Source: Spirometra erinaceieuropaei
Lineage: Eukaryota; Platyhelminthes; Cestoda; Diphyllobothriidea; Diphyllobothriidae
Length of the DNA stretch: 64,000 nucleotides
Direction of reading: 5' to 3'
Assembly: GCA_902702965.1 (NCBI GenBank)
Contig: CACRXP010000396.1
Span: forward strand, 541,250-605,249
The position numbers and the translations under genes are program-made. Below the pieces are notes generated by a model. It was not told where the DNA came from. It saw nothing but the letters and a program-made list of their open reading frames with translations, and ran no database searches. Positions 1-64,000 of this stretch are shown in pieces (position 1 is the stretch's first letter; each line of letters opens with the position of its first letter).

Positions 1-645
1 CTCAAATAAATTTCTTCTATAAGGAGTGTTTTTATATTACATTCCGTTGGCGAATGTCTGAGTACTTTAATTTTTTACAGTAAGGCCGAAAAAAATTTGA
101 CGCTTTCGGACGTTCCTTTCACTTTGCTAAGAGATACCGTTATTTTTCGACCGCAAACTAAGGATTGGCTGGATGCGTCATTACTGCACTTTAGGGCACA
201 AAATCGCATAGATCTGCTAATCTGAATTCTATAAATCGACAAAAATATAGTTCACTTAAAATAATCTTTGGTTTAAGTAGTTAAGTACCACGGTTACCAT
301 CAGACAAAAATGGAAATTTCAAATCCGGGAACCTGTGTTTATTCATACTCTCTGTAGTATATTACTCTCCCTCCAATTAAAAACGCGCTCAGATAAACAA
401 CCGAAGTCCATAGCAGTTATTAGCATAGGCAATTGCCTGACTACACCACGACGTCTATTTTCGACCAACTTTATGGACATTTTGTTTCAAAAAGTTACGT
501 TGACACAATTTCTGCGCAAGATGAAGACATTTCCCTGAGAAATCTGAGCGGGAACGCAAAGGGCGCAACGTTTAAGACGTGCCTAATTCTCCAATCAGAT
601 TCCGTTACCAGGTTTCTTGAGATAGGTCACGTACTGTATATACTT
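1..645 (+). repeat. Dispersed repeat R2, copy 1 (MITE-like end)
   Basis: From about 170 the sequence aligns, with many changes, to 2060-2516. Shared blocks include tgcactNtagggcac, cttaaaataa and atttctgc. The right end reads ggtcacgtactgta, similar to the terminus of the TA-MITEs, so it may be half of a related foldback element. The first 170 bases show nothing recognisable, nor do 660-920. Confidence 0.45.
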
Positions 646-924
646 TTTACTCGATTGCAAGGAGAATAATTGATGGACAACCTCGACAAATGTAAATTTT
701 AGCAAGTTCTCTATCCCCAGCAGACTGGAAACTCAACGTGGAACTTTTGTTACAATTTTTACCGGTATGAATGTGAAACAGGTATAACAGTAGAGTTTAT
801 TTGAATCAACAAATTTTGCGACAGCCTATCAACGGACGCCGCAACAGTTTTGTGTCCATCAGGTAGGCCTACATGCTCACATCTTATCAAATGGTGTTTA
901 AGAATTCAAATATATTTGTTGATG

Positions 925-1500
925 CACGTACATTCGGCAAACGCAAAGTTAATTGGCAGCCAGGTCAGTTGACCACCTTCCTAAATGGCTTCCAAAGAAG
1001 GAAAATAAAATTCCTCTTTCTTCTATCAGGAAGACCTCCTAGATAACATTCACTCCTTTGACCCCAAAACGTCCATTCGAGTGTTAGCTCGGGAACGAAC
1101 AACTCGGATATCGCGCTACTTGGAGGTCACGTACAGACTCCAGGAGAAACCCGACCTACGATCACGTGGTCAGCCTCAGCTTAGCGTTACTTAATCGCAG
1201 CTGTTTGACTTATACACCCCTTTTGTGTGTTAACTTACCAATTTTCTTTCCTCAATTTCGTTTTTAAGTTGTCATTTTTATCAATTAGCATGCATGCATT
1301 AAACGATGGCTTAACTGTTTTGTATTGATCTTTTCTGCAGAAATTTAAATTTCTATATTTTCTCATTCGTTATCTCTGTTATGCAGCGACAGGTGACAGT
1401 TAATAAGTCGTCGCGAATTTCGTTGACTCCGATAAATTCTGCTGTTTTATCTGTTTTTAAATTCATCCCGGGAAATATTGCTTAAAAAGTTCCACATTAC
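925..1500 (+). mobile_element. Penelope-like element lineage C, 3' fragment with GIY-YIG tail
   Basis: The block from ttcggcaaacgcaaag to about 1195 is a decayed copy of the coding tail at 59015-59251 (blocks TGRTQRQLAA and DPKTSFRVL). The following sequence to about 1495 matches the 3' UTR-like region at 59330-59600 (gttatgcag, aaattctgctgt, gaaatattgctt). Frames are broken. The stretch from 1505 to 2055 has no recognisable feature. Confidence 0.6.
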
Positions 1501-2059
1501 ATTTTCCGTTTTCTAGGAGTGGAGAACTTATTAACATTCATATTTTCCGATAGTATTAATGCAGTGTTCCGAAAACAACTCCAAAATGCTGGTATTCGCA
1601 AGGATGCCCACCAAATCGTCTCCTGTTTATTCGTTTTAGAAGCATGCAACTAAAGCGAAATTTCCTCAAATAGTAGTATGTTTGCATAGCTCATGGACGA
1701 GCATAAGCTGTCAGTGCAACGAGGCGACGCATTAGCACAAGCTGCTGCCTACGCCTTCGAAACTGCCTTCCTCTATACATTGAGGCCATTTCCACTGTTT
1801 TTGCTCGCTTTCAGACTCCATTCTTCGATTATGAATGCACGGCTGGGAACTCATATAAATACTGATATATCTCTTAATGCTTTGCTCGTTCCATTTCTGA
1901 ATAAGGAATGCACAGAAGCTTAAATACACGACAAGTAGTGTTTAATGTGTTCAAAACTGGAAATGATCATTCGGTGGCGGTCATTTATGTGACATTAAGT
2001 AGAATTTTCCAAACGGCAGAACTATTTCAGCCCATTTAAATGAAGGAATCCCTGTCTGC

Positions 2060-2516
2060 GTTATTTTTGCACTGTAGGGCACCAAATTGCACACATCTGC
2101 TGATTTGACATTTAGAAATTGATAAAACCTCTGGTTTTCTTAAAATAACCTTTGTGCTAGCAGGTTGATTACCTTGGTTAACATCAGACATAAAATAAAT
2201 TTTCAAGTCCGGCCAAATCTGTTTATTAGAACTCTCGCGGGTAAATGACTATCCTTTCAATGAAAAAGTCGCTTAGATGCGTAACCGGAGTCTAGGACAT
2301 GTATTAGCATAGAAGTTTCACGATTATATTACAGCATTCATTTTCGCTAAAATTTACTGATATTTTTTGATATAGTTATGCAAAAACAATTTCTGCAGAA
2401 GAAAAAGGAATCTCATTGAAGGATGTATATGAACGAACAAAATACACAGCGTTAAAGACGTCCAGCAATTCTCCTATCAGTTTCCTTTATCAGATTTGAT
2501 GAAATAGTTCACGTAA
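2060..2516 (+). repeat. Dispersed repeat R2, copy 2
   Basis: A diverged direct copy of 170-645 with the same block order, ending gatgaaatagttcacgta. The two copies flank the PLE-C fragment. No coding potential. Confidence 0.45.
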
Positions 2517-2519
2517 TCT

Positions 2520-3165
2520 TGAAGAAGGAAACACGATCGCCGGGACAAGGGCTTTATTCGCCTGACGTTTCGGATTCCTACGCGAATCCATCATCAGAGA
2601 AAAAAGCAGAAACGGGTTGTTGTTGCACAAGGGGCTGCAGTATTTATAGGATGCAGTAGCCATGCTACCGCATACTTATGAACATTCACGGCTCCATTTT
2701 TTCATCCGGGATCGTCGCACTTGGTGTGATCATTGCTTGATGGCCGGCATTCGAGTCGATAATTTCTGCAATTTCATCACGTGCTTTGGATGTTGGCGTG
2801 ATGTTTGCTCGACCATCTGACGCACCGAGCCCGGTGTTGGGAAAAGTGTTCACCTCTGCGCTCCCCGCATGGCTTGTTACTCCGCCTAGGCGAAGTTTTA
2901 GCACTCAGTATGGAGTGGGAAGATCATTGCACTTGTTGATGGGCTGGGGGCCAGTAAACCATGATTCCAGTAGCTCCCGACTCACGCAGTTGTCACCTCT
3001 TGTGAGAATTTCGGCCTGATCGAATTTGAATGTGTGGCCGACCTCGTTGGATGAGCCGCAATTTGAGAGCTGGCGTCAGTTCTGCGCCCCGCTGCCGCGT
3101 GTTCGGCCATTCTCATTCGGAGCTGTCTCCTGGTTTCTTCGACATAGTTGCTTTGGCAGTTCACG
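2520..3165 (-). mobile_element. PLE lineage A, 3' fragment
   Basis: Minus-strand pieces encode decayed GIY-YIG endonuclease sequence (CQSNYVEETRRQLRMRMAEHA), then SRELLESWF and PINKCNDLP, then a non-coding tail. The same order occurs in the better copy at 17045-18340. Frames are interrupted. The tail contains a hammerhead motif at 2560-2601. Confidence 0.8.
2560..2601 (-). ncRNA. Hammerhead ribozyme motif, family A (PLE type)
   Basis: On the minus strand: core CTGATGA, stem II GGATTC/GAATCC, then GAAAC directly followed by GTC, with stem I formed by TCT and AGG (one G-T pair). Stem III is only the self-complementary ACGT, as described for minimal animal PLE hammerheads thought to act as dimers. 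One unpaired T sits between the core and stem II. All core bases are present. Confidence 0.7.
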
Positions 3166-3461
3166 TAATGTGCGTCATTGACTGCTGATGGGTAACTGTC
3201 ACTTGTACCGTTTCTGCTACTACCTCTGACGGTGTACTCTTGCGCGAGTCCGAAAAATCAGAGAAATAAGCAAATTTTTTCGATGCTCCATCAACTTTTC
3301 TCCACTTAAACCTACACCTGGGACCGGAACTTTTGTCCTCACTCGTGAACTTAACACCTCTTTCGGCAAACCTTCCAAACACCATTTGCGTCTACATATT
3401 TCAAATATCAGCGAAGATTTAACCCGCACCTCCCCTCCATTCTCTTGCCTCGTCTTTATAG

Positions 3462-3674
3462 ACCCACACTGGTCCTACACAAAGAGCCAATCCAACTTCA
3501 ATAACTGGGCCGCTATTAGCCCTAGAATGTGTTCGGGGTCGGTCCAATCACCGATCGCTCTGGACTCCAATGCTGCCACCTACTTTGGCAAGGCTACCGG
3601 AGCAGTTGTTGAAATTTCCGTTGGTAACTCAGTTAATTCGGGGACCTTCACGGCTACAAACAATGGACATTCCT
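3462..3674 (+). CDS. CA-1 exon 2
   Basis: The acceptor tttatag precedes position 3462 and the donor gtaagc starts at 3675. The exon is 213 nt, enters in phase 1 and leaves in phase 1. It encodes HWSYTKSQSN, then MCSGSVQSPI with the conserved cysteine, and ends NNGHS with the proton-shuttle His. Exon 2 of both paralogues has exactly the same length. Confidence 0.9.
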
Positions 3675-6600
3675 GTAAGCTGGATACTCCTGTTCAGAAG
3701 CCCCCCTCTCTGCAATATTTTTGACTTTCCACGGCTTTCTGTGCTTCAGAATGTACCCTAAGTTTTAACGCAGATCCACAAAATGATGCTCACGTATACT
3801 TTTACTAAATACATTGAGTGACGATCTCATGAAATGATGGCTGAAATTCTGAAATGCGTTTTCGATTAGGAAGGAGTACTTGGGCGCGGTTGTAATTCAG
3901 ATTATATTGTGGCATAATCTTATAACATTTCCGACTCGGCAGGATGTCAGCTTTTGAATACACTTCTTTTCAATCTCCTGTAGAAACCTTACTCGGTAAA
4001 AATGGCCACTTGAGCAACATGCATTTTTCCATTGATTTTCGATGTTCTTACAAATTCAACTATATCTTATAGAAACCATACACGAAAATATGCATTGTTG
4101 AGTCATTTGATAGGAATAACGTTTTCTTTATATTTTATACTCAAGGAAGGAGTATAATTAGGTTTTAAAAAGTTTTCTTATTGTCGAATTATTTGGAGCC
4201 TAATCATTCGTTGCATTAGCCTTTAGTGATTTCCGCCTATAAGGTGCATGCCTTCCGCGTAAAGAAGATCATATATTCTTCTGTGCCTTTAAAAAGATAT
4301 CACATAGAGTCCATAAAATTTTGCAATGGACGCGGACTATGTTGTACATTTCATGAGGTGCAGTGCTAAGCGAACAGGTACGATGCTATGTGAAAGGACA
4401 TTGCGCGGTTTTAAAAAATCTTATAAGTAGAAACTTTTTAAAACCTAATTATAGTCCTGCCTTGAGTATAAAATCTAAAGAAGACGTAATTCTCTATCAA
4501 ACGAGCGAAAAAAGCATATTTCCGTTTGTGGTTTCGATAAAATATGTTTGAATTTGCAAGACCATCGACAATTAATGAGAAAATGCATGCTACGTAAAAA
4601 GTCATTTTTTACCGAATACGGTTTGTACAGAAGATTAAAATGTAAAACATTCAAAAGCAGACATTCTGCCAAGTCTGAAATATAGTAGAACTATGTCCCA
4701 TGATAATGAATGTTTCAACACCACCTAAGTAAACCTTCGAAAACACATTTCAGAATTTAAGCCAACATTTCCTGAGTTCGGTCACCCACTGTAAATCTTG
4801 CTCCGTTATCCCTTAAAGCGCGCTGCATTTGTCTATCTCCATTTAACACAGTGGAAGTCGGAATCCCCCCGGGAACATGGACGGTGACATTGAATAATAA
4901 GGCCAAGGACTTCTACAACATTGGTCAATTGCATTTTCACTGGGGAGGTGGGAATCGAAGGGGCTCGGAACACACTCTGGACGGCAGGGCGTTCCCGCTA
5001 GAGGTATGTTCACGAAGAAGTGTATGTTTTGTGAATGTACATTTACTCGAATACTTACTAATTGATTCGATGTAGGTATCAGCCCGATGGAAATTTGCAT
5101 GCATGCTCAGACTGACCAGATGAAAACTTGGAAATCAGTCACGCACAAGTCTGCTGCTCCTTTAAACGAAGTTTTAAGAAGGGGAATTATCTTTTCTATG
5201 GGAAATGACTGACAACTGCAGACTATGAGAGGTTTTAATCCCAACTATAGTTCCTCGGGAGAAACTTGTATGCGATACAGTATCGTAAAAGTCTTTCGAA
5301 GCGAGGTAACATCGGCTACACTAGGTCCTGTGGGTTCAGGCGCATGACTGTGCCGCACTCAAGATGCCAGTGAAAAGGCGAGGAAGTCAGCAGTCGCATC
5401 TTTGCCGATGGCCTCATTTCAGAATGTTCCAGAACAAGGCATGGTTTACATTTTGCTAAATGCACTCATTTAAAAGAGCCATCCGGCACTATCTCCATTC
5501 ACAGATGCACATTGTCGCCTACGCCTCGGTATACGCCAATTTCTCAACTGCAAAATCGGCCCCAGGAGGTCTGGCTGTGATTGGCGTCTTTTTTCAACTG
5601 ACCACTGATCAGACCAAATCCAACCTATCAAAAATGGGCAAACTCTTATCAGTTATCAGCCAGCTCAATAAAGCGGGTTCAACAGTCAGAGTGAATTCGT
5701 TCGATCCGAAAGTTCTGTTACCTGCGAACAGGGATGAGTTCTTCCGCTACCACGGTTCTCTCACCACGCCACCCTGCACGGAGAACGTCCAGTGGACAGT
5801 GATGAGAAATCCCCTCTTCGTGACTAATCAGGATGCAAGTTTGCACCCCGTCTCCCTCCTTCTGTTTCTGTCCGTGTTTTGTTTAAATAAGGCTGGCCCT
5901 TAAGCTCAAGGTGGATTGGGGAGCAGATGTCATACAGTTTCCGTGTACGGAAAAGCATACATTTCTCTATGATATTAAGAGGAGACCATTTGGGGCTCAT
6001 ACACTTTAGCAGTGGATTTGAGGCATACTGCAAACTTTACGAGCAGCATTGGTAAATGCAGAGACATAACGTTTTACGAACGGCCGTTTCATGGTATTAG
6101 AAAATTTCACAATCAGTACCTCTTTTAAAACCAAATTATGTCCTTTCTTAAAGTATAAAATCTAAAGAAGACGTAATTTTCTGCCCAACGGGTAAAAGAA
6201 TGAATATTTTTATGCATGTTTTCTATGGAATATAATTAAATTTTTAAAGGCGTCGAAAATCAGTTAAAAAATGCATGCTACGCAAGTAGTCATTATTTAC
6301 ACAGTGTGATGTTTGCATGCAGCTGGAAAGGAGTTCGTTCGAACACCGGCATCTTGAGGTAACTGAAATATTATAGAATTGTACTGCATGTTGATTGATA
6401 TTACAACCCCACTTACGTAACCTTTCGAAAACGAAAACGCATTTCAGACTTCCGGTTAACATTTCATGAGTTAGCACACCTACTGTAGTATTAGCTGACT
6501 GGTGCTGGATAGGCGACAGTACGGATGAGGAATGAGAGAGCAAAGTGGTTCATCTGGAGAGGTTTGTTGAAGTACTGGTGCGTATATATCATGGCTTCCC

Positions 6601-7577
6601 CGCATCCCTGTAAAAGCGCAAAAATTCGACTTACAGTGTCCTCAAGAAGTAAAGTTTCTACGTACTTCCATTGTCTGCCATTTGTAAGACGGCTTCGAGA
6701 ACTGCATTGACACCGGGGAACGAGGGCGTCAGGGTACAACGGAAGCGGACAAGGAATGCTTCTACCGACCGCGGGTTTGAAGTATGTTAGTATGGTCTAG
6801 AGCGTGGGTGGATCCAATGACTAATCGTCAGCGCGGGGTTCAATAAGTGCAGCTTTTTATAAATGAGTTCGTACATCCACAGACAGAAGGTTAATTTATT
6901 GCAGTTTGTGGTCTGGCACCTTGTCATTTTGAGCCATCGGCAGACGTAGTGATACGAAGACAAATTCGAAAGTCAAAACTTGTGGCTATCAAGGTCATGA
7001 GTTGACTGTCATTACTGTTAGGGCAAAGTAACCGGCTTGCGTGAGATAACTGAATTTGGCGCAACCAGATGGAATAGGGCCCAAATGGCTTCGCCCGCCT
7101 ACGAGCATAATCAGGCATTCTGACCCACGCTGCGCACGCGAACACTATTCACAGACACTAGCTCCACAACGTGCTCCCTGAGTCTATATGTCTTTTACAT
7201 GAAAAATCCTAGTTAGCATGACCAAAATACAGGTCCACCCATTTAGTCCAAAACAGCCGTTGAGGAAAAAGAAGAAGTAGACGGTTTTCGGCGATAAGAA
7301 GCCCACCACTCCTGCGTTTTTGTCCACTTGATTACAGGTCCCTTTCTAGTGACAGACTGTCAGTACTCTAAGATATTTGTGTAATGCGGAGGATTAACTA
7401 CTGAACCAATCTTTTTTCCATGATCTGAACACGTAGTTGGAGCTCTTGCGATCCCTCCGGTTTGGAGCCAGTGATGACGGGAAGCCGATGCAGGACAACT
7501 TTCGTCCGGTCCAGCCGCTAAATCCCGCTCGGGCAGCGCAAACGCGAGTGGTGTACAAATCGTGGTCTTCAGCCTAG
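3462..7577 (+). CDS. CA-1: extracellular alpha-carbonic anhydrase, exons 2-5 (exon 1 not found)
   Basis: Alpha-carbonic anhydrases interconvert CO2 and bicarbonate at a zinc held by three histidines. Visible exons are 3462-3674, 4852-5003, 5505-5834 and 7437-7577. Exon 3 carries HFHWG (Zn ligands His94 and His96, human CA II numbering) preceded by Gln92, and GSEHTLDG (Glu106). Exon 4 opens with MHIVAY, whose His is the third ligand (His119), and holds LTTPPC (Leu198, Thr199, Thr200). Exon 2 ends in NNGHS, the His64 proton shuttle. The cysteines in MCSG and TTPPC match the Cys23-Cys203 disulfide of secreted and membrane CAs. Exon 5 encodes MQDNFRPVQPLN and stops after KSWSSA. A signal-peptide exon is expected upstream but was not recognised; it may lie outside the window. 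Two oddities: intron 4 starts with GC, and the GPI-type tail is out of frame. Confidence 0.9.
3812..4791. mobile_element. Palindromic TA-MITE, diverged copy in CA-1 intron 2
   Basis: An old 980-bp copy of the foldback element described at 60317-61311. Both arms are recognisable: gatctcatgaaat and tgaaatgcgttttcg on the left, and the reverse complement of the same motifs at the right end near 4740-4791. TA flanks both ends (3810-3811 and 4792-4793). No coding capacity; short ORFs in it are chance. Confidence 0.8.
4852..5003 (+). CDS. CA-1 exon 3 (zinc ligands 1 and 2)
   Basis: The acceptor aacacag precedes 4852 and the donor gtatgt starts at 5004. The exon is 152 nt, enters in phase 1 and leaves in phase 0. 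It encodes VGIPPGTWTVTLNNKAK, then GQLHFHWGGG with His94, His96 and Gln92, then GSEHTLDG with Glu106, ending FPLE. Confidence 0.93.
5505..5834 (+). CDS. CA-1 exon 4 (third zinc ligand, active-site Thr)
   Basis: The acceptor ttcacag precedes 5505. The exon is 330 nt and phase 0 at both ends. It begins MHIVAY (His119 ligand), continues GGLAVIGVFFQL, then FFRYHGSLTTPPCTENVQW with Thr199, the conserved Cys and Trp209, and ends VTNQD. The equal-length exons of CA-2 and CA-3 fix the end at 5834, where the intron begins gcaagt and not gt. Confidence 0.93.
5835..5840 (+). other. Non-canonical GC 5' splice site (GC-AG intron) of CA-1 intron 4
   Basis: The bases after the last exon-4 codon are gcaagt, an excellent match to the extended consensus of GC-AG introns. 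At the same place CA-2 has gtaatc and CA-3 has gtaagt. The acceptor of this intron is a standard tag at 7434-7436. Confidence 0.75.
5936..6485. mobile_element. Half copy of the palindromic TA-MITE in CA-1 intron 4
   Basis: Only the right arm and centre are present, ending in cacacctactg followed by TA (6486-6487). The arm motifs gaggtaactgaaatatta and acatttcatgagttagc are clear. The left arm is missing, so this copy is truncated. The rest of the intron, to 7436, shows nothing recognisable. Confidence 0.75.
7437..7577 (+). CDS. CA-1 exon 5 (C-terminus, GPI tail out of frame)
   Basis: The acceptor acgtag precedes 7437 and the stop is TAG at 7575-7577; 141 nt, phase 0. It encodes LELLRSLRFG, then KPMQDNFRPVQPLN and RVVYKSWSSA. 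CA-2 and CA-3 run another 20-odd residues into a hydrophobic GPI signal. Here such a stretch (ILRLLVLFLAF) exists immediately downstream, but in the +2 frame, so an indel near 7563-7567 has probably cut it off. Confidence 0.9.
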   Translation: MELLRSLRFGASDDGKPMQDNFRPVQPLNPARAAQTRVVYKSWSSA

Positions 7578-7636
7578 CATCCTCCGCCTTCTCGTACTCT
7601 TCTTGGCCTTCACATACCTTAAACATTTCCATTTAA

Positions 7637-7642
7637 AATAAA
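7637..7642 (+). terminator. AATAAA polyadenylation signal of CA-1
   Basis: A canonical AATAAA lies 60 nt after the CA-1 stop codon, in an A-rich stretch, at the distance expected for a short 3' UTR. Confidence 0.6.
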
Positions 7643-7689
7643 AAAATTTCACGTTGGACTTCTCTGATTTTCCTAGTGTTTGGGTTTGC

Positions 7690-7880
7690 GGAATAACCTC
7701 TCTCGAATAATTTATTTGAAGGTAATTCAGTTTAGAAGACAGACGGGGAATGCTGGGGGACCCACTGATGAGCCGAACTCCTCTCAACTGTGCCATGTAA
7801 CAGCAGAATATCAGCGAAACACGCGTGTTTGGGCTTTTAACCAGTATATGAACTCTAAGTGTGGTAACTTCTTACCTTTA
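7690..7880 (+). repeat. Ribozyme repeat B, monomer 3' of CA-1
   Basis: This is the repeat family found also near 20630, 47000, 51260 and 54600. Shared blocks are gacaggNaatgctgggggaccc, cagaatatc and gcgaaacacgcgtgt, then gggcttttaNcN. It starts about 50 nt after the CA-1 poly(A) signal and carries the best-preserved family-B hammerhead core. Confidence 0.7.
7761..7833 (+). ncRNA. Hammerhead ribozyme, family B, best-preserved core
   Basis: Stem I is CCCA (7761-7764) with TGGG (7830-7833). The core CTGATGA is at 7765-7771. Stem II is GCCGA with TCAGC (one C-A mismatch; UCGGC in other copies pairs fully), closing a ~34-nt loop. GAAA is at 7816-7819. Stem III is the palindrome ACACGCGTGT, and the cleavage position is GTT just before TGGG. 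Every invariant hammerhead base is present. Confidence 0.72.
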
Positions 7881-7884
7881 AACA

Positions 7885-7950
7885 ATAAGCTCATTGGCCT
7901 GACGTTTCGGATTCTCACTCCAACCCATCATGAGAAACAGTCGAAGTTGG
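7885..7950 (-). mobile_element. PLE tail fragment with dead hammerhead A
   Basis: The block ggcctgacgtttcgg...cccatcatgag matches other PLE tails. On the minus strand the core reads CTCATGA, so the invariant G5 is lost, and stem II is weakened. GAAAC-GTC is intact. No further feature was seen from 8000 to 8495. Confidence 0.6.
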
Positions 7951-8497
7951 GTCGTCTGTTGTAGACAGTCTGGTGCACTATCTACAATGAGTGAGCTATT
8001 CTCCTCTGATTTTTGCCTGATTACTCAGCTGTTTACGCAAAGTTGCTGCCGCACCGGCGACTGCCTGCAAATTTGCAGTCCAAGTAGTAGACAGCGGGGA
8101 CTTTAGATCAACACCGACGCACAGTTTCCCTCAAATAAACCGCCAAAATACTAACTGTAAGCCGATCTGCTCTAAATTTGTTTTCGTGGGTTTGCTGAGG
8201 TCTAGATCGTACGCTAACTGCGTGGGAAGAATTCACTGTGTGGAAGAAAAAAAACAGGCATTTGCAGATCTCGCGAAATTTGTCGCGAGAAAGTTTGCTT
8301 ATGGCACGATACGGCTAAGAAGATCTTAAACCTTGCGCTTATTTCCCGCATAAAGTTCGTCCTGATTATAAGTGGAAAGCATCTGAAGATAGGGAAGGAT
8401 TCAGCCTGGACTTTTACACTTGCCACAACATGCACAGGAGCAAACCATACCTTACCCGCGTGATCAACAATGGCCTTGATAATGCTCTGAATTTCAG

Positions 8498-9165
8498 AAT
8501 GGTATTACCGGCAAAGAGAATGGACACTGAACTGGCCATTTCTGGCATATTAGCCGTCGTCAGCCAGCCATACCCAAGCCCGAAGTGTGGAACACCCGAG
8601 CCTCGAACTCGCGACCTGTTGGTTTAAAAGTCCACGCCTCTACCCACCGGGCCACGAGCCCGTTGCCCTGTCGGTTTTCGATCGGGAATATACAATGTTA
8701 GGGGGCGCTCACCGATCGTTCATAAGGAACTCACTCGTTCCGTTTTGCCTTACGGGCTCTCGCTCGAGCCCAACCAGCAGCCGCACAGCTGCACATGATA
8801 TAAAGGCAGAATGGTATTACCGACAAAGACAAGGGAGACTGGAATGGCCATTTCCGGCTTATTAGCCATCGTCAGCCAGCTATACCTAAGCCCGAAGTGT
8901 GGAACACCTGGGGCTCTATCCCGCGAGCTGTTTGAAGTCCAACGCCTCCAGCCACTGAGACAAGGGCTCGTTGTCCAGTCAGTTGCGATCGGGAATATAC
9001 AATGGTAGAGGGGCACTCGCCGGTCGTTTCTAAGGAAATCACTCGTCCTCTTGTGCCTGACGGGCTCTTCCTCTCGAGCCCAACCAGCAGCCGCACAATG
9101 GCGCATGATATAGGCGGAGTGTTATTACCGACAAAGACAAGGGAGACTGAAATGGCTGTGAATTT
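8498..9165 (-). mobile_element. tRNA-derived SINE, tandem copies
   Basis: There are two complete ~310-bp units (8498-8807 and 8808-9117) and the 3' part of a third, all on the minus strand. Each unit has a head gctgctggttgggctcgag, a tRNA-like centre with A box TGGCCCRGTGG and B box AGTTCGAGGC, then gtgttccacactt, a body with ctggctgacgacggctaa, and a tail ending gtaataccattct. The tRNA-like part has a CTTTTAA anticodon-type loop, suggesting a Lys origin. Confidence 0.75.
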
Positions 9166-9312
9166 CGTCTTTGTTCAAACATGCTGTAGGGTGTTTCTGC
9201 ATTCTCATGTCTAGGCGCCTGTTCGTGCGATCAAAATAACCTGCTCCACATGACCACACAAGGACAGCTTGCCATGTCGTCTGATTTGTGAAATGTGCAA
9301 CTCTCCCTATCA
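9165..9312 (-). pseudogene. PLE GIY-YIG endonuclease fragment
   Basis: Minus-strand translation gives CGAGYFDRTNRRLDMRMQKH, which resembles the GIY-YIG endonuclease region of Penelope-like elements. It lies beside an RT fragment on the other strand and is likely debris from the same lineage. Confidence 0.5.
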
Positions 9313-9623
9313 TGTTATAGCTAAGTGATTAGCAGAGGAACTCAAGCCCATACAGTGTCAACTAAAATCCCGTGGCTACCGTGATACCTTTAAATTGATT
9401 GACAACATCCGTTTTCTGAACCTAATAGGAGTGGTGGTGTTTTGGTTAGACTTCTCATCACTGTTCACAAAACGTCTTGTTCACAGAGACAGCCGAGTAC
9501 ATCTACGAATTCCTGCCGGCCAATCAGTAGAAAGGGAAATACCGACGAACGCACTCAAGGAACTAATACTAAGACGCACACTAAATGTGAAGTTGCTTTT
9601 CGGCAACCACCGATATAGACACA
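9313..9623 (+). pseudogene. PLE reverse transcriptase fragment, 5' side of a MITE insertion
   Basis: The translation around 9440-9620 contains LFTKRLVHRD, IPTNALKELILRR and LNVKLLFGNHRY, recognisable PLE RT sequence. It stops at cacaTA, where the MITE begins. The RT resumes at 10623 in register (HI|GDGDTGSPL). Confidence 0.6.
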
Positions 9624-9625
9624 TA

Positions 9626-10620
9626 CAGTAGATGTGCTAACTCATGAAATGTCAATCAAAATTTCGAAATGCGTTCTCGTTTCGAAAAGATAAATTAAGT
9701 AGTGTTATAAAACCAACCAAGATGCAGCATAAATCTATAATGATCCAGTTACTTCAGGGGGTCGGCTTTCGAAAGAACTTACTTTCGGCTGCAAGCAAAA
9801 TCTATACTATGCAAAAAATGAGTACTTAAATAGCATGCAATTTTCTCATTGATTTTCGATGCCCTTGAAAATTCAATTATATTTCATGGTAAATATGCAT
9901 AAAAGTATTCCTTCTTCTACTTATTCGGTAGAAAATCACGTCGTCTTTTAATTTCATACTCAAAAGAAGAGTATAGTTCGGTTTTAAAAAGGTTTCTAAT
10001 TGTGAGATTTTTTATACCGTTAAATGGCCGTTCATGAAACGTAATGTATCTGCATTTACGAATGTGGCTTGTAAAGTTAACATTATGGCATGCATTTCTC
10101 TACGGTGTTAAGAGGATACCATATGATGTTCATAAAATTAAGCAGTGGATTTGAGCAATATTGTTAAATTTACAAGCCACATTCGTAAATGCAGATACAT
10201 GACGTTTCATGAACGGCCATTTAACGGTATTAAAAAATCTCACAATTAGAAACTTTTTTTAAAACCGAATTATACTCTTCTTTTGAGTATGACCTTGGAA
10301 CAAGACGTGATTTTCTACCGAATAAGTAGAAGAATGAATATTTTTATGCATGTTTTCCACGAAATGTAATTGACTTTTCAAGGGCATCGAAAGTTAATGA
10401 GAAAATTGCATGCTACTTAAGTACTCATTTTTTGCAGAGTATAGATTTTGCTTGCAGCCGAAAATAAGTTCTTTCGAAAGCTGACACCCTGAGGTAACTG
10501 GATCATTATAGATTTATGCTGCATCACGATGAGTTTTACAACACTACTTAATTTATCTTTTCGAACCGAGAACGCATTTCGAAATTTTGATTGACATTTC
10601 ATGAGTTTGCACATCTAATG
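9626..10620. mobile_element. Palindromic TA-MITE, 995 bp, inserted in PLE RT
   Basis: Two ~500-bp arms are near-perfect inverted repeats: cagtagatgtgctaactc at the left, the complementary gagtttgcacatctaatg at the right. TA flanks both ends (9624-9625 and 10621-10622). Removing the element and one TA restores PLE RT codons, so the ends and target duplication are well supported. A CAG terminus and TA target suggest Tc1/mariner-type mobilisation. Confidence 0.88.
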
Positions 10621-10622
10621 TA

Positions 10623-10925
10623 GGCGACGGTGATACGGGCTCGCCTCTAGTTCCTCTCCTAGACGACGACTTTATAGCCCATCTGGAAAAATTTCAAGCA
10701 AACGACCAGATCAGTGGGTAGAATCATTAAGGTCACCACGTTGATGACATCTTCCCCGTCTCTACTGCAGAAACCAAAAAAATTGTCCTCCTAGGTGCTG
10801 GAAAGCAGACACTATCCGTCGGCCAAGTTTCGGTTGAAAGAGGAAACTGCAGGTTCTTTCCCCTTCCTAGACGTCCCTGTGTGCAGAACAGCTAATGATA
10901 GTGTTTGAAGGAGCTTCCGGCTTCA
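10623..10925 (+). pseudogene. PLE reverse transcriptase fragment, 3' side of a MITE insertion
   Basis: The translation gives DTGSPLVPLLDDDFIAHLEKF, cf. the MGSPLGPLLAD block of PLE RTs, then after frame breaks VDDIFPVSTAETKK, the catalytic YVDD region with Tyr lost. It continues the fragment that ends at 9623. Confidence 0.6.
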
Positions 10926-10929
10926 TGCA

Positions 10930-11995
10930 AAAACAACACTCAGGAAAAATGATTACTTATGTAGCATGAATTTTTCTCATTGATTTTCCATGCCTCTAAA
11001 AGTCCAATTGTATTTCATGGAAAACCTGTATACCAATATTCATTCTTTCACTCATTCAGTAGAAAATTACGTCGCCTTCCAAACTCATACTTGAAGGAAG
11101 TGTATCAAAAAGTTTCTGATTGTGGGACTTTTAAATACCTTGAAATGGCCGTTCATAAATCGTCGAGAGGGCCCGTAAGGCACAAGGGAACGGGTGAGCG
11201 CCCTCTATCATTGTATATTCCTGATAGAAACCCACAGGGCAACGGGCTCGTAACCCAGTGTTTAGAGGCGTGGACTTTTAACTAACAGGTTGCGAATTCG
11301 AGCCTCGGGTGTTCCACACTTCGGGGTTCGGTATGACTGGCTGACGACGGCTAGTAAGCCAGAAATGGCCATTCCAGTCTCCTTTGTCTTTGTCGATAAT
11401 ACCATTCTGCCAAATCGTCATGTCTCTGCGTTTACCAATGTGGCTTGTAAAGTTACCAAGATGAATCAAATCCACCGCTAAATTTTATGAATCCCTTTAT
11501 AGTCCCCCTTTATTACCATAGAGAAATGTGTCATTTTCCGTACGCGGAAAATATACGGCTCGTAGTTTGGAAACCCTGAATCCAAATGTAACGGTAGAGC
11601 GGGTTCAAAATTACTCAGCAATTGGAAAAGTTTTTGAAAACTGAATTATGTCCCTTCTTCGAGTATCAAATTGGAAAAAGACGTAATTGTCTTCCAAGTA
11701 AGCGAAAGAATGAATATTTTTATGCATGTTTTGCATGAAGTAAAATTGGACTTTTTGGGGCATTAAAAATCAATGAGGAAATTTCATGTGACTTAAGTAG
11801 TCATTTTTCTAGAGTATAGTTTTTGCATACAGCCGAAAAGAAGTTTGTTCGAAAGCCAGCATCCTGAGGTAACTGAAATATTATATAATTATGTTGCAGG
11901 CTAACTGGTTTTACAACCCTACTTAATTTATTTTTTCGGAACGAAAACGCATTTCGGAATTTCGGTTGACATTTCCTGAGTTAGCCCACCTACAG
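10930..11995. mobile_element. Palindromic TA-MITE split by a SINE
   Basis: The left terminus is missing; the element is recognisable from aaaaatgattacttatgtag onward and ends cccacctacag before TA (11996-11997). A SINE occupies 11165-11411 and splits the left arm. Confidence 0.8.
11165..11411 (+). mobile_element. tRNA-derived SINE with 8-bp target duplication
   Basis: The insertion is flanked by aaatcgtc at 11157-11164 and 11412-11419. The unit has the tRNA-like stretch with gtggacttttaactaacagg and the B box aattcgagcctc, then gtgttccacac and the tail gataataccattctgc. Host MITE sequence resumes exactly after the second aaatcgtc. Confidence 0.85.
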
Positions 11996-12039
11996 TACAA
12001 CTGATCTCAAATGTCGCCCATAGCCTTATGTAGCTGGTT

Positions 12040-12460
12040 CGGTAACAATCGGCAGATGGCACCCAAAAAAATCCGTTACCTAGAAGTAATACCTTTAACA
12101 GTGGACTCAAACGCCTTCATGCTATATCAGTGGTTGCAGGCCTACTTTCACGCACTACTTGGACTTTCCCCGACGGCCTAGCATGGGCTGGCCGAACGAA
12201 CATCGAAGGAGGTTACATGGACGATGGTTGCTGTTACCCAACCTTCCCCATCGTTACACACGTACACCTGAATATACGGCGAACATTCGCATTATGGCAG
12301 TTTATTACAAAGCAAAATCACTGTTAACTAGGTTAAGTCTGCACAACATAGAACAGGAACATTTCCCAGGCACCTGTCAAAGACAGGTCATTAAGGTCAA
12401 ACCAAAGACGATGCTATACTTCGTCTAGGTGAGCCCACAAAGCTCAACCACATACAGGGT
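12040..12460 (+). pseudogene. Possible 5' remnant of a Merlin-type transposase gene
   Basis: An ATG at 12057 opens MAPKKIRYLEVIPLT and the upstream ggtaacaatcggcagatggc matches, in inverse orientation, the region around 12775-12815 on the minus strand. A stop interrupts the frame at about 12178. It is placed with the Merlin fragment because of this shared N-terminal block. Confidence 0.35.
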
Positions 12461-12485
12461 CTCCTTTCAGTCTACTCCAGTATGC

Positions 12486-12820
12486 CTAAATGGCATTGGT
12501 GTGCCGTCCGGTGGTAGGGTCCTTGAAGTTCTTTGATTGATTAAGAGAGAAATGTAGATAACCTTCTGAGGGAAGACGATTATACGCCTTCCACTCGTCC
12601 GTTAGCACTAAACTGCCTTTGGCGACCCACTTTGTAATAACGGAACGGAGAGGGGGCCAACTTCGATCATTCACCTGTTCAAATAAGGCTTTCCGTCGGC
12701 TAGTATCATACATCCCGACCAGCCAACACCCATAAAACCATTATTGCCACCTGCCCCGTAAGACAAGCTGCTTTGGTAAGACGGATTTTTTGGGTGCCAT
12801 CTCCTGATTGTTACCGCTGG
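12486..12820 (-). pseudogene. Merlin/ISXO2-like DDE transposase fragment
   Basis: The minus-strand ORF encodes SVITKWVAKGSLVLTDEWKAY, then GYLHFSLNQSKNF and TTGRHTNAI. This is the ISXO2-like transposase domain of Merlin elements: an Asp in TDEW, then NHS- and GxHTN-like blocks. The N-terminal block MAPKKSVLPKQL lies near 12815, separated by a stop and a deletion. The element is dead. Confidence 0.65.
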
Positions 12821-12842
12821 TTCCACCGGCAGCGGGAGTAGT

Positions 12843-12940
12843 AGCTAAAACGCCAGACACGTGATTCGGCGACTTTTTGCTGCAGCATGACGTAACTGCA
12901 AGGCGTTCGGGCCATCAATGTGTCCACCGACGCTCTGGCG
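12843..12940 (-). repeat. Ribozyme repeat B, highly degenerate copy
   Basis: On the minus strand ttgatggcccgaacNccttgcag...cacgtgtctggcgttttagcta aligns to the family-B hammerhead region. The core reads TTGATGG and GAAA is GAAT, so it is inactive. The sequence from 12950 to 13550 is relatively G+C-rich and shows no recognisable feature. Confidence 0.5.
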
Positions 12941-13554
12941 AAAAAGCCTTATCACACTCGGTTTGAAATTTGGTATTGTTATGGAGAGCGCCGAAGGCAA
13001 AGGGAAGACTCGACCACGCGCTGAACACAGGACTTGATACATGCGTGAGTTTAGACGGCTGAAGGGCGTATCCTGCAGCGACGAGGACGTGTGGTGGCTT
13101 TGCTCACGCGTGCGGCCCAATAATGGCTGGTCGAATATTCAAGACTTTTCCACGCGGGAGGACTCTCGCGCGTGCGCTGGCCAATCCGCGACCGGCACGC
13201 CATTGGCCGGAATGTTCCAGAACGCACAGAGGCTAACATAAACAAGGCGCCTTTCTGACAAATCTTAACCTCTCGTGTTCGCAGGCCACTAATAAAGTGG
13301 TTGCTTTCCCAGCAAACGCTTCCTTCTCTTCCGCGTATCCGTCGGGTTATAACAGATATGAAAAATTAGACTGATATCTATCGACCTCAGCTGACTAGCC
13401 TCTTAATATTCACGACCTAACGACAGATGGTCGGTACCTCAGAAATACTGATTAATTTATTGTGCTCACGACGCATCAGGATAGCATTCTTTGGTACAGA
13501 AAGGGTTAACTTCTAGACAGAGTTCTAAGAAAACGATAGGGGTCATTAAGAAGA

Positions 13555-14200
13555 AGAAGATGCGATCACTGGAACAAGAAATTTGTTGGCCCGGCGTTTC
13601 GGATTCTCACTCGAATCCATCATCAGAAACAGTCACAGATAAAGGTAATGGTGGCACAAGGAGTGCAGTATTTATAGCACGTGGCTGCCGTGGGGCCATA
13701 TGCGCTCTGTAATTAACCGCTCTCACAATCACCGCTGGGATCGTAATTGATGCGATGGTGGCTTGTTAATCCGCGTCCGAGTCATTAATTGCCATGATTT
13801 CGTCATCCGTGTTGGATGCTGGTGTGACGATTGTTCGGCAATGCAGCTCACTGTCACTGGGATAATTACTCGCCCACGCCCTCCCCACGTGACTGCTTCC
13901 CCTGCCCAGGGAAAATCTCAGCACGGAATATGGTAACGGGAGGTCATTGTGCTTATTGATGAATTGCGGGCCTGATAACCATGACTCGAGCAGCTCGCGG
14001 CTAACGCGGTTGTCGCCCCTTGCTAGGAGTTCGGCCTCTTGAAACTTGAAAATAATTAAATTTCTTGTTCCAGTGATCGCATATTCGGCTTCCGAACTGC
14101 TACCTGGAACTCGCCTGTTCGCTTCTGTCAGAGTTATAAGAGCTGAGGCAAAGCATCCACAGCAATATTCGTGATGCGCAACTGCGAACCGATCAAGGAG
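13555..14200 (-). mobile_element. PLE lineage B, 3' fragment
   Basis: The minus-strand ORF has FKFQEAELLARGDNRVSRELL then ESWLSGPQFINKHNDLP, as in other PLE C-termini, followed by a non-coding tail with a hammerhead motif at 13589-13630. The tail matches 23779-24127. The stretch from 14210 to 15344 holds nothing recognisable and is the 5' flank of CA-2. Confidence 0.75.
13589..13630 (-). ncRNA. Hammerhead motif, family A, damaged cleavage triplet
   Basis: The minus strand has CTGATGA, a perfect GGATTC/GAATCC stem II and GAAAC, but GTC has become GCC and stem I is reduced to G-T pairs. Probably inactive. Confidence 0.6.
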
Positions 14201-15344
14201 CAGCATATGGAATTGAATTAGTCAGAAATTTTATCAAGTAAAATATTGCTAATAGCAGACAGCGGGAAACAGCAGCCGACCAGCGGAGCCGTTAAGGTAA
14301 GTATGAAGCTATGCCGGTTTGTCAAAACAATTTACACTTCTTCTGCCTCCCAAGGCCGTCAGAATTCTGTTTCTTTTTTGAACTTCCAACACGAGTCTCC
14401 TAGACACTGCAGACAAAGCTGTCGCTCTGCATACCTTGAACCATTTTAACATATCTAACGATAGACCATGAGATATGGTGATAGTAGCTGGTTTGGAAGA
14501 CGTTTGCCCTGAAAGAGGCAGTTGGTTGCTTTACTGAACGTGAAGACTCCCATGTTACGCTTCATTTCACACCTACCCTAATGATTTTATGATTGCACGC
14601 TGCATTTCATTGAAAATTCAAGTGTTTTCCTCGCTTGATTAAAATAAGTCAGCTCTTTGTGAATGAGCTCTAAGTCTGCGATTTGATGAGTCGCACAGTG
14701 CAGTAAACAGGTTTTGTTATTTTCAAATTTTAACTGACGATATTTTGGAAGACCTGCACGTGACTTGGGGGTCTATCACCACGCGTAGAACCCTTTTAAC
14801 TCAGGCAGGTCTCGATCGGTACTGACGGTACGTACTGTCTTTTAAACGAATGAAAATACTAGTCTAATTTCTGCAAAAGGTTGCAGTTATTATTAAGCGG
14901 TGGGTTATTTTGAGGAAACCGTGCATGGATGCTAAGCTGGTTGCACCACCTAAGGCACCCACTCCAACCTGATTGGAGGTTATACTTGTTTTGGGAGCAC
15001 CTATATATAAGAGGACGAACCAGCAGGTCTTTTTTAAGTTTCCTTCCATTTCCAACTTCCTAAATTGCATTCCGTGAGTTCAACTATATCGACTCTTTTG
15101 TAAGCTTCAGTTGAGAGTGAATAACTTTTCTAATAAGGACACCCTATCCAACTTTCTAACCCCATCAGCGTGAATTTGCATAACGTTCGCAAAAATACAG
15201 TTCGGAATTTTTTTGGATTGCAAATCACAACCGCTTTCTCGTAATCATTTAGCTCCTTCGCCTCTTTCCATGAATGGAATAGCTAAACTGAATATACAGC
15301 GTTTATGTATCAAATTCCGCAAGTAGGCATCTCAGTCGAAACCG

Positions 15345-15359
15345 TCTCTTCTTTTTCAG
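15345..15359 (+). promoter_or_regulatory. Polypyrimidine tract and CAG just upstream of the CA-2 start
   Basis: A pyrimidine-rich run ending ctttttcag finishes 13 nt before the ATG. This looks like a 3' splice acceptor, either of a 5'-UTR intron or of spliced-leader trans-splicing, which flatworms use. CA-3 has a similar ttttattttaccaagcag six nt before its ATG. Confidence 0.5.
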
Positions 15360-15372
15360 CAAACAGGAGACT

Positions 15373-15430
15373 ATGCGAGAAATCTTGATTGTGCTGAACT
15401 TCCTCGTTATGCGATGCCTGGCCGCGGACG
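15373..15430 (+). CDS. CA-2 exon 1 (signal peptide)
   Basis: ATG at 15373 opens MREILIVLNFLVMRCLAAD, a short charged N-terminus followed by a hydrophobic core: a signal peptide. The donor gtgaga starts at 15431 and the exon leaves in phase 1, matching exon 2. CA-3 exon 1 has the same 58-nt length and a similar sequence, which supports both calls. Confidence 0.85.
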
Positions 15431-18400
15431 GTGAGATTGCCCCTTTCAACAGAGTCGTTTATTTTTCAACAATGGCATTGCTGTTTACATTAATTCTCAT
15501 TTTCAAATACTGCCATCCATTGTACATAAATTCCCTTCTGTCGCAGTTATAGAAACTAAGCCCGTGTTTTTGTCCTCAGAAAGTCGACGTTACTTCAGCC
15601 AGTGGGTGTTTAGTGCTGTAAGGGCCCTTGGCACCCCCAGATGTTTTAGCGCCTGCATCACAGAATTAATAAAAAGAACTCGGCCGACACACTTTCGGCT
15701 GTTAACACGATCGGGGCGGAAAATAGCGCTTTGCATATATCTCATACCATGTTGAAGGCTTCATCCTGAATTATGCGATATTCGTTTAATACCTACAGTA
15801 GATTTGCTAAATCATGACATGTTAACCAAAATCCTGAAATGCGTTTTCGACACGAAAATATAACTTGAGGCGGGGTTTAATCGTAACCGTCATGCAGAAT
15901 AATCTTATAATAATTCAGTTACTAGAGAATGCCGGATTTTGAAAGAACTTCCCTTCTGCCGCCTGCGTCAATAGCCTCTGTAAAAAATAGCCACTTAAGT
16001 AGTATGAATTTGTTCATTGTTTTTAGATGCACTTATAAATTCAAATATATTCCATAGAAAACATATAAAAAATATTCAATCTTTTACTCGCATGGTAGAA
16101 AATTACGTCTTTTAAAATTTTATACTTGACGCAAGAACTTCTCCGATTTCAATAATTTTGAACCCGACCTGTCGTTACAGTCACACTCGGGTTGTTCAAA
16201 TTAAAAGATGTATGCTTACCGTGTAAGGGAAAGTATAAATTTCTATAGGTTATTGAGAAGAGACCATTTGGGGTTCATAAAATGTAGCAGTGGATTTGAG
16301 CCAAAGTGTAAACTTCAAAAGCAACAAAAGTAAATGCAGAGACGCGATGTTTTATGAGCGGGCACTTCAGGACTATAACAATATCATAATTAGAAACTTT
16401 TTAAAACCGAATTATACCCCTCTTTTAAGTAGGAAATTTAAGGAAAACGTTATTTTCTACCAAGTTAATAAAAGAATGCATAGTTTTTTTATGAAGTGTA
16501 TTTGCATTTACAAGTGAATTGAAAAGAAATGAAAAAACTTCATGCTATATATGTAGTTATTCATTAACAGAGTGTAGTTTTTGTAGGCGGCCGGAATGAA
16601 GTACGTTCAAAAGCCGGCATCCCTTAGTAATTAAATTATTACAGGATTAGGCTGCATGGTGATTAATGCTCAAACCCTCTTAAGTAATCTTTTCAAGTCA
16701 AAAACACACTTCGGAATTTCGGTTAACCTATGCTGTAGGTTAGGAATGCTTTGACGCCCCGAACGAAAGATTAAACCGCACAACCGCTTAGTGTCCGGAC
16801 GGCCACTTGACACATTAAGGGTTTCAAGGCCAAAAACAACTATAAACTCGACAAAATATGCCAAGATGTTCAGCTCTGACACAACTTTTACAATAAAACT
16901 GCAGTCATTGTTTGGATTCTATAAGACGTTGAACGTTTCGGGCATATTTTGAGACGTGATCTCCGGCCCCAGCTACTTTTTTCGATTTTTCACTCTAGAC
17001 CATTGGCATTCCCGAGACAAACACCACATTACTTCTACAAATTCATGAAAGATTACACGATCGCCGGGACAAGAGCTTTATTAGCCTGACGTTTCCGATT
17101 CCTGCTCGAATCCATCATCAGAGACAAAAGCACATAAGGGTGGTTCATGCACATGCGGCTGCAGTATTTATAGGATGCAGTAGCCATGCCATCGCATACC
17201 TATGAATATTCACGGCTCCCTCCCCTTCATCAGGGATAGTTGCACGTGGCGTGATGGCCGACGTTCGCGCCGCTAATTGCTGCAATTTTATCACGTGCGT
17301 TGGATGTTGGTGTGATGATTGCTCGACCATCTGACGCATCGACCCTGGTGTTGGGAAAAGTGTTCACTTGTGCGCTCCCCGCGTGGCCAATTACTCCACC
17401 TAGACGAAGTCTCAGCACGGTGTATTGAATGGGAAGATCATTGCATTTGTTAATAGATTGGGTGTCAATAAACCATGACTCAAGCAGCTCCCGGCTCAAG
17501 CGGTTGTTACCTCTTGCGAGAATTTCGGCCTTGGCAAATTTGAGTGTGTGGCCGGAAACCGTCGAATGAGCCGCAACTTGAGAGCTGACGTCATTACTCC
17601 GCACCGCTGCAGCGTGTTCGGCAATTCGCGTTTGGAGTTGTCTTCCGGTTTCTCCGACGTAGTTGCTTTGTCCGCAAATGCACCAGATCCGATAAACGAC
17701 TTCAGACGTTTCTTGCCGTGGCAGTGAGTCTTTTGGTTTCATGACCAGACGCCTGATGGTTGCTTCCGGTTTGTGTGCAACTCCAACCCCAAGTGGTGCG
17801 AGAAGGCGGCCAACAGCTTCCGAAATGTTCTTGACATATGGAAGCGCTCGGCAAACTTTGGTGTCCGTGCGGTTAGGCCTTTCGTCCCTTTTGCATATGC
17901 ACCGATTGACAAAGTTGCGCGGATAGCCATTGGGTTTGAAGATCCGTCGGAGGTATTGTAGTTCGGCAATTTGTCTTCCGGCTCACTGCAGTGCGTTTCG
18001 ACACACCGATAGAGCGTCCTTAAACAACTGCGTTTGTGGCTGATTGGGTGGTTGCTGTTGAAGTTCAGTACTTGCATCGTATTTGTCGCTTTCCTGAACA
18101 CTTTGGTCTTTTGTCCACCACAATCCTTGCGGCATATGAGGACATCCAGGAATGCCAGCTGGTTGTTCTCTTTCTCCTCCATCGTAAATTGTAGGTCCGA
18201 GAAGACCGCATTCAGACCTTCCTTGAATGTTAGCAGTTGATCCCGGTCGATAACGACGAAGGTATCATTCAAATACCGGGCCACATATTTCGGACCAGAA
18301 CCGCACGGACACTGAAGTTTGGCGAGGGCTTCCATATGTCAAGACCGAAGTTCTGGGCCCGGTATGTGGATGATACCTGCATCGTCATCGAACGGGATCA

Positions 18401-21400
18401 GGCATTGACATTCAAAGACATCCCTTGAGTTACAGGCAGTTACGGGGTGACCTGATACAAGCCTTCCGTATCATACGCGGTCAGGACTGCAGCCTCGTAC
18501 CGGAGGACTTCTTCGAGTTAGCAACCACCACAAATCTACGAGGCCATCCATTCAAACTACGTGTGACAGGGGCCAGACTGGACACACGAAAGTTCTTCTT
18601 CTCCAACAGAGTGCTATAAGCCTGGAATGCCCTGCCTGTGGATGTCGTTATGTCTCCTTCCGTCGGGGTCTTTAAGAGGAAGCTGGATTTGTGTAGCAGT
18701 GTCCACTAAATTACCACCCGTTCTCTGTAACCTCGACAAATTCCGTTATTATAATACTACTTGCTATATTTCAGTAACATTTTAAATTGAATTTATTATT
18801 GTCCCGACCCATCAACTACGCTTACTGACATGCACCTATGCAAATTTTGTCACCGGATATAGTATTTATTTCACTGCACTAGAAACGACCGCTCTACTAC
18901 TGCTCGTACCACTTAAATTCGAGACAGTTTGTTTGTCCGTACAGACCTGACGCTTTTCCGATTATTTGTTCCTTTATGATACCTTTTCGAGTTTTTGAGA
19001 TTTTGCAGTTGCTTGTAAACAAATAGGGAGTTCAAAGGTGAAGACCTACATTTCCCTCAATAAACTGAACTGAACTGAACATCTCAACGCCGTCTTCGCG
19101 GACATTCAATTTACGATGGAGGAGGAAGAGAACAACCAGCTGGCCTTCCTGGATGACCTCGTATGCCGCAAGGATTGTGGTGGACTAAAGACCAAAGTGT
19201 TCAGGAAAGCGACAAATACGATGCAAGTAATGAACTTGGCGGAAAGCTGTGTGGTGATAGAGTTTGGCCTGTGGTGGTTGCGTATGATCGACAGACAAAC
19301 GTAGTGACTGAACTGACTGATAAAACTGCAGTCAAGGTTTCATTTATGTCGTTAGTTCACAATCTTTCAAGCCGCGAATTTGAACATGCCAAAACAGATT
19401 TTAAACGTGTCACATTTATTATAATGATGAATGCCCTGAGTGGACCTACTGTAGACGCAACGCCTTCAGTCACACACACCTCTCAGCCATGCCTCTCATC
19501 CATTCCGCTTTCTGCCCGATATAGGTCCAGCCTGGTCCTACACAAACAGCCAATCAAATCCCAACACCTGGAACCGTATTAGCCCCACAATGTGTTCAGG
19601 ATGGGCCCAGTCGCCGATCAACTTGGATTCCCAGAATGCCACCTATTTGGGCGAAAGTAGCGATGCCGAGGTCGATATTGTTGTGCAGAGCACAGAGGGC
19701 CCGTCGTCATTCACCGCTATAAACAATGGGCATTCCTGTAAGCCTCAACCCCTCCCTTTCCCCCCTCCTCCAGTAACTCTTGGTGAGCCCTGTCATTCCT
19801 GGTTAAACATAGAAGTTTAATGCCCAAATTATTTGGTCATCCCAGCGCGTGAACGACCTGTGCGTTTTAAGCCAGCCATTGAATCATGGCCTTGTCGCAC
19901 TGCTGCACTGTCGATCCGAAAGTCCAAGCACTCTTTGCCGGAACGCTCAAATCATCCGCTGAACATCTCCAACTGGCCTCACGCATACCGGCGCTTTTAA
20001 GGGCAACGGTATAGAGAACGACCCCGCTTACCTGTCAGTAGACTATGGATCGTGTCATGCGGAGTTTTATCTTGGCATTTGCAGGCTGTTGCAGAAACTA
20101 CACTGCCAACGTAGATCACTTCCCAGGACCTCCCACCTTAACTCAAAATCCATCATTTTGTGAAATTTATTTTTTGTTTATCGTTTAATTACTACTCCCA
20201 TTTACGTTGTCGTACAATAGCGTAGGATAAGACTTCCGGCATAAATCCAGGAGATTTCTGTGTTTTCTTTCCTTTTGTCAGCTTACTGTTTAGCGTGCTA
20301 CCCCATCCATAAAACTCCCTTTACCATAAATCACGTATGGCACGATTCACAGTCTACTGACAGTTAAGTGGGGCCATTCTCTATACCGATGCCCTTTTAA
20401 GCACTCCAGTCACCATTCAGGGCATTTTCTCATTCTTGACGTGTAGTGCTTTCTAGCTATTTATTAAATTTAGATTAATAGAGAAATTAAACTCCACGGA
20501 ACTCAATAGATGAGAGTTCAGAGCCTTCTCACTGTACCCACATGGGACTATACATTTTTCTTCTATTTAGCTTCTGAGGCTGGCTGTACTAGTAAAGTTC
20601 GTTTTTACAACCTAACTTCTGGTTAATGGGATACCATACTAACAGCACAAGTAATAGCCAAAAGCCCGTACACCCGTGTTCCGCCGATATTCTGTCGCTG
20701 CATGACACAGCTGCGAGGGGTCCGACTCGCCAGTGGGTCCCCCAGCATTTCTTGTCTACTTTCTGGTAGATACTCCAATTTAGAACTTGTTGCTTTTTAA
20801 CTCCTCTAGAAATGATCTGTAAAGTTTGAGTAGATGAGCATATTCTAGGTCTATCGACGCAGCTGGAAATCTTTATGCATGAATCGGACAGAAAATTTAT
20901 CGGAGTGAACATGCCTCCGGCCTCTTAAAGTTGTGCTGGCCAGCAGCGACCAAGCCAATCTCATTCTTTTCAGACGTTTTAGGATTAAAGGCTCCAACTT
21001 AAGTGGTTTTTTTCAACCGGACTAATCCTCGTAAACTAGTTCTGGAACTAAGAAAGAGGCTCAGCGAAGGGGAGGACCATCTAATTATATACGAAAACCA
21101 ACTCAGGCGATGTCCGTCATTCTTCCTTTGGATAGGCCCGGTCCGAATAACCGTGCAGCAGACATATTAAGTGCAACCATATCTTTCCTCAACAGGATAT
21201 AAAAATTTTTGACCATCAACGTGCGGAGTTTGCTATCAAAGTTCAACGAGCTAAACATATACCCCCATGATTTATACCCTGACGTAATCTCTCTAACAGA
21301 AACCTGGTTGATCCAACACGTGGACGACCGTGAGTTGGCCTTGCCTGGCTACCAGCTGTTTAGAAGGGACAGGGAAGGGCGTCAGGGAGGGGTACTCACC

Positions 21401-24400
21401 TACGTGAAACATGCAGTATATCTTTCAGAGAAAACCGACAAATATTCGTGTACTTCCGAGGCAATGTGGCACTCCGGACTCACCGAGCTTTGATTTCCTG
21501 ACAGTCTATCGACCGCCAAGAAAGGAACATATTGCCGAGGCCTCTCCTACTGGAGGAGCTCAAAATTTTGCTACACGACCGGATATCCTTACCATGGGTG
21601 ACTATAACGGCCCACGCAAATAGCTTAGAACAGACCCTTGATGGTAGTTTTGTGAACAAAACACTGAAGTTACTTCTCACTCAACACGTCACGTTTTCAA
21701 ATAGAGTACGCGAAGGCGAACAGGCCAACTGCCGTGATCTTGTCCTTACGAAATAACAGGACAGCAGTACTGAGGTGTCGTGCCTACCCCCCACCCCCCT
21801 AGGGAAAAGTGACCACGTCGTTCTACTATGGGATTACTCGCCCTCTTCCATGTCCGAGAGACCCATGACAGTTAGAATAAACCTTTGGCACGGGGGATTT
21901 CGGACAAATGAGGGCTGAAATTGCACGCATTGAGTGGAACTCCGCATTTGCTAAAGACTGGCAGCGGTTGCGAGAAGTAATGCGCAGACTCATCATGACA
22001 GTTCGACCATCGGTTTCGATGATGTCCACCGTGTGCCCCACAGTTGCAGCAGCAATGGGAGCAGGGACGGTGACTTACGCAGGGGTTTATAGTGCCGGTA
22101 GACTTGCGAAGCATCTACCTACACTCTCTCCTCCTCCCTCGCCCGAGCCCGGTTTCAAGACAGAGCGAAAGCTGTGGAAGAAATCACATACTGACAAGAG
22201 GCCAACGTCCATAAATGCGTACAAAATTCAAAAGAATCGAGTCAAGGGCCTAATCTTCAGGATGAGAAGAGAATTCGAACAAGATCTGCTTAACTTTGTA
22301 GCGGAGAACCCCAAATTATTCTACGGTTACATAAGGCAGGGCACGCGAAACAAGGACCCAATACCACTGCTAAGGACTGCCGAAGGTGAAAATTCCATTG
22401 AAGATAGAGTGAATGCCGATCATCTATCAAATTTTCTCGGTTTGTTTTCAGTAGGGAAGATGGATATAACCCTCCCACGAGTGACTTCGAAGTTGGCTAC
22501 AATCATTGGGATCGTCCAGTTCACCGAGGGCACGGTTCTGATGGAGCTGATTTAGCAAAAGGAATCAACATCACCAGGCTCCAATGAGATGCCGACGAAG
22601 ATTTTGAAGGAACTCGCTGGCGAGTTGGCTAAACAACTCTCTATGCTTTTCCATGCATCCCTTGAGGCTGGATGTATGTCGGATGACTGGAAATTAACGT
22701 GGACTACGCGGCTGTATAAGGACTGAGGTCGGGTCCCGGTGAAAAATTACAGACCAGTCAGCCTCACCCCCATTTGCTGCAAGATTATGGAAAAAATAAT
22801 AAAGCAACAATGAATGCAGTTCCTTGAACAAAACCATCTGCTTTCCGATTCCCAGCATTGATTCCGAAAAAGCAGATCCTGTGTGACAAACTTGTTCTAC
22901 AGTCCGGAACACTGAACTCGGGCTGTTGATAGAGGAGATATGGTGCATACCATTTATATCGACTTTAAAAAGGCCTTCGGCAGTGTGCCTCACCACCGCC
23001 TTCTATACAAACTCATCCGTACACGAGTGCGAGGTAAGCTTCTGATGTGGATTCGAAGTTTTTACTCGGCCGCTCTCAAGCCGTCCACGTCGGTGACCAG
23101 CAGTTTGCCGAGGTTGCCGTTAGGAGTGGTGTTCCCCAAGGCTCCGTTCTTGGCTCTACACTGTTCCTCATATATGTCAACGGCTGGGCAAACGAACTGG
23201 ATTGTCATGTCGCAATGTGTGCTGATTATATTAAGATCTGGAGTACCATCCGAAATGAAGTTGACGAAGCACGGTTGCAGACAAACCCAGATTTCCTCGA
23301 ACAATGGTCGTACGACTGGCTTTTGCCGTTTGACCTAAACAACGGTGACTTCCTACGAATCGGTGGAATCAGTTCTCCTAACCGCAAGGTCTACCGCCTG
23401 ACTGACTGCAAGAAGTCGACGCCTAGGAGGACTCTCTGAGGCCTTCGCTGCACTGCTTAAAGGTAGCCAAGTCGGAGATGTCCATCCTATGCCTCGTCAA
23501 ACGGGCCATCTCTTCCTTTGATGAAGACTGCTTCGCTAAAGTCTTTTGAGCATTCGTGCGGCCGTATCTGGAGTTTTATATCCAAGCATGGAGATCCTGG
23601 ACCGTCAAAAGCCTTAGCAAATCCAACGGCGAACAACCAAACTTGTAACAGGACAGGGGTCAATACCCTAAGAAATGCTGTCGTTCCATGAAAGAGCTGC
23701 GAAACATGCGTGTCTGGGCTTTCGGCTAGTACCTTGATGTTAGTATGGTATCCCCTTACCCAAAATATATTACTAACTCGGAAGATTAAGATGCGATTGC
23801 TGGAACAATAAATTCATTGGCCTGAAGTTTCGGATTCTCACTCGAACCCATCATCAGAGACATTCGCAGATAAGGGTAATGGTTGCACAAGGAGTGCCGT
23901 ATGTATAGCACGTGGCTGCCGTGGGACCATACGCGTACTCTAATTAACAGCTCCCGCAATCATCGCTGGGATGGTAATGGATGCGATGGTGGCTTGTCAG
24001 TCCGCGTCCGAGTCATTAACGGCGAGGATTTCGTTATTCGTGTTGGATGCTGGTGTGACGATTGCTCGGCAAATTGGCTCACGGTCACTGGGATAGTTGC
24101 TCGCCCGAGCCCTCCCCACGTGACGCAACAGTGGAATCAATCCTCAGCCAATTGGGAGCGACAGACGAAACGAAGACCCTCATTCGGCACCAAAAGTCAT
24201 CCCTCCTCATGGCTCATAGGCCGCGCGACTGCTTTCCAAGGTCGAGCGCGATGCACTTAAGGAACTCAGGGCCGACAACGACCTCGTTATCGTGCCTGCT
24301 GACAAGGGGCGTTCAACGGTCGTATTGGACAGGACAGACTACAATCAAAAAGCCAAAAGCTTGTTGGAGGATCGTCAGTCCTATGTCCCATGCGAATCCA

Positions 24401-27400
24401 ACCCCATGAAAACGCTGACACGCGAGATTAACGCGACGCTGTTGGCAATGGAGAACTCAGGTGCAATATCACCAATCGACCGATGCATGGCGAGAGCACA
24501 AGAAACAGCCCTAGCCCGATTCTACGGCCTCTCAAAAGTGCACAAAGAGGGCTCTCCTCTCCGGTCTATCGTATCATTAAAGGGCACTCCAACCTACGGA
24601 CTGGCAAAGTGGCTGTTTCGGCGTCTCATGTTACTGACCTCTGACTGTAACACTAAAGCCAGCTCGTCAACACAGTTCTTAGAGAAACTTAAAGGAGTAA
24701 GTGTCCTGCCAAGCGATGTCATGGTTTCCTTTGATGTCAGGTCCCTTTTTACTTCTATCCCGTAGGACCTGGCAGTCGAGACCATCGAACTACTCCTACG
24801 AGAGAAATATGACGAAACGAAGAATCGTCTCGGACACGCCCAAATCATCCAGCTCCTGAAGTTCTGTCTCAAGACGTACTTTACGTTCAAAGGAACAATC
24901 TACGAACAGGTGAAGGGAACGCCAATGGGTTTGCCGATCTCGGGACTCATAGCTGAGGCGGTGCTACAACGGTTGGAATCGCTGGTTTTCCGAAACCGCA
25001 AACCGAAATTCTTGGCTCGGTAAGTGGGTGACACCTTCGTCTTCATCGAACGGGATCAGGTGCTGACATTCAAAGAACATATCAACGCCATCTTCCTGGA
25101 CATCCAATTTACGATGGAGGAAAAAGAGAACAAGCAGCTGGCCTTTCTGGATGTCTTCGTATGCCGCAAATATTGTGGTGACCTAAAAACCGAAGTGTTC
25201 AGGAAAGCGACAAGTACGACGCAAGTATTAAACTTCAGTAGCAACCACCCGATCAATCACAATCGCATTTGCGTAAGGGCTCTATACCGGCACGTTGAGA
25301 CGCACTGTAGTGAAATGGGAGACAAACTTGCTGAATTACAATATCTTCGACGGGTAATAAGAGCCAATGTTTACCCGCGCAACTTTGTAAACCAGTGCAT
25401 ACGAAAGGGACACCAGAGACCAAATCTAACCGTCCTTAAATTTTAGCGGGCTCTTCGGTACGTGAAGAGCGTCTCGGAAGCCGTCAGTCGTATTCTCACC
25501 CCACTTGGAGTTGGGGTTGCACACAGGCCGGAAGCCAAGTCACAAGGCCGAAAGGCCTACTGCCACGGCAGGAAACGTCTGGAGTCGTTTACCGGATCTA
25601 GTGCAGATGCGGACAAAGCAACTATGTCGGAGAAACTGGGAGATTACTCCGTACGCGAATTGCCGAGCACGCAGCAGCAGTGAGGCGGGGAGACGCTAAC
25701 TCTCAGGTGGCGGCACACTCGATGGGACCCGGTCATATTTTCAAATTTAAAGAGGCCGAAATCCTCGCAAGGGGTGACAACCGCGTGAGCCGCGGGGCCG
25801 AAAGACCGTGCAACTGACAAGAAGACGAGCAGAGTATTATTACCGACAAAGACAAGAAGACGAGTCCACAACCTGCAGGTGAGTGGCCAAGGAGCCTGAC
25901 GGAGGCCGGAGTTGCCGTGTGGCTGGCTGATGAATCTAAATATGCCAGAAATACCGAAACGGTCGGCCAATAAATTTCTTGTTCCAGTGATCGCATCTTC
26001 GTCTTCTGAACTGCTACCTGGAAATCGCCTGTTCGCTTCTATCAGTATACTACTAACTGCCTGTCGGTAGTTAATGAATATTACTCGGTTACCCGCTGTG
26101 GTTGATGGACATCATCCGAAATATTCCTACATAAATATTTCGGTCTGCGCATGTAGACCTCGAATATACTTATCTACTCCAAGTTCGTAGTTAATTTCTG
26201 AGGAAATTAAAAACCAACGGCCTACCTTTCTCTATAACTCAATACCCTTTTATTTTTCTGACTTATACAGTGCTCGTCCGCGTTCCTCGGGGAAAATGGA
26301 AGGTAACATTAAATGCCAAAGCAAAAAACTACTACGTTGTTGACGGATATCATTTTCACTGGGGAGGTGCGAATGACAGGGGTTCGGAGCACACTCTGGA
26401 CGGCCAGTCTTTCCCGCTAGAGGTTTGTCTTTGTCCACTGTTGCATATCACTTATGGCAAACCTTACATCAGACGTATTCTCATGGACAGAACTGAAAAG
26501 AAGGACAGAAGAGGGGGAGAAGGGGTTGAAAATAAAGGAAGGCAAGATAATACAGATCAAACGATCGCTCCTGTGGCTAACCCCCTTTGTAATCAGGGCC
26601 AGTTCCCCCCGAGAAGACGGACACTAAAGGTGCTGTATTCGAATGTGCAGAGCCTGTTTAACAAGATGGATGAACTCAGGACTCTGATCGACGAGCACAC
26701 GCCAGATATCATCGCCTTGACAGAAACATGGCTTTCTGAAGCTATTGGAGACCATGAGGTATCCCTCAGAGGCTGCCAACTGTTCAGAAGAGACAGGAGA
26801 AGCCGAGGAGGAGGGGTCGCTGTCTATGTTAGCTACAACCTAACCGCGGTCCCCGAGCATAATCCAACAACAACAGCGAAAGTCGAATTCCTATCTTTAA
26901 CTATCTCCACCAAATATGCCAGGCCGCTGGCGTTTGCAGTTGTGTATCGTCCCCCAAACCAGATTTCCGAACACGATAGCCTTCTCCTAAGGGAACTGAG
27001 CAAGACCTGCTCGAACAGAGACGTCCTTATTGTAGGGGACTTTAACGCCCCCAATATCGACTGGCAAGCTTGGACGGTTGCGGGTCCATCGAACACATTT
27101 GGGCAACATTTGCTTGAATTGGCAGCAGAAAAACTACTTTTCCAGAATGTAACTCTCGGAACACGTGTTAGGGAAGGGCAACGTTCAAATTGCCTCGATC
27201 TGGTGCTCACTCGAGATGAGGAGAGTGTGCTGGATATACAAGATCTCCCGCCAATGGGTGCTAGTGATCATATTGTGATGCTCTTCGAGTATTCCATGTT
27301 CTCCCAGCCTAATTCACCTGAACAATTACAGGCAAATATCTGGAAGGGGGATTTTTCTAGCATGCGAACGCAAGCCTCAGCAATACCGTGGACAACCACA

Positions 27401-30400
27401 TTACAAGGAACAGTTAATGACTATTGGAGCACGTTCAGCTCACTGGTCAAAAGAATCGTTGATCTGAACTGTCCACTCAGACGAAAGAAAACTAGCAACC
27501 GTCCGCCGTGGATAAACCGGAAACTTCAAACCGCGTTTAAGAGGAGAAATAAAGTGTGGAGACTCTATCGACAAACAGAAAGTCCTGAAGACCTGACGGA
27601 ATACAAGCGACAGCGGAATGCGTGCAAACGCGAGGCTCATAGACTTCGAAGCAACTATGAACTGTGCATATTACAAAATTCCTTGGAGCATCCTAAAATC
27701 CTCTATAGTTACATACGTAAGGGACAGAGCAATCGTGAACCGATTCCAGCGCTAAGATCCCAAAACGGAGTAATTGAGACGGATGACCACCTGAAAGCAT
27801 CAGCCTTCTCCAATTTCTTTCAGTCGGTATTCACTCATGACACAAACCCTCCTGCCATGCCATATGTAGACCAACGACAATATCCCTCCTGTCCTGCATT
27901 GGAAGACAATCTTTTCTTCTCACCTACGTTGATAAGGACCGAACTACGCCGGCTGAAACCTGCCAAATCACCTGGTCCAGATGGAATTCATCCACTTGTC
28001 CTCCGAGAATTAGCTGATGTACTCTGTGAGCCGGTGTCCATGATATTTCGGAAGTCCATGGAAGAAGGCGAACTGCCGGAGGAGTGGAAAACGGCCCATA
28101 TTTCTCCAATCTATAAAGGAGGATCCAGACTGGAACCCGAAAACTACCGTCCTATTAGTTTAACCTGCATTCTATGCAAGGTAATGGAACGACTTATTAA
28201 AGGGCATTTAATGTCGTATCTGGAGCAGAGGGACCTGTTATGTGCTGCTCAGCACGGATTTCGTCGTGGTCACTCCTGTCTTACAAGCAGCCTTTACTCT
28301 CAGGAAAAGTGGACAACAGCCACAGACCAGGGCCGTCCAGTGGACGTCATCTTCTTTGACTTTAAGAAGGCGTTTGATATCGTTCCTCATGGACGACTGC
28401 TACAGAAGATTTGGGAGTGTGGAATACAGGGCAGCATTTTTAATTGGATTAAAAGTTTCCTGTCATGCAGGCTCCAAAAAGTCATCGTTGGTGCCACTAC
28501 ATCCGAATGGGTGCCAGTAAAAAGCGGCGTTCCGCAGGGCTCAGTCTTGGGTCCTCTCCTCTTCCTTATCTATATAAATGACTGTCCTGCAGACCTTGAA
28601 TGCGATGGCATCATGTTTGCGGATGATATAAAGATCTGGAAAACAATCAGCTGCGTTGAAGATGCGCAAAAGCTACAGGAAGATGTTAATAAGCTGGCTG
28701 CGTGGTCCAGCAAGTGGCTCCTAGCGTTCAACGTATTCAAGTGTGTAGTCTTGCGACTAGAATCTGGACGGAGGCGCTTCCAAAAACATCAGTACATCAT
28801 AAATGGGGTTCCACTAAATGAAGTGGACACGCACAAAGACCTAGGTGTCTGGACATGCTCAAACTTGCTGCCCTCTCAGCACTGCAAAAGAGTCGTCCAA
28901 AAGGCAACCAGCACCATGCACTGGATTAGGCGTGCCTTCAAAATCTTTCCTCCAGAACTCTTCTCACAGATATTCGGCACATTCGTCAGACCGCACTTGG
29001 AATACGGAATGCCATCATGGATGCCCTGGATGAAGAAAGACAGTGATGCCATAGAGCAGGTGCAACGACGGGCCACAAAACTGGTGGACGGTCTCAGGAC
29101 TCTGTCATACCCAGAAAGACTGATCCAGTTAAATTTGTTCCCCCTATCCTATAGAAGAATGAGGTGTGACCTATTATGGACATTCCGCATTATCCACGGA
29201 CAGGAATGTTCGCTCAAAACTGACGACTGTTTTGAATTCACGACCACGAGTCACCTGCGCGGTCACCCTTACAAAGTCAAGCGGGAGCGTACACGCCTAG
29301 ACAATCGGAAGTTTTCCTTCAGCCAGCGTGTTGTTCGGCCATGGAACTCACTCCCAAGTGAAATAGTGACATCTGATACAATCGCTGTATTCAAAAGGCA
29401 GCTGGATCGTTTGATATTTGATAAACGACGACTTTCACAACAGGACTACCTGCGGCCAGCCATAAATTTCATTTCTTGATTTCATCCCTACTTAACACAC
29501 CCCTGACTCTTAATGAGATGCCCCCTCTCAAACTATGCAAATGACTGCACTTTATGCTGATTGTATATAACTGCACTTAAAATTTCATGTGTACACTGAG
29601 AAGACCGCCTGCCGCACCCTTAGCAGTCCCGCACTGTGAAAGTTTCCCGTGAACAAATATATTACTGACAAAATTTTAGTAAGATGTACATTTAAAATTT
29701 ATATTTTATGTACCGTTTTCAATAGGGTCATCAAGGGCATTGCCTATTACCCTAAAAAATACAATACAAAAATACAATACAATACAAAAAAACAAACGAA
29801 AATACGCCATTCACGCGGCTGCTGATGGCTGTAACTATTAGGGGAGTGGTCCCTGGTAAGATGTGGTTTGGTAGCCCCACCTGATGGATACAATACTGTT
29901 AGGGTTAAGGGTTAGGATTAGGGGTTATGTTGGGGTTAGGGTTAGGGGTTAGCGCAACTATTTCTCAACCATTCAAAGTACAACCGCACCTTCCCAATAA
30001 CTTTTCTTTTGCATGTAACTGCTTGACCTCGTCGCCTGTGCGTTCCCCGGCCCCACCTGTAAAAACCCCTATTACCACCAGTGTCGTATTAGAGGTGACT
30101 GGGGTTTGTTTACTTCAGCTGGGGCAGGTAGAGTTGTGGAACCATCGATCTCCCGCCAAACTGGCCCGCTTTGGGTGGCATTCAGTGCAAAAGTGCGATG
30201 GTTTGCCTCGGAAGGCATGAAGGCATCAAATAATATGTGCCTGTCAGTAAACATTTAGGTGCCATACGGCGGACCCCATTCAACGGGACAATCAATCTGA
30301 CACAAGTGTCTTGCCGCCTGACAGGAAGCGAACGGCGTCGATGTGAAATTATCGCAGACACAGAAGGTGGGTTAACTCATGAAATGTCGGTCGAAATTTC

Positions 30401-33400
30401 GAAATGCGTTCTCTTTACGAAAAGATTAATTAAATTTGGTTGCAAAATTAATCACCATCCAGCATAATTCTATAATGATCTAGTTACCTCAGGGTATCTT
30501 CTTTTGAATGAACTTATTTCCGACAGCACGCAAGAACTATACTCTGCGAAAAATGGCTACTTAGGTAGCATGCAATTTTCTCATTGATTTTCGATGCTCT
30601 CAAAAGTTAGCTTCAATTATATTTCATGAAAAAACGCATAAGCATATTCATTCTTTTATCTATTCGGTAGGAAATTACGTCTTCTTTCAATTTTATACTC
30701 GAAACAGGAGTATAATTCGATTTCAAAAAATTTCCTAATCGTGAGACTTTTCAATACCGTGAAATGACTGTTTATAAAACGTCATGTATCTGCATTTGCC
30801 AATGTGGCTTGTAAAGTTAACAATATTGTTCAAATCCACTGCTAATTTTATGAACCCCATATGGTCTCCTCTTAATACCGTAGAGAAATATATGGTTTTC
30901 CGTACACGGAAAATATACGGCTTGTAGTTTTGAAACCCTGAACGCCAGTATAACAGCTGGTCGGGTTCAAAATTATTCGGGAATTAGAAAAGTTTTTAAA
31001 ACCGAGTTATACTCTTCTTTCGAGTAGAAAATCGGAGGGCGTGATTTTCTACCAATAAGCAAAATAATGAATATTTTTATGCATGTTTTCCATGGAATAT
31101 AATTGAATTTTTGAGGGCATCGAAAATCAATGAGAAAATTGCATTCTAATTAAGTAACCTTTTTTGAAGACTATAGTTCTTGCATGTAACCAGAAGAAAG
31201 TCCATTCGAAAGCCGACACCCTGAGGTAACTGGATCATTATAGAATTAGGTTGTAGGCTGACTAGTTTTACAACCCTACTTACTTAATCTTCTCGAATCG
31301 AAAATGCATTTCGAAATTTCGGTTGACATTTCATGAGTTAGACCACCTACTGTAGGCTGGGCCGCGAGTGAGACCCTGGCTACCACGACCTTCAGGCCCG
31401 GATCCTAATGGAAAGAGAAGGCGTACGCCAGTGGGAAGGATGATGTATTCTGTACAGGATAACTGGAGAAGGAGTTTGCAGCCGGTGGGCGACGTCCCCA
31501 GTGTGTCTGGGAATGCGTCAGTCCTAGGCCAGAACACTTCTGACTCGGCCATGAATCTGATTGGCCAGTTGGGGAACCGAGTGCACGAATGCCATACAGC
31601 CCTGGTGCTCACGTGCAGACATTCGCGAGGTGCCTAGTGTTGAGACAGGCGCTGGGAGTAGGGCTACAACAGGTCCGAATTGCTACATAAAGACAAGCAT
31701 GTAGCGCAAATGCACTTTTTCACTTTTTTGTGTGACAAAGAACAACATCTGTTCCTAACCTAAAAATCTCCTCTTGCCACTGTTCCCTTTTTACAGGTGG
31801 CGTCGACACCTTAATATTATGATATCAAGGTCACCCTAAAATAGTAATATTTCAGGGGAAACACATCTATTTCCGGGAGCCAACTGTCTCAGCCAGGTGG
31901 AATTGGCAGTCTGTCTGCACAAACGGTGATAAATTGGCAGAGTTTATGCATGCCTCTAAAATGTCCAATCTAGTACGGCGCAGGGAGTAGAAAAGTCTCC
32001 CTGAACCGAAACTGGTTGAATTATCTACTGGCAAAAGGCACATTCCGACTCTCACGCGGCTTCTCGGCATATACACGAGGCTGCGGTGCCGGCGTGTGAT
32101 GAGACAAAAAACCGACACGAGGTGGCTCCGCCCAGTTTCGAACTGGGGACCTTCTGCGTGTTAGGCAGACGTGATAACCACTACACCACGGAACCACGCT
32201 CTCGCCGTCTTTCAAATGCTTCCTTAACCTACAACGTCTCGCGCCACCTGCTGCAGGAAGACCGCTTAAGCGCGATTTACTTTTATCAACGTTTGCCGTT
32301 TGGAGAGGCAGATGGTGCCGAGATCCTCGATACTGGCGAATACTCCAGTACCAGAAGAGATGAATGACTGAGCCGAAGTTGCAGCTGGCAGATTTTCATT
32401 CAGTTTTAAACGGCTTTCAGACTGTCATGGGCCGCCTCCCAGTATCTTCCTATGTTCCGTTATGGTTCTAACCTACTGGGCGTTTCCTCCCAGACAACTC
32501 TCCTTCAACTTGAACAGTCGCAGAAGGGCAAGTAGACACACGGGATTAAATAACCTTGTTTAAAATCATAGGATAGCTTCGCAAATGCCGCTATAAATGG
32601 ACGATTACCCACGACGGCTGCGTGCGAGAGGACAGCTTGTTTAGTTGATTTTTTAACTTCCACATAAAACGGTTGACGACAGCCGACTGGTTGCCAGTAA
32701 ACGTGGGTAATGTGTGAATAACCCCGGTCCCTTGCTCCTGTGTCCATAAGGCATTTCTATCTAGTAAATCGAATGAATAGTGCTCAGGCTGGACAAAAAA
32801 ACGTCCCAGAAAGTGAAGAGCAGATTTTAAATCGCAGTTGAGGAATTTCTGTCTGCCTTTATTCATTTATAGAACATTCTCACCATGTACGGTCTAGAAA
32901 TTAAAAGATACGAACAACTTACGCAACAATAACCCAGTGATACAGCTAGTCTCTGCTGTCTACCCGAGTTTGCCTTCAAGTAATTATCGACACCGGCACC
33001 GATAACCAGTAAAGCGGACTGGGCAAAATTTCAGTTCAGTTCACTTTCACTAAGGGAAAGATAGACGGGCGCTTTTCAGCGAACTATTGGTTACAAATTG
33101 TGTGAGAAAAAACACCGATAAGTGAAAAGTTGATTGTTTACATAATTGCACGCGAAAAGGCCAAACATGAACGCCTACTTGCTCATTGCAAGTAGTATAT
33201 ACACATGTAATTTGTGTGGCTGGTCATGTGAGTATCTGTGTGACTGGTAATTTGAAAGCTTGATACGTGTCAAGTCTACAATTGAGTGAATCCACACAGG
33301 AGAGTACAACACCACTAGACAGGGCGTTCCACACCGCAACCACTCTGTTACTGGGACAAAATCTTTGTCCATTGACCCTTGCTTTACCTAAGCGCGCAAC

Positions 33401-35202
33401 GTGGGCGTATTTCTTTGAGTGAAAAAATCACTGGTTGGACAAGATTTCAGTTCAGTTCACTTTTACTAAGAGAAATATAGGCGGGCGCCTTTGAACGCGT
33501 TCCTACTCGAGCGATTTGTTTATTGGGAAGATCATTTGGAATATCGGGAGAGACCGGTACGCCATCCATGTAGAACTGAAATTGAGGTTGTGGCATAATC
33601 CCAGAACAACTATTATTGTAACTTTATTCTAATGATGGATCCTGTCCGATCACGTGAAGGGTGCCGCAAAATGACTACAAGACATGATTTACATCTTGCC
33701 AAATGCACTGGTCTAAAAGATCCACCCGCACCCTCTCCATTCATAGATGCACATTGTCGCCTACTCTTCCATGTATACCGGATCCTCCACCGCGCCTTCG
33801 GCTCCGGGTGGTCTGGCCGTAATTGGCGTCTTTTTCCAACTGACCACTGATCAATCCAACTCCAGTCTATCAAAAATGGGCGATCTCTTATCCTTGATCA
33901 ACCGGCTCAGAACGTCAGGTTCAGAAACCGAGATGCAGCCGTTCGATCCGAGGGTTGTGTTACCAAAAAGCAGGGATCAGTTCTTCCGCTACTACGGTTC
34001 TCTCACTACACCACCATGCACAGAAAACGTCCAGTGGACGGTCATGAGGGATCCCCTCTACGTAACCACTGCAGAGGTAATCTTCCATCCAGTTTTCCCT
34101 CTGCTTATATTCACATTTTGCTTAAATAATGCTAAATTGCAAGTTGAAGTTGGGTCGTGGTGGTGTCAGCAAAAGCGTCAACCTTTGTGCAGAGAGAGAA
34201 AGTGTGTTCTGGACTCCCTGGCTTTTCACGGAAGTATAACGAGCTTGCATATGTTAAGAAAACTCTGAAGTAGCAGTGTTGGGGGGTTTATAGTGTGGCA
34301 ATATAACTTCTAATTCAAGAGTCTGTACAGTTCTCTAACACATGTTCATCGTAGTGGAAAATTCGGTTGGTTACTTTGAAGAAGCCTGTCAACATTGGCT
34401 GACAAGGATGCCCGAGCACAAACGGGCGATGAGGTGGTCGCCCAGGTTGGCCGTGAGGCCAAGGTCCGTGTAGTGAAGGGCATGGGTAAGCTGAGGGACA
34501 ACTCGGCGGCTGGAGATCAGACATGATGTCAGGCGTCAACCCCCAACTGACGTTTGGAGGCAAGTAGTTTGTTACGGATACAAATTTTTAACTCTTAGGT
34601 TGTGAGGTCTAGCAGCTGATTATTTTGTGCGCAACCAGGGAATATCGAGTCTAAGTAAGTAAGCACACAACGGAGACATAATGCACCACATTAAATCATG
34701 CTCCCCACACAGAAGTTGCCTACGGGTGTTGGGTTCATAACGTACCCTATTCGTCTTGACGTTCTCAAGATGGAATATCACAGTGGAAATTTCCTTAACA
34801 TAATCCCCGCAGCAGAGTGGTTAGAATTATACTGCTCATTTTCTGACTATGAGGGATCACTTATCCCGAGTATATCTGTCATTCTGACCGAATTTCCTTC
34901 TTTGAACAAACGGTTGCGTTACTGTGAACCCTCTGAGATAATAATACTAACCAGCAATACCTAAATCAGTGTTGTTATACTCCCTTAAATCATAGCTGGA
35001 CCTGCTGCGATCCCTTCAGTTTGGAAGCTCTGATGACAGAAAGCCGATGCAAGACAATTTTCGCCCGGTGCAAATGCTCAATCCAATAGGCACAGCACAA
35101 CCACGAGTGCTGTACAAATCCTGGTCTGCGGCTTCACGTCCCGTTGCAGCCTCTCTCTCCGTATTCGCCCTTTGTTTAGCTCTCTTCATGATTTCCGTCT
35201 AA
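15373..35202 (+). CDS. CA-2: complete five-exon GPI-type alpha-carbonic anhydrase (319 aa)
   Basis: Exons are 15373-15430, 19525-19737, 26271-26422, 33747-34076 and 34996-35202, summing to 960 nt. The product has an N-terminal signal peptide and an alpha-CA domain. His94 and His96 are in HFHWG, Glu106 in GSEHTLDG, His119 in the MHIVAY start of exon 4, Thr199 and Thr200 in SLTTPPC, and the shuttle His in NNGHS. A hydrophobic C-terminal tail (SLSVFALCLALFMISV) follows a small-residue stretch, as in GPI-anchored proteins, so the enzyme is probably anchored on the outer surface. Position 92, normally Gln, is Gly (VDGYHFHW). Intron 2 is 6.5 kb and holds LINE, PLE and ribozyme repeats. Intron 3 is 7.3 kb and holds a LINE with an intact ORF, an interstitial telomeric tract, a MITE and a tRNA gene. 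Confidence 0.92.
15796..16735. mobile_element. Palindromic TA-MITE in CA-2 intron 1
   Basis: Left end cagtagatttgctaaatcatg after TA (15794-15795); right end gttaacctatgctg before TA (16736-16737). 940 bp, diverged, both arms present. From 16740 to 17040 nothing was seen. Confidence 0.8.
17045..18340 (-). mobile_element. PLE lineage A: RT C-terminus, GIY-YIG endonuclease and tail
   Basis: The minus-strand ORF 18335-17739 encodes the end of the RT: YVARYLNDTFVVIDRDQLL, then NNQLAFLDVLICRKDCGG and LYRCVETHCSEPEDKL. The catalytic YxDD is YLND, so the first Asp is lost. The overlapping ORF 17742-17230 has VVYRIWCICGQSNYVGETGRQ, the GIY-YIG motif with its following Arg, then EHAAAV and SRELLESWF. 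The tail contains a hammerhead at 17084-17125. The 5' part is missing. Confidence 0.85.
17084..17125 (-). ncRNA. Hammerhead ribozyme motif, family A, full core
   Basis: Minus strand: stem I GTCT with AGGC (4 bp, one G-T), core CTGATGA, stem II GATTC/GAATC (outermost pair changed to G-G), then GAAAC-GTC before AGGC. All catalytic positions are intact. Confidence 0.7.
18341..18421 (+). pseudogene. PLE RT fragment with YVDD, left of a LINE insertion
   Basis: It encodes RPKFWARYVDDTCIVIERDQ then ALTFKD, the RT catalytic motif with both Asp. It abuts the inverted PLE-A copy head to head. The frame breaks where LINE sequence begins, and PLE resumes at 19080. Confidence 0.7.
18422..19079 (+). mobile_element. 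5'-truncated CR1/jockey-type LINE, 3' end
   Basis: It encodes QAFRIIRGQDCSLVPEDFFEL, TTTNLRGHPFKL and LDTRKFFFSNRV, the C-terminus seen in the intact LINE at 26483-29479, then a 3' UTR ending in aataaactgaactgaactg. The tail is a TGAAC-type repeat, unlike the ATACA tail of the intact element. The host bases acatc occur on both sides, a likely short target duplication. Confidence 0.75.
19080..19238 (+). pseudogene. PLE RT fragment, right of a LINE insertion
   Basis: It continues 18421: HLNAVFADIQFTMEEEENNQ, LAFLDDLVCRKDCGG and FRKATNTMQVMNL, matching the PLE-A and PLE-B RT C-terminus. Confidence 0.7.
19525..19737 (+). CDS. CA-2 exon 2
   Basis: The acceptor atatag precedes 19525 and the donor gtaagc starts at 19738; 213 nt. 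It encodes PAWSYTNSQSNPNTW, then MCSGWAQSPINL with the disulfide cysteine, an N-glycosylation sequon NAT, and ends NNGHS with the shuttle His. Confidence 0.92.
19985..20425. mobile_element. Short MITE candidate in CA-2 intron 2
   Basis: About 75 bp at 20002-20075 (gcgcttttaagggcaacggt, atagagaacgaccccgctta, ctgtcagtagactatgg) recur in inverse orientation at 20330-20405. The enclosed ~260 bp have no coding potential. No clear target duplication was identified. Confidence 0.6.
20630..20840 (-). repeat. Ribozyme repeat B, degenerate copy with hammerhead remnant
   Basis: Minus strand: agttctaaattggagtatc, taccagaaagtagacaag, ctgggggaccc, then the ribozyme region at 20737-20665. The core reads CTGGCGA and GAAA is GGAA, so it is dead; TATCGGC and the ACGGGTGT palindrome remnant are visible. 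Confidence 0.65.
21120..23696 (+). pseudogene. Decayed CR1/jockey-type LINE (EN and RT remnants)
   Basis: The endonuclease is recognisable (TINVRSLLSKFNEL, DVISLTETWL, GYQLFRRDREGRQGG, TVYRPPRKE, MGDYNGP). Then come linker (FYGYIRQGTRNKDPIP) and RT ([34 protein letters not shown]). The catalytic FADD has become CADY. Several frameshifts and stops are present. Repeat R4 lies inside it at about 21990-22165. Confidence 0.85.
21990..22165 (+). repeat. Repeat R4, copy inserted in the LINE remnant
   Basis: It holds gacagttcgaccatcg, gatgtccaccgtgtgcccca, acttacgcaggggtttatag and gcatctacctacactc. The same blocks occur at 63760-64000 (minus) and in part at 36190-36340 and 49000-49130. LINE protein similarity is lost across this stretch and returns after it. 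Confidence 0.6.
23697..23778 (+). repeat. Ribozyme repeat B, 5' piece split by a PLE
   Basis: It begins with the 3' half of the hammerhead (gaaacatgcgtgtctgggctt, intact GTC and TGGG) and continues ctagtacc...tagtatgg to atattactaact. The repeat resumes after the PLE at 26051. Confidence 0.65.
23820..23861 (-). ncRNA. Hammerhead motif, family A, in the inverted PLE-B left end
   Basis: Minus strand: stem I GTCT/AGGC, core CTGATGA, stem II GGGTTC/GAATCC with one G-T pair, GAAAC. The cleavage triplet is TTC instead of GTC, so stem III is weakened. Confidence 0.6.
24128..25690 (+). pseudogene. PLE-B reverse transcriptase, broken
   Basis: The N-terminal part has LVIVPADKGRSTVVLDRTDY (split by a frameshift) and QSYVPCESNP. 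The RT follows: RFYGLSKVHKEGSPLRSIV, SFDVRSLFTSIP (then a stop at 24763), GTPMGLPISGLIAE, and the catalytic region reading stop-VGDTF where YVDDTF is expected. Then ENKQLAFLDVFVCRKYCG and LYRHVETHCSEMGDKL. The GIY-YIG part is frameshifted near 25590-25680. The Penelope-like family is clear and the copy is inactive. Confidence 0.85.
25920..25985 (+). ncRNA. Degenerate hammerhead A motif at the PLE-B 3' tail
   Basis: Plus strand: CTGATGA near 25927, CCGAAAC near 25958 and GTCGGCC after it, in the right order and spacing for family A. Stem II and stem I pairings are poor. It marks the sense-oriented tail. Confidence 0.4.
26051..26225 (+). repeat. Ribozyme repeat B, 3' piece split by a PLE
   Basis: It continues tactaactgcctgt as in the dimer at 47240, then runs through gtagacctcgaatata to tagttaatttctgaggaaat, which also occurs at 54620. 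It ends about 45 bases before CA-2 exon 3. Confidence 0.6.
26271..26422 (+). CDS. CA-2 exon 3 (zinc ligands; Gln92 replaced)
   Basis: The acceptor cttatacag precedes 26271 and the donor gtttgt starts at 26423; 152 nt. It encodes RVPRGKWKVTLNAKAKNYY, then DGYHFHWGGANDRGSEHTL. The residue two before the first zinc His is Gly where CA-1 and CA-3 have Gln. The reading frame stays open through the donor into the LINE that follows. Confidence 0.92.
26455..29806 (+). mobile_element. CR1/jockey-type LINE with intact ORF, in CA-2 intron 3
   Basis: The first ~30 intron bases still match CA-3 intron 3, so LINE sequence starts after about 26455. The element carries one long ORF (26483-29479), a ~270-nt 3' UTR and a tail of ATACA-type repeats at 29758-29793. 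No ORF1 is present, so the copy is probably 5'-truncated. It lies in sense with the host gene. Confidence 0.85.
26483..29479 (+). CDS. LINE endonuclease-reverse transcriptase (998 aa)
   Basis: This protein would nick target DNA and reverse-transcribe LINE RNA from the nick. The APE-type endonuclease spans residues 49-270: [37 protein letters not shown] (about 185) and GASDHIVM (about 260). The RT spans roughly 490-750: [67 protein letters not shown] and the catalytic FADD near 711. The C-terminus has LEYGMPSW and [20 protein letters not shown]. ATG 26483 is the first Met in what seems LINE sequence, but the frame is open from CA-2 exon 3 at 26271. There are no stops or frameshifts, so it may be recent. 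Confidence 0.88.
   Translation: [998 protein letters not shown]
29893..29952 (+). repeat. Degenerate interstitial telomeric repeat
   Basis: TTAGGG units occur imperfectly in a row (ttagggttaagggttagg, attaggggttatg, ggggttagggttagggg), about 90 nt after the LINE tail. TTAGGG is the flatworm and general metazoan telomere repeat. The sequence from 29955 to 30360 has no recognisable feature. Confidence 0.75.
30361..31352. mobile_element. Palindromic TA-MITE in CA-2 intron 3
   Basis: Left end cagaaggtgggttaactcat; right end tagaccacctactg before TA (31353-31354). The left flanking TA is mutated. 992 bp with both arms. Confidence 0.85.
31360..31690 (+). repeat. Repeat R5, copy 1
   Basis: The stretch atgaatctgattggccagtt, ctggtgctcacgtgcagaca, ttcgcgag and gagacaggcgctggNagtag recurs in inverse orientation at 45180-45310. 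No coding potential. Function unknown. Confidence 0.5.
32106..32111 (-). terminator. Pol III T-run terminator of tRNA-Val
   Basis: Six T residues on the minus strand lie 11 nt past the tRNA 3' end, a standard RNA polymerase III terminator. This supports a live gene over a SINE-borne pseudogene. Confidence 0.75.
32123..32195 (-). tRNA. tRNA-Val (anticodon AAC)
   Basis: The minus strand folds as a complete 73-nt cloverleaf. The acceptor stem is GGTTCCG/CGGAGCC with one G-T pair. The D-arm region is GTGTAGTGGTTATCAC (A box), the anticodon loop CTAACAC gives AAC, and the T arm is CCCAGTTCGAAACTGGG (B box). It matches animal tRNA-Val(AAC) closely with no broken stem. It lies antisense within CA-2 intron 3. 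A T6 run follows 11 nt downstream. Confidence 0.9.
33028..33510 (+). repeat. Direct repeat pair in CA-2 intron 3
   Basis: atttcagttcagttcacttt, then actaagNgaaaNataggcggg occurs at 33028-33075 and again at 33446-33492. The cagttcagttca block is the complement of the TGAAC-type LINE tail. Between 32220 and 33020 nothing was recognised. Confidence 0.45.
33747..34076 (+). CDS. CA-2 exon 4
   Basis: The acceptor ttcatag precedes 33747 and the donor gtaatc starts at 34077; 330 nt, phase 0. It opens MHIVAYSSMY, has the third zinc His, GGLAVIGVFFQL, and SLTTPPCTENVQW with the active-site Thr pair and the disulfide Cys. Confidence 0.93.
34996..35202 (+). CDS. CA-2 exon 5 (C-terminus with GPI-type tail)
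   Basis: The acceptor atcatag precedes 34996; 207 nt to a TAA at 35200-35202. It encodes LDLLRSLQFG, KPMQDNFRPVQMLNP and RVLYKSWSAAS, followed by a hydrophobic C-terminus (LSVFALCLALFMISV) with no residues after it beyond the stop. This is the layout of a GPI-anchor signal. Confidence 0.92.
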   Translation: MDLLRSLQFGSSDDRKPMQDNFRPVQMLNPIGTAQPRVLYKSWSAASRPVAASLSVFALCLALFMISV

Positions 35203-35364
35203 GGAATTGGCTTTGAAGGCGAAGTTCATTCCTCCCCTTCTCCCTTTGAGAGGATGATTGTTCAGTTTAGGGTGTTCTCGAAATAAGAACGTGTACTTCC
35301 CAACAGGTCTTGTTCTGTCTTCAGTGTCTTGAGTTTATGGGTTACCTTGTTGGTTTATTCCATC

Positions 35365-35600
35365 AGTCAGTATATTTAGAGTAAATGACAGGAGACCTGA
35401 AAAATCCATCTAGACGGTACAGATGTAAGGGGAAATAGTTGAATTGCAAAAATTTTGCTTCCAATTTTAGTAAGGAGAATTCATAAATCTATTAAAGAAA
35501 CATAAATCCGAAAAGGGTATGGTATTCGCGAAATAATTGCGAAAACTTTGTTCACCGCATTCAGACCTTGAAAATGTCCATATATGTCAAGTTTGTCGCG
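35365..35600 (+). repeat. Repeat R6, copy 1
   Basis: atttagagtaaatgacagga, gatgtaaggggaaatagttg and gcgaaataattgcgaaaact recur in inverse orientation at 51990-52215, the intron of CA-3. It follows the 3' end of CA-2. Confidence 0.5.
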
Positions 35601-35789
35601 CAAAAAATAGTCTATTGAAATCGTGTTAGTAGTATATTTATAGTCATTTCAGTAATCCGTTAGATCAGGCTTCGGCAGCTTGGGTTACCTTTCGGCAGGT
35701 GAGTATCCAGTTGTTTCTTGAACACACTCACGGTAGGGGAAGTAAGAACATACTCTAGCCAACTATTCGGGCGCTACATTGGATTGCCT

Positions 35790-36145
35790 TCGTTTAACAT
35801 GAACCGGTATTTTGGCGCCGGTACGTAGACGACACGTTTGTCATCGTAAAGAAGGACATGCTGCAACATTTCCACAGCCTGCACAACGAAGTCCTTCTTG
35901 ATATAATATTCCCGAGGGAAGAAGGACAGGAACAGCAGTTGTACTTCCTGCCTGTGCTTGTCAGACGAGACCTGACCGGTGAACTTGAAACGAAGGAAGG
36001 GAGGAGGGCAACGAACACCACACAGCCCTCAATTTTCACAGCAATTATCCGGTGCCTCACAAACGAAGCTGTGTGAAGACGCTCTTCAAACGGATCCAAA
36101 CTCATTGCAGCAAACCAGAGGACAGAGCACGTAAGGCCTGGATCA
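35790..36145 (+). pseudogene. PLE lineage D RT fragment with intact YVDD
   Basis: It translates as FWRRYVDDTFVIVKKDMLQ then HFHSLHNEVLLDIIFPREEG and LYFLPVLVRRDLTGELE, with KTLFKRIQTHCSKPED downstream in a shifted frame. The catalytic motif is intact, but the sequence is clearly different from lineages A and B. Confidence 0.7.
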
Positions 36146-36179
36146 TTCAAACTGGCCTATTTTTCATCGTAACAGGCGG

Positions 36180-36510
36180 ATTGTCGAAGTCTGACAGTTT
36201 GACCGTCGTTGTCAAAGATATCCACCGTGTGCTCCACAGCAGGGTGAGAGCAGCACGGTGTCATGATGCGCGTGATTTCTTTTACAGTGATAGTAGACTT
36301 TTGCTGCATCTACCGCACATTCTCCTCCTCCCCCAAGACATTTTCAATAAGATTGGAGGAGGGAGAGGACTCAGGTGGCTGGCGCGGCCGGAGCTGCCCC
36401 TGGGCGTACCACCATGCCCTTACTCTGCAAAAGACACTTGACCAGGATTTTAAGCAACAACAACAACGAGAAAGACGGCTGGCGCGAGATTAGCCGCCAC
36501 TAGACGTGTG
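36180..36510 (+). repeat. Repeat R4, copy 2
   Basis: gacagtttgaccgtcg, tccaccgtgtgctccacag and gcatctaccgcacattctcc align with R4 elsewhere; the downstream part (gactcaggtggctggcgcgg, gaccaggattttaagcaac) aligns with 49170-49270 and 63700-63780. From 36520 to 36920 nothing was seen. Confidence 0.55.
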
Positions 36511-36924
36511 GCCATATCCTACCGAAGTATAAGCCCTTGACGGCGGCCACAAGCACAGGCTACGCCAATGTGGGCTTGCAGTTGGATGAAACAGTGTAAA
36601 AATTGGTTTGCCGACGTTGTTCAGGGCTTTCCCAACTCCTCTCATTGCTGTGAGTTCTGGCAAACTGATCTACGAGGCTGACTGAGGATTAGGGATCAAA
36701 AAACCCACTTGAATAAGAAACACATGTAACTGGCTTTGGGATTGCAAAGCAGGCATGCGGACCAGGTCTTCATCTTCCTCCAAGACATTTGTCCTCAATG
36801 CATCGTATAATCTCCGTAATCGATCAGCCTAAATGAGTGGACGGGGGAGAAGGCGATGACCATAGACGATGTGAGGATTTGGTCGGTAGAAACAGTTTCT
36901 TTTTGAAAGTACTATATTTTGTGG

Positions 36925-37302
36925 TAGGGGGCGCTCACCGATCGTTTCTACGGCACTCATTCGTTCCGCTGAGTCTTACGGGCTCTCTCTCGAGCCCAAC
37001 CAGCAGCCGCACAGCGGAGCATGATATAGGTAGAATGGTATTACCGACAAAGATAAGAGAGACTGGAATGGCAATTTCTGGCTTATTAGCTGTCGTCAGC
37101 CAGTTATACCCAACCCCGGGGTGTGGAACACCCGGGCTCGTGGCCCATTGGTTTGCGGCGTGGACTTATAACTAACAGGTCTCGAGTTCGAGCCTCGGGT
37201 GTTCCACACTTCGAGGTTGTGTATGACTGGCTGACGACGGCTAGTAAGCCAGAAATGGCCATTCCAGACTCCCTTGTCTTTGTCGGTAATACCATTCTGC
37301 CA
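36925..37302. mobile_element. tRNA-derived SINE, inverted duplicate
   Basis: From 36925 to 37132 the SINE reads on the minus strand, and from 37133 to 37302 on the plus strand. 37036-37132 and 37198-37302 can therefore pair as a long hairpin, with the tRNA-like part (ttggtttgcggcgtggac, gagttcgagcctcgg) in the loop. From 37305 to 37855 nothing was recognised. Confidence 0.75.
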
Positions 37303-38162
37303 CTACTATATTCTTTATATTGGGAATGCCTAAAAGCGGCAACTGTAAAACAGCTGAGGTGTAATACGCCAGAGATGGAAGGGCGTCCAGGTCAACTTGA
37401 GCGTATGAGAATGTCATCTCTGAATCAGAATGTGTGTCCACGAAACCCACCGATCCGACGCTAACAAGTTCCTACTGCCTTAAAGTGTGAACGAAGTTGA
37501 TGTAAAAAGCATTTTCGGATCACAGCCACTGACTGTTCGGAGAAAAAAACACAAGTCCAATTTCGCAACCGTCTTGATATTCGGACTAATCGCCGCAATT
37601 GAGACGGCCGAGGCGTGGCAGTCATACACAGCTCCGTTAGCATGCCTCGCATGTGATCCTTCGCAGTCAAGATGAAGGATGTAACCGATATTTCAGCCTG
37701 GCGTTCGGAATCACTTTTAAACCCATCGACAGAAAGGGCAACAGATGGGGATAGTGGGGGCACAAGGGTCACAATATCTTTAGGGACGTATATGATGCAC
37801 TTGAGAATGGGTACTAAAATTAACAGCCTCGTTCTGTCATCGCAACTGATTCTACTTCCCTAATAGAAAGCGAGCTCGCCGCGAGCGAGCGAAATCTAGC
37901 GGATAGTGGGTCTTTAGCCTGGTCGTGATTTGATTGGTTCTCGGGTCGGCTGCGCCGGCGTCGCGAAGACCGCAAGCGGCCGAACATACTTGCACTTGAT
38001 TATCGATTAGCTTCAGCGCCCAATAGTCCTCCCGCTTTCGCCGGTGCCACTTTTTGCTTTCTCACGCTGCAGTGCGCACGCCGTGTCTCGCTCAACGCTG
38101 TCATTTTCTACCCTACCTGTCTTTGTCTTTGTGTTCTATTTTGTCCCCTTTTACTAACAATT

Positions 38163-39408
38163 ATGTTTACTTCTGTTAGTAGGCGTAAGCACGTAGAGAA
38201 ACGGAAAAAATAATACGAAAACTCAGCGAAGAGGTGAGGGAAATGCCGTCGTCGGACACATAACCTAGCAGTTGGTCGGAAAGCGTCACGGACGAGTCTA
38301 ATTCTTCAACTTCGCTAGAGTACGAACGCTCTTCTTCGTTGGACGGTACCAGTGCGTCTACGGACGAAGAAGTTGGTTCAACGGCAGAATTAGAGGAGAA
38401 GGATTCAAGCGCTCGTGAAGCTGTGCGAAAGTGGGCTTTGCGGTCGAAAGCTTCCCATTCGCATTTGACGATCTGCATTGAAACCGTGGTTGCCGGACCT
38501 CCCAGCTGACGGACGAACGCTGTTGGGCGCCACATACTTCTCTGCACCGATCACGGCAGTGGTGAGTACATGCATTTGGGTCTTGCCGCTCAGGTGAACG
38601 CGCAGTTGCTTAATCTAGCTCTGCCCCCTTCAGTATAAGAAGTAGTTTTCAGCCTAGCAATAGCTGGTCTTCCAATCCATAGGAAGACTAAGCGTGAGTT
38701 TTGGCCTATTTTAGGCAGAATTATGAAGCCAATATTAAGTAAGGTTCTCACTGTAGATACATACCGTGGATTTGGTAAGCCTTCGGACGTGCAGGCGTTC
38801 TGCAAACCGTTTGTCGACGATTTATTGTCGTTGAATAAAGACGGTTTGCGGGTCGATGCGGGTAACAAAACTCTGCGCTTCCGTCTGGCTTCCGTCATCT
38901 GTGATGCTCTAGCAAGAGCTTTTATTAAGCAGATTAAGAATGTTAATGCTTAATATGGCTGCGAACGCTGCTGCGTTAAGGGGGAGTACGTAGATAAGAC
39001 AGCTTATGATAGTGTCTCCGAACATGCTAGGGCAGATGAGGATTTTTTTCCAGGGACGATGACTGCCATCGTATTGGCGTGTCGCCATTGCTGGCGTGCA
39101 ACGTAGGAATGGTAAGCTCCTTCCCCTTAGATCCTTTACATTTGGTTTACCTAGGTGTTATGAGAAGACTTCTCAACTTGTGGCTGCGCAGCCCTAGGGA
39201 AAGTGCATATAGGCTGTCTGCATCGGCAGTGTCGGCTATAAATAATAACTTGCGCGCGTTGGACCCCTACCTGCCGAGGGAATTTTCGCAGCGCGCTAGG
39301 TCATTAAGTGACATGGACACCTGGAAGGGTACAGAACTACAAAAGGGGACCCACTGTCTGCATGAGCATGACCGTACTAGGCAGCGTACTGCTGTGAAAA
39401 GCAGTTAG
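38163..39408 (+). pseudogene. Transposase-like gene, left arm (broken)
   Basis: Readable blocks are MKPILSKVLTVDTYRGFGK, DLLSLNKDGLRVDAGNKTL, FRLASVICDALARAFIKQI, CERCCVKGEYVDKTAYD and SFPLDPLHLVYLGVMRRLL. These match a family of animal transposase-like proteins, possibly TNP2/CACTA-related. The N-terminus is acidic and Ser-rich with many frameshifts. The family assignment is by recollection of similar proteins and is not certain. Confidence 0.6.
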
Positions 39409-39416
39409 AAGTGCTT

Positions 39417-40644
39417 TCAAAACATACATGGAAGCACACCATTAAGAACAACTACGCCAGTGTACAACAAGAATTGGCGCAGTTCTGTACCCTTCCAGGT
39501 GTCCATGTCATTTAATGACCTAGCGCGCTGCGAAAATTCCCTCGGCAGGTAGGGGTCCAACGCGCGCAAGTTATTATTTATAGCCGACACTGCCGATGCA
39601 GACAGCCTATATGCACTTTCCCTAGGGCTGCGCAGCCACAAGTTGAGAAGTCTTCTCATAACACCTAGGTAAGCCATATGTAAAGGATCTAAGGGGAAGG
39701 AGCTTACCATTCCTACGTTGCACGCCAGCAATGGTGAAAAAAATCCTCATCTGCCCTAGCATGTTTGGAGACATTATCATAAGCTGTCTTATCTACGTAC
39801 TCCCCCTTAACGCAGCAGCGTTCGCAGTCATAGTAAGCATTAACATTCTTAATCTTCTTAATGAAAGCTCTTACTGGAGCATCACAGATGGCGGAAGCCA
39901 GACGGAAGCGCAGAGTTTTGTTACCCGCATCGAGCCGCAAACCGTCTTTATTCAACGACAATAAATCGTCGACAAGCGGTTTGCAGAACGCCTGCACGTC
40001 CGGAGGCTTACCAACTCCACAGTATATACCTACAGTGAGAACCTTACTTAATATTGGTTTCATAATTCTGCCTAAAATAGGCCAAAACTCACGCTTAGTC
40101 TTCCTATGAATTGGAAGACCATCTATTGCTAGTCATACAACAACTTCTTATACTGAAGGGGGCAGAGCTAGATTACGCAACTGCGCGTTCACCTGAGCGG
40201 CAAGACCCAAATGCATGTACTGACCATTGCCGTGATCGGTGCAGAGAAGTATGTCGCGCCCAACAGCGTTCGTGCGTCAGTTGGGAGGTCCGGCAACCAC
40301 GGTTTCAATGCCTAAAGCAGATCGTTCAAGTGTGAACGGGGAGCTTTCGACCGTAAAGCCCACTTTCGCACAGCTTCACGAGCGCTTGAATCCTTCTCCT
40401 CTACTTCTGCCGTTGAATCAACTTCTTTGTCCGTAGACGCACTGATACCCTCCAACGAAGAAGAGCGTTCGTACTCCAGCGAAGTTGAAGAATTAGACTC
40501 GTCCGTGACGCTTTCGGACCAACTGCTAGGTGATGTGTCCGACGACGGCATTTCCCTCACCTCTTCGCTGATTCTTCGTATTATTTTTTCAGTTTCTCTA
40601 CGTGCTTGACGCCGTATTTTACGTCTACTAACAGACGTAAACAT
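39417..40644 (-). pseudogene. Transposase-like gene, right arm (less damaged)
   Basis: The minus strand starts MFTSVSRRKIRRQARRETEK and has a long Ser/Glu-rich stretch, one broken region near 40070-40310, then MKPILSKVLTVGIYCGVGK, CDAPVRAFIKKIKN, CERCCVKGEYVDK, SFPLDPLHMAYLGVMRRLL and WKGTELRQFLLYTGVVVLNG. It extends slightly further than the left arm copy. A frame break near 39720 and stops remain, so it is inactive. Confidence 0.6.
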
Positions 40645-41155
40645 AATTGTTAGTAAAAGGGGACAAAATAGAACACCAAGACAAAGACAGGTAGGGTAGA
40701 CAATGACAGCGTTGAGCGAGACACGGCGTGCGCACTGCAGCGTGAGAAAGCAAAAAGTCGCACTGGCGAAAGCGGGAGGACTATCGGGCGCTGAAGCTAA
40801 TCGATAATCAAGTGAAAGTATGTTCGGCCGCTTGCGCTCTTCGCGACACCGGCGCAGCCTCCCCGAGAACCAATCAAATCGCGAGCAGGCTGAAGACCCA
40901 CTACCCCCCTAGAGTACGCTAGCTCGCGGCGAGCTCGCTTGCTATTAGGGTGGTAATACGGCATTCAGATGTCAGACAGTCTCCGTGATTCAAGCGAAAC
41001 AATCCCAGGATGTATGTCATCATCTAATTTATGCATGTATTGTAAATGTTCATACTTACATATTAGATGGCACATCCCCACTCCCCTCTACCAATACGCC
41101 ACGGAGGAAACGGCGGTGACCTGATAGCCGTACGTCCGCCAAGGAGAAGAAGAAG

Positions 41156-41920
41156 ATGAAGAGACGACAATATCGGATGCTCTACTCACAGCAGGATATA
41201 ATTAAGCGCCTTACTGACCTGTGCAGTAAAGTCGACAATTTAGAAGCACAGGTCAGGCATCTTGTTGCCGCCTCCACACCGCTACCGGTTGAGGAAGGAC
41301 CAGCATGGCAACACGTATGTTCGCTGGCCGCCTACGACATACTGTGGGCGGCTATGTCAGACGGTCTGTTTAGACGTCGACTGGTAACTTATTTATTGTA
41401 CATAAACACTTTGCATAGATATGTTACTTGTGCGGGGCAGGTGGGGAGAATACGTCAGCATTTGTTGGTCGTATATTCTCCACACTCTTCACCGAGGATG
41501 TGACAGATTTTTTTGACATTCTACGACAAAAAACCAGGAAGTAGAGCCTTCTTTGGGTCTCCAATCTACGACCTGATCCTCGGTAAGACTTTTAATTCAT
41601 GTGCATTAACCTTCAATAAGTGGTGTGCCAGTCATGCCTCAAATAGACAAAAACTGGAAGCGCATTTAACAACGCCTTCAAACGGGCACATGACCGGCAA
41701 CAACGGAGATGCAATAAAGCATCAAAAAGCGCATTGCAGAAAGGTAATAAATACTTTAAGAATTAAATTGTGTGCTTAAGTAATTTTAATTTTGAATGAA
41801 AACGCCAATGTATGTACTTACTGTTCTGCGTTACCTTCCCTTCAGATGCCCAACCAGCTGAAGATCTTGACAGAACGCCAAATGACAATTGATGACAATT
41901 GGCTTTTTTGGATATTTTAA
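41156..41920 (+). pseudogene. Second transposon ORF, DUF4806-like, multi-exon remnant
   Basis: A coiled-coil-like stretch IKRLTDLCSKVDNLEAQVRH is followed by VGRIFSTLFTEDVTDFFDIL, then in another frame RAFFGSPIYDLIL before a gtaag, and NAFKRAHDRQQRR before a gtaat. The order resembles DUF4806-type proteins that accompany some animal DNA transposons. Donor and acceptor sites are plausible but unverified, and one frameshift is present. Confidence 0.4.
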
Positions 41921-42039
41921 ACAAATTATTTTTATCCTATTTGTGATAAATATAATTTTTATAAGTAGTTTGGATTGTTATTATCTTAGGAAGGATCTGG
42001 TGGAGTACTGCTATTGAGTGAGGGTGGGTGGGCGGATAT

Positions 42040-42257
42040 CAGGAGGGTACAAGCCCCTGTTTAATTTTATTCGACAATCTCGTATTTTCGAGCTCGTAGA
42101 GAGCACGGAACGAGCCCGCTGTCACGAAATAACGAGCGCGTTACGAGGGCGCATCGAGCTTGCTTGCATGGCCAAACAAGAGCTCGAAACGAGCTCGAGG
42201 GCGCTGATTTGCGCCCTCGTTACGAGCTTGCAACCAGCTCGCTTTGCTATTAGGGTT
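42040..42257. repeat. Subterminal repeat cluster and terminal repeat of the DNA transposon
   Basis: The region is dense in cgagctcg and gttacgag palindromes (cgttacgagggcgc and gcgccctcgttacg form an inverted pair) and ends cagctcgctttgctattaggg, nearly the terminus seen at 40930-40950. Subterminal repeat arrays of this kind are typical of CACTA-like elements. Confidence 0.55.
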
Positions 42258-43849
42258 GGTGTGACGATTACCCAGTCGCCCGCATACAAGTCTTTGTTGG
42301 CTGCGATTTCTTCTGCTGACAAGATAGAGCTTTTCAGGTCAGAAGTCAGGGAAGACGGATTGGGTTGGACAACTTTTACTGATGACGGGGTGTGTACACA
42401 AAGGCCCTGCAAGCAGTCGCCGCGAGCGGCCTCTCCAGGCAAGCTGTATCGTATCCGCCGTTGAGTCCCCTAGACCCCAGCACGTGTGTGTGTGTGTCTT
42501 TCGCTCTGCCTCAGCGTCCGCCAGCCAATCAGAGGGAGAGGCAGCATTGATTGGCCTTCCGCGTCCCAGCAGCGGATCGGCAGGGAATGTGGGGCGGACG
42601 GAGGGACAGCGTGACAAATCGGCGGAGAGCAAGGAGGCGCGGACTGCCACACTTCACCACTGCTAAGTCGTTTGGCTGGCCGATATGGTCACTGGTGGCA
42701 ATCTTCGACTGCGTGATCCCCTGTACAAAGGCTGGCATCTTGACATACTCCAACAGCCTCATGCTGTAGTATGCGGGTACTGCTTACTTTGGGCAAATGC
42801 ATTTATTTCTGCCCACAACAGTATACCCAATAAAAATCAGGTCCAGCCGGTCTGCGTCATCCCTACACAACCAACCAGGTTTAAGTCCTACCTCTTCATC
42901 CCACAATCCCTAAACGTCATGTGGAAATTGTGCTCACATAGACTGCACGACAGCCGAACGGATTAAAGACCCTGCGCTTGTCTTCGATCTCCACTCCTAA
43001 ACCACGTCAGGCGCTCTCATAGCGGCAAGCCGTTTCAGTAGCCGGGAGGTCTAGACAAGGCCTTCAAGGCCATCAGGTGGTCTCAATCATATCTTGCAAT
43101 GCAGACCGGTTTTAAGAAACAGATTCCACTCACGTTAGATCGTTTTCTGTCTACTCAGCTCTCGGTAAGCAGTGAAATTTAAGAACACTCGGAAATGCGC
43201 ATTCTTCAGTTTCGTCGATAGTTTGACTCAAAGGATAACCGGCAGATTCCTATTCGTTCTGTTTTTCGGGTTGCTGTGGACTGCTTGTCAGTCCTCGCGC
43301 CCGCATATTGAATTTTTACCGTGAGGGGTTCACTAACAAAATGCATCATTAGACATGACTGTTTAAGACTTACGGAAAGTGGCCATGCAGTCATGAACCC
43401 AGGCGTAACTCAGTAACATCTAGAATATAGTCCGTGTTCAGAGTTCGGATACACAATTCACTGGCAATCTGTCTGTTAATAGCGGAAGCTATCCCCACAA
43501 ACCAAACTCCAATGCAGGAGGCAGTACGGGCTGTGGTCCAGTGCTTCCGCAAGCTGCATTCGCAACGACGATTGTCTTATTACTGACAAGGTATTGGCGA
43601 ATGGAATAAAAGGTCCGGTCGTTTTATTTGTCAGACCCCGTAGACCTGGACTCGACTGGTTCTCAATTCAGTACCTCGCAGACTACAACGACTCCCAAAG
43701 GGAATGATTGCAAATGCATCTCGCGAGTAGAACGGAGTGCCTTCTACTTGGAAGTTCATAGTTTGTCCATTATGGTAGGACACCTCACCGATAAATGGTC
43801 AATAACTGAGATTTAATCATAAAAAGAGCGGTAGACTGGTGTGGAGGTA
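42258..43849. other. No recognised gene; G+C-rich patch and short GT tract
   Basis: 42380-42620 is G+C-rich with a short (GT)n at 42484-42498 and caatcagaggga/tgattggcc blocks. No coding frame or known repeat was recognised in the rest of this stretch. Confidence 0.5.
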
Positions 43850-44849
43850 CAGTAAGCGGGCTAACTCATGAAATCTCAACAAAAATTCCGAAATGCGATT
43901 TCGTTTTGAAACGATTAATTAAGTAGGGTTATAAAACACAATTTTTTTATAATAATTAATATTTATATTTATATTGTATAATAATTCAGTTACCCCAGGA
44001 CGCCGACTTTCGAGCAAACTTCTTGTTGGCCGCATCAAAAACCATACTCCGTAAAAAATAACTACTTATGTAGCATGCATGTTTTCACTGATTTTCGATG
44101 CCTTAGAAGATTCAACTATATTTCATGGAAAGCATGCGTAAAATATGCACTCTTTTGCTCATTCGGTAGAAAATTATGCCTCCTTTAAATTTACACTCGA
44201 AGGAAGGGTATAATTTGGTTTTATAAAACTTTTCCAATTCCCGAATAATTTTGGACTTAACATGGCGTTACACTTGCATTCAGGGTTCCCAAACTACAAG
44301 CCGTATAATTTCCGCCTATGGAAAACCATACATTTCTCTACGGTAATAAAGGAAAACCATATATGGTTCATAAAATTAAGTAGTGGATTTGACCCACATT
44401 GTTGACTTTACAAGCGACATTGGTAAATGCAGAGGCATGACGTTTAATGAAGGGCCATTTCACGGTAGTAAAAAATCTCACCATTAAAAACTTTTTAAAA
44501 CCAAATTATACACTTCCTTTGAGTGTAAATTTAAAGGAGGCATAATTTTCTACCGAACGAGCAAAAGAGTGCACATTTTACGCATGCTTTCCAATAAATA
44601 TAGTTGAATCTTTTAGGGCATCGAAAATCAGTGAAAAAATGCATGCTAAATGAGTACTCCTACGCAGTATGGTTTTTGGATGCAGCCGAAAAGAAGTTTG
44701 TTCGAAAGCCGGCATCCTAAGGAAACTGAAATATTACAGAATTATGTTGCAGGCTGACTGGTTTTACAACCCCACGCAATTAATATTTTCGCAACGGAAA
44801 CGCATTTCGGAATTTCCCCTGATATTTCATGGAGTCAGCCCACCTACTG
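43850..44849. mobile_element. Palindromic TA-MITE, 1000 bp
   Basis: Left end cagtaagcgggctaactcat after TA (43848-43849); right end agcccacctactg before TA (44850-44851). Both arms are well preserved, with an AT-rich insertion (tttatatttatattg) near 43965. Confidence 0.88.
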
Positions 44850-45134
44850 TACATCATACGCATTCTCTGCTAAGTATATGAGAAGCCATAGATACTGTCG
44901 TGCATGTTCACGGCACACATTGGACTGCGGACCTCATATTGCGTCAGTTGAGGCCACCAACCCTGTCGCCAGGTGGTTTGCAGGCTCGCACACTCGATTG
45001 GTGCATTGGGGAGGGAAGAGAGAAGAAGACCGATACCGAGATGGAATCCCTCCTCATGCCAAATCAGCGCATTCCCCATTAAGACAAATTTGGCAAGCCT
45101 GGCGCTCCTACGAAGTGCTAACAATCGTAGTTTA

Positions 45135-45400
45135 GGAGGCTGCCGAATGATCCTAATTCTGCTCAGGATCGAGGGACAGGTGTAGTGACCCTAGTCCTAG
45201 TGCCTGTCGCAACGCTGGGTCTCTCGCGAGTGTCTGCAAGTGCGCACCAGAGTTGCCTGGCGTTCGCCCTCTCGGCCTACAAGCTGGCCAATCAGATTCA
45301 AGCTCAAGTTGGACGTGTCCTGGCTTAAGGCGCCTTGACGTATCCGTTGATGGACACTTTGGACGCCGCTCTCCCGCTGACGTAGGGACATTCATGTGAT
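45135..45400 (-). repeat. Repeat R5, copy 2
   Basis: Inverse of 31460-31680: minus strand has tgaatctgattggccagctt, ctggtgcgcacttgcagaca, ctcgcgag and gcgacaggcactagga. From 44855 to 45130 nothing was recognised. Confidence 0.5.
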
Positions 45401-45884
45401 TGCTTGCTTCTTCCGATCCCATCTCCAGTTGTTCTGTACGGAATGAACAATTGGAATTTTCGCCTATGTCAGATTAGAGCCCTTCGTCTGAATAAAGTTT
45501 TTAGAGTTAAAGTCCAGGTCACGAATGGCTCTAGTACATGGGCATCGTTCCACTTTCATTAGACTTGACCACCGAAGCATGATGGGTGGTTTCAATATGT
45601 GTATATATGAATCACTGACTTAGTGAACATGCAGAGGTCATATAATGAAAAAAGAGAAGGTTCTTTGGAAAGCCGAGTTGTACTCGCTCACCCCACCCCT
45701 CTCATGCTCCAGCTGTCTGTCTGTTATTTTCCTGTCGCGCCAACCGATCTAGTCAGCAGATCTCACTTTCTCTTCTGCTTATTTCGTCTGACGACTGGTT
45801 GGTGTCTCCAACTTGAAAATTCACGAGTGCAACTCGATTTTCCGAAGAACCTTCTCTTTATCATGTATATATATGTAATTTTAG

Positions 45885-46290
45885 AAGGACGCTCGCCGAT
45901 CTTGTTTCAAAATTCATTCGCCCCGATATGCCTTAGAGCTTCCTCTCAAGCTCAACCAGCAACCGCACAGCAGCGCAACGGGACGAGTGATCTCCGCAGT
46001 ACGATGGATGAGCGCTCCTCCACAGTTTTACACTTTTGATCGCAACCGGCAGGACAATGACTCCGGTGCAGAGGCGTTGGGTCGCGAGATCGAACTCCAG
46101 GTATTCGGGGTTGGGCACGACTGGCTGACGACGGCTAATAAGCCGGAAATGGCCATTTCAATCTCCCTTATTTTCGTCGATAATGTTATTGCGACTATAG
46201 TACGCACCGCTGTGAGGCTGCTGGTTGGGCTCGTGAGAGAGCCCCAAGGCACAAGGCTCCGTAACACGATCGGTAAGCGTCCTTTTTACC
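45885..46290. mobile_element. tRNA-derived SINE pieces in inverted arrangement
   Basis: 45885-45975 is the SINE head on the minus strand (tcaagctcaaccagcaaccg). 46040-46195 is the body on the plus strand with gactggctgacgacggctaa. 46205-46290 is another head on the plus strand (tgaggctgctggttgggctc). From 46300 to 46995 nothing was recognised. Confidence 0.65.
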
Positions 46291-47124
46291 GGTATATATA
46301 TATATTTGAAAAGTGGTGTGAATTTGGTGAAAGTTTGTCTTATCGTGAACATATTTACGTGCACCTTACCTCCGAACACGCATTAGGGGTGCATCCGTGG
46401 CTCTTGCCACACGTGGCGGTCAAACGGCACCCTTTTTGTAAAACTTAAATCTCATACATACTGGCTCTTCAAGCATAACATGCGTTAGATGAGGGTGTTT
46501 AACAAATTCGATCAGATATGGTAGATGTAAGACAGATCCAGTAGGTTCCAACCTCTAACGGCGCAGTTTCACTGCCCTGAGAACGAAGCCAGTGTCATGT
46601 CAGTCAACCCGCCTATTTCGATTCACGGTTGGTTTGACTAGGACAAGCCACTGGCGTGTTGGAGGGGAGTGTGTTTATTCGACCCAGCAGGAATTGGTGT
46701 TTCTTTTCTTCCGACAATCAAGTTATCGTAACACGCTAAGTGTTGTCGCTTGGAGCAACCTGGTTCACTTTACGACTGTTGGTCAGACTGAAATATCTCT
46801 CCTTACTGTGGTATTAATGACCCTTTTCCTTGCATAACATTAGAAATCCCCTCAGGGACAACATCATGTGCGACACGTGTAGATTTGCCGCCCGCTGCAC
46901 TCACTCCCACACCCTGGTCGACTTCACTTTGTGTTAACACCAATGTGAGAGTGCGAGTGAGACAGAAGCAGCGCAACTCCACCTGTTTATATACCTAACT
47001 GCTTGCATTATTTAATTTCCGAGGACAGTAGTTCACCAACTTGGAGTAAATCTTTCGGAAATTAAACAAGGCAAAAGGGAACTGGAGTTCGTATGCCGGA
47101 ATATACACGAGGAAAGCTGGGGGA

Positions 47125-47197
47125 CCCACTGATGAGATGAAACCCTCGCAGCTACGTCAGGAAACGGCACAGGATCGGCGAAACACGCGTGTCGGGA
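47125..47197 (+). ncRNA. Hammerhead ribozyme, family B, dimer copy 1
   Basis: Core CTGATGA at 47129-47135, GAAA at 47180-47183, stem III palindrome ACACGCGTGT, cleavage triplet GTC. Stem I has CCCA against GGGA, so one base is probably lost. Stem II GATGA/TCGGC is imperfect. Confidence 0.6.
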
Positions 47198-47470
47198 CTT
47201 TTAGCTAATACCTGTGTTGTTAGTACGGTAAATCATTGCACAGTTATATACTACTGACTGCCTGTTGTCCGTTTGTGAATTTTACGCAGTTATTTTGCTG
47301 TACTTAGTGGATTTCAGCTCAAATTCTCATATCCAATTTCGGACCGTGCTTGAAAAGGTCTGTTTCAAAAGATTTAATCCAAGTCTGCACACTACTTACC
47401 TCGGAAACTAAACGAGGCAAGGCGAAACTGGAGTTTCTATGGCAGAAAACACACGTAGAAAGCTGGGCGA

Positions 47471-47529
47471 CCCACTAATGAGCCGAACCCTTCGCAGATG
47501 CGTCGGGCAGCGAAACACGCGTGTCTGGG
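47471..47529 (+). ncRNA. Hammerhead ribozyme, family B, dimer copy 2
   Basis: Stem I CCCA/TGGG is perfect, and GAAA, ACACGCGTGT and GTC are intact. The core is CTAATGA, losing the invariant G5, and the stem II loop is 14 bp shorter. Probably inactive. Confidence 0.6.
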
Positions 47530-47752
47530 CTTTTAGCTAATACCTGTGTTGTTAGTACGGTAAGCAATTGCATAATTCTGTACCTAACTGCGCCCAAGGC
47601 ACCGCTGCCGGATCCGCCTCATGAGAAATTAATGCATTTTACTTCCTGCAACGATCGAAATATCTTGTTTCTTCGACAAATGGTCATACCGTAATCCCTC
47701 CTCAATTATCTAGTTCCCCAGTAGTTTACTATCGACGCATGTCTGTTGAATG

Positions 47753-47845
47753 TCAATTATATTTCATGGAAAACATGCACAAAATATTCATTCTTCTACT
47801 CAGTCGGTAGGGAACTACGTCTTCTTTCAATTCGCCTCCCTCAGG
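47753..47845. mobile_element. Palindromic TA-MITE fragment
   Basis: tcaattatatttcatggaaa, acatgcacaaaatattcatt and ctactcagtcggtagg match the MITE arm. Both ends are missing. Confidence 0.65.
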
Positions 47846-47859
47846 TACTGAGATAGCAC

Positions 47860-48092
47860 CAACCAGCCATAGACAGATTACTGTACAGCACACTTAGTAA
47901 CGTTAATGTTTTTAACCCTTGGAACAATTCGTTTATCTGTCTGGCTTTGAAATCTTTGCCAATCTGAAGAAACTCTGTAGCTGTTTGATGTTTCCATTTT
48001 CAACTTTTTGATATAGTTCGCTTCCTTGTAACAAATAGGGAGATCAAAGGTTCAGCACCTATATTCCCATCCAATAAACTGAACTGAAATAA
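47860..48092 (+). mobile_element. LINE 3' end fragment (TGAAC-type tail)
   Basis: gtaacaaatagggagNtcaa, then aggttcagcacctatattcc and caataaactgaactgaa match the 3' UTR at 19010-19079. A 5'-truncated copy lacking coding sequence. Confidence 0.65.
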
Positions 48093-48402
48093 ACCAGGCC
48101 AGTTGATGCGATTTTTGCACTCTTCCTTCATTCACTACCCCCGAATGCTACCTGAATGTCACATTACATCCAACCGTGAAATCCACAGCCCGCGGCTCCG
48201 AAGAAGGCAATTTTTTTCCTCCAATCGGGTCAGATCTCGGTAACTCCCTCCTAGGTAAACCACACTGGGCAGTAAAGTAAATTAACCAGCTGACTCATCA
48301 TTTCAGGATTTTAATAAATGCATGCATTTAGTATTACAAAACATGTTCAATTTACTGTTCTCAGCAAAGGGGTCTCGGAGAATTTTGTTGGGAAAATACT
48401 TT

Positions 48403-48612
48403 TTAACAGGAAAGTCTGAAAAGCGTCAAGCTCAGGCTGAGTAAGAGGAGACTGGTTGCGACGGAGGTTTGCGTGGCTACCGACCAGGATTTGTACAACA
48501 CCCGTGGTTGCGGCGCCTGAATGGCATTTAGCGGTTGAAGCGGGCGAAAGTTATCCTGCATCGGCTTCCCGCCATCACTGTCCCCGAACCGGAGGGATCG
48601 TAGTTTCTCCAA
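48403..48612 (-). CDS. CA-3 exon 5 (C-terminus with GPI-type tail)
   Basis: The minus-strand acceptor cttgcag precedes 48612 and the stop TAA is at 48405-48403; 210 nt. It encodes LEKLRSLRFG, KPMQDNFRPLQPLN and RVLYKSWSV, then a strongly hydrophobic tail of Leu, Ser and Thr that ends the protein. A possible ATTAAA poly(A) signal lies about 90 nt downstream (48310-48315). Confidence 0.92.
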   Translation of the reverse strand: MEKLRSLRFGDSDGGKPMQDNFRPLQPLNAIQAPQPRVLYKSWSVATQTSVATSLLLLSLSLTLFRLSC

Positions 48613-51600
48613 CTGCAAGTCCAGAAAACACAAAAAACATTGGTTTACCAGGCATTGGTCCGTATTTCATAAATTTCTCATGGTATGGACCGAAAATGAT
48701 GAAAGTAATGCAACCTTTTGTTCACAGAAGCAGTTTTAGAATAGCGGAAACGTTGGAGGATTGGGGTGGCTTCTTATCATCAAAAAACCCCGTCCACTGA
48801 GTTCAATAGCCGTTTTCGGTCTACTAAGTAAAATTCTACTTTTACCATCCTAACTTGATATTCCGTGTTGTAGACCATCGGTTGTACAGAATGCGTTGCA
48901 TAACCAGTGACGGTGCGCGATGTCCGTAGGCGGTGAATGGTCTTAGGTGACTGCTTTTGATTTCACTCGCTGCGAATATCTTTCGACCAAACTCCATTTA
49001 ACTTCGCCCGGCACAATGTCTACCGCGCCCTGCACAGCAAAGTGAGAGCAGGCACTGGGATTTGAGCATAAATTAATTTATAGTGAAGACTTGCACAGCA
49101 TCTACCGCACTCTTTTTTCCCCGCCCACCTCGGCCGGCGTCAAGACATAGTCAAGAAGACTGGAGCGCTGAGACGACGCAGGTGGCCGGTACGGCGCAAA
49201 CCCCCACCTAGGTGTAGTACCACCACATTCCCCCCCGGCCCACAACAACACTGACCGGGATTTTGTACCTCAACAAAAATAGGGGGTGGAACGGATCCCA
49301 ATCGGCGCGGCGGGAGCCGGCACATGGGCGTGTCACTACATCCGAATGTCGACATCTGTCGTTAGTGTGAATTCGCAGTAACGCCTGTCGGACTCTCATC
49401 TAGTCCCCATGTTGGTCCAAAGCATTTACTTGCAACCAGTAGAATGAACTCAGATAAATCAGCCGCCAGATCCCAAGCAGTGAGGATTAGGCTCCCCCCC
49501 CCCTGCTTGACGGTCCGGTGTTTTGACTCTCACATTTGCCTTTCCCACCCTCCTGTCTGACAGATGCATCTCTTCAACTCCCCCACCCCCGAGCAGCATT
49601 CAGCCATGTGGTCGGCTGCGCGGACGTTGAACTCATGCACAGCCTGAGCGCCCTCTTACGCCATTTTTTGTTGCCGGACTTCCTTGTCCGCCTACGCTGG
49701 CAAATTCCCTTAGCGTACTTGTATTTATCACAACCATCTTTCAGCTGGAGGACAACAGCAAACAGAGATATTCGTACGCTTAACTGTGTGGCTGCATATC
49801 AAGTCGATTTTGTCCAGTCTTGCCTTATCAACAGACGAGATCTCGGCCGGTTAATTATAGGGCATCCCTGCCTCATTTTCCCCTGTTCCCCAATATTCCT
49901 CGATTCAATCTTGCTCCTTTTCCAGAATCCGTCAGCTAACCTCAATCGAATGAGCTGAGCTTTCTCTGCGCTCAACCTTTCCATACAACTGGAAACTCTC
50001 TGAATTTTCCGTTAAAAAGGAGGAGTTATGGACGTCGTCTGTCCTTATGCTTGCAGTGCGACGCATTTACCGTCTTCCCTCACGGTCCATTTTCAGCTTT
50101 CAGCCCCGGCGAAATTGAAAAAATCCATGAACACAGACAGAAGGGAGACGACAGAGAAACTTACGTCTGCAGTGGTCACGAGGAGGGGATTTCTCATCAC
50201 AGTCCATTGGACGTTTTCCGTGCAGGGCGGCGTAGTGAGAGAACCGAAATAGCGGAAAAACTGGTTCTTTTTAGTGGGCAGGAGAATATGAGGGTCAAAC
50301 GACTGTATTTTGGTGGTCGTACTCGCATTTGTGAGCTGGCCAATAATTGATAAGAGGTTGCCCATTTTTGACAGACTGGATTTGGACTGATCAGTGGTCA
50401 GTTGGAAGAAGACGCCAATCACAGTCAACCCTCTTGGGGCCGATTTTGCCGTCGAGAAATTGGCGTACATGGAGGAGTAGGCGACAATGTGCATCTATGA
50501 ATGGAGAGAGCGCATGGCTGGTCTTTTAAGTAAGTACTCTTGAAAAAGTGTGCATCATGTCTTGCTGTGGAACGCTCAAAATGAAATAAATTCGTTAAAA
50601 TGTGATTGACGACCCCTCGTTTGTTCGAAGAGGTCTTGATGATAGTACTATCAGTCACATGAACTGACAATGACAAGTAAGACTGATGCTATGTTAGGTC
50701 ACTTTTGGCAATTTCTAGCAAGCATATAGAGATATGTTAAAGTTAAAAATCATCTCTGGGAAAAGTAGCAAACTTGATTATGGAAATTTCTGACGCTGGT
50801 TCTCTAGGTTGTCGCCAGACGTAGAACAAATGTGCGAAAAGCTGTTAAAATTTTAAACGCTCTTCACATGCTAAATTCGTTTGATGACTGCCCAATGAGC
50901 AGCCGCTGCGTGTGTCGTCCCGTTCTGATTGGCTCTTTCCACCTGTCCGTGGGATTTTTGTTCGCGGCATCAAACCGAATGCTCCAAATAACGCATGATC
51001 AAATTGCATGCCCTCGAGGTACTTTTGGACGTTCTTAAAAGGACAGACGTTGAAAATACTAAGTTTGCCCGACGCACTGATAGGCTCGGTACCCAGAGTA
51101 TGCATGGCCACGTGGGACTGGCGATCGCGCCTTGTTCTGCCAGTTTATGTCGGTGAATGCATGCAGAGGCGGATTTCTCAGTTTAATCACCGCCAACTGC
51201 ATCGCAGTCGTCTAACGGCCTAGACAGTAGAGCTTACATTTCTTCAGATACAACGATTCCTAAATTGGAGTATCTACCAGAAAGCAGTCAGGGAATGCTG
51301 GGGAACCCAATGCCGAGCCGCACCCCTCGCAGTTGTGTTATGCAGCGGCAGAATATCAGCGAAACACGCATGTATGGGCTTTTGGCTATCACCTGTGCTG
51401 TTAGTATGGCATCTCTCTATCCTAAAGACAACTGGGGATGTTTAGATGGACTGATCGGCCCGGCCAAGTGAATTCATCCGATAGGAGAAGTTTTAAAATT
51501 ACTATGCAATATCAGACAAAGACAAACCTCTAGCGGGAAAGTCTGACCGTCCAGAGTGTGTTCCGAACCCCTGTCATTTCCACCTCCCCAGTGAAAATGA

Positions 51601-54600
51601 AACTGGCTAACTTTGTAGAAGCCCTCTGCTTCATCATTTAGCGTGATTGTCCACAGTCCGTCGGGGATGTTGACTTGCACTGCATGAAATGGGAATAAAT
51701 GTACGCATTTGGCTTTGAGCGATGATGACACAAGATGGATTTCGCAAGCAGTAATGTGTGCGTCACTTGTATAAACACAGGCAAGGACTTAAAGTGCATT
51801 TAGAAGTCAGGAGGGTCCTTGATTGCCTTGTTTGTCACTGGACCGTGGCGTGCATTCATACGACTAAAAGTGAAGATTTACTTTCGGAAGAAAGCTTACC
51901 GTCCAGATGCAGAAGCAAAAGACCTAAGCCCTTCACATAACTGACTATAAACATACTACTAACAGGATTTCAACAGATACTTTTGTGTGGTAAAATTGAC
52001 CCTTGTGTAAATTTTTACAGTCCGAGTGCAGTGAATAAAGTTTTTTCGCAATTATTTCGCAAATGCCATATTATTTTCGCATTTATGCTCCACTATTAGA
52101 TTCATGCATTCTTCTCACTAAAACCGCACGCAAAATCTTTGCAATTTAACTATTTTCCTTTACATCTGTTTTCAGGGCTTCTGTCATTTACTCCAAATAT
52201 AATGACTCATAACAAGCGTCACCAGTCTGAACTTCTCCATTCATCTACTATTTTTCCCTTTAAAAAGATGGCTCAGTTCAGATGTGCAACAGAAGCAAAG
52301 TAAGAACAGAGGGTTACAAAAAATATGGACACTGACAGAAATGCGTCTTCGATTAGAAAAGATTACTTAAGTAGGGTTGTACTATCAATAACCGTCCAGC
52401 ACAATTCCAGCATATCTGAGCTACTTCGGAATACTGGCTTTTCAACAAACTTCATTCCGACCGCTTGTGAAAAACTACACTGTGCTAGATATGTCTACTT
52501 ATATAGTGTGAATTTTTCTCATTAATTTCCAGTCGCCTCATAAATTGTACTATATTTTACAGAAAACATGCACACGGATTTTCATTTTTTTCTCATTTGC
52601 TAAAACCCTAAGTCTTCTTCAAATTTTATGCGTAAAGGAAGGCTATTATTAGGTTTTAATAAAATATTTCAATTCCCAAATACTTCTGAATCCGGCCTGC
52701 CGTTACACCTGCATTCGGGTTCCCAAACTACAAGCCCTATCTTACCCGATTACGGAAAATCACACATTTCTATGTGCTATTAAGAGGAGACCATATAGGT
52801 GTTCATAAAATTCAGCAGTGGATTTGAACGATGTTGTAAACTTTACAAGCAACATTTGAAAGTGAAAGACACAATGTTTTATGAACGGCCATCTCACGGT
52901 CCTAAATAATCTCATAATTAGACAGATTTTAAAACAGGATTATATCCTTTCTCAGTTACAGAATTTGAGGAGGAAGCAATCTCCTAACAAATGATTAAAA
53001 TACTGAATATTTCTGCTCATGTTTACTACGGACGATATTTAAATTGATAAGGGCATCAAAAAGCTATGGAGAGAATTCACACTACTTAAGTAGTCATTTT
53101 TTACAAAGTTCAGTTTTGCAGGCGGCCGTAGAGAAGTTAGTTCAATAGCCGCCATCCCGAAGTAACTGAAATATTTTTAAATTGTGCTGCTTAATGTTGA
53201 TCTTACAATCCAACCTAAGTAATCTTTTGGAGTCGAAAACGTATTTCAGAATTTCGGTCACCATTTCATGAGGTAGCACATCTACTGGAGTCTACTTTTA
53301 TTTCCTCTAGTCTTTTTTGTCCGGCAGAGTTACTTTGCTGTCAATAATCTGTGTTATTGCGCGCCCTTGGAGAATATTGAAATAATTTCCGAAAGTCAGT
53401 GAATGCGTTCTCGAAACAGGAAAGTGATCTAAACTTTCGGACTAGATACTTTAGTAGATTTTCTTATCCCATTATTCTGCTATTCCTTAGTTCTTAAGTA
53501 GGAGTCAGATTAATAAGTATCAATAAGCATCAGTTGAAAATAAGCACCAGTGGTTAGCACCTGAATGAGTAGTGATTAACCGGCGGCCTTTCTTATTTGC
53601 ACTAGACAGTGCTCTCTACAATGCTACAGTTGCCATAAATGCATTATTGCCGAAAAAACGCCCTTTATCGTTGGATTTCCGTGAATGCCTCGGGTGTTTA
53701 GATAGATACTTCAGTTTGCCACATCTCGTCACATGCTGAAGTGGTAGTTCGCAAGGAAATCCCAAATCATCAGCTTAACTGTATGGGAGTATCTTGCTTG
53801 TACCTATGACTTGGAGTGAAATCTGCCTTTAAAAAGAGGTCACACCAGAATGCCCAAAGAAAGTCTACATCAAATCTCAAAATATGTTCAAAACTTACTG
53901 ATACCGGAAAAGAGAAAAAGATAGAGATAAAAGATTCTGAGCAGAATTAGATGACTTACGGGAATGGCCGTTGTTTGTAACATTGAAATATCCAGATTTC
54001 TTTGAACTCTGCTGAGAAATGTCGACCTCGGCCTCGCTGTTCATGCCCAAGAAAGTGGCCTTCCTAGAGCTCAAGGCGATTGGCGACTGAGCCCATCCCG
54101 AGCACATTATGGAGTTAAGATGGGCCCATTTGCTTGGGTTCGTATTGCTATTTGTGTAAGACCAGTGGTGGTCTACGAAGATGGAATAACAAAGCGGTTG
54201 AGAGGCGTGTCGTTCCTCAAAGTAAAGATAAGGTTAAGTCGTCTACAGTATGTCACCGCCGTCTGGAAGCTATCGTCTGTATTTGGAAACCACTGATAAG
54301 GTGCTACCTGCAAAAATAAGCATTGGCTGATGAATGCTTAGAACTGTTTTCACTGAGGAAGATGTAGTGTCTTCAGCCTCAATTTTTCAATGCCCTTCAC
54401 AGTGTAATCAGTGTGACGTTAAATGTGTGTTCAAATCCATTGAATTTTCTGGAGGAAATGGAGGGAAAAACGGATTTGTTGCTTTTTAATTTCCTTAGAA
54501 ATTAACTGTGAACTTGGAACAGATCAGTATGTTTAAGGTCTATAGGCTCAGACTAAAGTTTTTGCTTATGAGCATTTTGGCTGAAGTCCATTAGCCACAG

Positions 54601-56768
54601 CGATGGACTCCAAGCTCGCAGTTAATTTCTGAGGAAATTAAACAGCAACTTTTTTCTAAATTGGTCTATCTACCAGAAAGCAGACAGGGAATGTTGGGGG
54701 ACCCACTGTCGATCCGAACCCCTCACAGCTGTGTCCTGTGGCGGCAGAATATCGGCGAAACACGCGTGTATGGGCTTTTGGCTGCTACTTGTGCTATAAG
54801 TATGGAATCACCTTAACCTAAGAAAACTGGTTTAAAAAGCGCCGAAAAGCAGCGGCACTCCTGAGATGTCTGCAGTCTCATTTGTGGAGTTTAGTAGTGT
54901 TGCAAACAGAGCTTTTTTTGTAAATAGCACCTATTCCGACCTTTTCGATGCGACTGAGGTAGTTTGTTAATTATATTAAACGTATTGCGAAGTGTGCTAT
55001 ATTAAAAACGCGTATTTCATATTGAAATCTTAGGAGACACCTGAGCAGCGGTGTTGTTTAAAAATAGACGTGAAGCACTCGATTTTTTAGCTTAATCGAG
55101 CAATGACTTTCGGAGCGTTATAATTTTCTACAGTTTTTCCTGTTAAAAATAACAATTTCGGGAAACATTATTAACTTGAAGCTCATAATTTCTACAAATT
55201 ACTGTTGACAATATTAGTTGCTTATGTTGGAGTGCCGCCCATTCGTCGACCGGCGGGTACGCTTGAAGTGATTCTAAAAATGCTACCCCTTGAGAATCAA
55301 CTAAGGCCTACGTTCTGCTTTAATTCAGGAGCGTTTGACCTCATCGTATGCTGTATGGTGACAAGTACGTGAGGCTCGGAGTGGTTTAGTAAAGTTTTAT
55401 CGCTCAAAGGTGCTCTCAGGCGAAATGAATTGTCCAAGGGGATTTTAGTTTCTTAACTAATAATTCATAATCAGAAACGTCTGGCAAACAGCTGCCTTCA
55501 CTGCACTACGTAAGAGAAACCCCGCCTACATGTGGAAGATACGGCCAAAAGTGTCAAATTTTATTTAGTCTCACCATGCAAAAATGCAAAGTATACAGAG
55601 ATCCGTCAACAGAGTGCAGTAATAAAGCACTTTCTAAAGAGGTAAATTATTAAGGAAAGTTTTCTTATTGATCGAAGGCATATTCATACTGACTTTCGTT
55701 GTCGACAGTCAGTTTTCTCGAAAATGAAATTTCATGTTTGAATGAGTGTTTCAATGGGACCCAGACGACTAGCTTCGTGAAAAGGAGCGCCCGATTACCC
55801 ACTTATTTGGTAAATGCCTTCACGAATAATCTTATTTTAAAGCTTTTAACAGACAGGTAATTCAGAATCTGTCTTTGTGGACGATCGGGTGAAAAGACTG
55901 AAAATCATGAAGTATTCAGCAAAATTTCGAGGCCGATCTGAAATTCAACGTAATCCAAACCGAACAGAAAGTGTAAATTAATTTAACGGAAGAAAAGTTC
56001 TCTCTATAAACAGAAAATGGTATGCTTACGATCACGCCTGTCAGATATATTTAAATTTATTAGGCACCGACTGGCCTCATGGCATGTCACCTTATGAAAA
56101 TGTTTGTTCCTAAGACGTCCCCATCGGTGAAATCAAGCAAATTTCAGTTTCTCTTGTTAAATCTCCTCTCATTTAACTAAAAAGACTCAAGGATAACGCC
56201 AAATGCTGGAAAACTGTTTTGGAGTCTACACTCGGAATGTAGGCAGTTGACAAACCGTCATATATGACACACTACTTATTAAACGATATTTAGGTGTAAA
56301 CTTCATTAGAACACTATTACTAGACGTTATTTTATGAATACTTTCATATTTACCATGTTTTTGGTATGAGAATACATTCTATACATTTAAAAACGAAGTT
56401 TCCAAGTTAGAGCCATTTCTGACGTTTTCGGGATATTGCGCCTTTCAAAATAAATCGGAATTTCTAAACAACGTGACACTGCCTTTAATGTTTCTTTTAT
56501 GTTTTTAATTCATTTAAACTTCTATTTAATTAACATAGAAATCGGACTCATAAAATGGTGTCAGTTTGCGAGGGCACATTTCATGAATTAGGTCACTAAC
56601 TGTACATGTGCTATGTCCTCTGTGCATAGCTGGAAAAGAGATTTTCTATTCAGAAGGTAGAACTGGTGAACATGAAGAAATAATTGTTCTCTTAAGGGGC
56701 CAGGACTTACCGCTTGATGTCAGACATCCCACGACGAGGAGCTCTAACGCAAGGAGGACTTTTTGCAT
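48403..56768 (-). CDS. CA-3: complete five-exon GPI-type alpha-carbonic anhydrase (320 aa)
   Basis: Read on the minus strand, exons are 56768-56711, 54172-53960, 51679-51528, 50494-50165 and 48612-48403, summing to 963 nt. Exon lengths and phases equal those of CA-2, except that exon 5 is one codon longer. All catalytic positions are kept: NNGHS shuttle His, Gln92 and two His in QFHFHWG, Glu106 in GSEHTL, His119 in MHIVAY, and LTTPPC. The signal peptide is MQKVLLALELLVVGCL and the tail is a hydrophobic GPI-type stretch (SLLLLSLSLTLF). The first ~30 nt of intron 3 still resemble CA-2 (gtttgtctttgtc...ttgcata), suggesting these two are closest relatives. The gene is tail-to-tail with CA-2. Confidence 0.92.
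48960..49380 (+). repeat. Repeat R4, copy 3, in CA-3 intron 4
   Basis: gcacaatgtctaccgcgccc, ctgcacagcaaagtgagagc, cagcatctaccgcactc and gacgacgcaggtggccgg align with 36220-36400 and the minus-strand copy at 63650-64000. From 49390 to 50160 nothing else was recognised. Confidence 0.55.
50165..50494 (-). CDS. CA-3 exon 4
   Basis: The acceptor ttcatag precedes 50494 and the donor gtaagt starts at 50164; 330 nt, phase 0. It opens MHIVAYSSMYANFST and contains FFRYFGSLTTPPCTENVQW with the Thr199/Thr200 pair, ending VTTAD. Confidence 0.93.
51258..51440 (+). repeat. Ribozyme repeat B copy in CA-3 intron 3
   Basis: ctaaattggagtatctacca, gaaagcagtcagggaatgct, then the hammerhead region 51306-51378. 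The core is ATGCCGA, so it is dead; GCGAAACACGCATGT and ATGGG remain. It is antisense to CA-3. Confidence 0.65.
51528..51679 (-). CDS. CA-3 exon 3 (zinc ligands 1 and 2)
   Basis: The acceptor atgcag precedes 51679 and the donor gtttgtc starts at 51527; 152 nt. It encodes VNIPDGLWTITLNDEAEGF, then SQFHFHWGGGNDRGSEHTL with Gln92, His94, His96 and Glu106. Confidence 0.93.
51990..52215 (-). repeat. Repeat R6, copy 2, in CA-3 intron 2
   Basis: Inverse of 35365-35600: gcaattatttcgcaaatgcc, aactattttcctttacatct and gtcatttactccaaatata. Sense relative to CA-3, as copy 1 is to CA-2, so it may mark shared paralogue flanking sequence, though one lies in an intron and the other beyond the gene. Confidence 0.45.
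52274..53287. mobile_element. Palindromic TA-MITE in CA-3 intron 2, old copy
   Basis: Left end cagttcagatgtgcaac, then gaaatgcgtcttcgattaga; right end ccatttcatgaggtagcaca, tctactg. Flanking TA is not preserved. Well diverged from the 995-bp copies. Confidence 0.75.
53960..54172 (-). CDS. CA-3 exon 2
   Basis: The minus-strand acceptor ttcgtag precedes 54172 and the donor gtaagtc starts at 53959; 213 nt. It encodes HHWSYTNSNTNPSKW, then MCSGWAQSPIAL with the disulfide cysteine, and ends NNGHS. Confidence 0.92.
54600..54835 (+). repeat. Ribozyme repeat B copy in CA-3 intron 1
   Basis: agttaatttctgaggaaatt, ctatctaccagaaagcagac, then hammerhead region 54702-54774 and gggcttttggctgctacttg. Core CTGTCGA is mutated, but stem I CCCA/TGGG is intact and the ATCGGC arm gives the 3' side of consensus stem II. 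Antisense to CA-3. Confidence 0.65.
54836..56710. other. CA-3 intron 1 remainder, no recognised feature
   Basis: AT-rich sequence without coding similarity. Only a ~40-bp MITE terminus (catttcatgaattaggtcac, taactgta) is visible at 56570-56604. Confidence 0.5.
56711..56768 (-). CDS. CA-3 exon 1 (signal peptide)
   Basis: On the minus strand ATG at 56768-56766 begins MQKVLLALELLVVGCLTSS, a signal peptide aligned with that of CA-2. The donor gtaagtcc follows at 56710. The exon is 58 nt and leaves in phase 1, joining the exon-2 bases ac to give Asp. A CAG preceded by a T-rich tract lies 6 nt upstream of the ATG. Confidence 0.85.
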
Positions 56769-56774
56769 AGTCGA

Positions 56775-57529
56775 CTGCTTGGTAAAATAAAACGGACACG
56801 TTCAGTTGGGGAATACACTTATGATTTATGTGGATAGGCGCTGTACACTCAACCTAGTCATTTCATTTTCCCAAAAAATTTCAGACAACAATAAGTACGC
56901 ATAAACGGCTACATGTCCCTATTTACGGAAGAGGTGGAAATTCAAGTTAGTAATAACAAACGGTGGGTTACGAGTGTTTTACTAAAAAAAGCCCTCATTG
57001 TTTTCAATTGAAGCTCGCAGGTAATAGTACTTTGAACTCACAAATGGCAGCTTTGAAAGCACGCGAGAGGAAGAAACATGGAGAACACCTTTTCATTCAT
57101 CTCTTTTATATAGTCTTGCCTCCAATAGGCGTTCAAATCTATTTATTGTCTACCGCAGGCCTCCGATGATGTGATCAGCTGTTTACTGACACAGAGAGTC
57201 CTTGAAGGAAACCTTGAAGTTGATAGCTGCGGCCTTTTGATGAGAGACGAAACGGCTCTTTTGAGGCAGAGCACGTGTGGGCTAAACGTCGCAAATCTTA
57301 ACCGCGTCATAATGCGCGATTATGGAGCGGCAGATCGCTTGCAGGCCCCAAATTACATCAAATAAAATGCCTGCTGACGGTAATGCATTACGTAAAGTAG
57401 CCGTAAGAGTATTTTACGCCGACCGTTTTGCTTCATTCAACAAAGACATCAGCAATATCGCAAAATTAGGCCAGAACGGTGCCGGCGGGTCATAGTCAGA
57501 TTCAATTGCCGTATCACCCAAGGTCGGGT
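56775..57529. other. 5' flank of CA-3, no recognised gene
   Basis: No known domain or repeat was recognised. It contains the presumed CA-3 promoter on the minus strand; no clear TATA element could be assigned. Confidence 0.4.
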
Positions 57530-57620
57530 CTCGTCACCTGAACCGCGAATTGGCCATTGGCGTTATTCCTCCTCTCTGCCTCCGCGTGTTCGGTCATCCG
57601 CGTCCGGCGTGATGCCGATG
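57530..57620 (-). pseudogene. PLE GIY-YIG fragment
   Basis: Minus strand includes EHAEAERRNNANGQFAVQ, similar to the EHAAAVRSNDVSSQVAAH block of PLE-A. It stops just before a MITE. Confidence 0.45.
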
Positions 57621-57646
57621 TCCCTCAGAAGTATTTGATCTACCTA

Positions 57647-58560
57647 CAGTAGATGTGCCATCATAACCAATGTTAACCAAAGTTGTTAAATGCGTTACTG
57701 ACTCGGAAAGATTACTTAAGGAGGGTTGTAATATTCATTGCTATGTAGCATAATCGCAAGATATTTCAGTCACATACGGGTGGCGGCTTTTAATAAGTTT
57801 TCTTCCGGCCGCCTGCAAAAGCTGCTCTGTCAAAGCAAGTACTCCAGTAGCAAACCTTTTTCTTGGTGATTTTCGACGCCCAAATAAATTTTGTTTAAAA
57901 CACGTGCAAAAATATTCGTTTTTTTACTGATTGGGTAGCAAATTACGTCCTCCAAAAATTTTGTCGCAAAAAGAAGAGCGTAATTCGGTTTCAAATAGTT
58001 TCTGATTACGCGATTTTAATGGCGGTGCGCTGCTAGTTCATATAACCTCGTGCCTCTAGATTTACTAATGTTGCAAATAAGGTTTACACTAACGTTCAAA
58101 TCCATTGCAACTCTTTATGAAGGCATTGAAATGTCTTATCTCCCATATTTGGAAACGCTTAATGAAAGATTAACGATAGGTTGGGTGTTTAAAGTATCGC
58201 GGAACCGAAAAAATTTAAAACCGAATATTCAAATATCTTTAATTATAAAATTTGCAGAAAATTTAATTTGCTACCAAGTGAGTAGAAGAACGAATATGTT
58301 GTGCATGTTTTTTTATAAAATATACACTTATTTAAAAAGTTATATCAAATAAATGAGACGAATGCATACTCCCTTAGTATTCTTTTTTACAGAATGAAGT
58401 TTCGCTGGGGGTCGGAAAGAAAATTTTTCGAAAAACGTTATCCTGAAGTGACTGAAATACTTTTGGGATTGTGTCGCACAGTGATTAATATTACAACCCT
58501 ACTTAAGTAACCTTTTCGAGCGGAAAACGCATTCCACGATTCCGGTTAACATTTCATGAG
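57647..58560. mobile_element. Palindromic TA-MITE, right end truncated
   Basis: Left end cagtagatgtgccatcataa after TA (57645-57646); the right arm stops at catttcatgag, where PLE-C sequence begins. Diverged. Confidence 0.75.
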
Positions 58561-58569
58561 ATTTTTTAA

Positions 58570-58960
58570 GACAAGCATAAACAGTAAAATTTATTGGAAC
58601 CAATAGATTTCGCCAGGTCATTGGAGCACCTGCCTAAATGACTTCTCAAGCAGGAGAATAAAATTCGACGTTCTATTGCAAAGCCCCTACTTGATAGCGG
58701 TCATTCGGTTGACCCCAAAACATCTTTTCGAGTATTAGTTCAAGCACGAAAAACTCGGTTACTGAACTACTTGGAGACAGCCTACATACGGCGGGAGAAA
58801 CCCGACCGATGTAAACAGTTAGACCACGTTGTCAACCTCAACTTGCCCTGGTTGATCTGAGCCCTTTGGATTTGCGAAACCTCACGGCGTGTTAACTTCC
58901 CCGTTTTCTTTCCTATGTTGCGTTTTCAAGTTACCATATTATTGATTAGTCTACGTGCTC
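58570..58960 (+). mobile_element. PLE lineage C, 3' fragment, copy 1 of a direct duplication
   Basis: cattggagcacctgcctaaa, gaccccaaaacatcttttcg and cctacatacggcgggagaaa are nearly identical to 59060-59240. The frame is broken and the copy starts downstream of the GIY-YIG core. Confidence 0.65.
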
Positions 58961-58984
58961 TTTTATATTGATTTTTTCTGTGGA

Positions 58985-59610
58985 AGTTCAAACCTCTGTC
59001 TCTTTCTCACATGCAAGTACACTGGGCGAACGCAAAGGCAACTGGCAGCCAGGGCAATTGAGCACCTGCCTAGATGGCTTCTAAAGCAGGATAATAAGAT
59101 TCCACGGTCTTCCATTACAAAACACCTCCTTGACAGCGGTCATTCGGTTGACCCCAAAACGTCTTTTCGAGTATTAGTTCGAGCAGGAACAACTCGGTTA
59201 CTGCGCTACCTGGAGGCAGCCTACATACGGCGGGCGAAACCCGACCTGTGAAAACAATTAGACTACGCGGTCAACCTCAGTTTGCCCTGGTAGATCTGAG
59301 CCCTTTTGATTTACGAAATCCTTCGGTGTGTTAACTTTCCCTGTTATCTTTCCTATGTTGCGTTTTGAAGTTACCATTTTATTGATTAGTCTACGTGCAG
59401 TATACGATGACCTTGCTGTTTTAGATTGATTTTCTCTGTGGAAGTTCAAACCTCTGTATCTTTTTCTCACTTGTCATCTGTGTTATGCAAATACAGGCGG
59501 TAGTTGATAAGCCGTCACGAATTCCATGGGTCCCAATAAATTCTGCTGTCTATGTCTATGCCTGCTTTAAATTCATTCTGAGGAAATATTGCTTCAAATT
59601 TCAAGAGATA
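58985..59610 (+). mobile_element. PLE lineage C, GIY-YIG tail and 3' UTR, copy 2
   Basis: An open frame to 59251 encodes CKYTGRTQRQLAARAIEHL, then HLLDSGHSVDPKTSFRVLV and YLEAAYIRRAKPDL. The YTGRT with downstream Arg and His is the second half of a GIY-YIG nuclease. A ~350-bp 3' region follows, shared with 1200-1495. Confidence 0.7.
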
Positions 59611-59639
59611 GCACATCTACTGCTGGATTCATTAAACCA

Positions 59640-60190
59640 CTTCAGACATTGCCTACGGATTCGCATTTTGTGACATTCCTCGTGAAGCTGGCGGGCGGCG
59701 ATGATCATGTCAGTGGTTTCACGGTGGCGTCAGAAGCCGCACTGGCGATGCGGAAGAAGTTCCTGTTCTAGATGACCGTTGAGACGCTTGAGAGGAATGT
59801 GAGCGGCAATCCTTCCGGCAACGCCGAGCAACAAGACACCGCTGCTCGACGGTCACAAGGTTCCCGTTCTCCTTTCCGCTTCTAGAGGGGGAAGATTGTC
59901 ACGTCCTTGAAGACTTGAGGGACTTGTCCTCGGTGGCAAATCTCGTAGAAGTGCGTTTTTAGTTTGCCCATTAGTCCGGGGCTACTGTGCTTGTAAACTT
60001 CCGTCGGGGGCGCCTTGGATTCCAGCTTGTGCCCACTAGATACCTGGTACACGACTCTGGTTGTTTCTGGGAGAGAAAGCGTAGGGTCCAGATCGCCGGT
60101 CGACGGCGACGTCGGAGATCCTGCAGTTTCTGGTTGCCTCTGGTCTACTTAACTCGAATATGGAGTGGCGTAAGATGGCCGCTGACGGAG
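59640..60190 (-). pseudogene. Non-LTR reverse transcriptase fragment (RTE-like)
   Basis: Minus-strand frames contain LNGHLEQELLPHRQCGF, then after a stop RHRETTDMIIAARQLHEEC, the conserved RT block of RTE/BovB-like LINEs (cf. LLPESQCGFR..RGTTDMIF). Upstream, VPQVFKDVTIFPL precedes KRKGERE. Several stops and frame shifts. It is a different clade from the CR1-type LINEs. Confidence 0.6.
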
Positions 60191-60316
60191 CATGGCAGCG
60201 CTCCTCAAGATTTGGAATCGATGCGTTTTGTATCTCGTCTTGTAATTGCTTTCACGCGTTTAGCGTGATGCCCTTAGTTCTGCATACCCATCGAAATTAT
60301 TACAAATCGGTAACTA

Positions 60317-61311
60317 CAGTAGATGTGCTAACTCATGAAATGTCAGCCAAAATTTCGAAATGCGTTCTCGTTTCGAAAAGATAAATTAAGTAGTGTCGTA
60401 AAACTGATCATGATACAGCATAAATCTGTAATGATCCAGTTACCTCAGGGTGTCAGCTTTCGAAAGAACTTATTTTCGGCTGCATGCAAGATCTATACTC
60501 TGCAAAAAACGACTACTTAAGTAGCATGCAATTCTCTCATCGATTTTCGATGCCCTTGAAAATTTAATTATATTTCATGAAAAACATGCATAAAAATGTG
60601 CATTCGTTTACTTATTCGGTAGAAAATCACGTTTTTTTCCAATTTCATACTCAAAAGAAGTGTATAATTCGGTTTTAGAAACGTTTCTGAATGTGAAATT
60701 CTTAAATACCGTTAAATGGCCGTTCATGAAACGTCATGTATCTGCATTTTCGAATGTGGCTTGTAAAGTTAACAATATTGCTCAAATCCACTGCCTAATT
60801 TTATGAACCTCATATGGTTTCCTCTTAACGCCGTAGAGAAATGCATGCAATATTGTTAACTTTACAAGCCACATTCGTTAATGCAGATACATGGCGCTGC
60901 ATGAACGACCATTTAACGGTATTAAAATATCCCACAATAAGAAAGTTTTTTAAAAGAGAATTCTACTCCTCTTTTGAGTATGAAATTGGAAGAAGGCGTG
61001 ATTTTCTACCGAAAAAGTAGAAAAATAAATATTTTTATGCATTTTTTCCATGAAATATAATTGAATTTCTAAGGACATCGAAAATCAATGAGAAAAGTGC
61101 GTGTTACTTTAGTAGTCATTTTTTGCAGAGTGTAGATCTTGTATGTAGCCGAAAATAAGTTCTTTCGAAAGCCGACCCCCTGTGTTAACTGGATCATTAT
61201 AAATTTATGCTGCATCATGATTAGCTTTACAACACTACTTAATTTATCTTTTCGAAACGAGAAAGCATTTCGAAATTTTGGTTGACATTTCATGAGTTAG
61301 CACATCTACTG
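60317..61311. mobile_element. Palindromic TA-MITE, 995 bp, well preserved
   Basis: Ends cagtagatgtgctaactcat and gagttagcacatctactg are perfect complements, flanked by TA (60315-60316, 61312-61313). The two ~500-bp arms carry the same blocks in inverse order and nearly meet at about 60845, so the single strand would fold into one long hairpin. No protein is encoded; apparent ORFs (for example MKCQPKFRNAFSFRKDK) recur because they lie in the terminal repeats. Confidence 0.9.
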
Positions 61312-61556
61312 TACATCAGAACCGCCTTACGCAGCAGCGTTTCTGAGTGATTGTGTAATGGACGCCGAAGCTGAGCACTTGCATCACATTTGTTGCCTTA
61401 AGGGCTCGAAAATCTGTGCAGCATATTTGCTCATCAGTCAACGCCGGTTAGTTGTTTTTTTACTTTTCGATCACAAAATATACATTCAGATAGACTGTCA
61501 TTGCCGGATGTCGTTCAATGTGCGAGATGGTATCCTCATACCCAAACCAGAACTAC

Positions 61557-62079
61557 TGTAGCGTCCGACCTCGCGAGGGGTTCGATGTCCGAGGTTCCGC
61601 CTGCGTCTATTTGGGTAGTCTGGGGTGGGACGTCGGGAACTGCAATACTCTGTCCAGTTTGTGCATCATTAGGATCACACTTCCGATCCGGCATCATCAA
61701 TAACAGTCTTCAAACACGCAACAAGTCACGTAGTATGCCAAGGTTTATTGGGAACGCAAAAAGAGGAAACGTAGATGAGGGATAGACAAGAAGGATCGGA
61801 AAGTCCAAACCAACGTAGTCTTCACTATTGTCCGGGGAAGGTGGAGTTGGATGCTGCCAATGGGGAGGGGGAATCACCGTCTTCGCGCACTTCAACTGAA
61901 AGGGGCAGAAGAAGACGAACAGATAGCGTTCAGACGCTAGGCACCCTAACTCTCAAAACTCGCGCCCTTATCTATTCAAACAATCGTTCCTGTCTGCATG
62001 CTACACTACCATGTGTGGCGTTAGAAGATCAGTGAATTCAACCTTTGCAGGAGCGATCAGCGTAACCCGAGTGTTGTCA
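61557..62079 (-). mobile_element. Possible solo LTR
   Basis: On the minus strand the block starts TGACAACACTCGGG, contains a CCAATAAACC poly(A)-like signal near 61750 and ends CGGACGCTACA, the TG...CA layout of a retrotransposon LTR. No target duplication or internal region was found. From 61320 to 61555 nothing was recognised. Confidence 0.25.
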
Positions 62080-62311
62080 CCTCAGTGGAGGCAAGATGGA
62101 AGGATGAGAGATGGAAGTAATTCTTGAGCTGGATGTTGCCATGGTTCCAAGACAGCCACATGACCACCAGTATGTAGATGGTGTAAAATTATGTATCTAG
62201 ACTAGTTTTAATTTCCAATTAGAAGGGCAGAATTATGCAATCGGGCTGCAACTTTCCGAAGAACTACGAATTTAGAGCATCCTGATATTCCAAATGCGTA
62301 CCGTTCATTGC

Positions 62312-63235
62312 GCCGAGATGTGCTAACTCATGAAATGTTAACCAAAATTTCGAAATGCGTGTTCGTTTCGAAAAGATAAATTAAGTAGTGTTGTAAAACC
62401 CATCAAGATGCAGCATAAATCTATAATGATCCAGTCGCCTCAGGGTGTCGCGTTTCGAAAGGACTTATTTGCGGCTGCATGCAAGATCTATACTCTGCAA
62501 AAAACGACTACTTATTTAGCATGCAATTGTCTCATCGATTTTCGATGCCCTTGAAAATTCAATTATATTTCATGGAAAACATGCATAAAAATATTCATTC
62601 TTTTACTTATTCGGTAGAAAATTACGTCTTCTTCCAAATTCATACTCAAAAGAATAGTATACTTCGGTTTTAAAAAGGGTTCTAACTGTGAGATATTTTA
62701 ATACTGTTAAATGGCCGTTCATGAAATGTCATGTATCCGCATTTACGAATGTGGCTTGTAAAGTTAACAATATTGCTCAAATCCAGTGCTTAATTTTATG
62801 AAACTCATATGGTCTCCTCTTAACACCGTAGAGAAATGCATGGTTTTCCGTACACGGAAAATATACAGCTTGTGGTTTTGAAACCCTGAATGCAAGTGTA
62901 ACAGCAGGTTGGGTTCAAAATTATTCGGGAATTAGAAAAAATTTTTAAAACCGAATTATACTATTCTTTTGAGTATAAAATTGGAAGAAGACGTGATTTT
63001 CTACCGAAAAAGTAAAAGAATGAACATGTTTATGCATGTTTTACATGAAATGTAATTGAATTTTCAAGGGCATCGAAAATCAATGAGAAAATTGCATGCT
63101 ACATACGTAGTCATCTTTTGCAGAGTATAGTCGGACTAGTTTGACTAGTTTTACAATCCTACTTAATTAATCTTTTCGAAACGAGAACGCATTTCGAAAT
63201 TTTGATTGACATTTCATGAGTTAGCACATCTACTG
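62312..63235. mobile_element. Palindromic TA-MITE, left end truncated, internal deletion
   Basis: It starts within the left terminus at gagatgtgctaactcat and ends gttagcacatctactg before TA (63236-63237). About 60 bp of the right arm near 63130 are missing relative to other copies. Confidence 0.85.
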
Positions 63236-63649
63236 TACATTGAAGAAAGATGCCTTCAGAATCCGCATCTCAACCCTCCTGACTGCCGCAGCTGGCACGA
63301 CGCAGAGAACTCCGTATGCACTTTCCGACCCCCGCAAAATCCACTTGACTTGGCCTCATCGAACCGCATTTCGCAGGCAAGTGAGATGTGCACATGCTCT
63401 ACCTGCAACATTTCACTGTCACGATGACGATGACAAATCCCACTGTGCGATGTGGCCTCCATGCTGATCGTTCACGTGTATATGTGCATGTGATTGAGCA
63501 GGTATGTGAGTTAGCTCGGTGCCCTCTAAACGGTCCACGTGTTAGATGCGCTGGACCAACACGGGGGCCACATCGGACTCTGGCAGGCGTTATCTGTGCG
63601 CAATAACAAATGCCAACACTTGCGGGGTGCGCAGGCAGACCCTGTTGTC

Positions 63650-64000
63650 GGCAATCGTCGTACAACTGGACCTCTGCCACCACCCCATTTTTTGTGGTCA
63701 AAATCCTGGTCATTTGTTTGTGGACCAGGGGGTGCGGAGTGGAGCGCCAAGGCGAGGATCCGTCCGAGCCATCCACCTGCGGCCTCCCACGTCTCCGGTC
63801 TTCTTGACTTGGTCTTGACACCGGGCTCAAACGGGGGAGGAGGAGGGAGTGTAGGTAGATGCTACACAAGTCTACTGGCACTATAAACCCCTGCGTAAGT
63901 CAATGTCCCCGCTCCCACAATGCAGTCTGTGGGGCACATGGTGGACATCGTCGAAATCGACGGTCGAACTGTCATGTGCATTAGCTCAATAGTGTCCCCC
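63650..64000 (-). repeat. Repeat R4, copy 4, reaching the window edge
   Basis: Minus strand: gacagttcgaccgtcgattt, gatgtccaccatgtgcccca, acttacgcaggggtttatag, gcatctacctacactccctc and gaccaggattttgacca. It is the longest R4 copy and may continue beyond the window. From 63240 to 63650 nothing was recognised. Confidence 0.6.

Follow-up and report, generated by a model that had tools for sequence, protein, structure and literature searches.

A decayed retrozyme dimer in Spirometra erinaceieuropaei and the insertion footprint of its family

The dimer at 47 kb and its neighbourhood

Near position 47,000 of the window, i.e. the whole stretch of 64,000 nucleotides of Spirometra erinaceieuropaei DNA analysed here, two copies of a repeat bearing a hammerhead motif follow each other head to tail. 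Is such a dimer a source of ribozyme-cut RNA, or is it what remains when an RNA of this kind has been copied back into the genome? The initial annotation leaned towards the first answer, proposing that cleavage at both sites would release a unit-length RNA.

The head-to-tail arrangement with a period of 346 bp, on which this proposal was built, is confirmed: positions 47055-47261 and 47401-47591 share 76% identity, with an offset of 346 bp in the 5' part. Copy 1 (47055..47400, forward strand) is a full unit of 346 bp, with 85% identity to the unit of locus L009. Copy 2 (47401..47580, forward strand) is a partial unit that ends at unit position ~190-197, the end called A below. No stop-to-stop frame of at least 130 aa is listed in 47000-47600. 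GAAAC followed by a palindrome had been described for both units, and the corresponding 15-mer CGAAACACGCGTGTC is indeed exact in each of them (47179-47193 and 47511-47525). Allowing up to 3 mismatches, this 15-mer occurs 10 times in the window versus 1.28 expected from shuffles, 3 of the 10 occurrences being the same palindrome counted on the opposite strand. CCCA precedes the core in both units, also as described, and the 3' arm, described as TGGG-like, reads GGGA in unit 1 and TGGG in unit 2.

The putative cleavage positions, after 47193 in copy 1 and after 47525 in copy 2, are separated by 332 nt instead of 346, a shortfall due to a 14-nt deletion in stem II of unit 2. In the decayed type I hammerhead of copy 1 (47110..47212, forward strand; core CTGATGA), one pair of stem II and two pairs of stem I are broken, as read from the alignment. 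The hammerhead of copy 2 (47456..47544, forward strand) appears dead: the 3' half of stem II is gone, the complete type I core is absent, and the change in CTAATGA falls at a position where the hammerhead tolerates none. The stem II loop of about 34 nt reported by the initial annotation is a property of the better copies (GCCGA...TCGGC) and not of unit 2, where this half of the stem is missing. Our model R1 gives 100.6 bits to copy 1 and 74.8 bits to copy 2, both hammerheads being themselves among the 44 rows of the model that scores them. From these sequences, we judged both ribozymes inactive.

The dimer is flanked by an 11-nt perfect repeat, TACCTAACTGC, found on the left at 46992..47002 and on the right at 47581..47591. 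Between the left repeat and copy 1 lies a short inverted arm (47002..47054, reverse strand) with its outward 3' end at unit position ~21, the end called B below; in the alignment, 47002-47060 on the minus strand corresponds to unit positions 21..309. The dimer is one old, decayed insertion of a non-coding mobile repeat. Its duplicated target site, its fixed 3' end and its inverted arm give it the look of a retrotransposition product, and not evidently that of a working source; release of a unit-length RNA from this locus is not borne out, both ribozymes being damaged. Locus L025, on another contig, matches the whole insertion at 91% identity; L025 and the window were therefore treated as a single insertion when independent insertions were counted. 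The retrozyme copies at ~47 kb and ~51 kb (window 47002-51413) also recur, in the same order and with 91-93% identity, on another contig of the genome (C170, 186304-191484), with a spacing of 4.4 kb versus 3.7 kb in the window. A segmental duplication or a divergent haplotype is suggested by this recurrence.

Other copies of the same family are scattered over the window. Their hammerhead regions are found on the forward strand at 7746..7848 (100.5 bits with R1), 51291..51393 (109.7 bits) and 54687..54789 (107.6 bits), and on the reverse strand at 20650..20752 (108.2 bits) and, in a decayed state, at 12837..12937 (61.1 bits), all of them being rows of the model. A further copy, on the forward strand, is split into a left half (23692..23778; 39.1 bits with R1 for 23671-23733) and a right half that starts at unit position 193 (26046..26220); it is the only copy of the window that is not a row of R1.

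Another repeat with a hammerhead, of 308-bp period, is found in the window at 8495-9156 (-), 11193-11409 (+), 36922-37299 and 46104-46254 (+). A strict type I descriptor matches this repeat at C3 = 8875 (-) and 46125 (+), its unit has a B-box-like GAGTTCGAGGC although ARAGORN finds no tRNA in the unit, and the copy at 36922-37299 is two-armed and head-to-head in appearance. Similar carbonic anhydrase frames were noted at 5460-5903 (+), 33747-34268 (+), 50093-50494 (-) and 26195 (+), Pfam confirming those at 33747 and 26195 only; the latter is in one frame with a LINE ORF. A short TTAGGG-like array (29898-29952) lies ~400 bases past a LINE ORF.

The repeat family and its hammerhead

The search covered one genome (758.7 Mb, 1,932 contigs), whose eukaryotic nature is apparent in the window from the repeats and from the LINE and Penelope-like frames. 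A first search with the repeat gave 131 matches, from which the best-scoring loci were retained, so that our sample favours long, young copies. When up to 3 mismatches are tolerated, 4,945 sites in the genome fit a 29-nt hammerhead pattern, versus none for the reversed pattern used as a control. Among the first 100 exact matches listed, a spacing of exactly 346 bp is found in all 9 pairs of neighbours that lie within 2 kb on one strand, and all 11 pairs of opposite-strand neighbours are head-to-head. Loci L009 and L010 carry 346-bp arrays of ~5 units. No match to a 25-nt piece around the cleavage site was found in viral contigs.

Metazoan retrozymes are described (PMC7229834, Cervera and de la Pena 2020; PMC7761336) as tandem units of ~170-400 nt with a type I hammerhead, forming dimers to multimers and occurring beside Penelope-like elements that carry minimal hammerheads. 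Judged by its sequence, our family is a metazoan (non-LTR) retrozyme, that is, an already known kind of element, and the retrozyme-like character first ascribed to the dimer holds for the family as a whole (346-nt tandem units, type I core, many copies). The unit length is within the ~150-450 bp of such tandem units and the family has a type I hammerhead with a complete core; the GC content of the unit is 47%, for a criterion of <45% in one paper and of <50% in the other. Compared with the metazoan retrozymes presented in those papers, the 346-bp unit differs by its long stem II, in which a second hairpin lies within a 34-nt loop region.

A comparison with the schistosome SM-alpha repeat had also been made. 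SM-alpha carries a Pol III promoter. A regular-expression search, which degenerate boxes could escape, found no exact-consensus match for Pol III A/B boxes in the 346-bp unit, and the comparison is therefore loose. What the two have in common is a SINE-like repeat (335 bp in W36.2) with a type I hammerhead, as far as SM-alpha, W36.2 and W25.2 are characterised in PMC8490949.

From 81 distinct copies, 44 were picked for the alignment, diverged ones being deliberately included, and 26 of these 44 have a complete type I core. Variation is greatest at core position 7 (C in 31 copies, T in 13) and at the cleavage position (A in 26, C in 14, T in 2, G in 1, gap in 1), the two sites that are free to vary in a hammerhead; elsewhere in the core, 1 to 6 copies out of 44 deviate. 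The strict type I descriptor matches in 36 of the 69 loci L009-L077, whose membership of the family was not confirmed singly, whereas none of 100 randomised windows from a first-order Markov model gives a match. It misses both units of the dimer (47055 and 47401).

In the drawn fold, stem I is in two parts, stem II (GCCGA/UCGGC) is extended by an added hairpin (GCUGC/GCAGC), and stem III (ACA/UGU) consists of 3 pairs with a CGCG loop. The palindrome ACACGCGUGU of stem III could pair between two molecules, with a predicted energy of -16.1 kcal/mol. The hammerhead repeats of newt and axolotl, according to the account in PMC7229834, are similar in this respect, their tandem units of 330-350 bp having a weak stem III and a palindromic loop that suit dimeric cleavage; stem III with 3 pairs and a CGCG loop, together with the long stem II, distinguishes the unit described here.

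The Rfam models and compensatory changes had been named as checks by the initial annotation. Rfam finds no hammerhead in the window, either at the gathering threshold or with E up to 5, and none in L009, L012, L017, L036 and L040. Compensatory changes among the 44 aligned copies are not above those in shuffles (0.124 vs. 0.130), with double changes at 3 pairs. As the copies would decay independently after insertion, this covariation result neither supports nor refutes the fold. For the monomer, the predicted optimum is a fold other than the hammerhead (-36.2 vs. -22.6 kcal/mol); the prediction makes stems I and II likely and stem III unlikely (pair probability ~0.003). With no excess of covariation and another predicted optimum, it is from the anatomy of the sequence that we infer the ribozyme. 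The predicted fold of the circle is more stable than 100 single-base shuffles (-109.7 vs. -91.0, sd 5.5). The core CUGACG (unit 75-80) is also complementary to CGUCAG (unit 101-106, region of the stem II hairpin), and the predicted best fold pairs the two with a probability of ~0.21. Such a predicted pairing could protect the circle from re-cutting.

Ends, arms and template of the insertions

The parsed set comprises 30 loci (the window, L009-L028 and L049-L057), including the duplicates L025 and L051, which leaves 28 independent insertions. Perfectly repeated flanks, counted from 9 nt upwards and 9-15 nt in length, were found in 15 of the 30 loci, i.e. in 14 of the 28 independent insertions, and were not found in the other 14. 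In comparison, only 2 of 870 mismatched flank pairs gave such a repeat, both of 13 nt and both explained by the duplicate pair L021/L051. The scan allows the flanks to overlap the element by a few bases, so the true duplications may be shorter. Plant LTR retrozymes differ from this pattern, with a type III hammerhead and a 4-bp duplication, versus an open helix I in our drawn fold and duplications of 9-15 nt. Flanks were joined for 14 insertions, and an empty site was found for one of them: the joined flanks of L027 match four sources (L030, L020, L035 and, at two places, the window) straight across the junction, giving 5 matches. Between the flanks, the parsed blocks consist of unit sequence, and no poly-A or simple-repeat tail is seen at those insertion ends that were inspected.

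The outward 3' ends are concentrated at two unit positions, ~190 and ~20, which together account for 37 of the 42 ends recorded in the 28 insertions: 24 at unit 188-199 (A) and 13 at unit 19-33 (B). The five others belong to L009, L010, L014, L050 and L055, the first three of which adjoin N. Among the 14 insertions with two ends, 11 have A and B head-to-head, 2 have A with another end and 1 has A twice. Exceptions to the two-site pattern are L018, with two A ends, and L023, with a B end only. On the repeating retrozyme RNA, A and B are ~170-176 nt apart. A repeat family with duplicated flanks, fixed ends and head-to-head arms is thus observed, in a pattern like that of the resident Penelope-like elements. 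Two candidate features of the ends were rejected. A signal shared by A and B (CGGTAAATTA, CGGAAATTA; CGG(T)AAATTA) is no evidence, since 357 of 5,000 random 24-mers (7%) match A equally well, and a cluster of single-arm starts near unit 29-57 was dropped, the locus-collecting search favouring long matches.

The arms also inform on the RNA that was copied. Of 43 arms, 36 continue across the cleavage site, and just one of the 43 inner ends comes as close as 3 nt to this site. The copied RNA was therefore generally not a monomer cut at this site, and the template was either circular or an uncut multimer. In 16 young insertions (one of them a duplicate, its pair being left out of the between-insertion count), units differ at 1.1% of positions within an insertion (188 of 16,627) and at 2.4% between insertions (6,812 of 286,574). 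Sixteen variants are common to all passes of their insertion, and 98 are not common to the units of one insertion. This lower divergence within insertions fits a circle, and also a homogeneous array.

The alternative that survives best takes the template to be a linear multimer, transcribed from a tandem array and left uncleaved, the hammerhead having no part in mobilisation. The arrays at L009 and L010 and the inactive predicted fold of the monomer speak for it, as do the hammerhead mutants of an Anolis element which, according to the results given in PMC11167929, still inserted in vitro. On the other side, the contrast between 1.1% and 2.4% and the 16 pass-wide variants are as from one circle, with the reservation that a homogeneous source array gives likewise. 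We consider a linear template rather unlikely.

Penelope-like elements and the candidate mechanism

A Penelope-like element is represented in the window by its GIY-YIG endonuclease end (17233..17982, reverse strand), with a match to PF01541 (E 2.6e-4; 21.7 bits, below the cut-off of 22.6). Such GIY-YIG Penelope-like elements abound in the genome, where 150 relatives were scored out of 48,641 first-look candidates. A hammerhead-like CTGATGA...GAAACGTC is present in the resident Penelope-like elements, where the motif CTGATGATGGATTC...GAATCCGAAACGTC is followed, after ~46 nt past the cut, by a short end CTTCTTCTTCAAG; a long end CTTCTATTG lies 35 nt beyond the short one. From 20 fetched loci, five independent two-ended insertions were obtained (L030, L035, L036, L040 = L041, L044). 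All five are head-to-head, and four combine a short and a long end with duplications of 12-14 nt, while L035 has two short ends and a direct flank duplication of 98 nt (L035:1214-1311 and L035:2576-2675). A further short-plus-long insertion, read by eye, is the two-armed one that splits a retrozyme copy in the window (23779..26045; short end on the left, tail end on the right). At this place (23692-26220), a target duplication was noted near TATTACTAACT; the ORFs 24220-24765 and 25024-25446 of the insertion have no Pfam match.

A similar architecture is found in published accounts. For Penelope-like elements, PMC3846280 describes inverted pLTRs with a 31-bp tail on one of them and duplications of 8-10 bp, and PMC11167929 reports two adjacent internal starts, with both target strands extended. 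Retrozyme insertions resemble the elements of these two papers in their head-to-head arms, in their usually different end on each side and in their short target duplications; as in PMC11167929, reverse transcription would start internally, downstream of the hammerhead. They differ in the distance between the two starts, ~170-176 nt in the retrozyme versus ~35 in Penelope-like elements. No convincing common sequence was found between the ends of the two, so that the link is one of architecture and co-residence. The retrozyme itself is without reverse transcriptase or GIY-YIG domain, the parsed insertions being unit sequence and the window copy having no frame of 130 aa. What it shares with the Penelope style is short target duplications and arms that meet head-to-head, each with a fixed end of its own.

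Could another machinery leave this footprint? Mobilisation by a LINE, for example the RT element at 26195-29479, with inverted arms produced by ordinary twin priming, appears improbable. The window does contain an ORF of LINE type with domains for RT and endonuclease, and target duplications of 9-15 nt fit LINEs too. However, the inverted arm ends mostly at one position (the 13 ends at 19-33) and not at random, the inspected ends have no poly-A or simple-repeat tail, the 3' flank of the LINE has only a chance 9-mer in common with the unit, and it is the Penelope-like elements of the same genome that show a like architecture.

The unit might also be a solo pseudo-LTR of a Penelope-like element and not a separate element, as the insertion architecture is similar and both contain type I hammerhead-like motifs. 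This is decidedly improbable, given that the hammerhead and the end sequences of the resident Penelope-like elements differ from those of the 346-bp unit and that the parsed blocks hold unit sequence between their flanks. Plain satellite DNA spread by unequal crossing-over, with the hammerhead as a fossil, would account for the tandem 346-bp arrays but is extremely improbable, the copies being dispersed, with only 9 same-strand neighbour pairs among the 100 matches listed, and the duplicated flanks and uninterrupted empty site of L027 largely refuting it.

In the models of PMC7229834 and PMC7761336, multimeric cDNA is made from circles, and Penelope-like elements are put forward as candidates, the former paper calling them a strong candidate for retrozyme mobilisation. 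The insertion footprint described here, as read from the assembled sequence, supports this published guess. Relative to the metazoan retrozymes of these two papers, it resolves the insertion ends, the target duplications and the head-to-head arms. A possible target-site duplication around one schistosome W25.2 element is mentioned in PMC8490949; in the titles and abstract openings covered by our search, which left subscription papers mostly outside, no target duplication or two-ended insertion of an animal retrozyme is announced.

The window feature is, in our view, probably an old retrozyme insertion, in which a circularised hammerhead RNA was copied from two sites by a Penelope-like enzyme. 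Intact transcripts of the family would be cut by the type I hammerhead, perhaps as dimers held by the palindromic stem III ACACGCGUGU, and would then be closed into circles. A Penelope-like reverse transcriptase/GIY-YIG endonuclease would cut both target strands with a stagger of ~10 nt. Judging from the ends, cDNA would start inside the RNA at two places, mostly one per target strand, with site A ~50 nt past the point of hammerhead cleavage and site B near unit position 20. The two cDNA arms would circle the repeating template and join head-to-head between the duplicated target sequence, leaving at the window locus a short B arm followed by 1.5 units ending at A. Since two arms would here be copied from a repeating RNA, the tandem dimer would record a circular or multimeric template.

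A stricter form of this model, in which each target strand would have its own priming site, A for one and B for the other, on circles made by the ribozyme, the arms meeting head-to-head, is more tentative, and we give it somewhat less than an even chance. The in vitro results of PMC11167929, where no difference in start site was seen between the top and the bottom strand, count against it, as does L035 with its two short ends; both also lower somewhat the odds of the broader model. If this two-site rule is true, the tandem dimers of animal retrozymes would be integration products of circles and not the result of satellite amplification, and the rule would also explain the tail on one side of Penelope insertions. 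In animals, retrozymes are an abundant source of small RNA circles, and the machinery that inserts these elements in the genome is unproven. The regular ends of the insertions turn the Penelope guess into a testable prediction, as they locate the places where reverse transcription would start.
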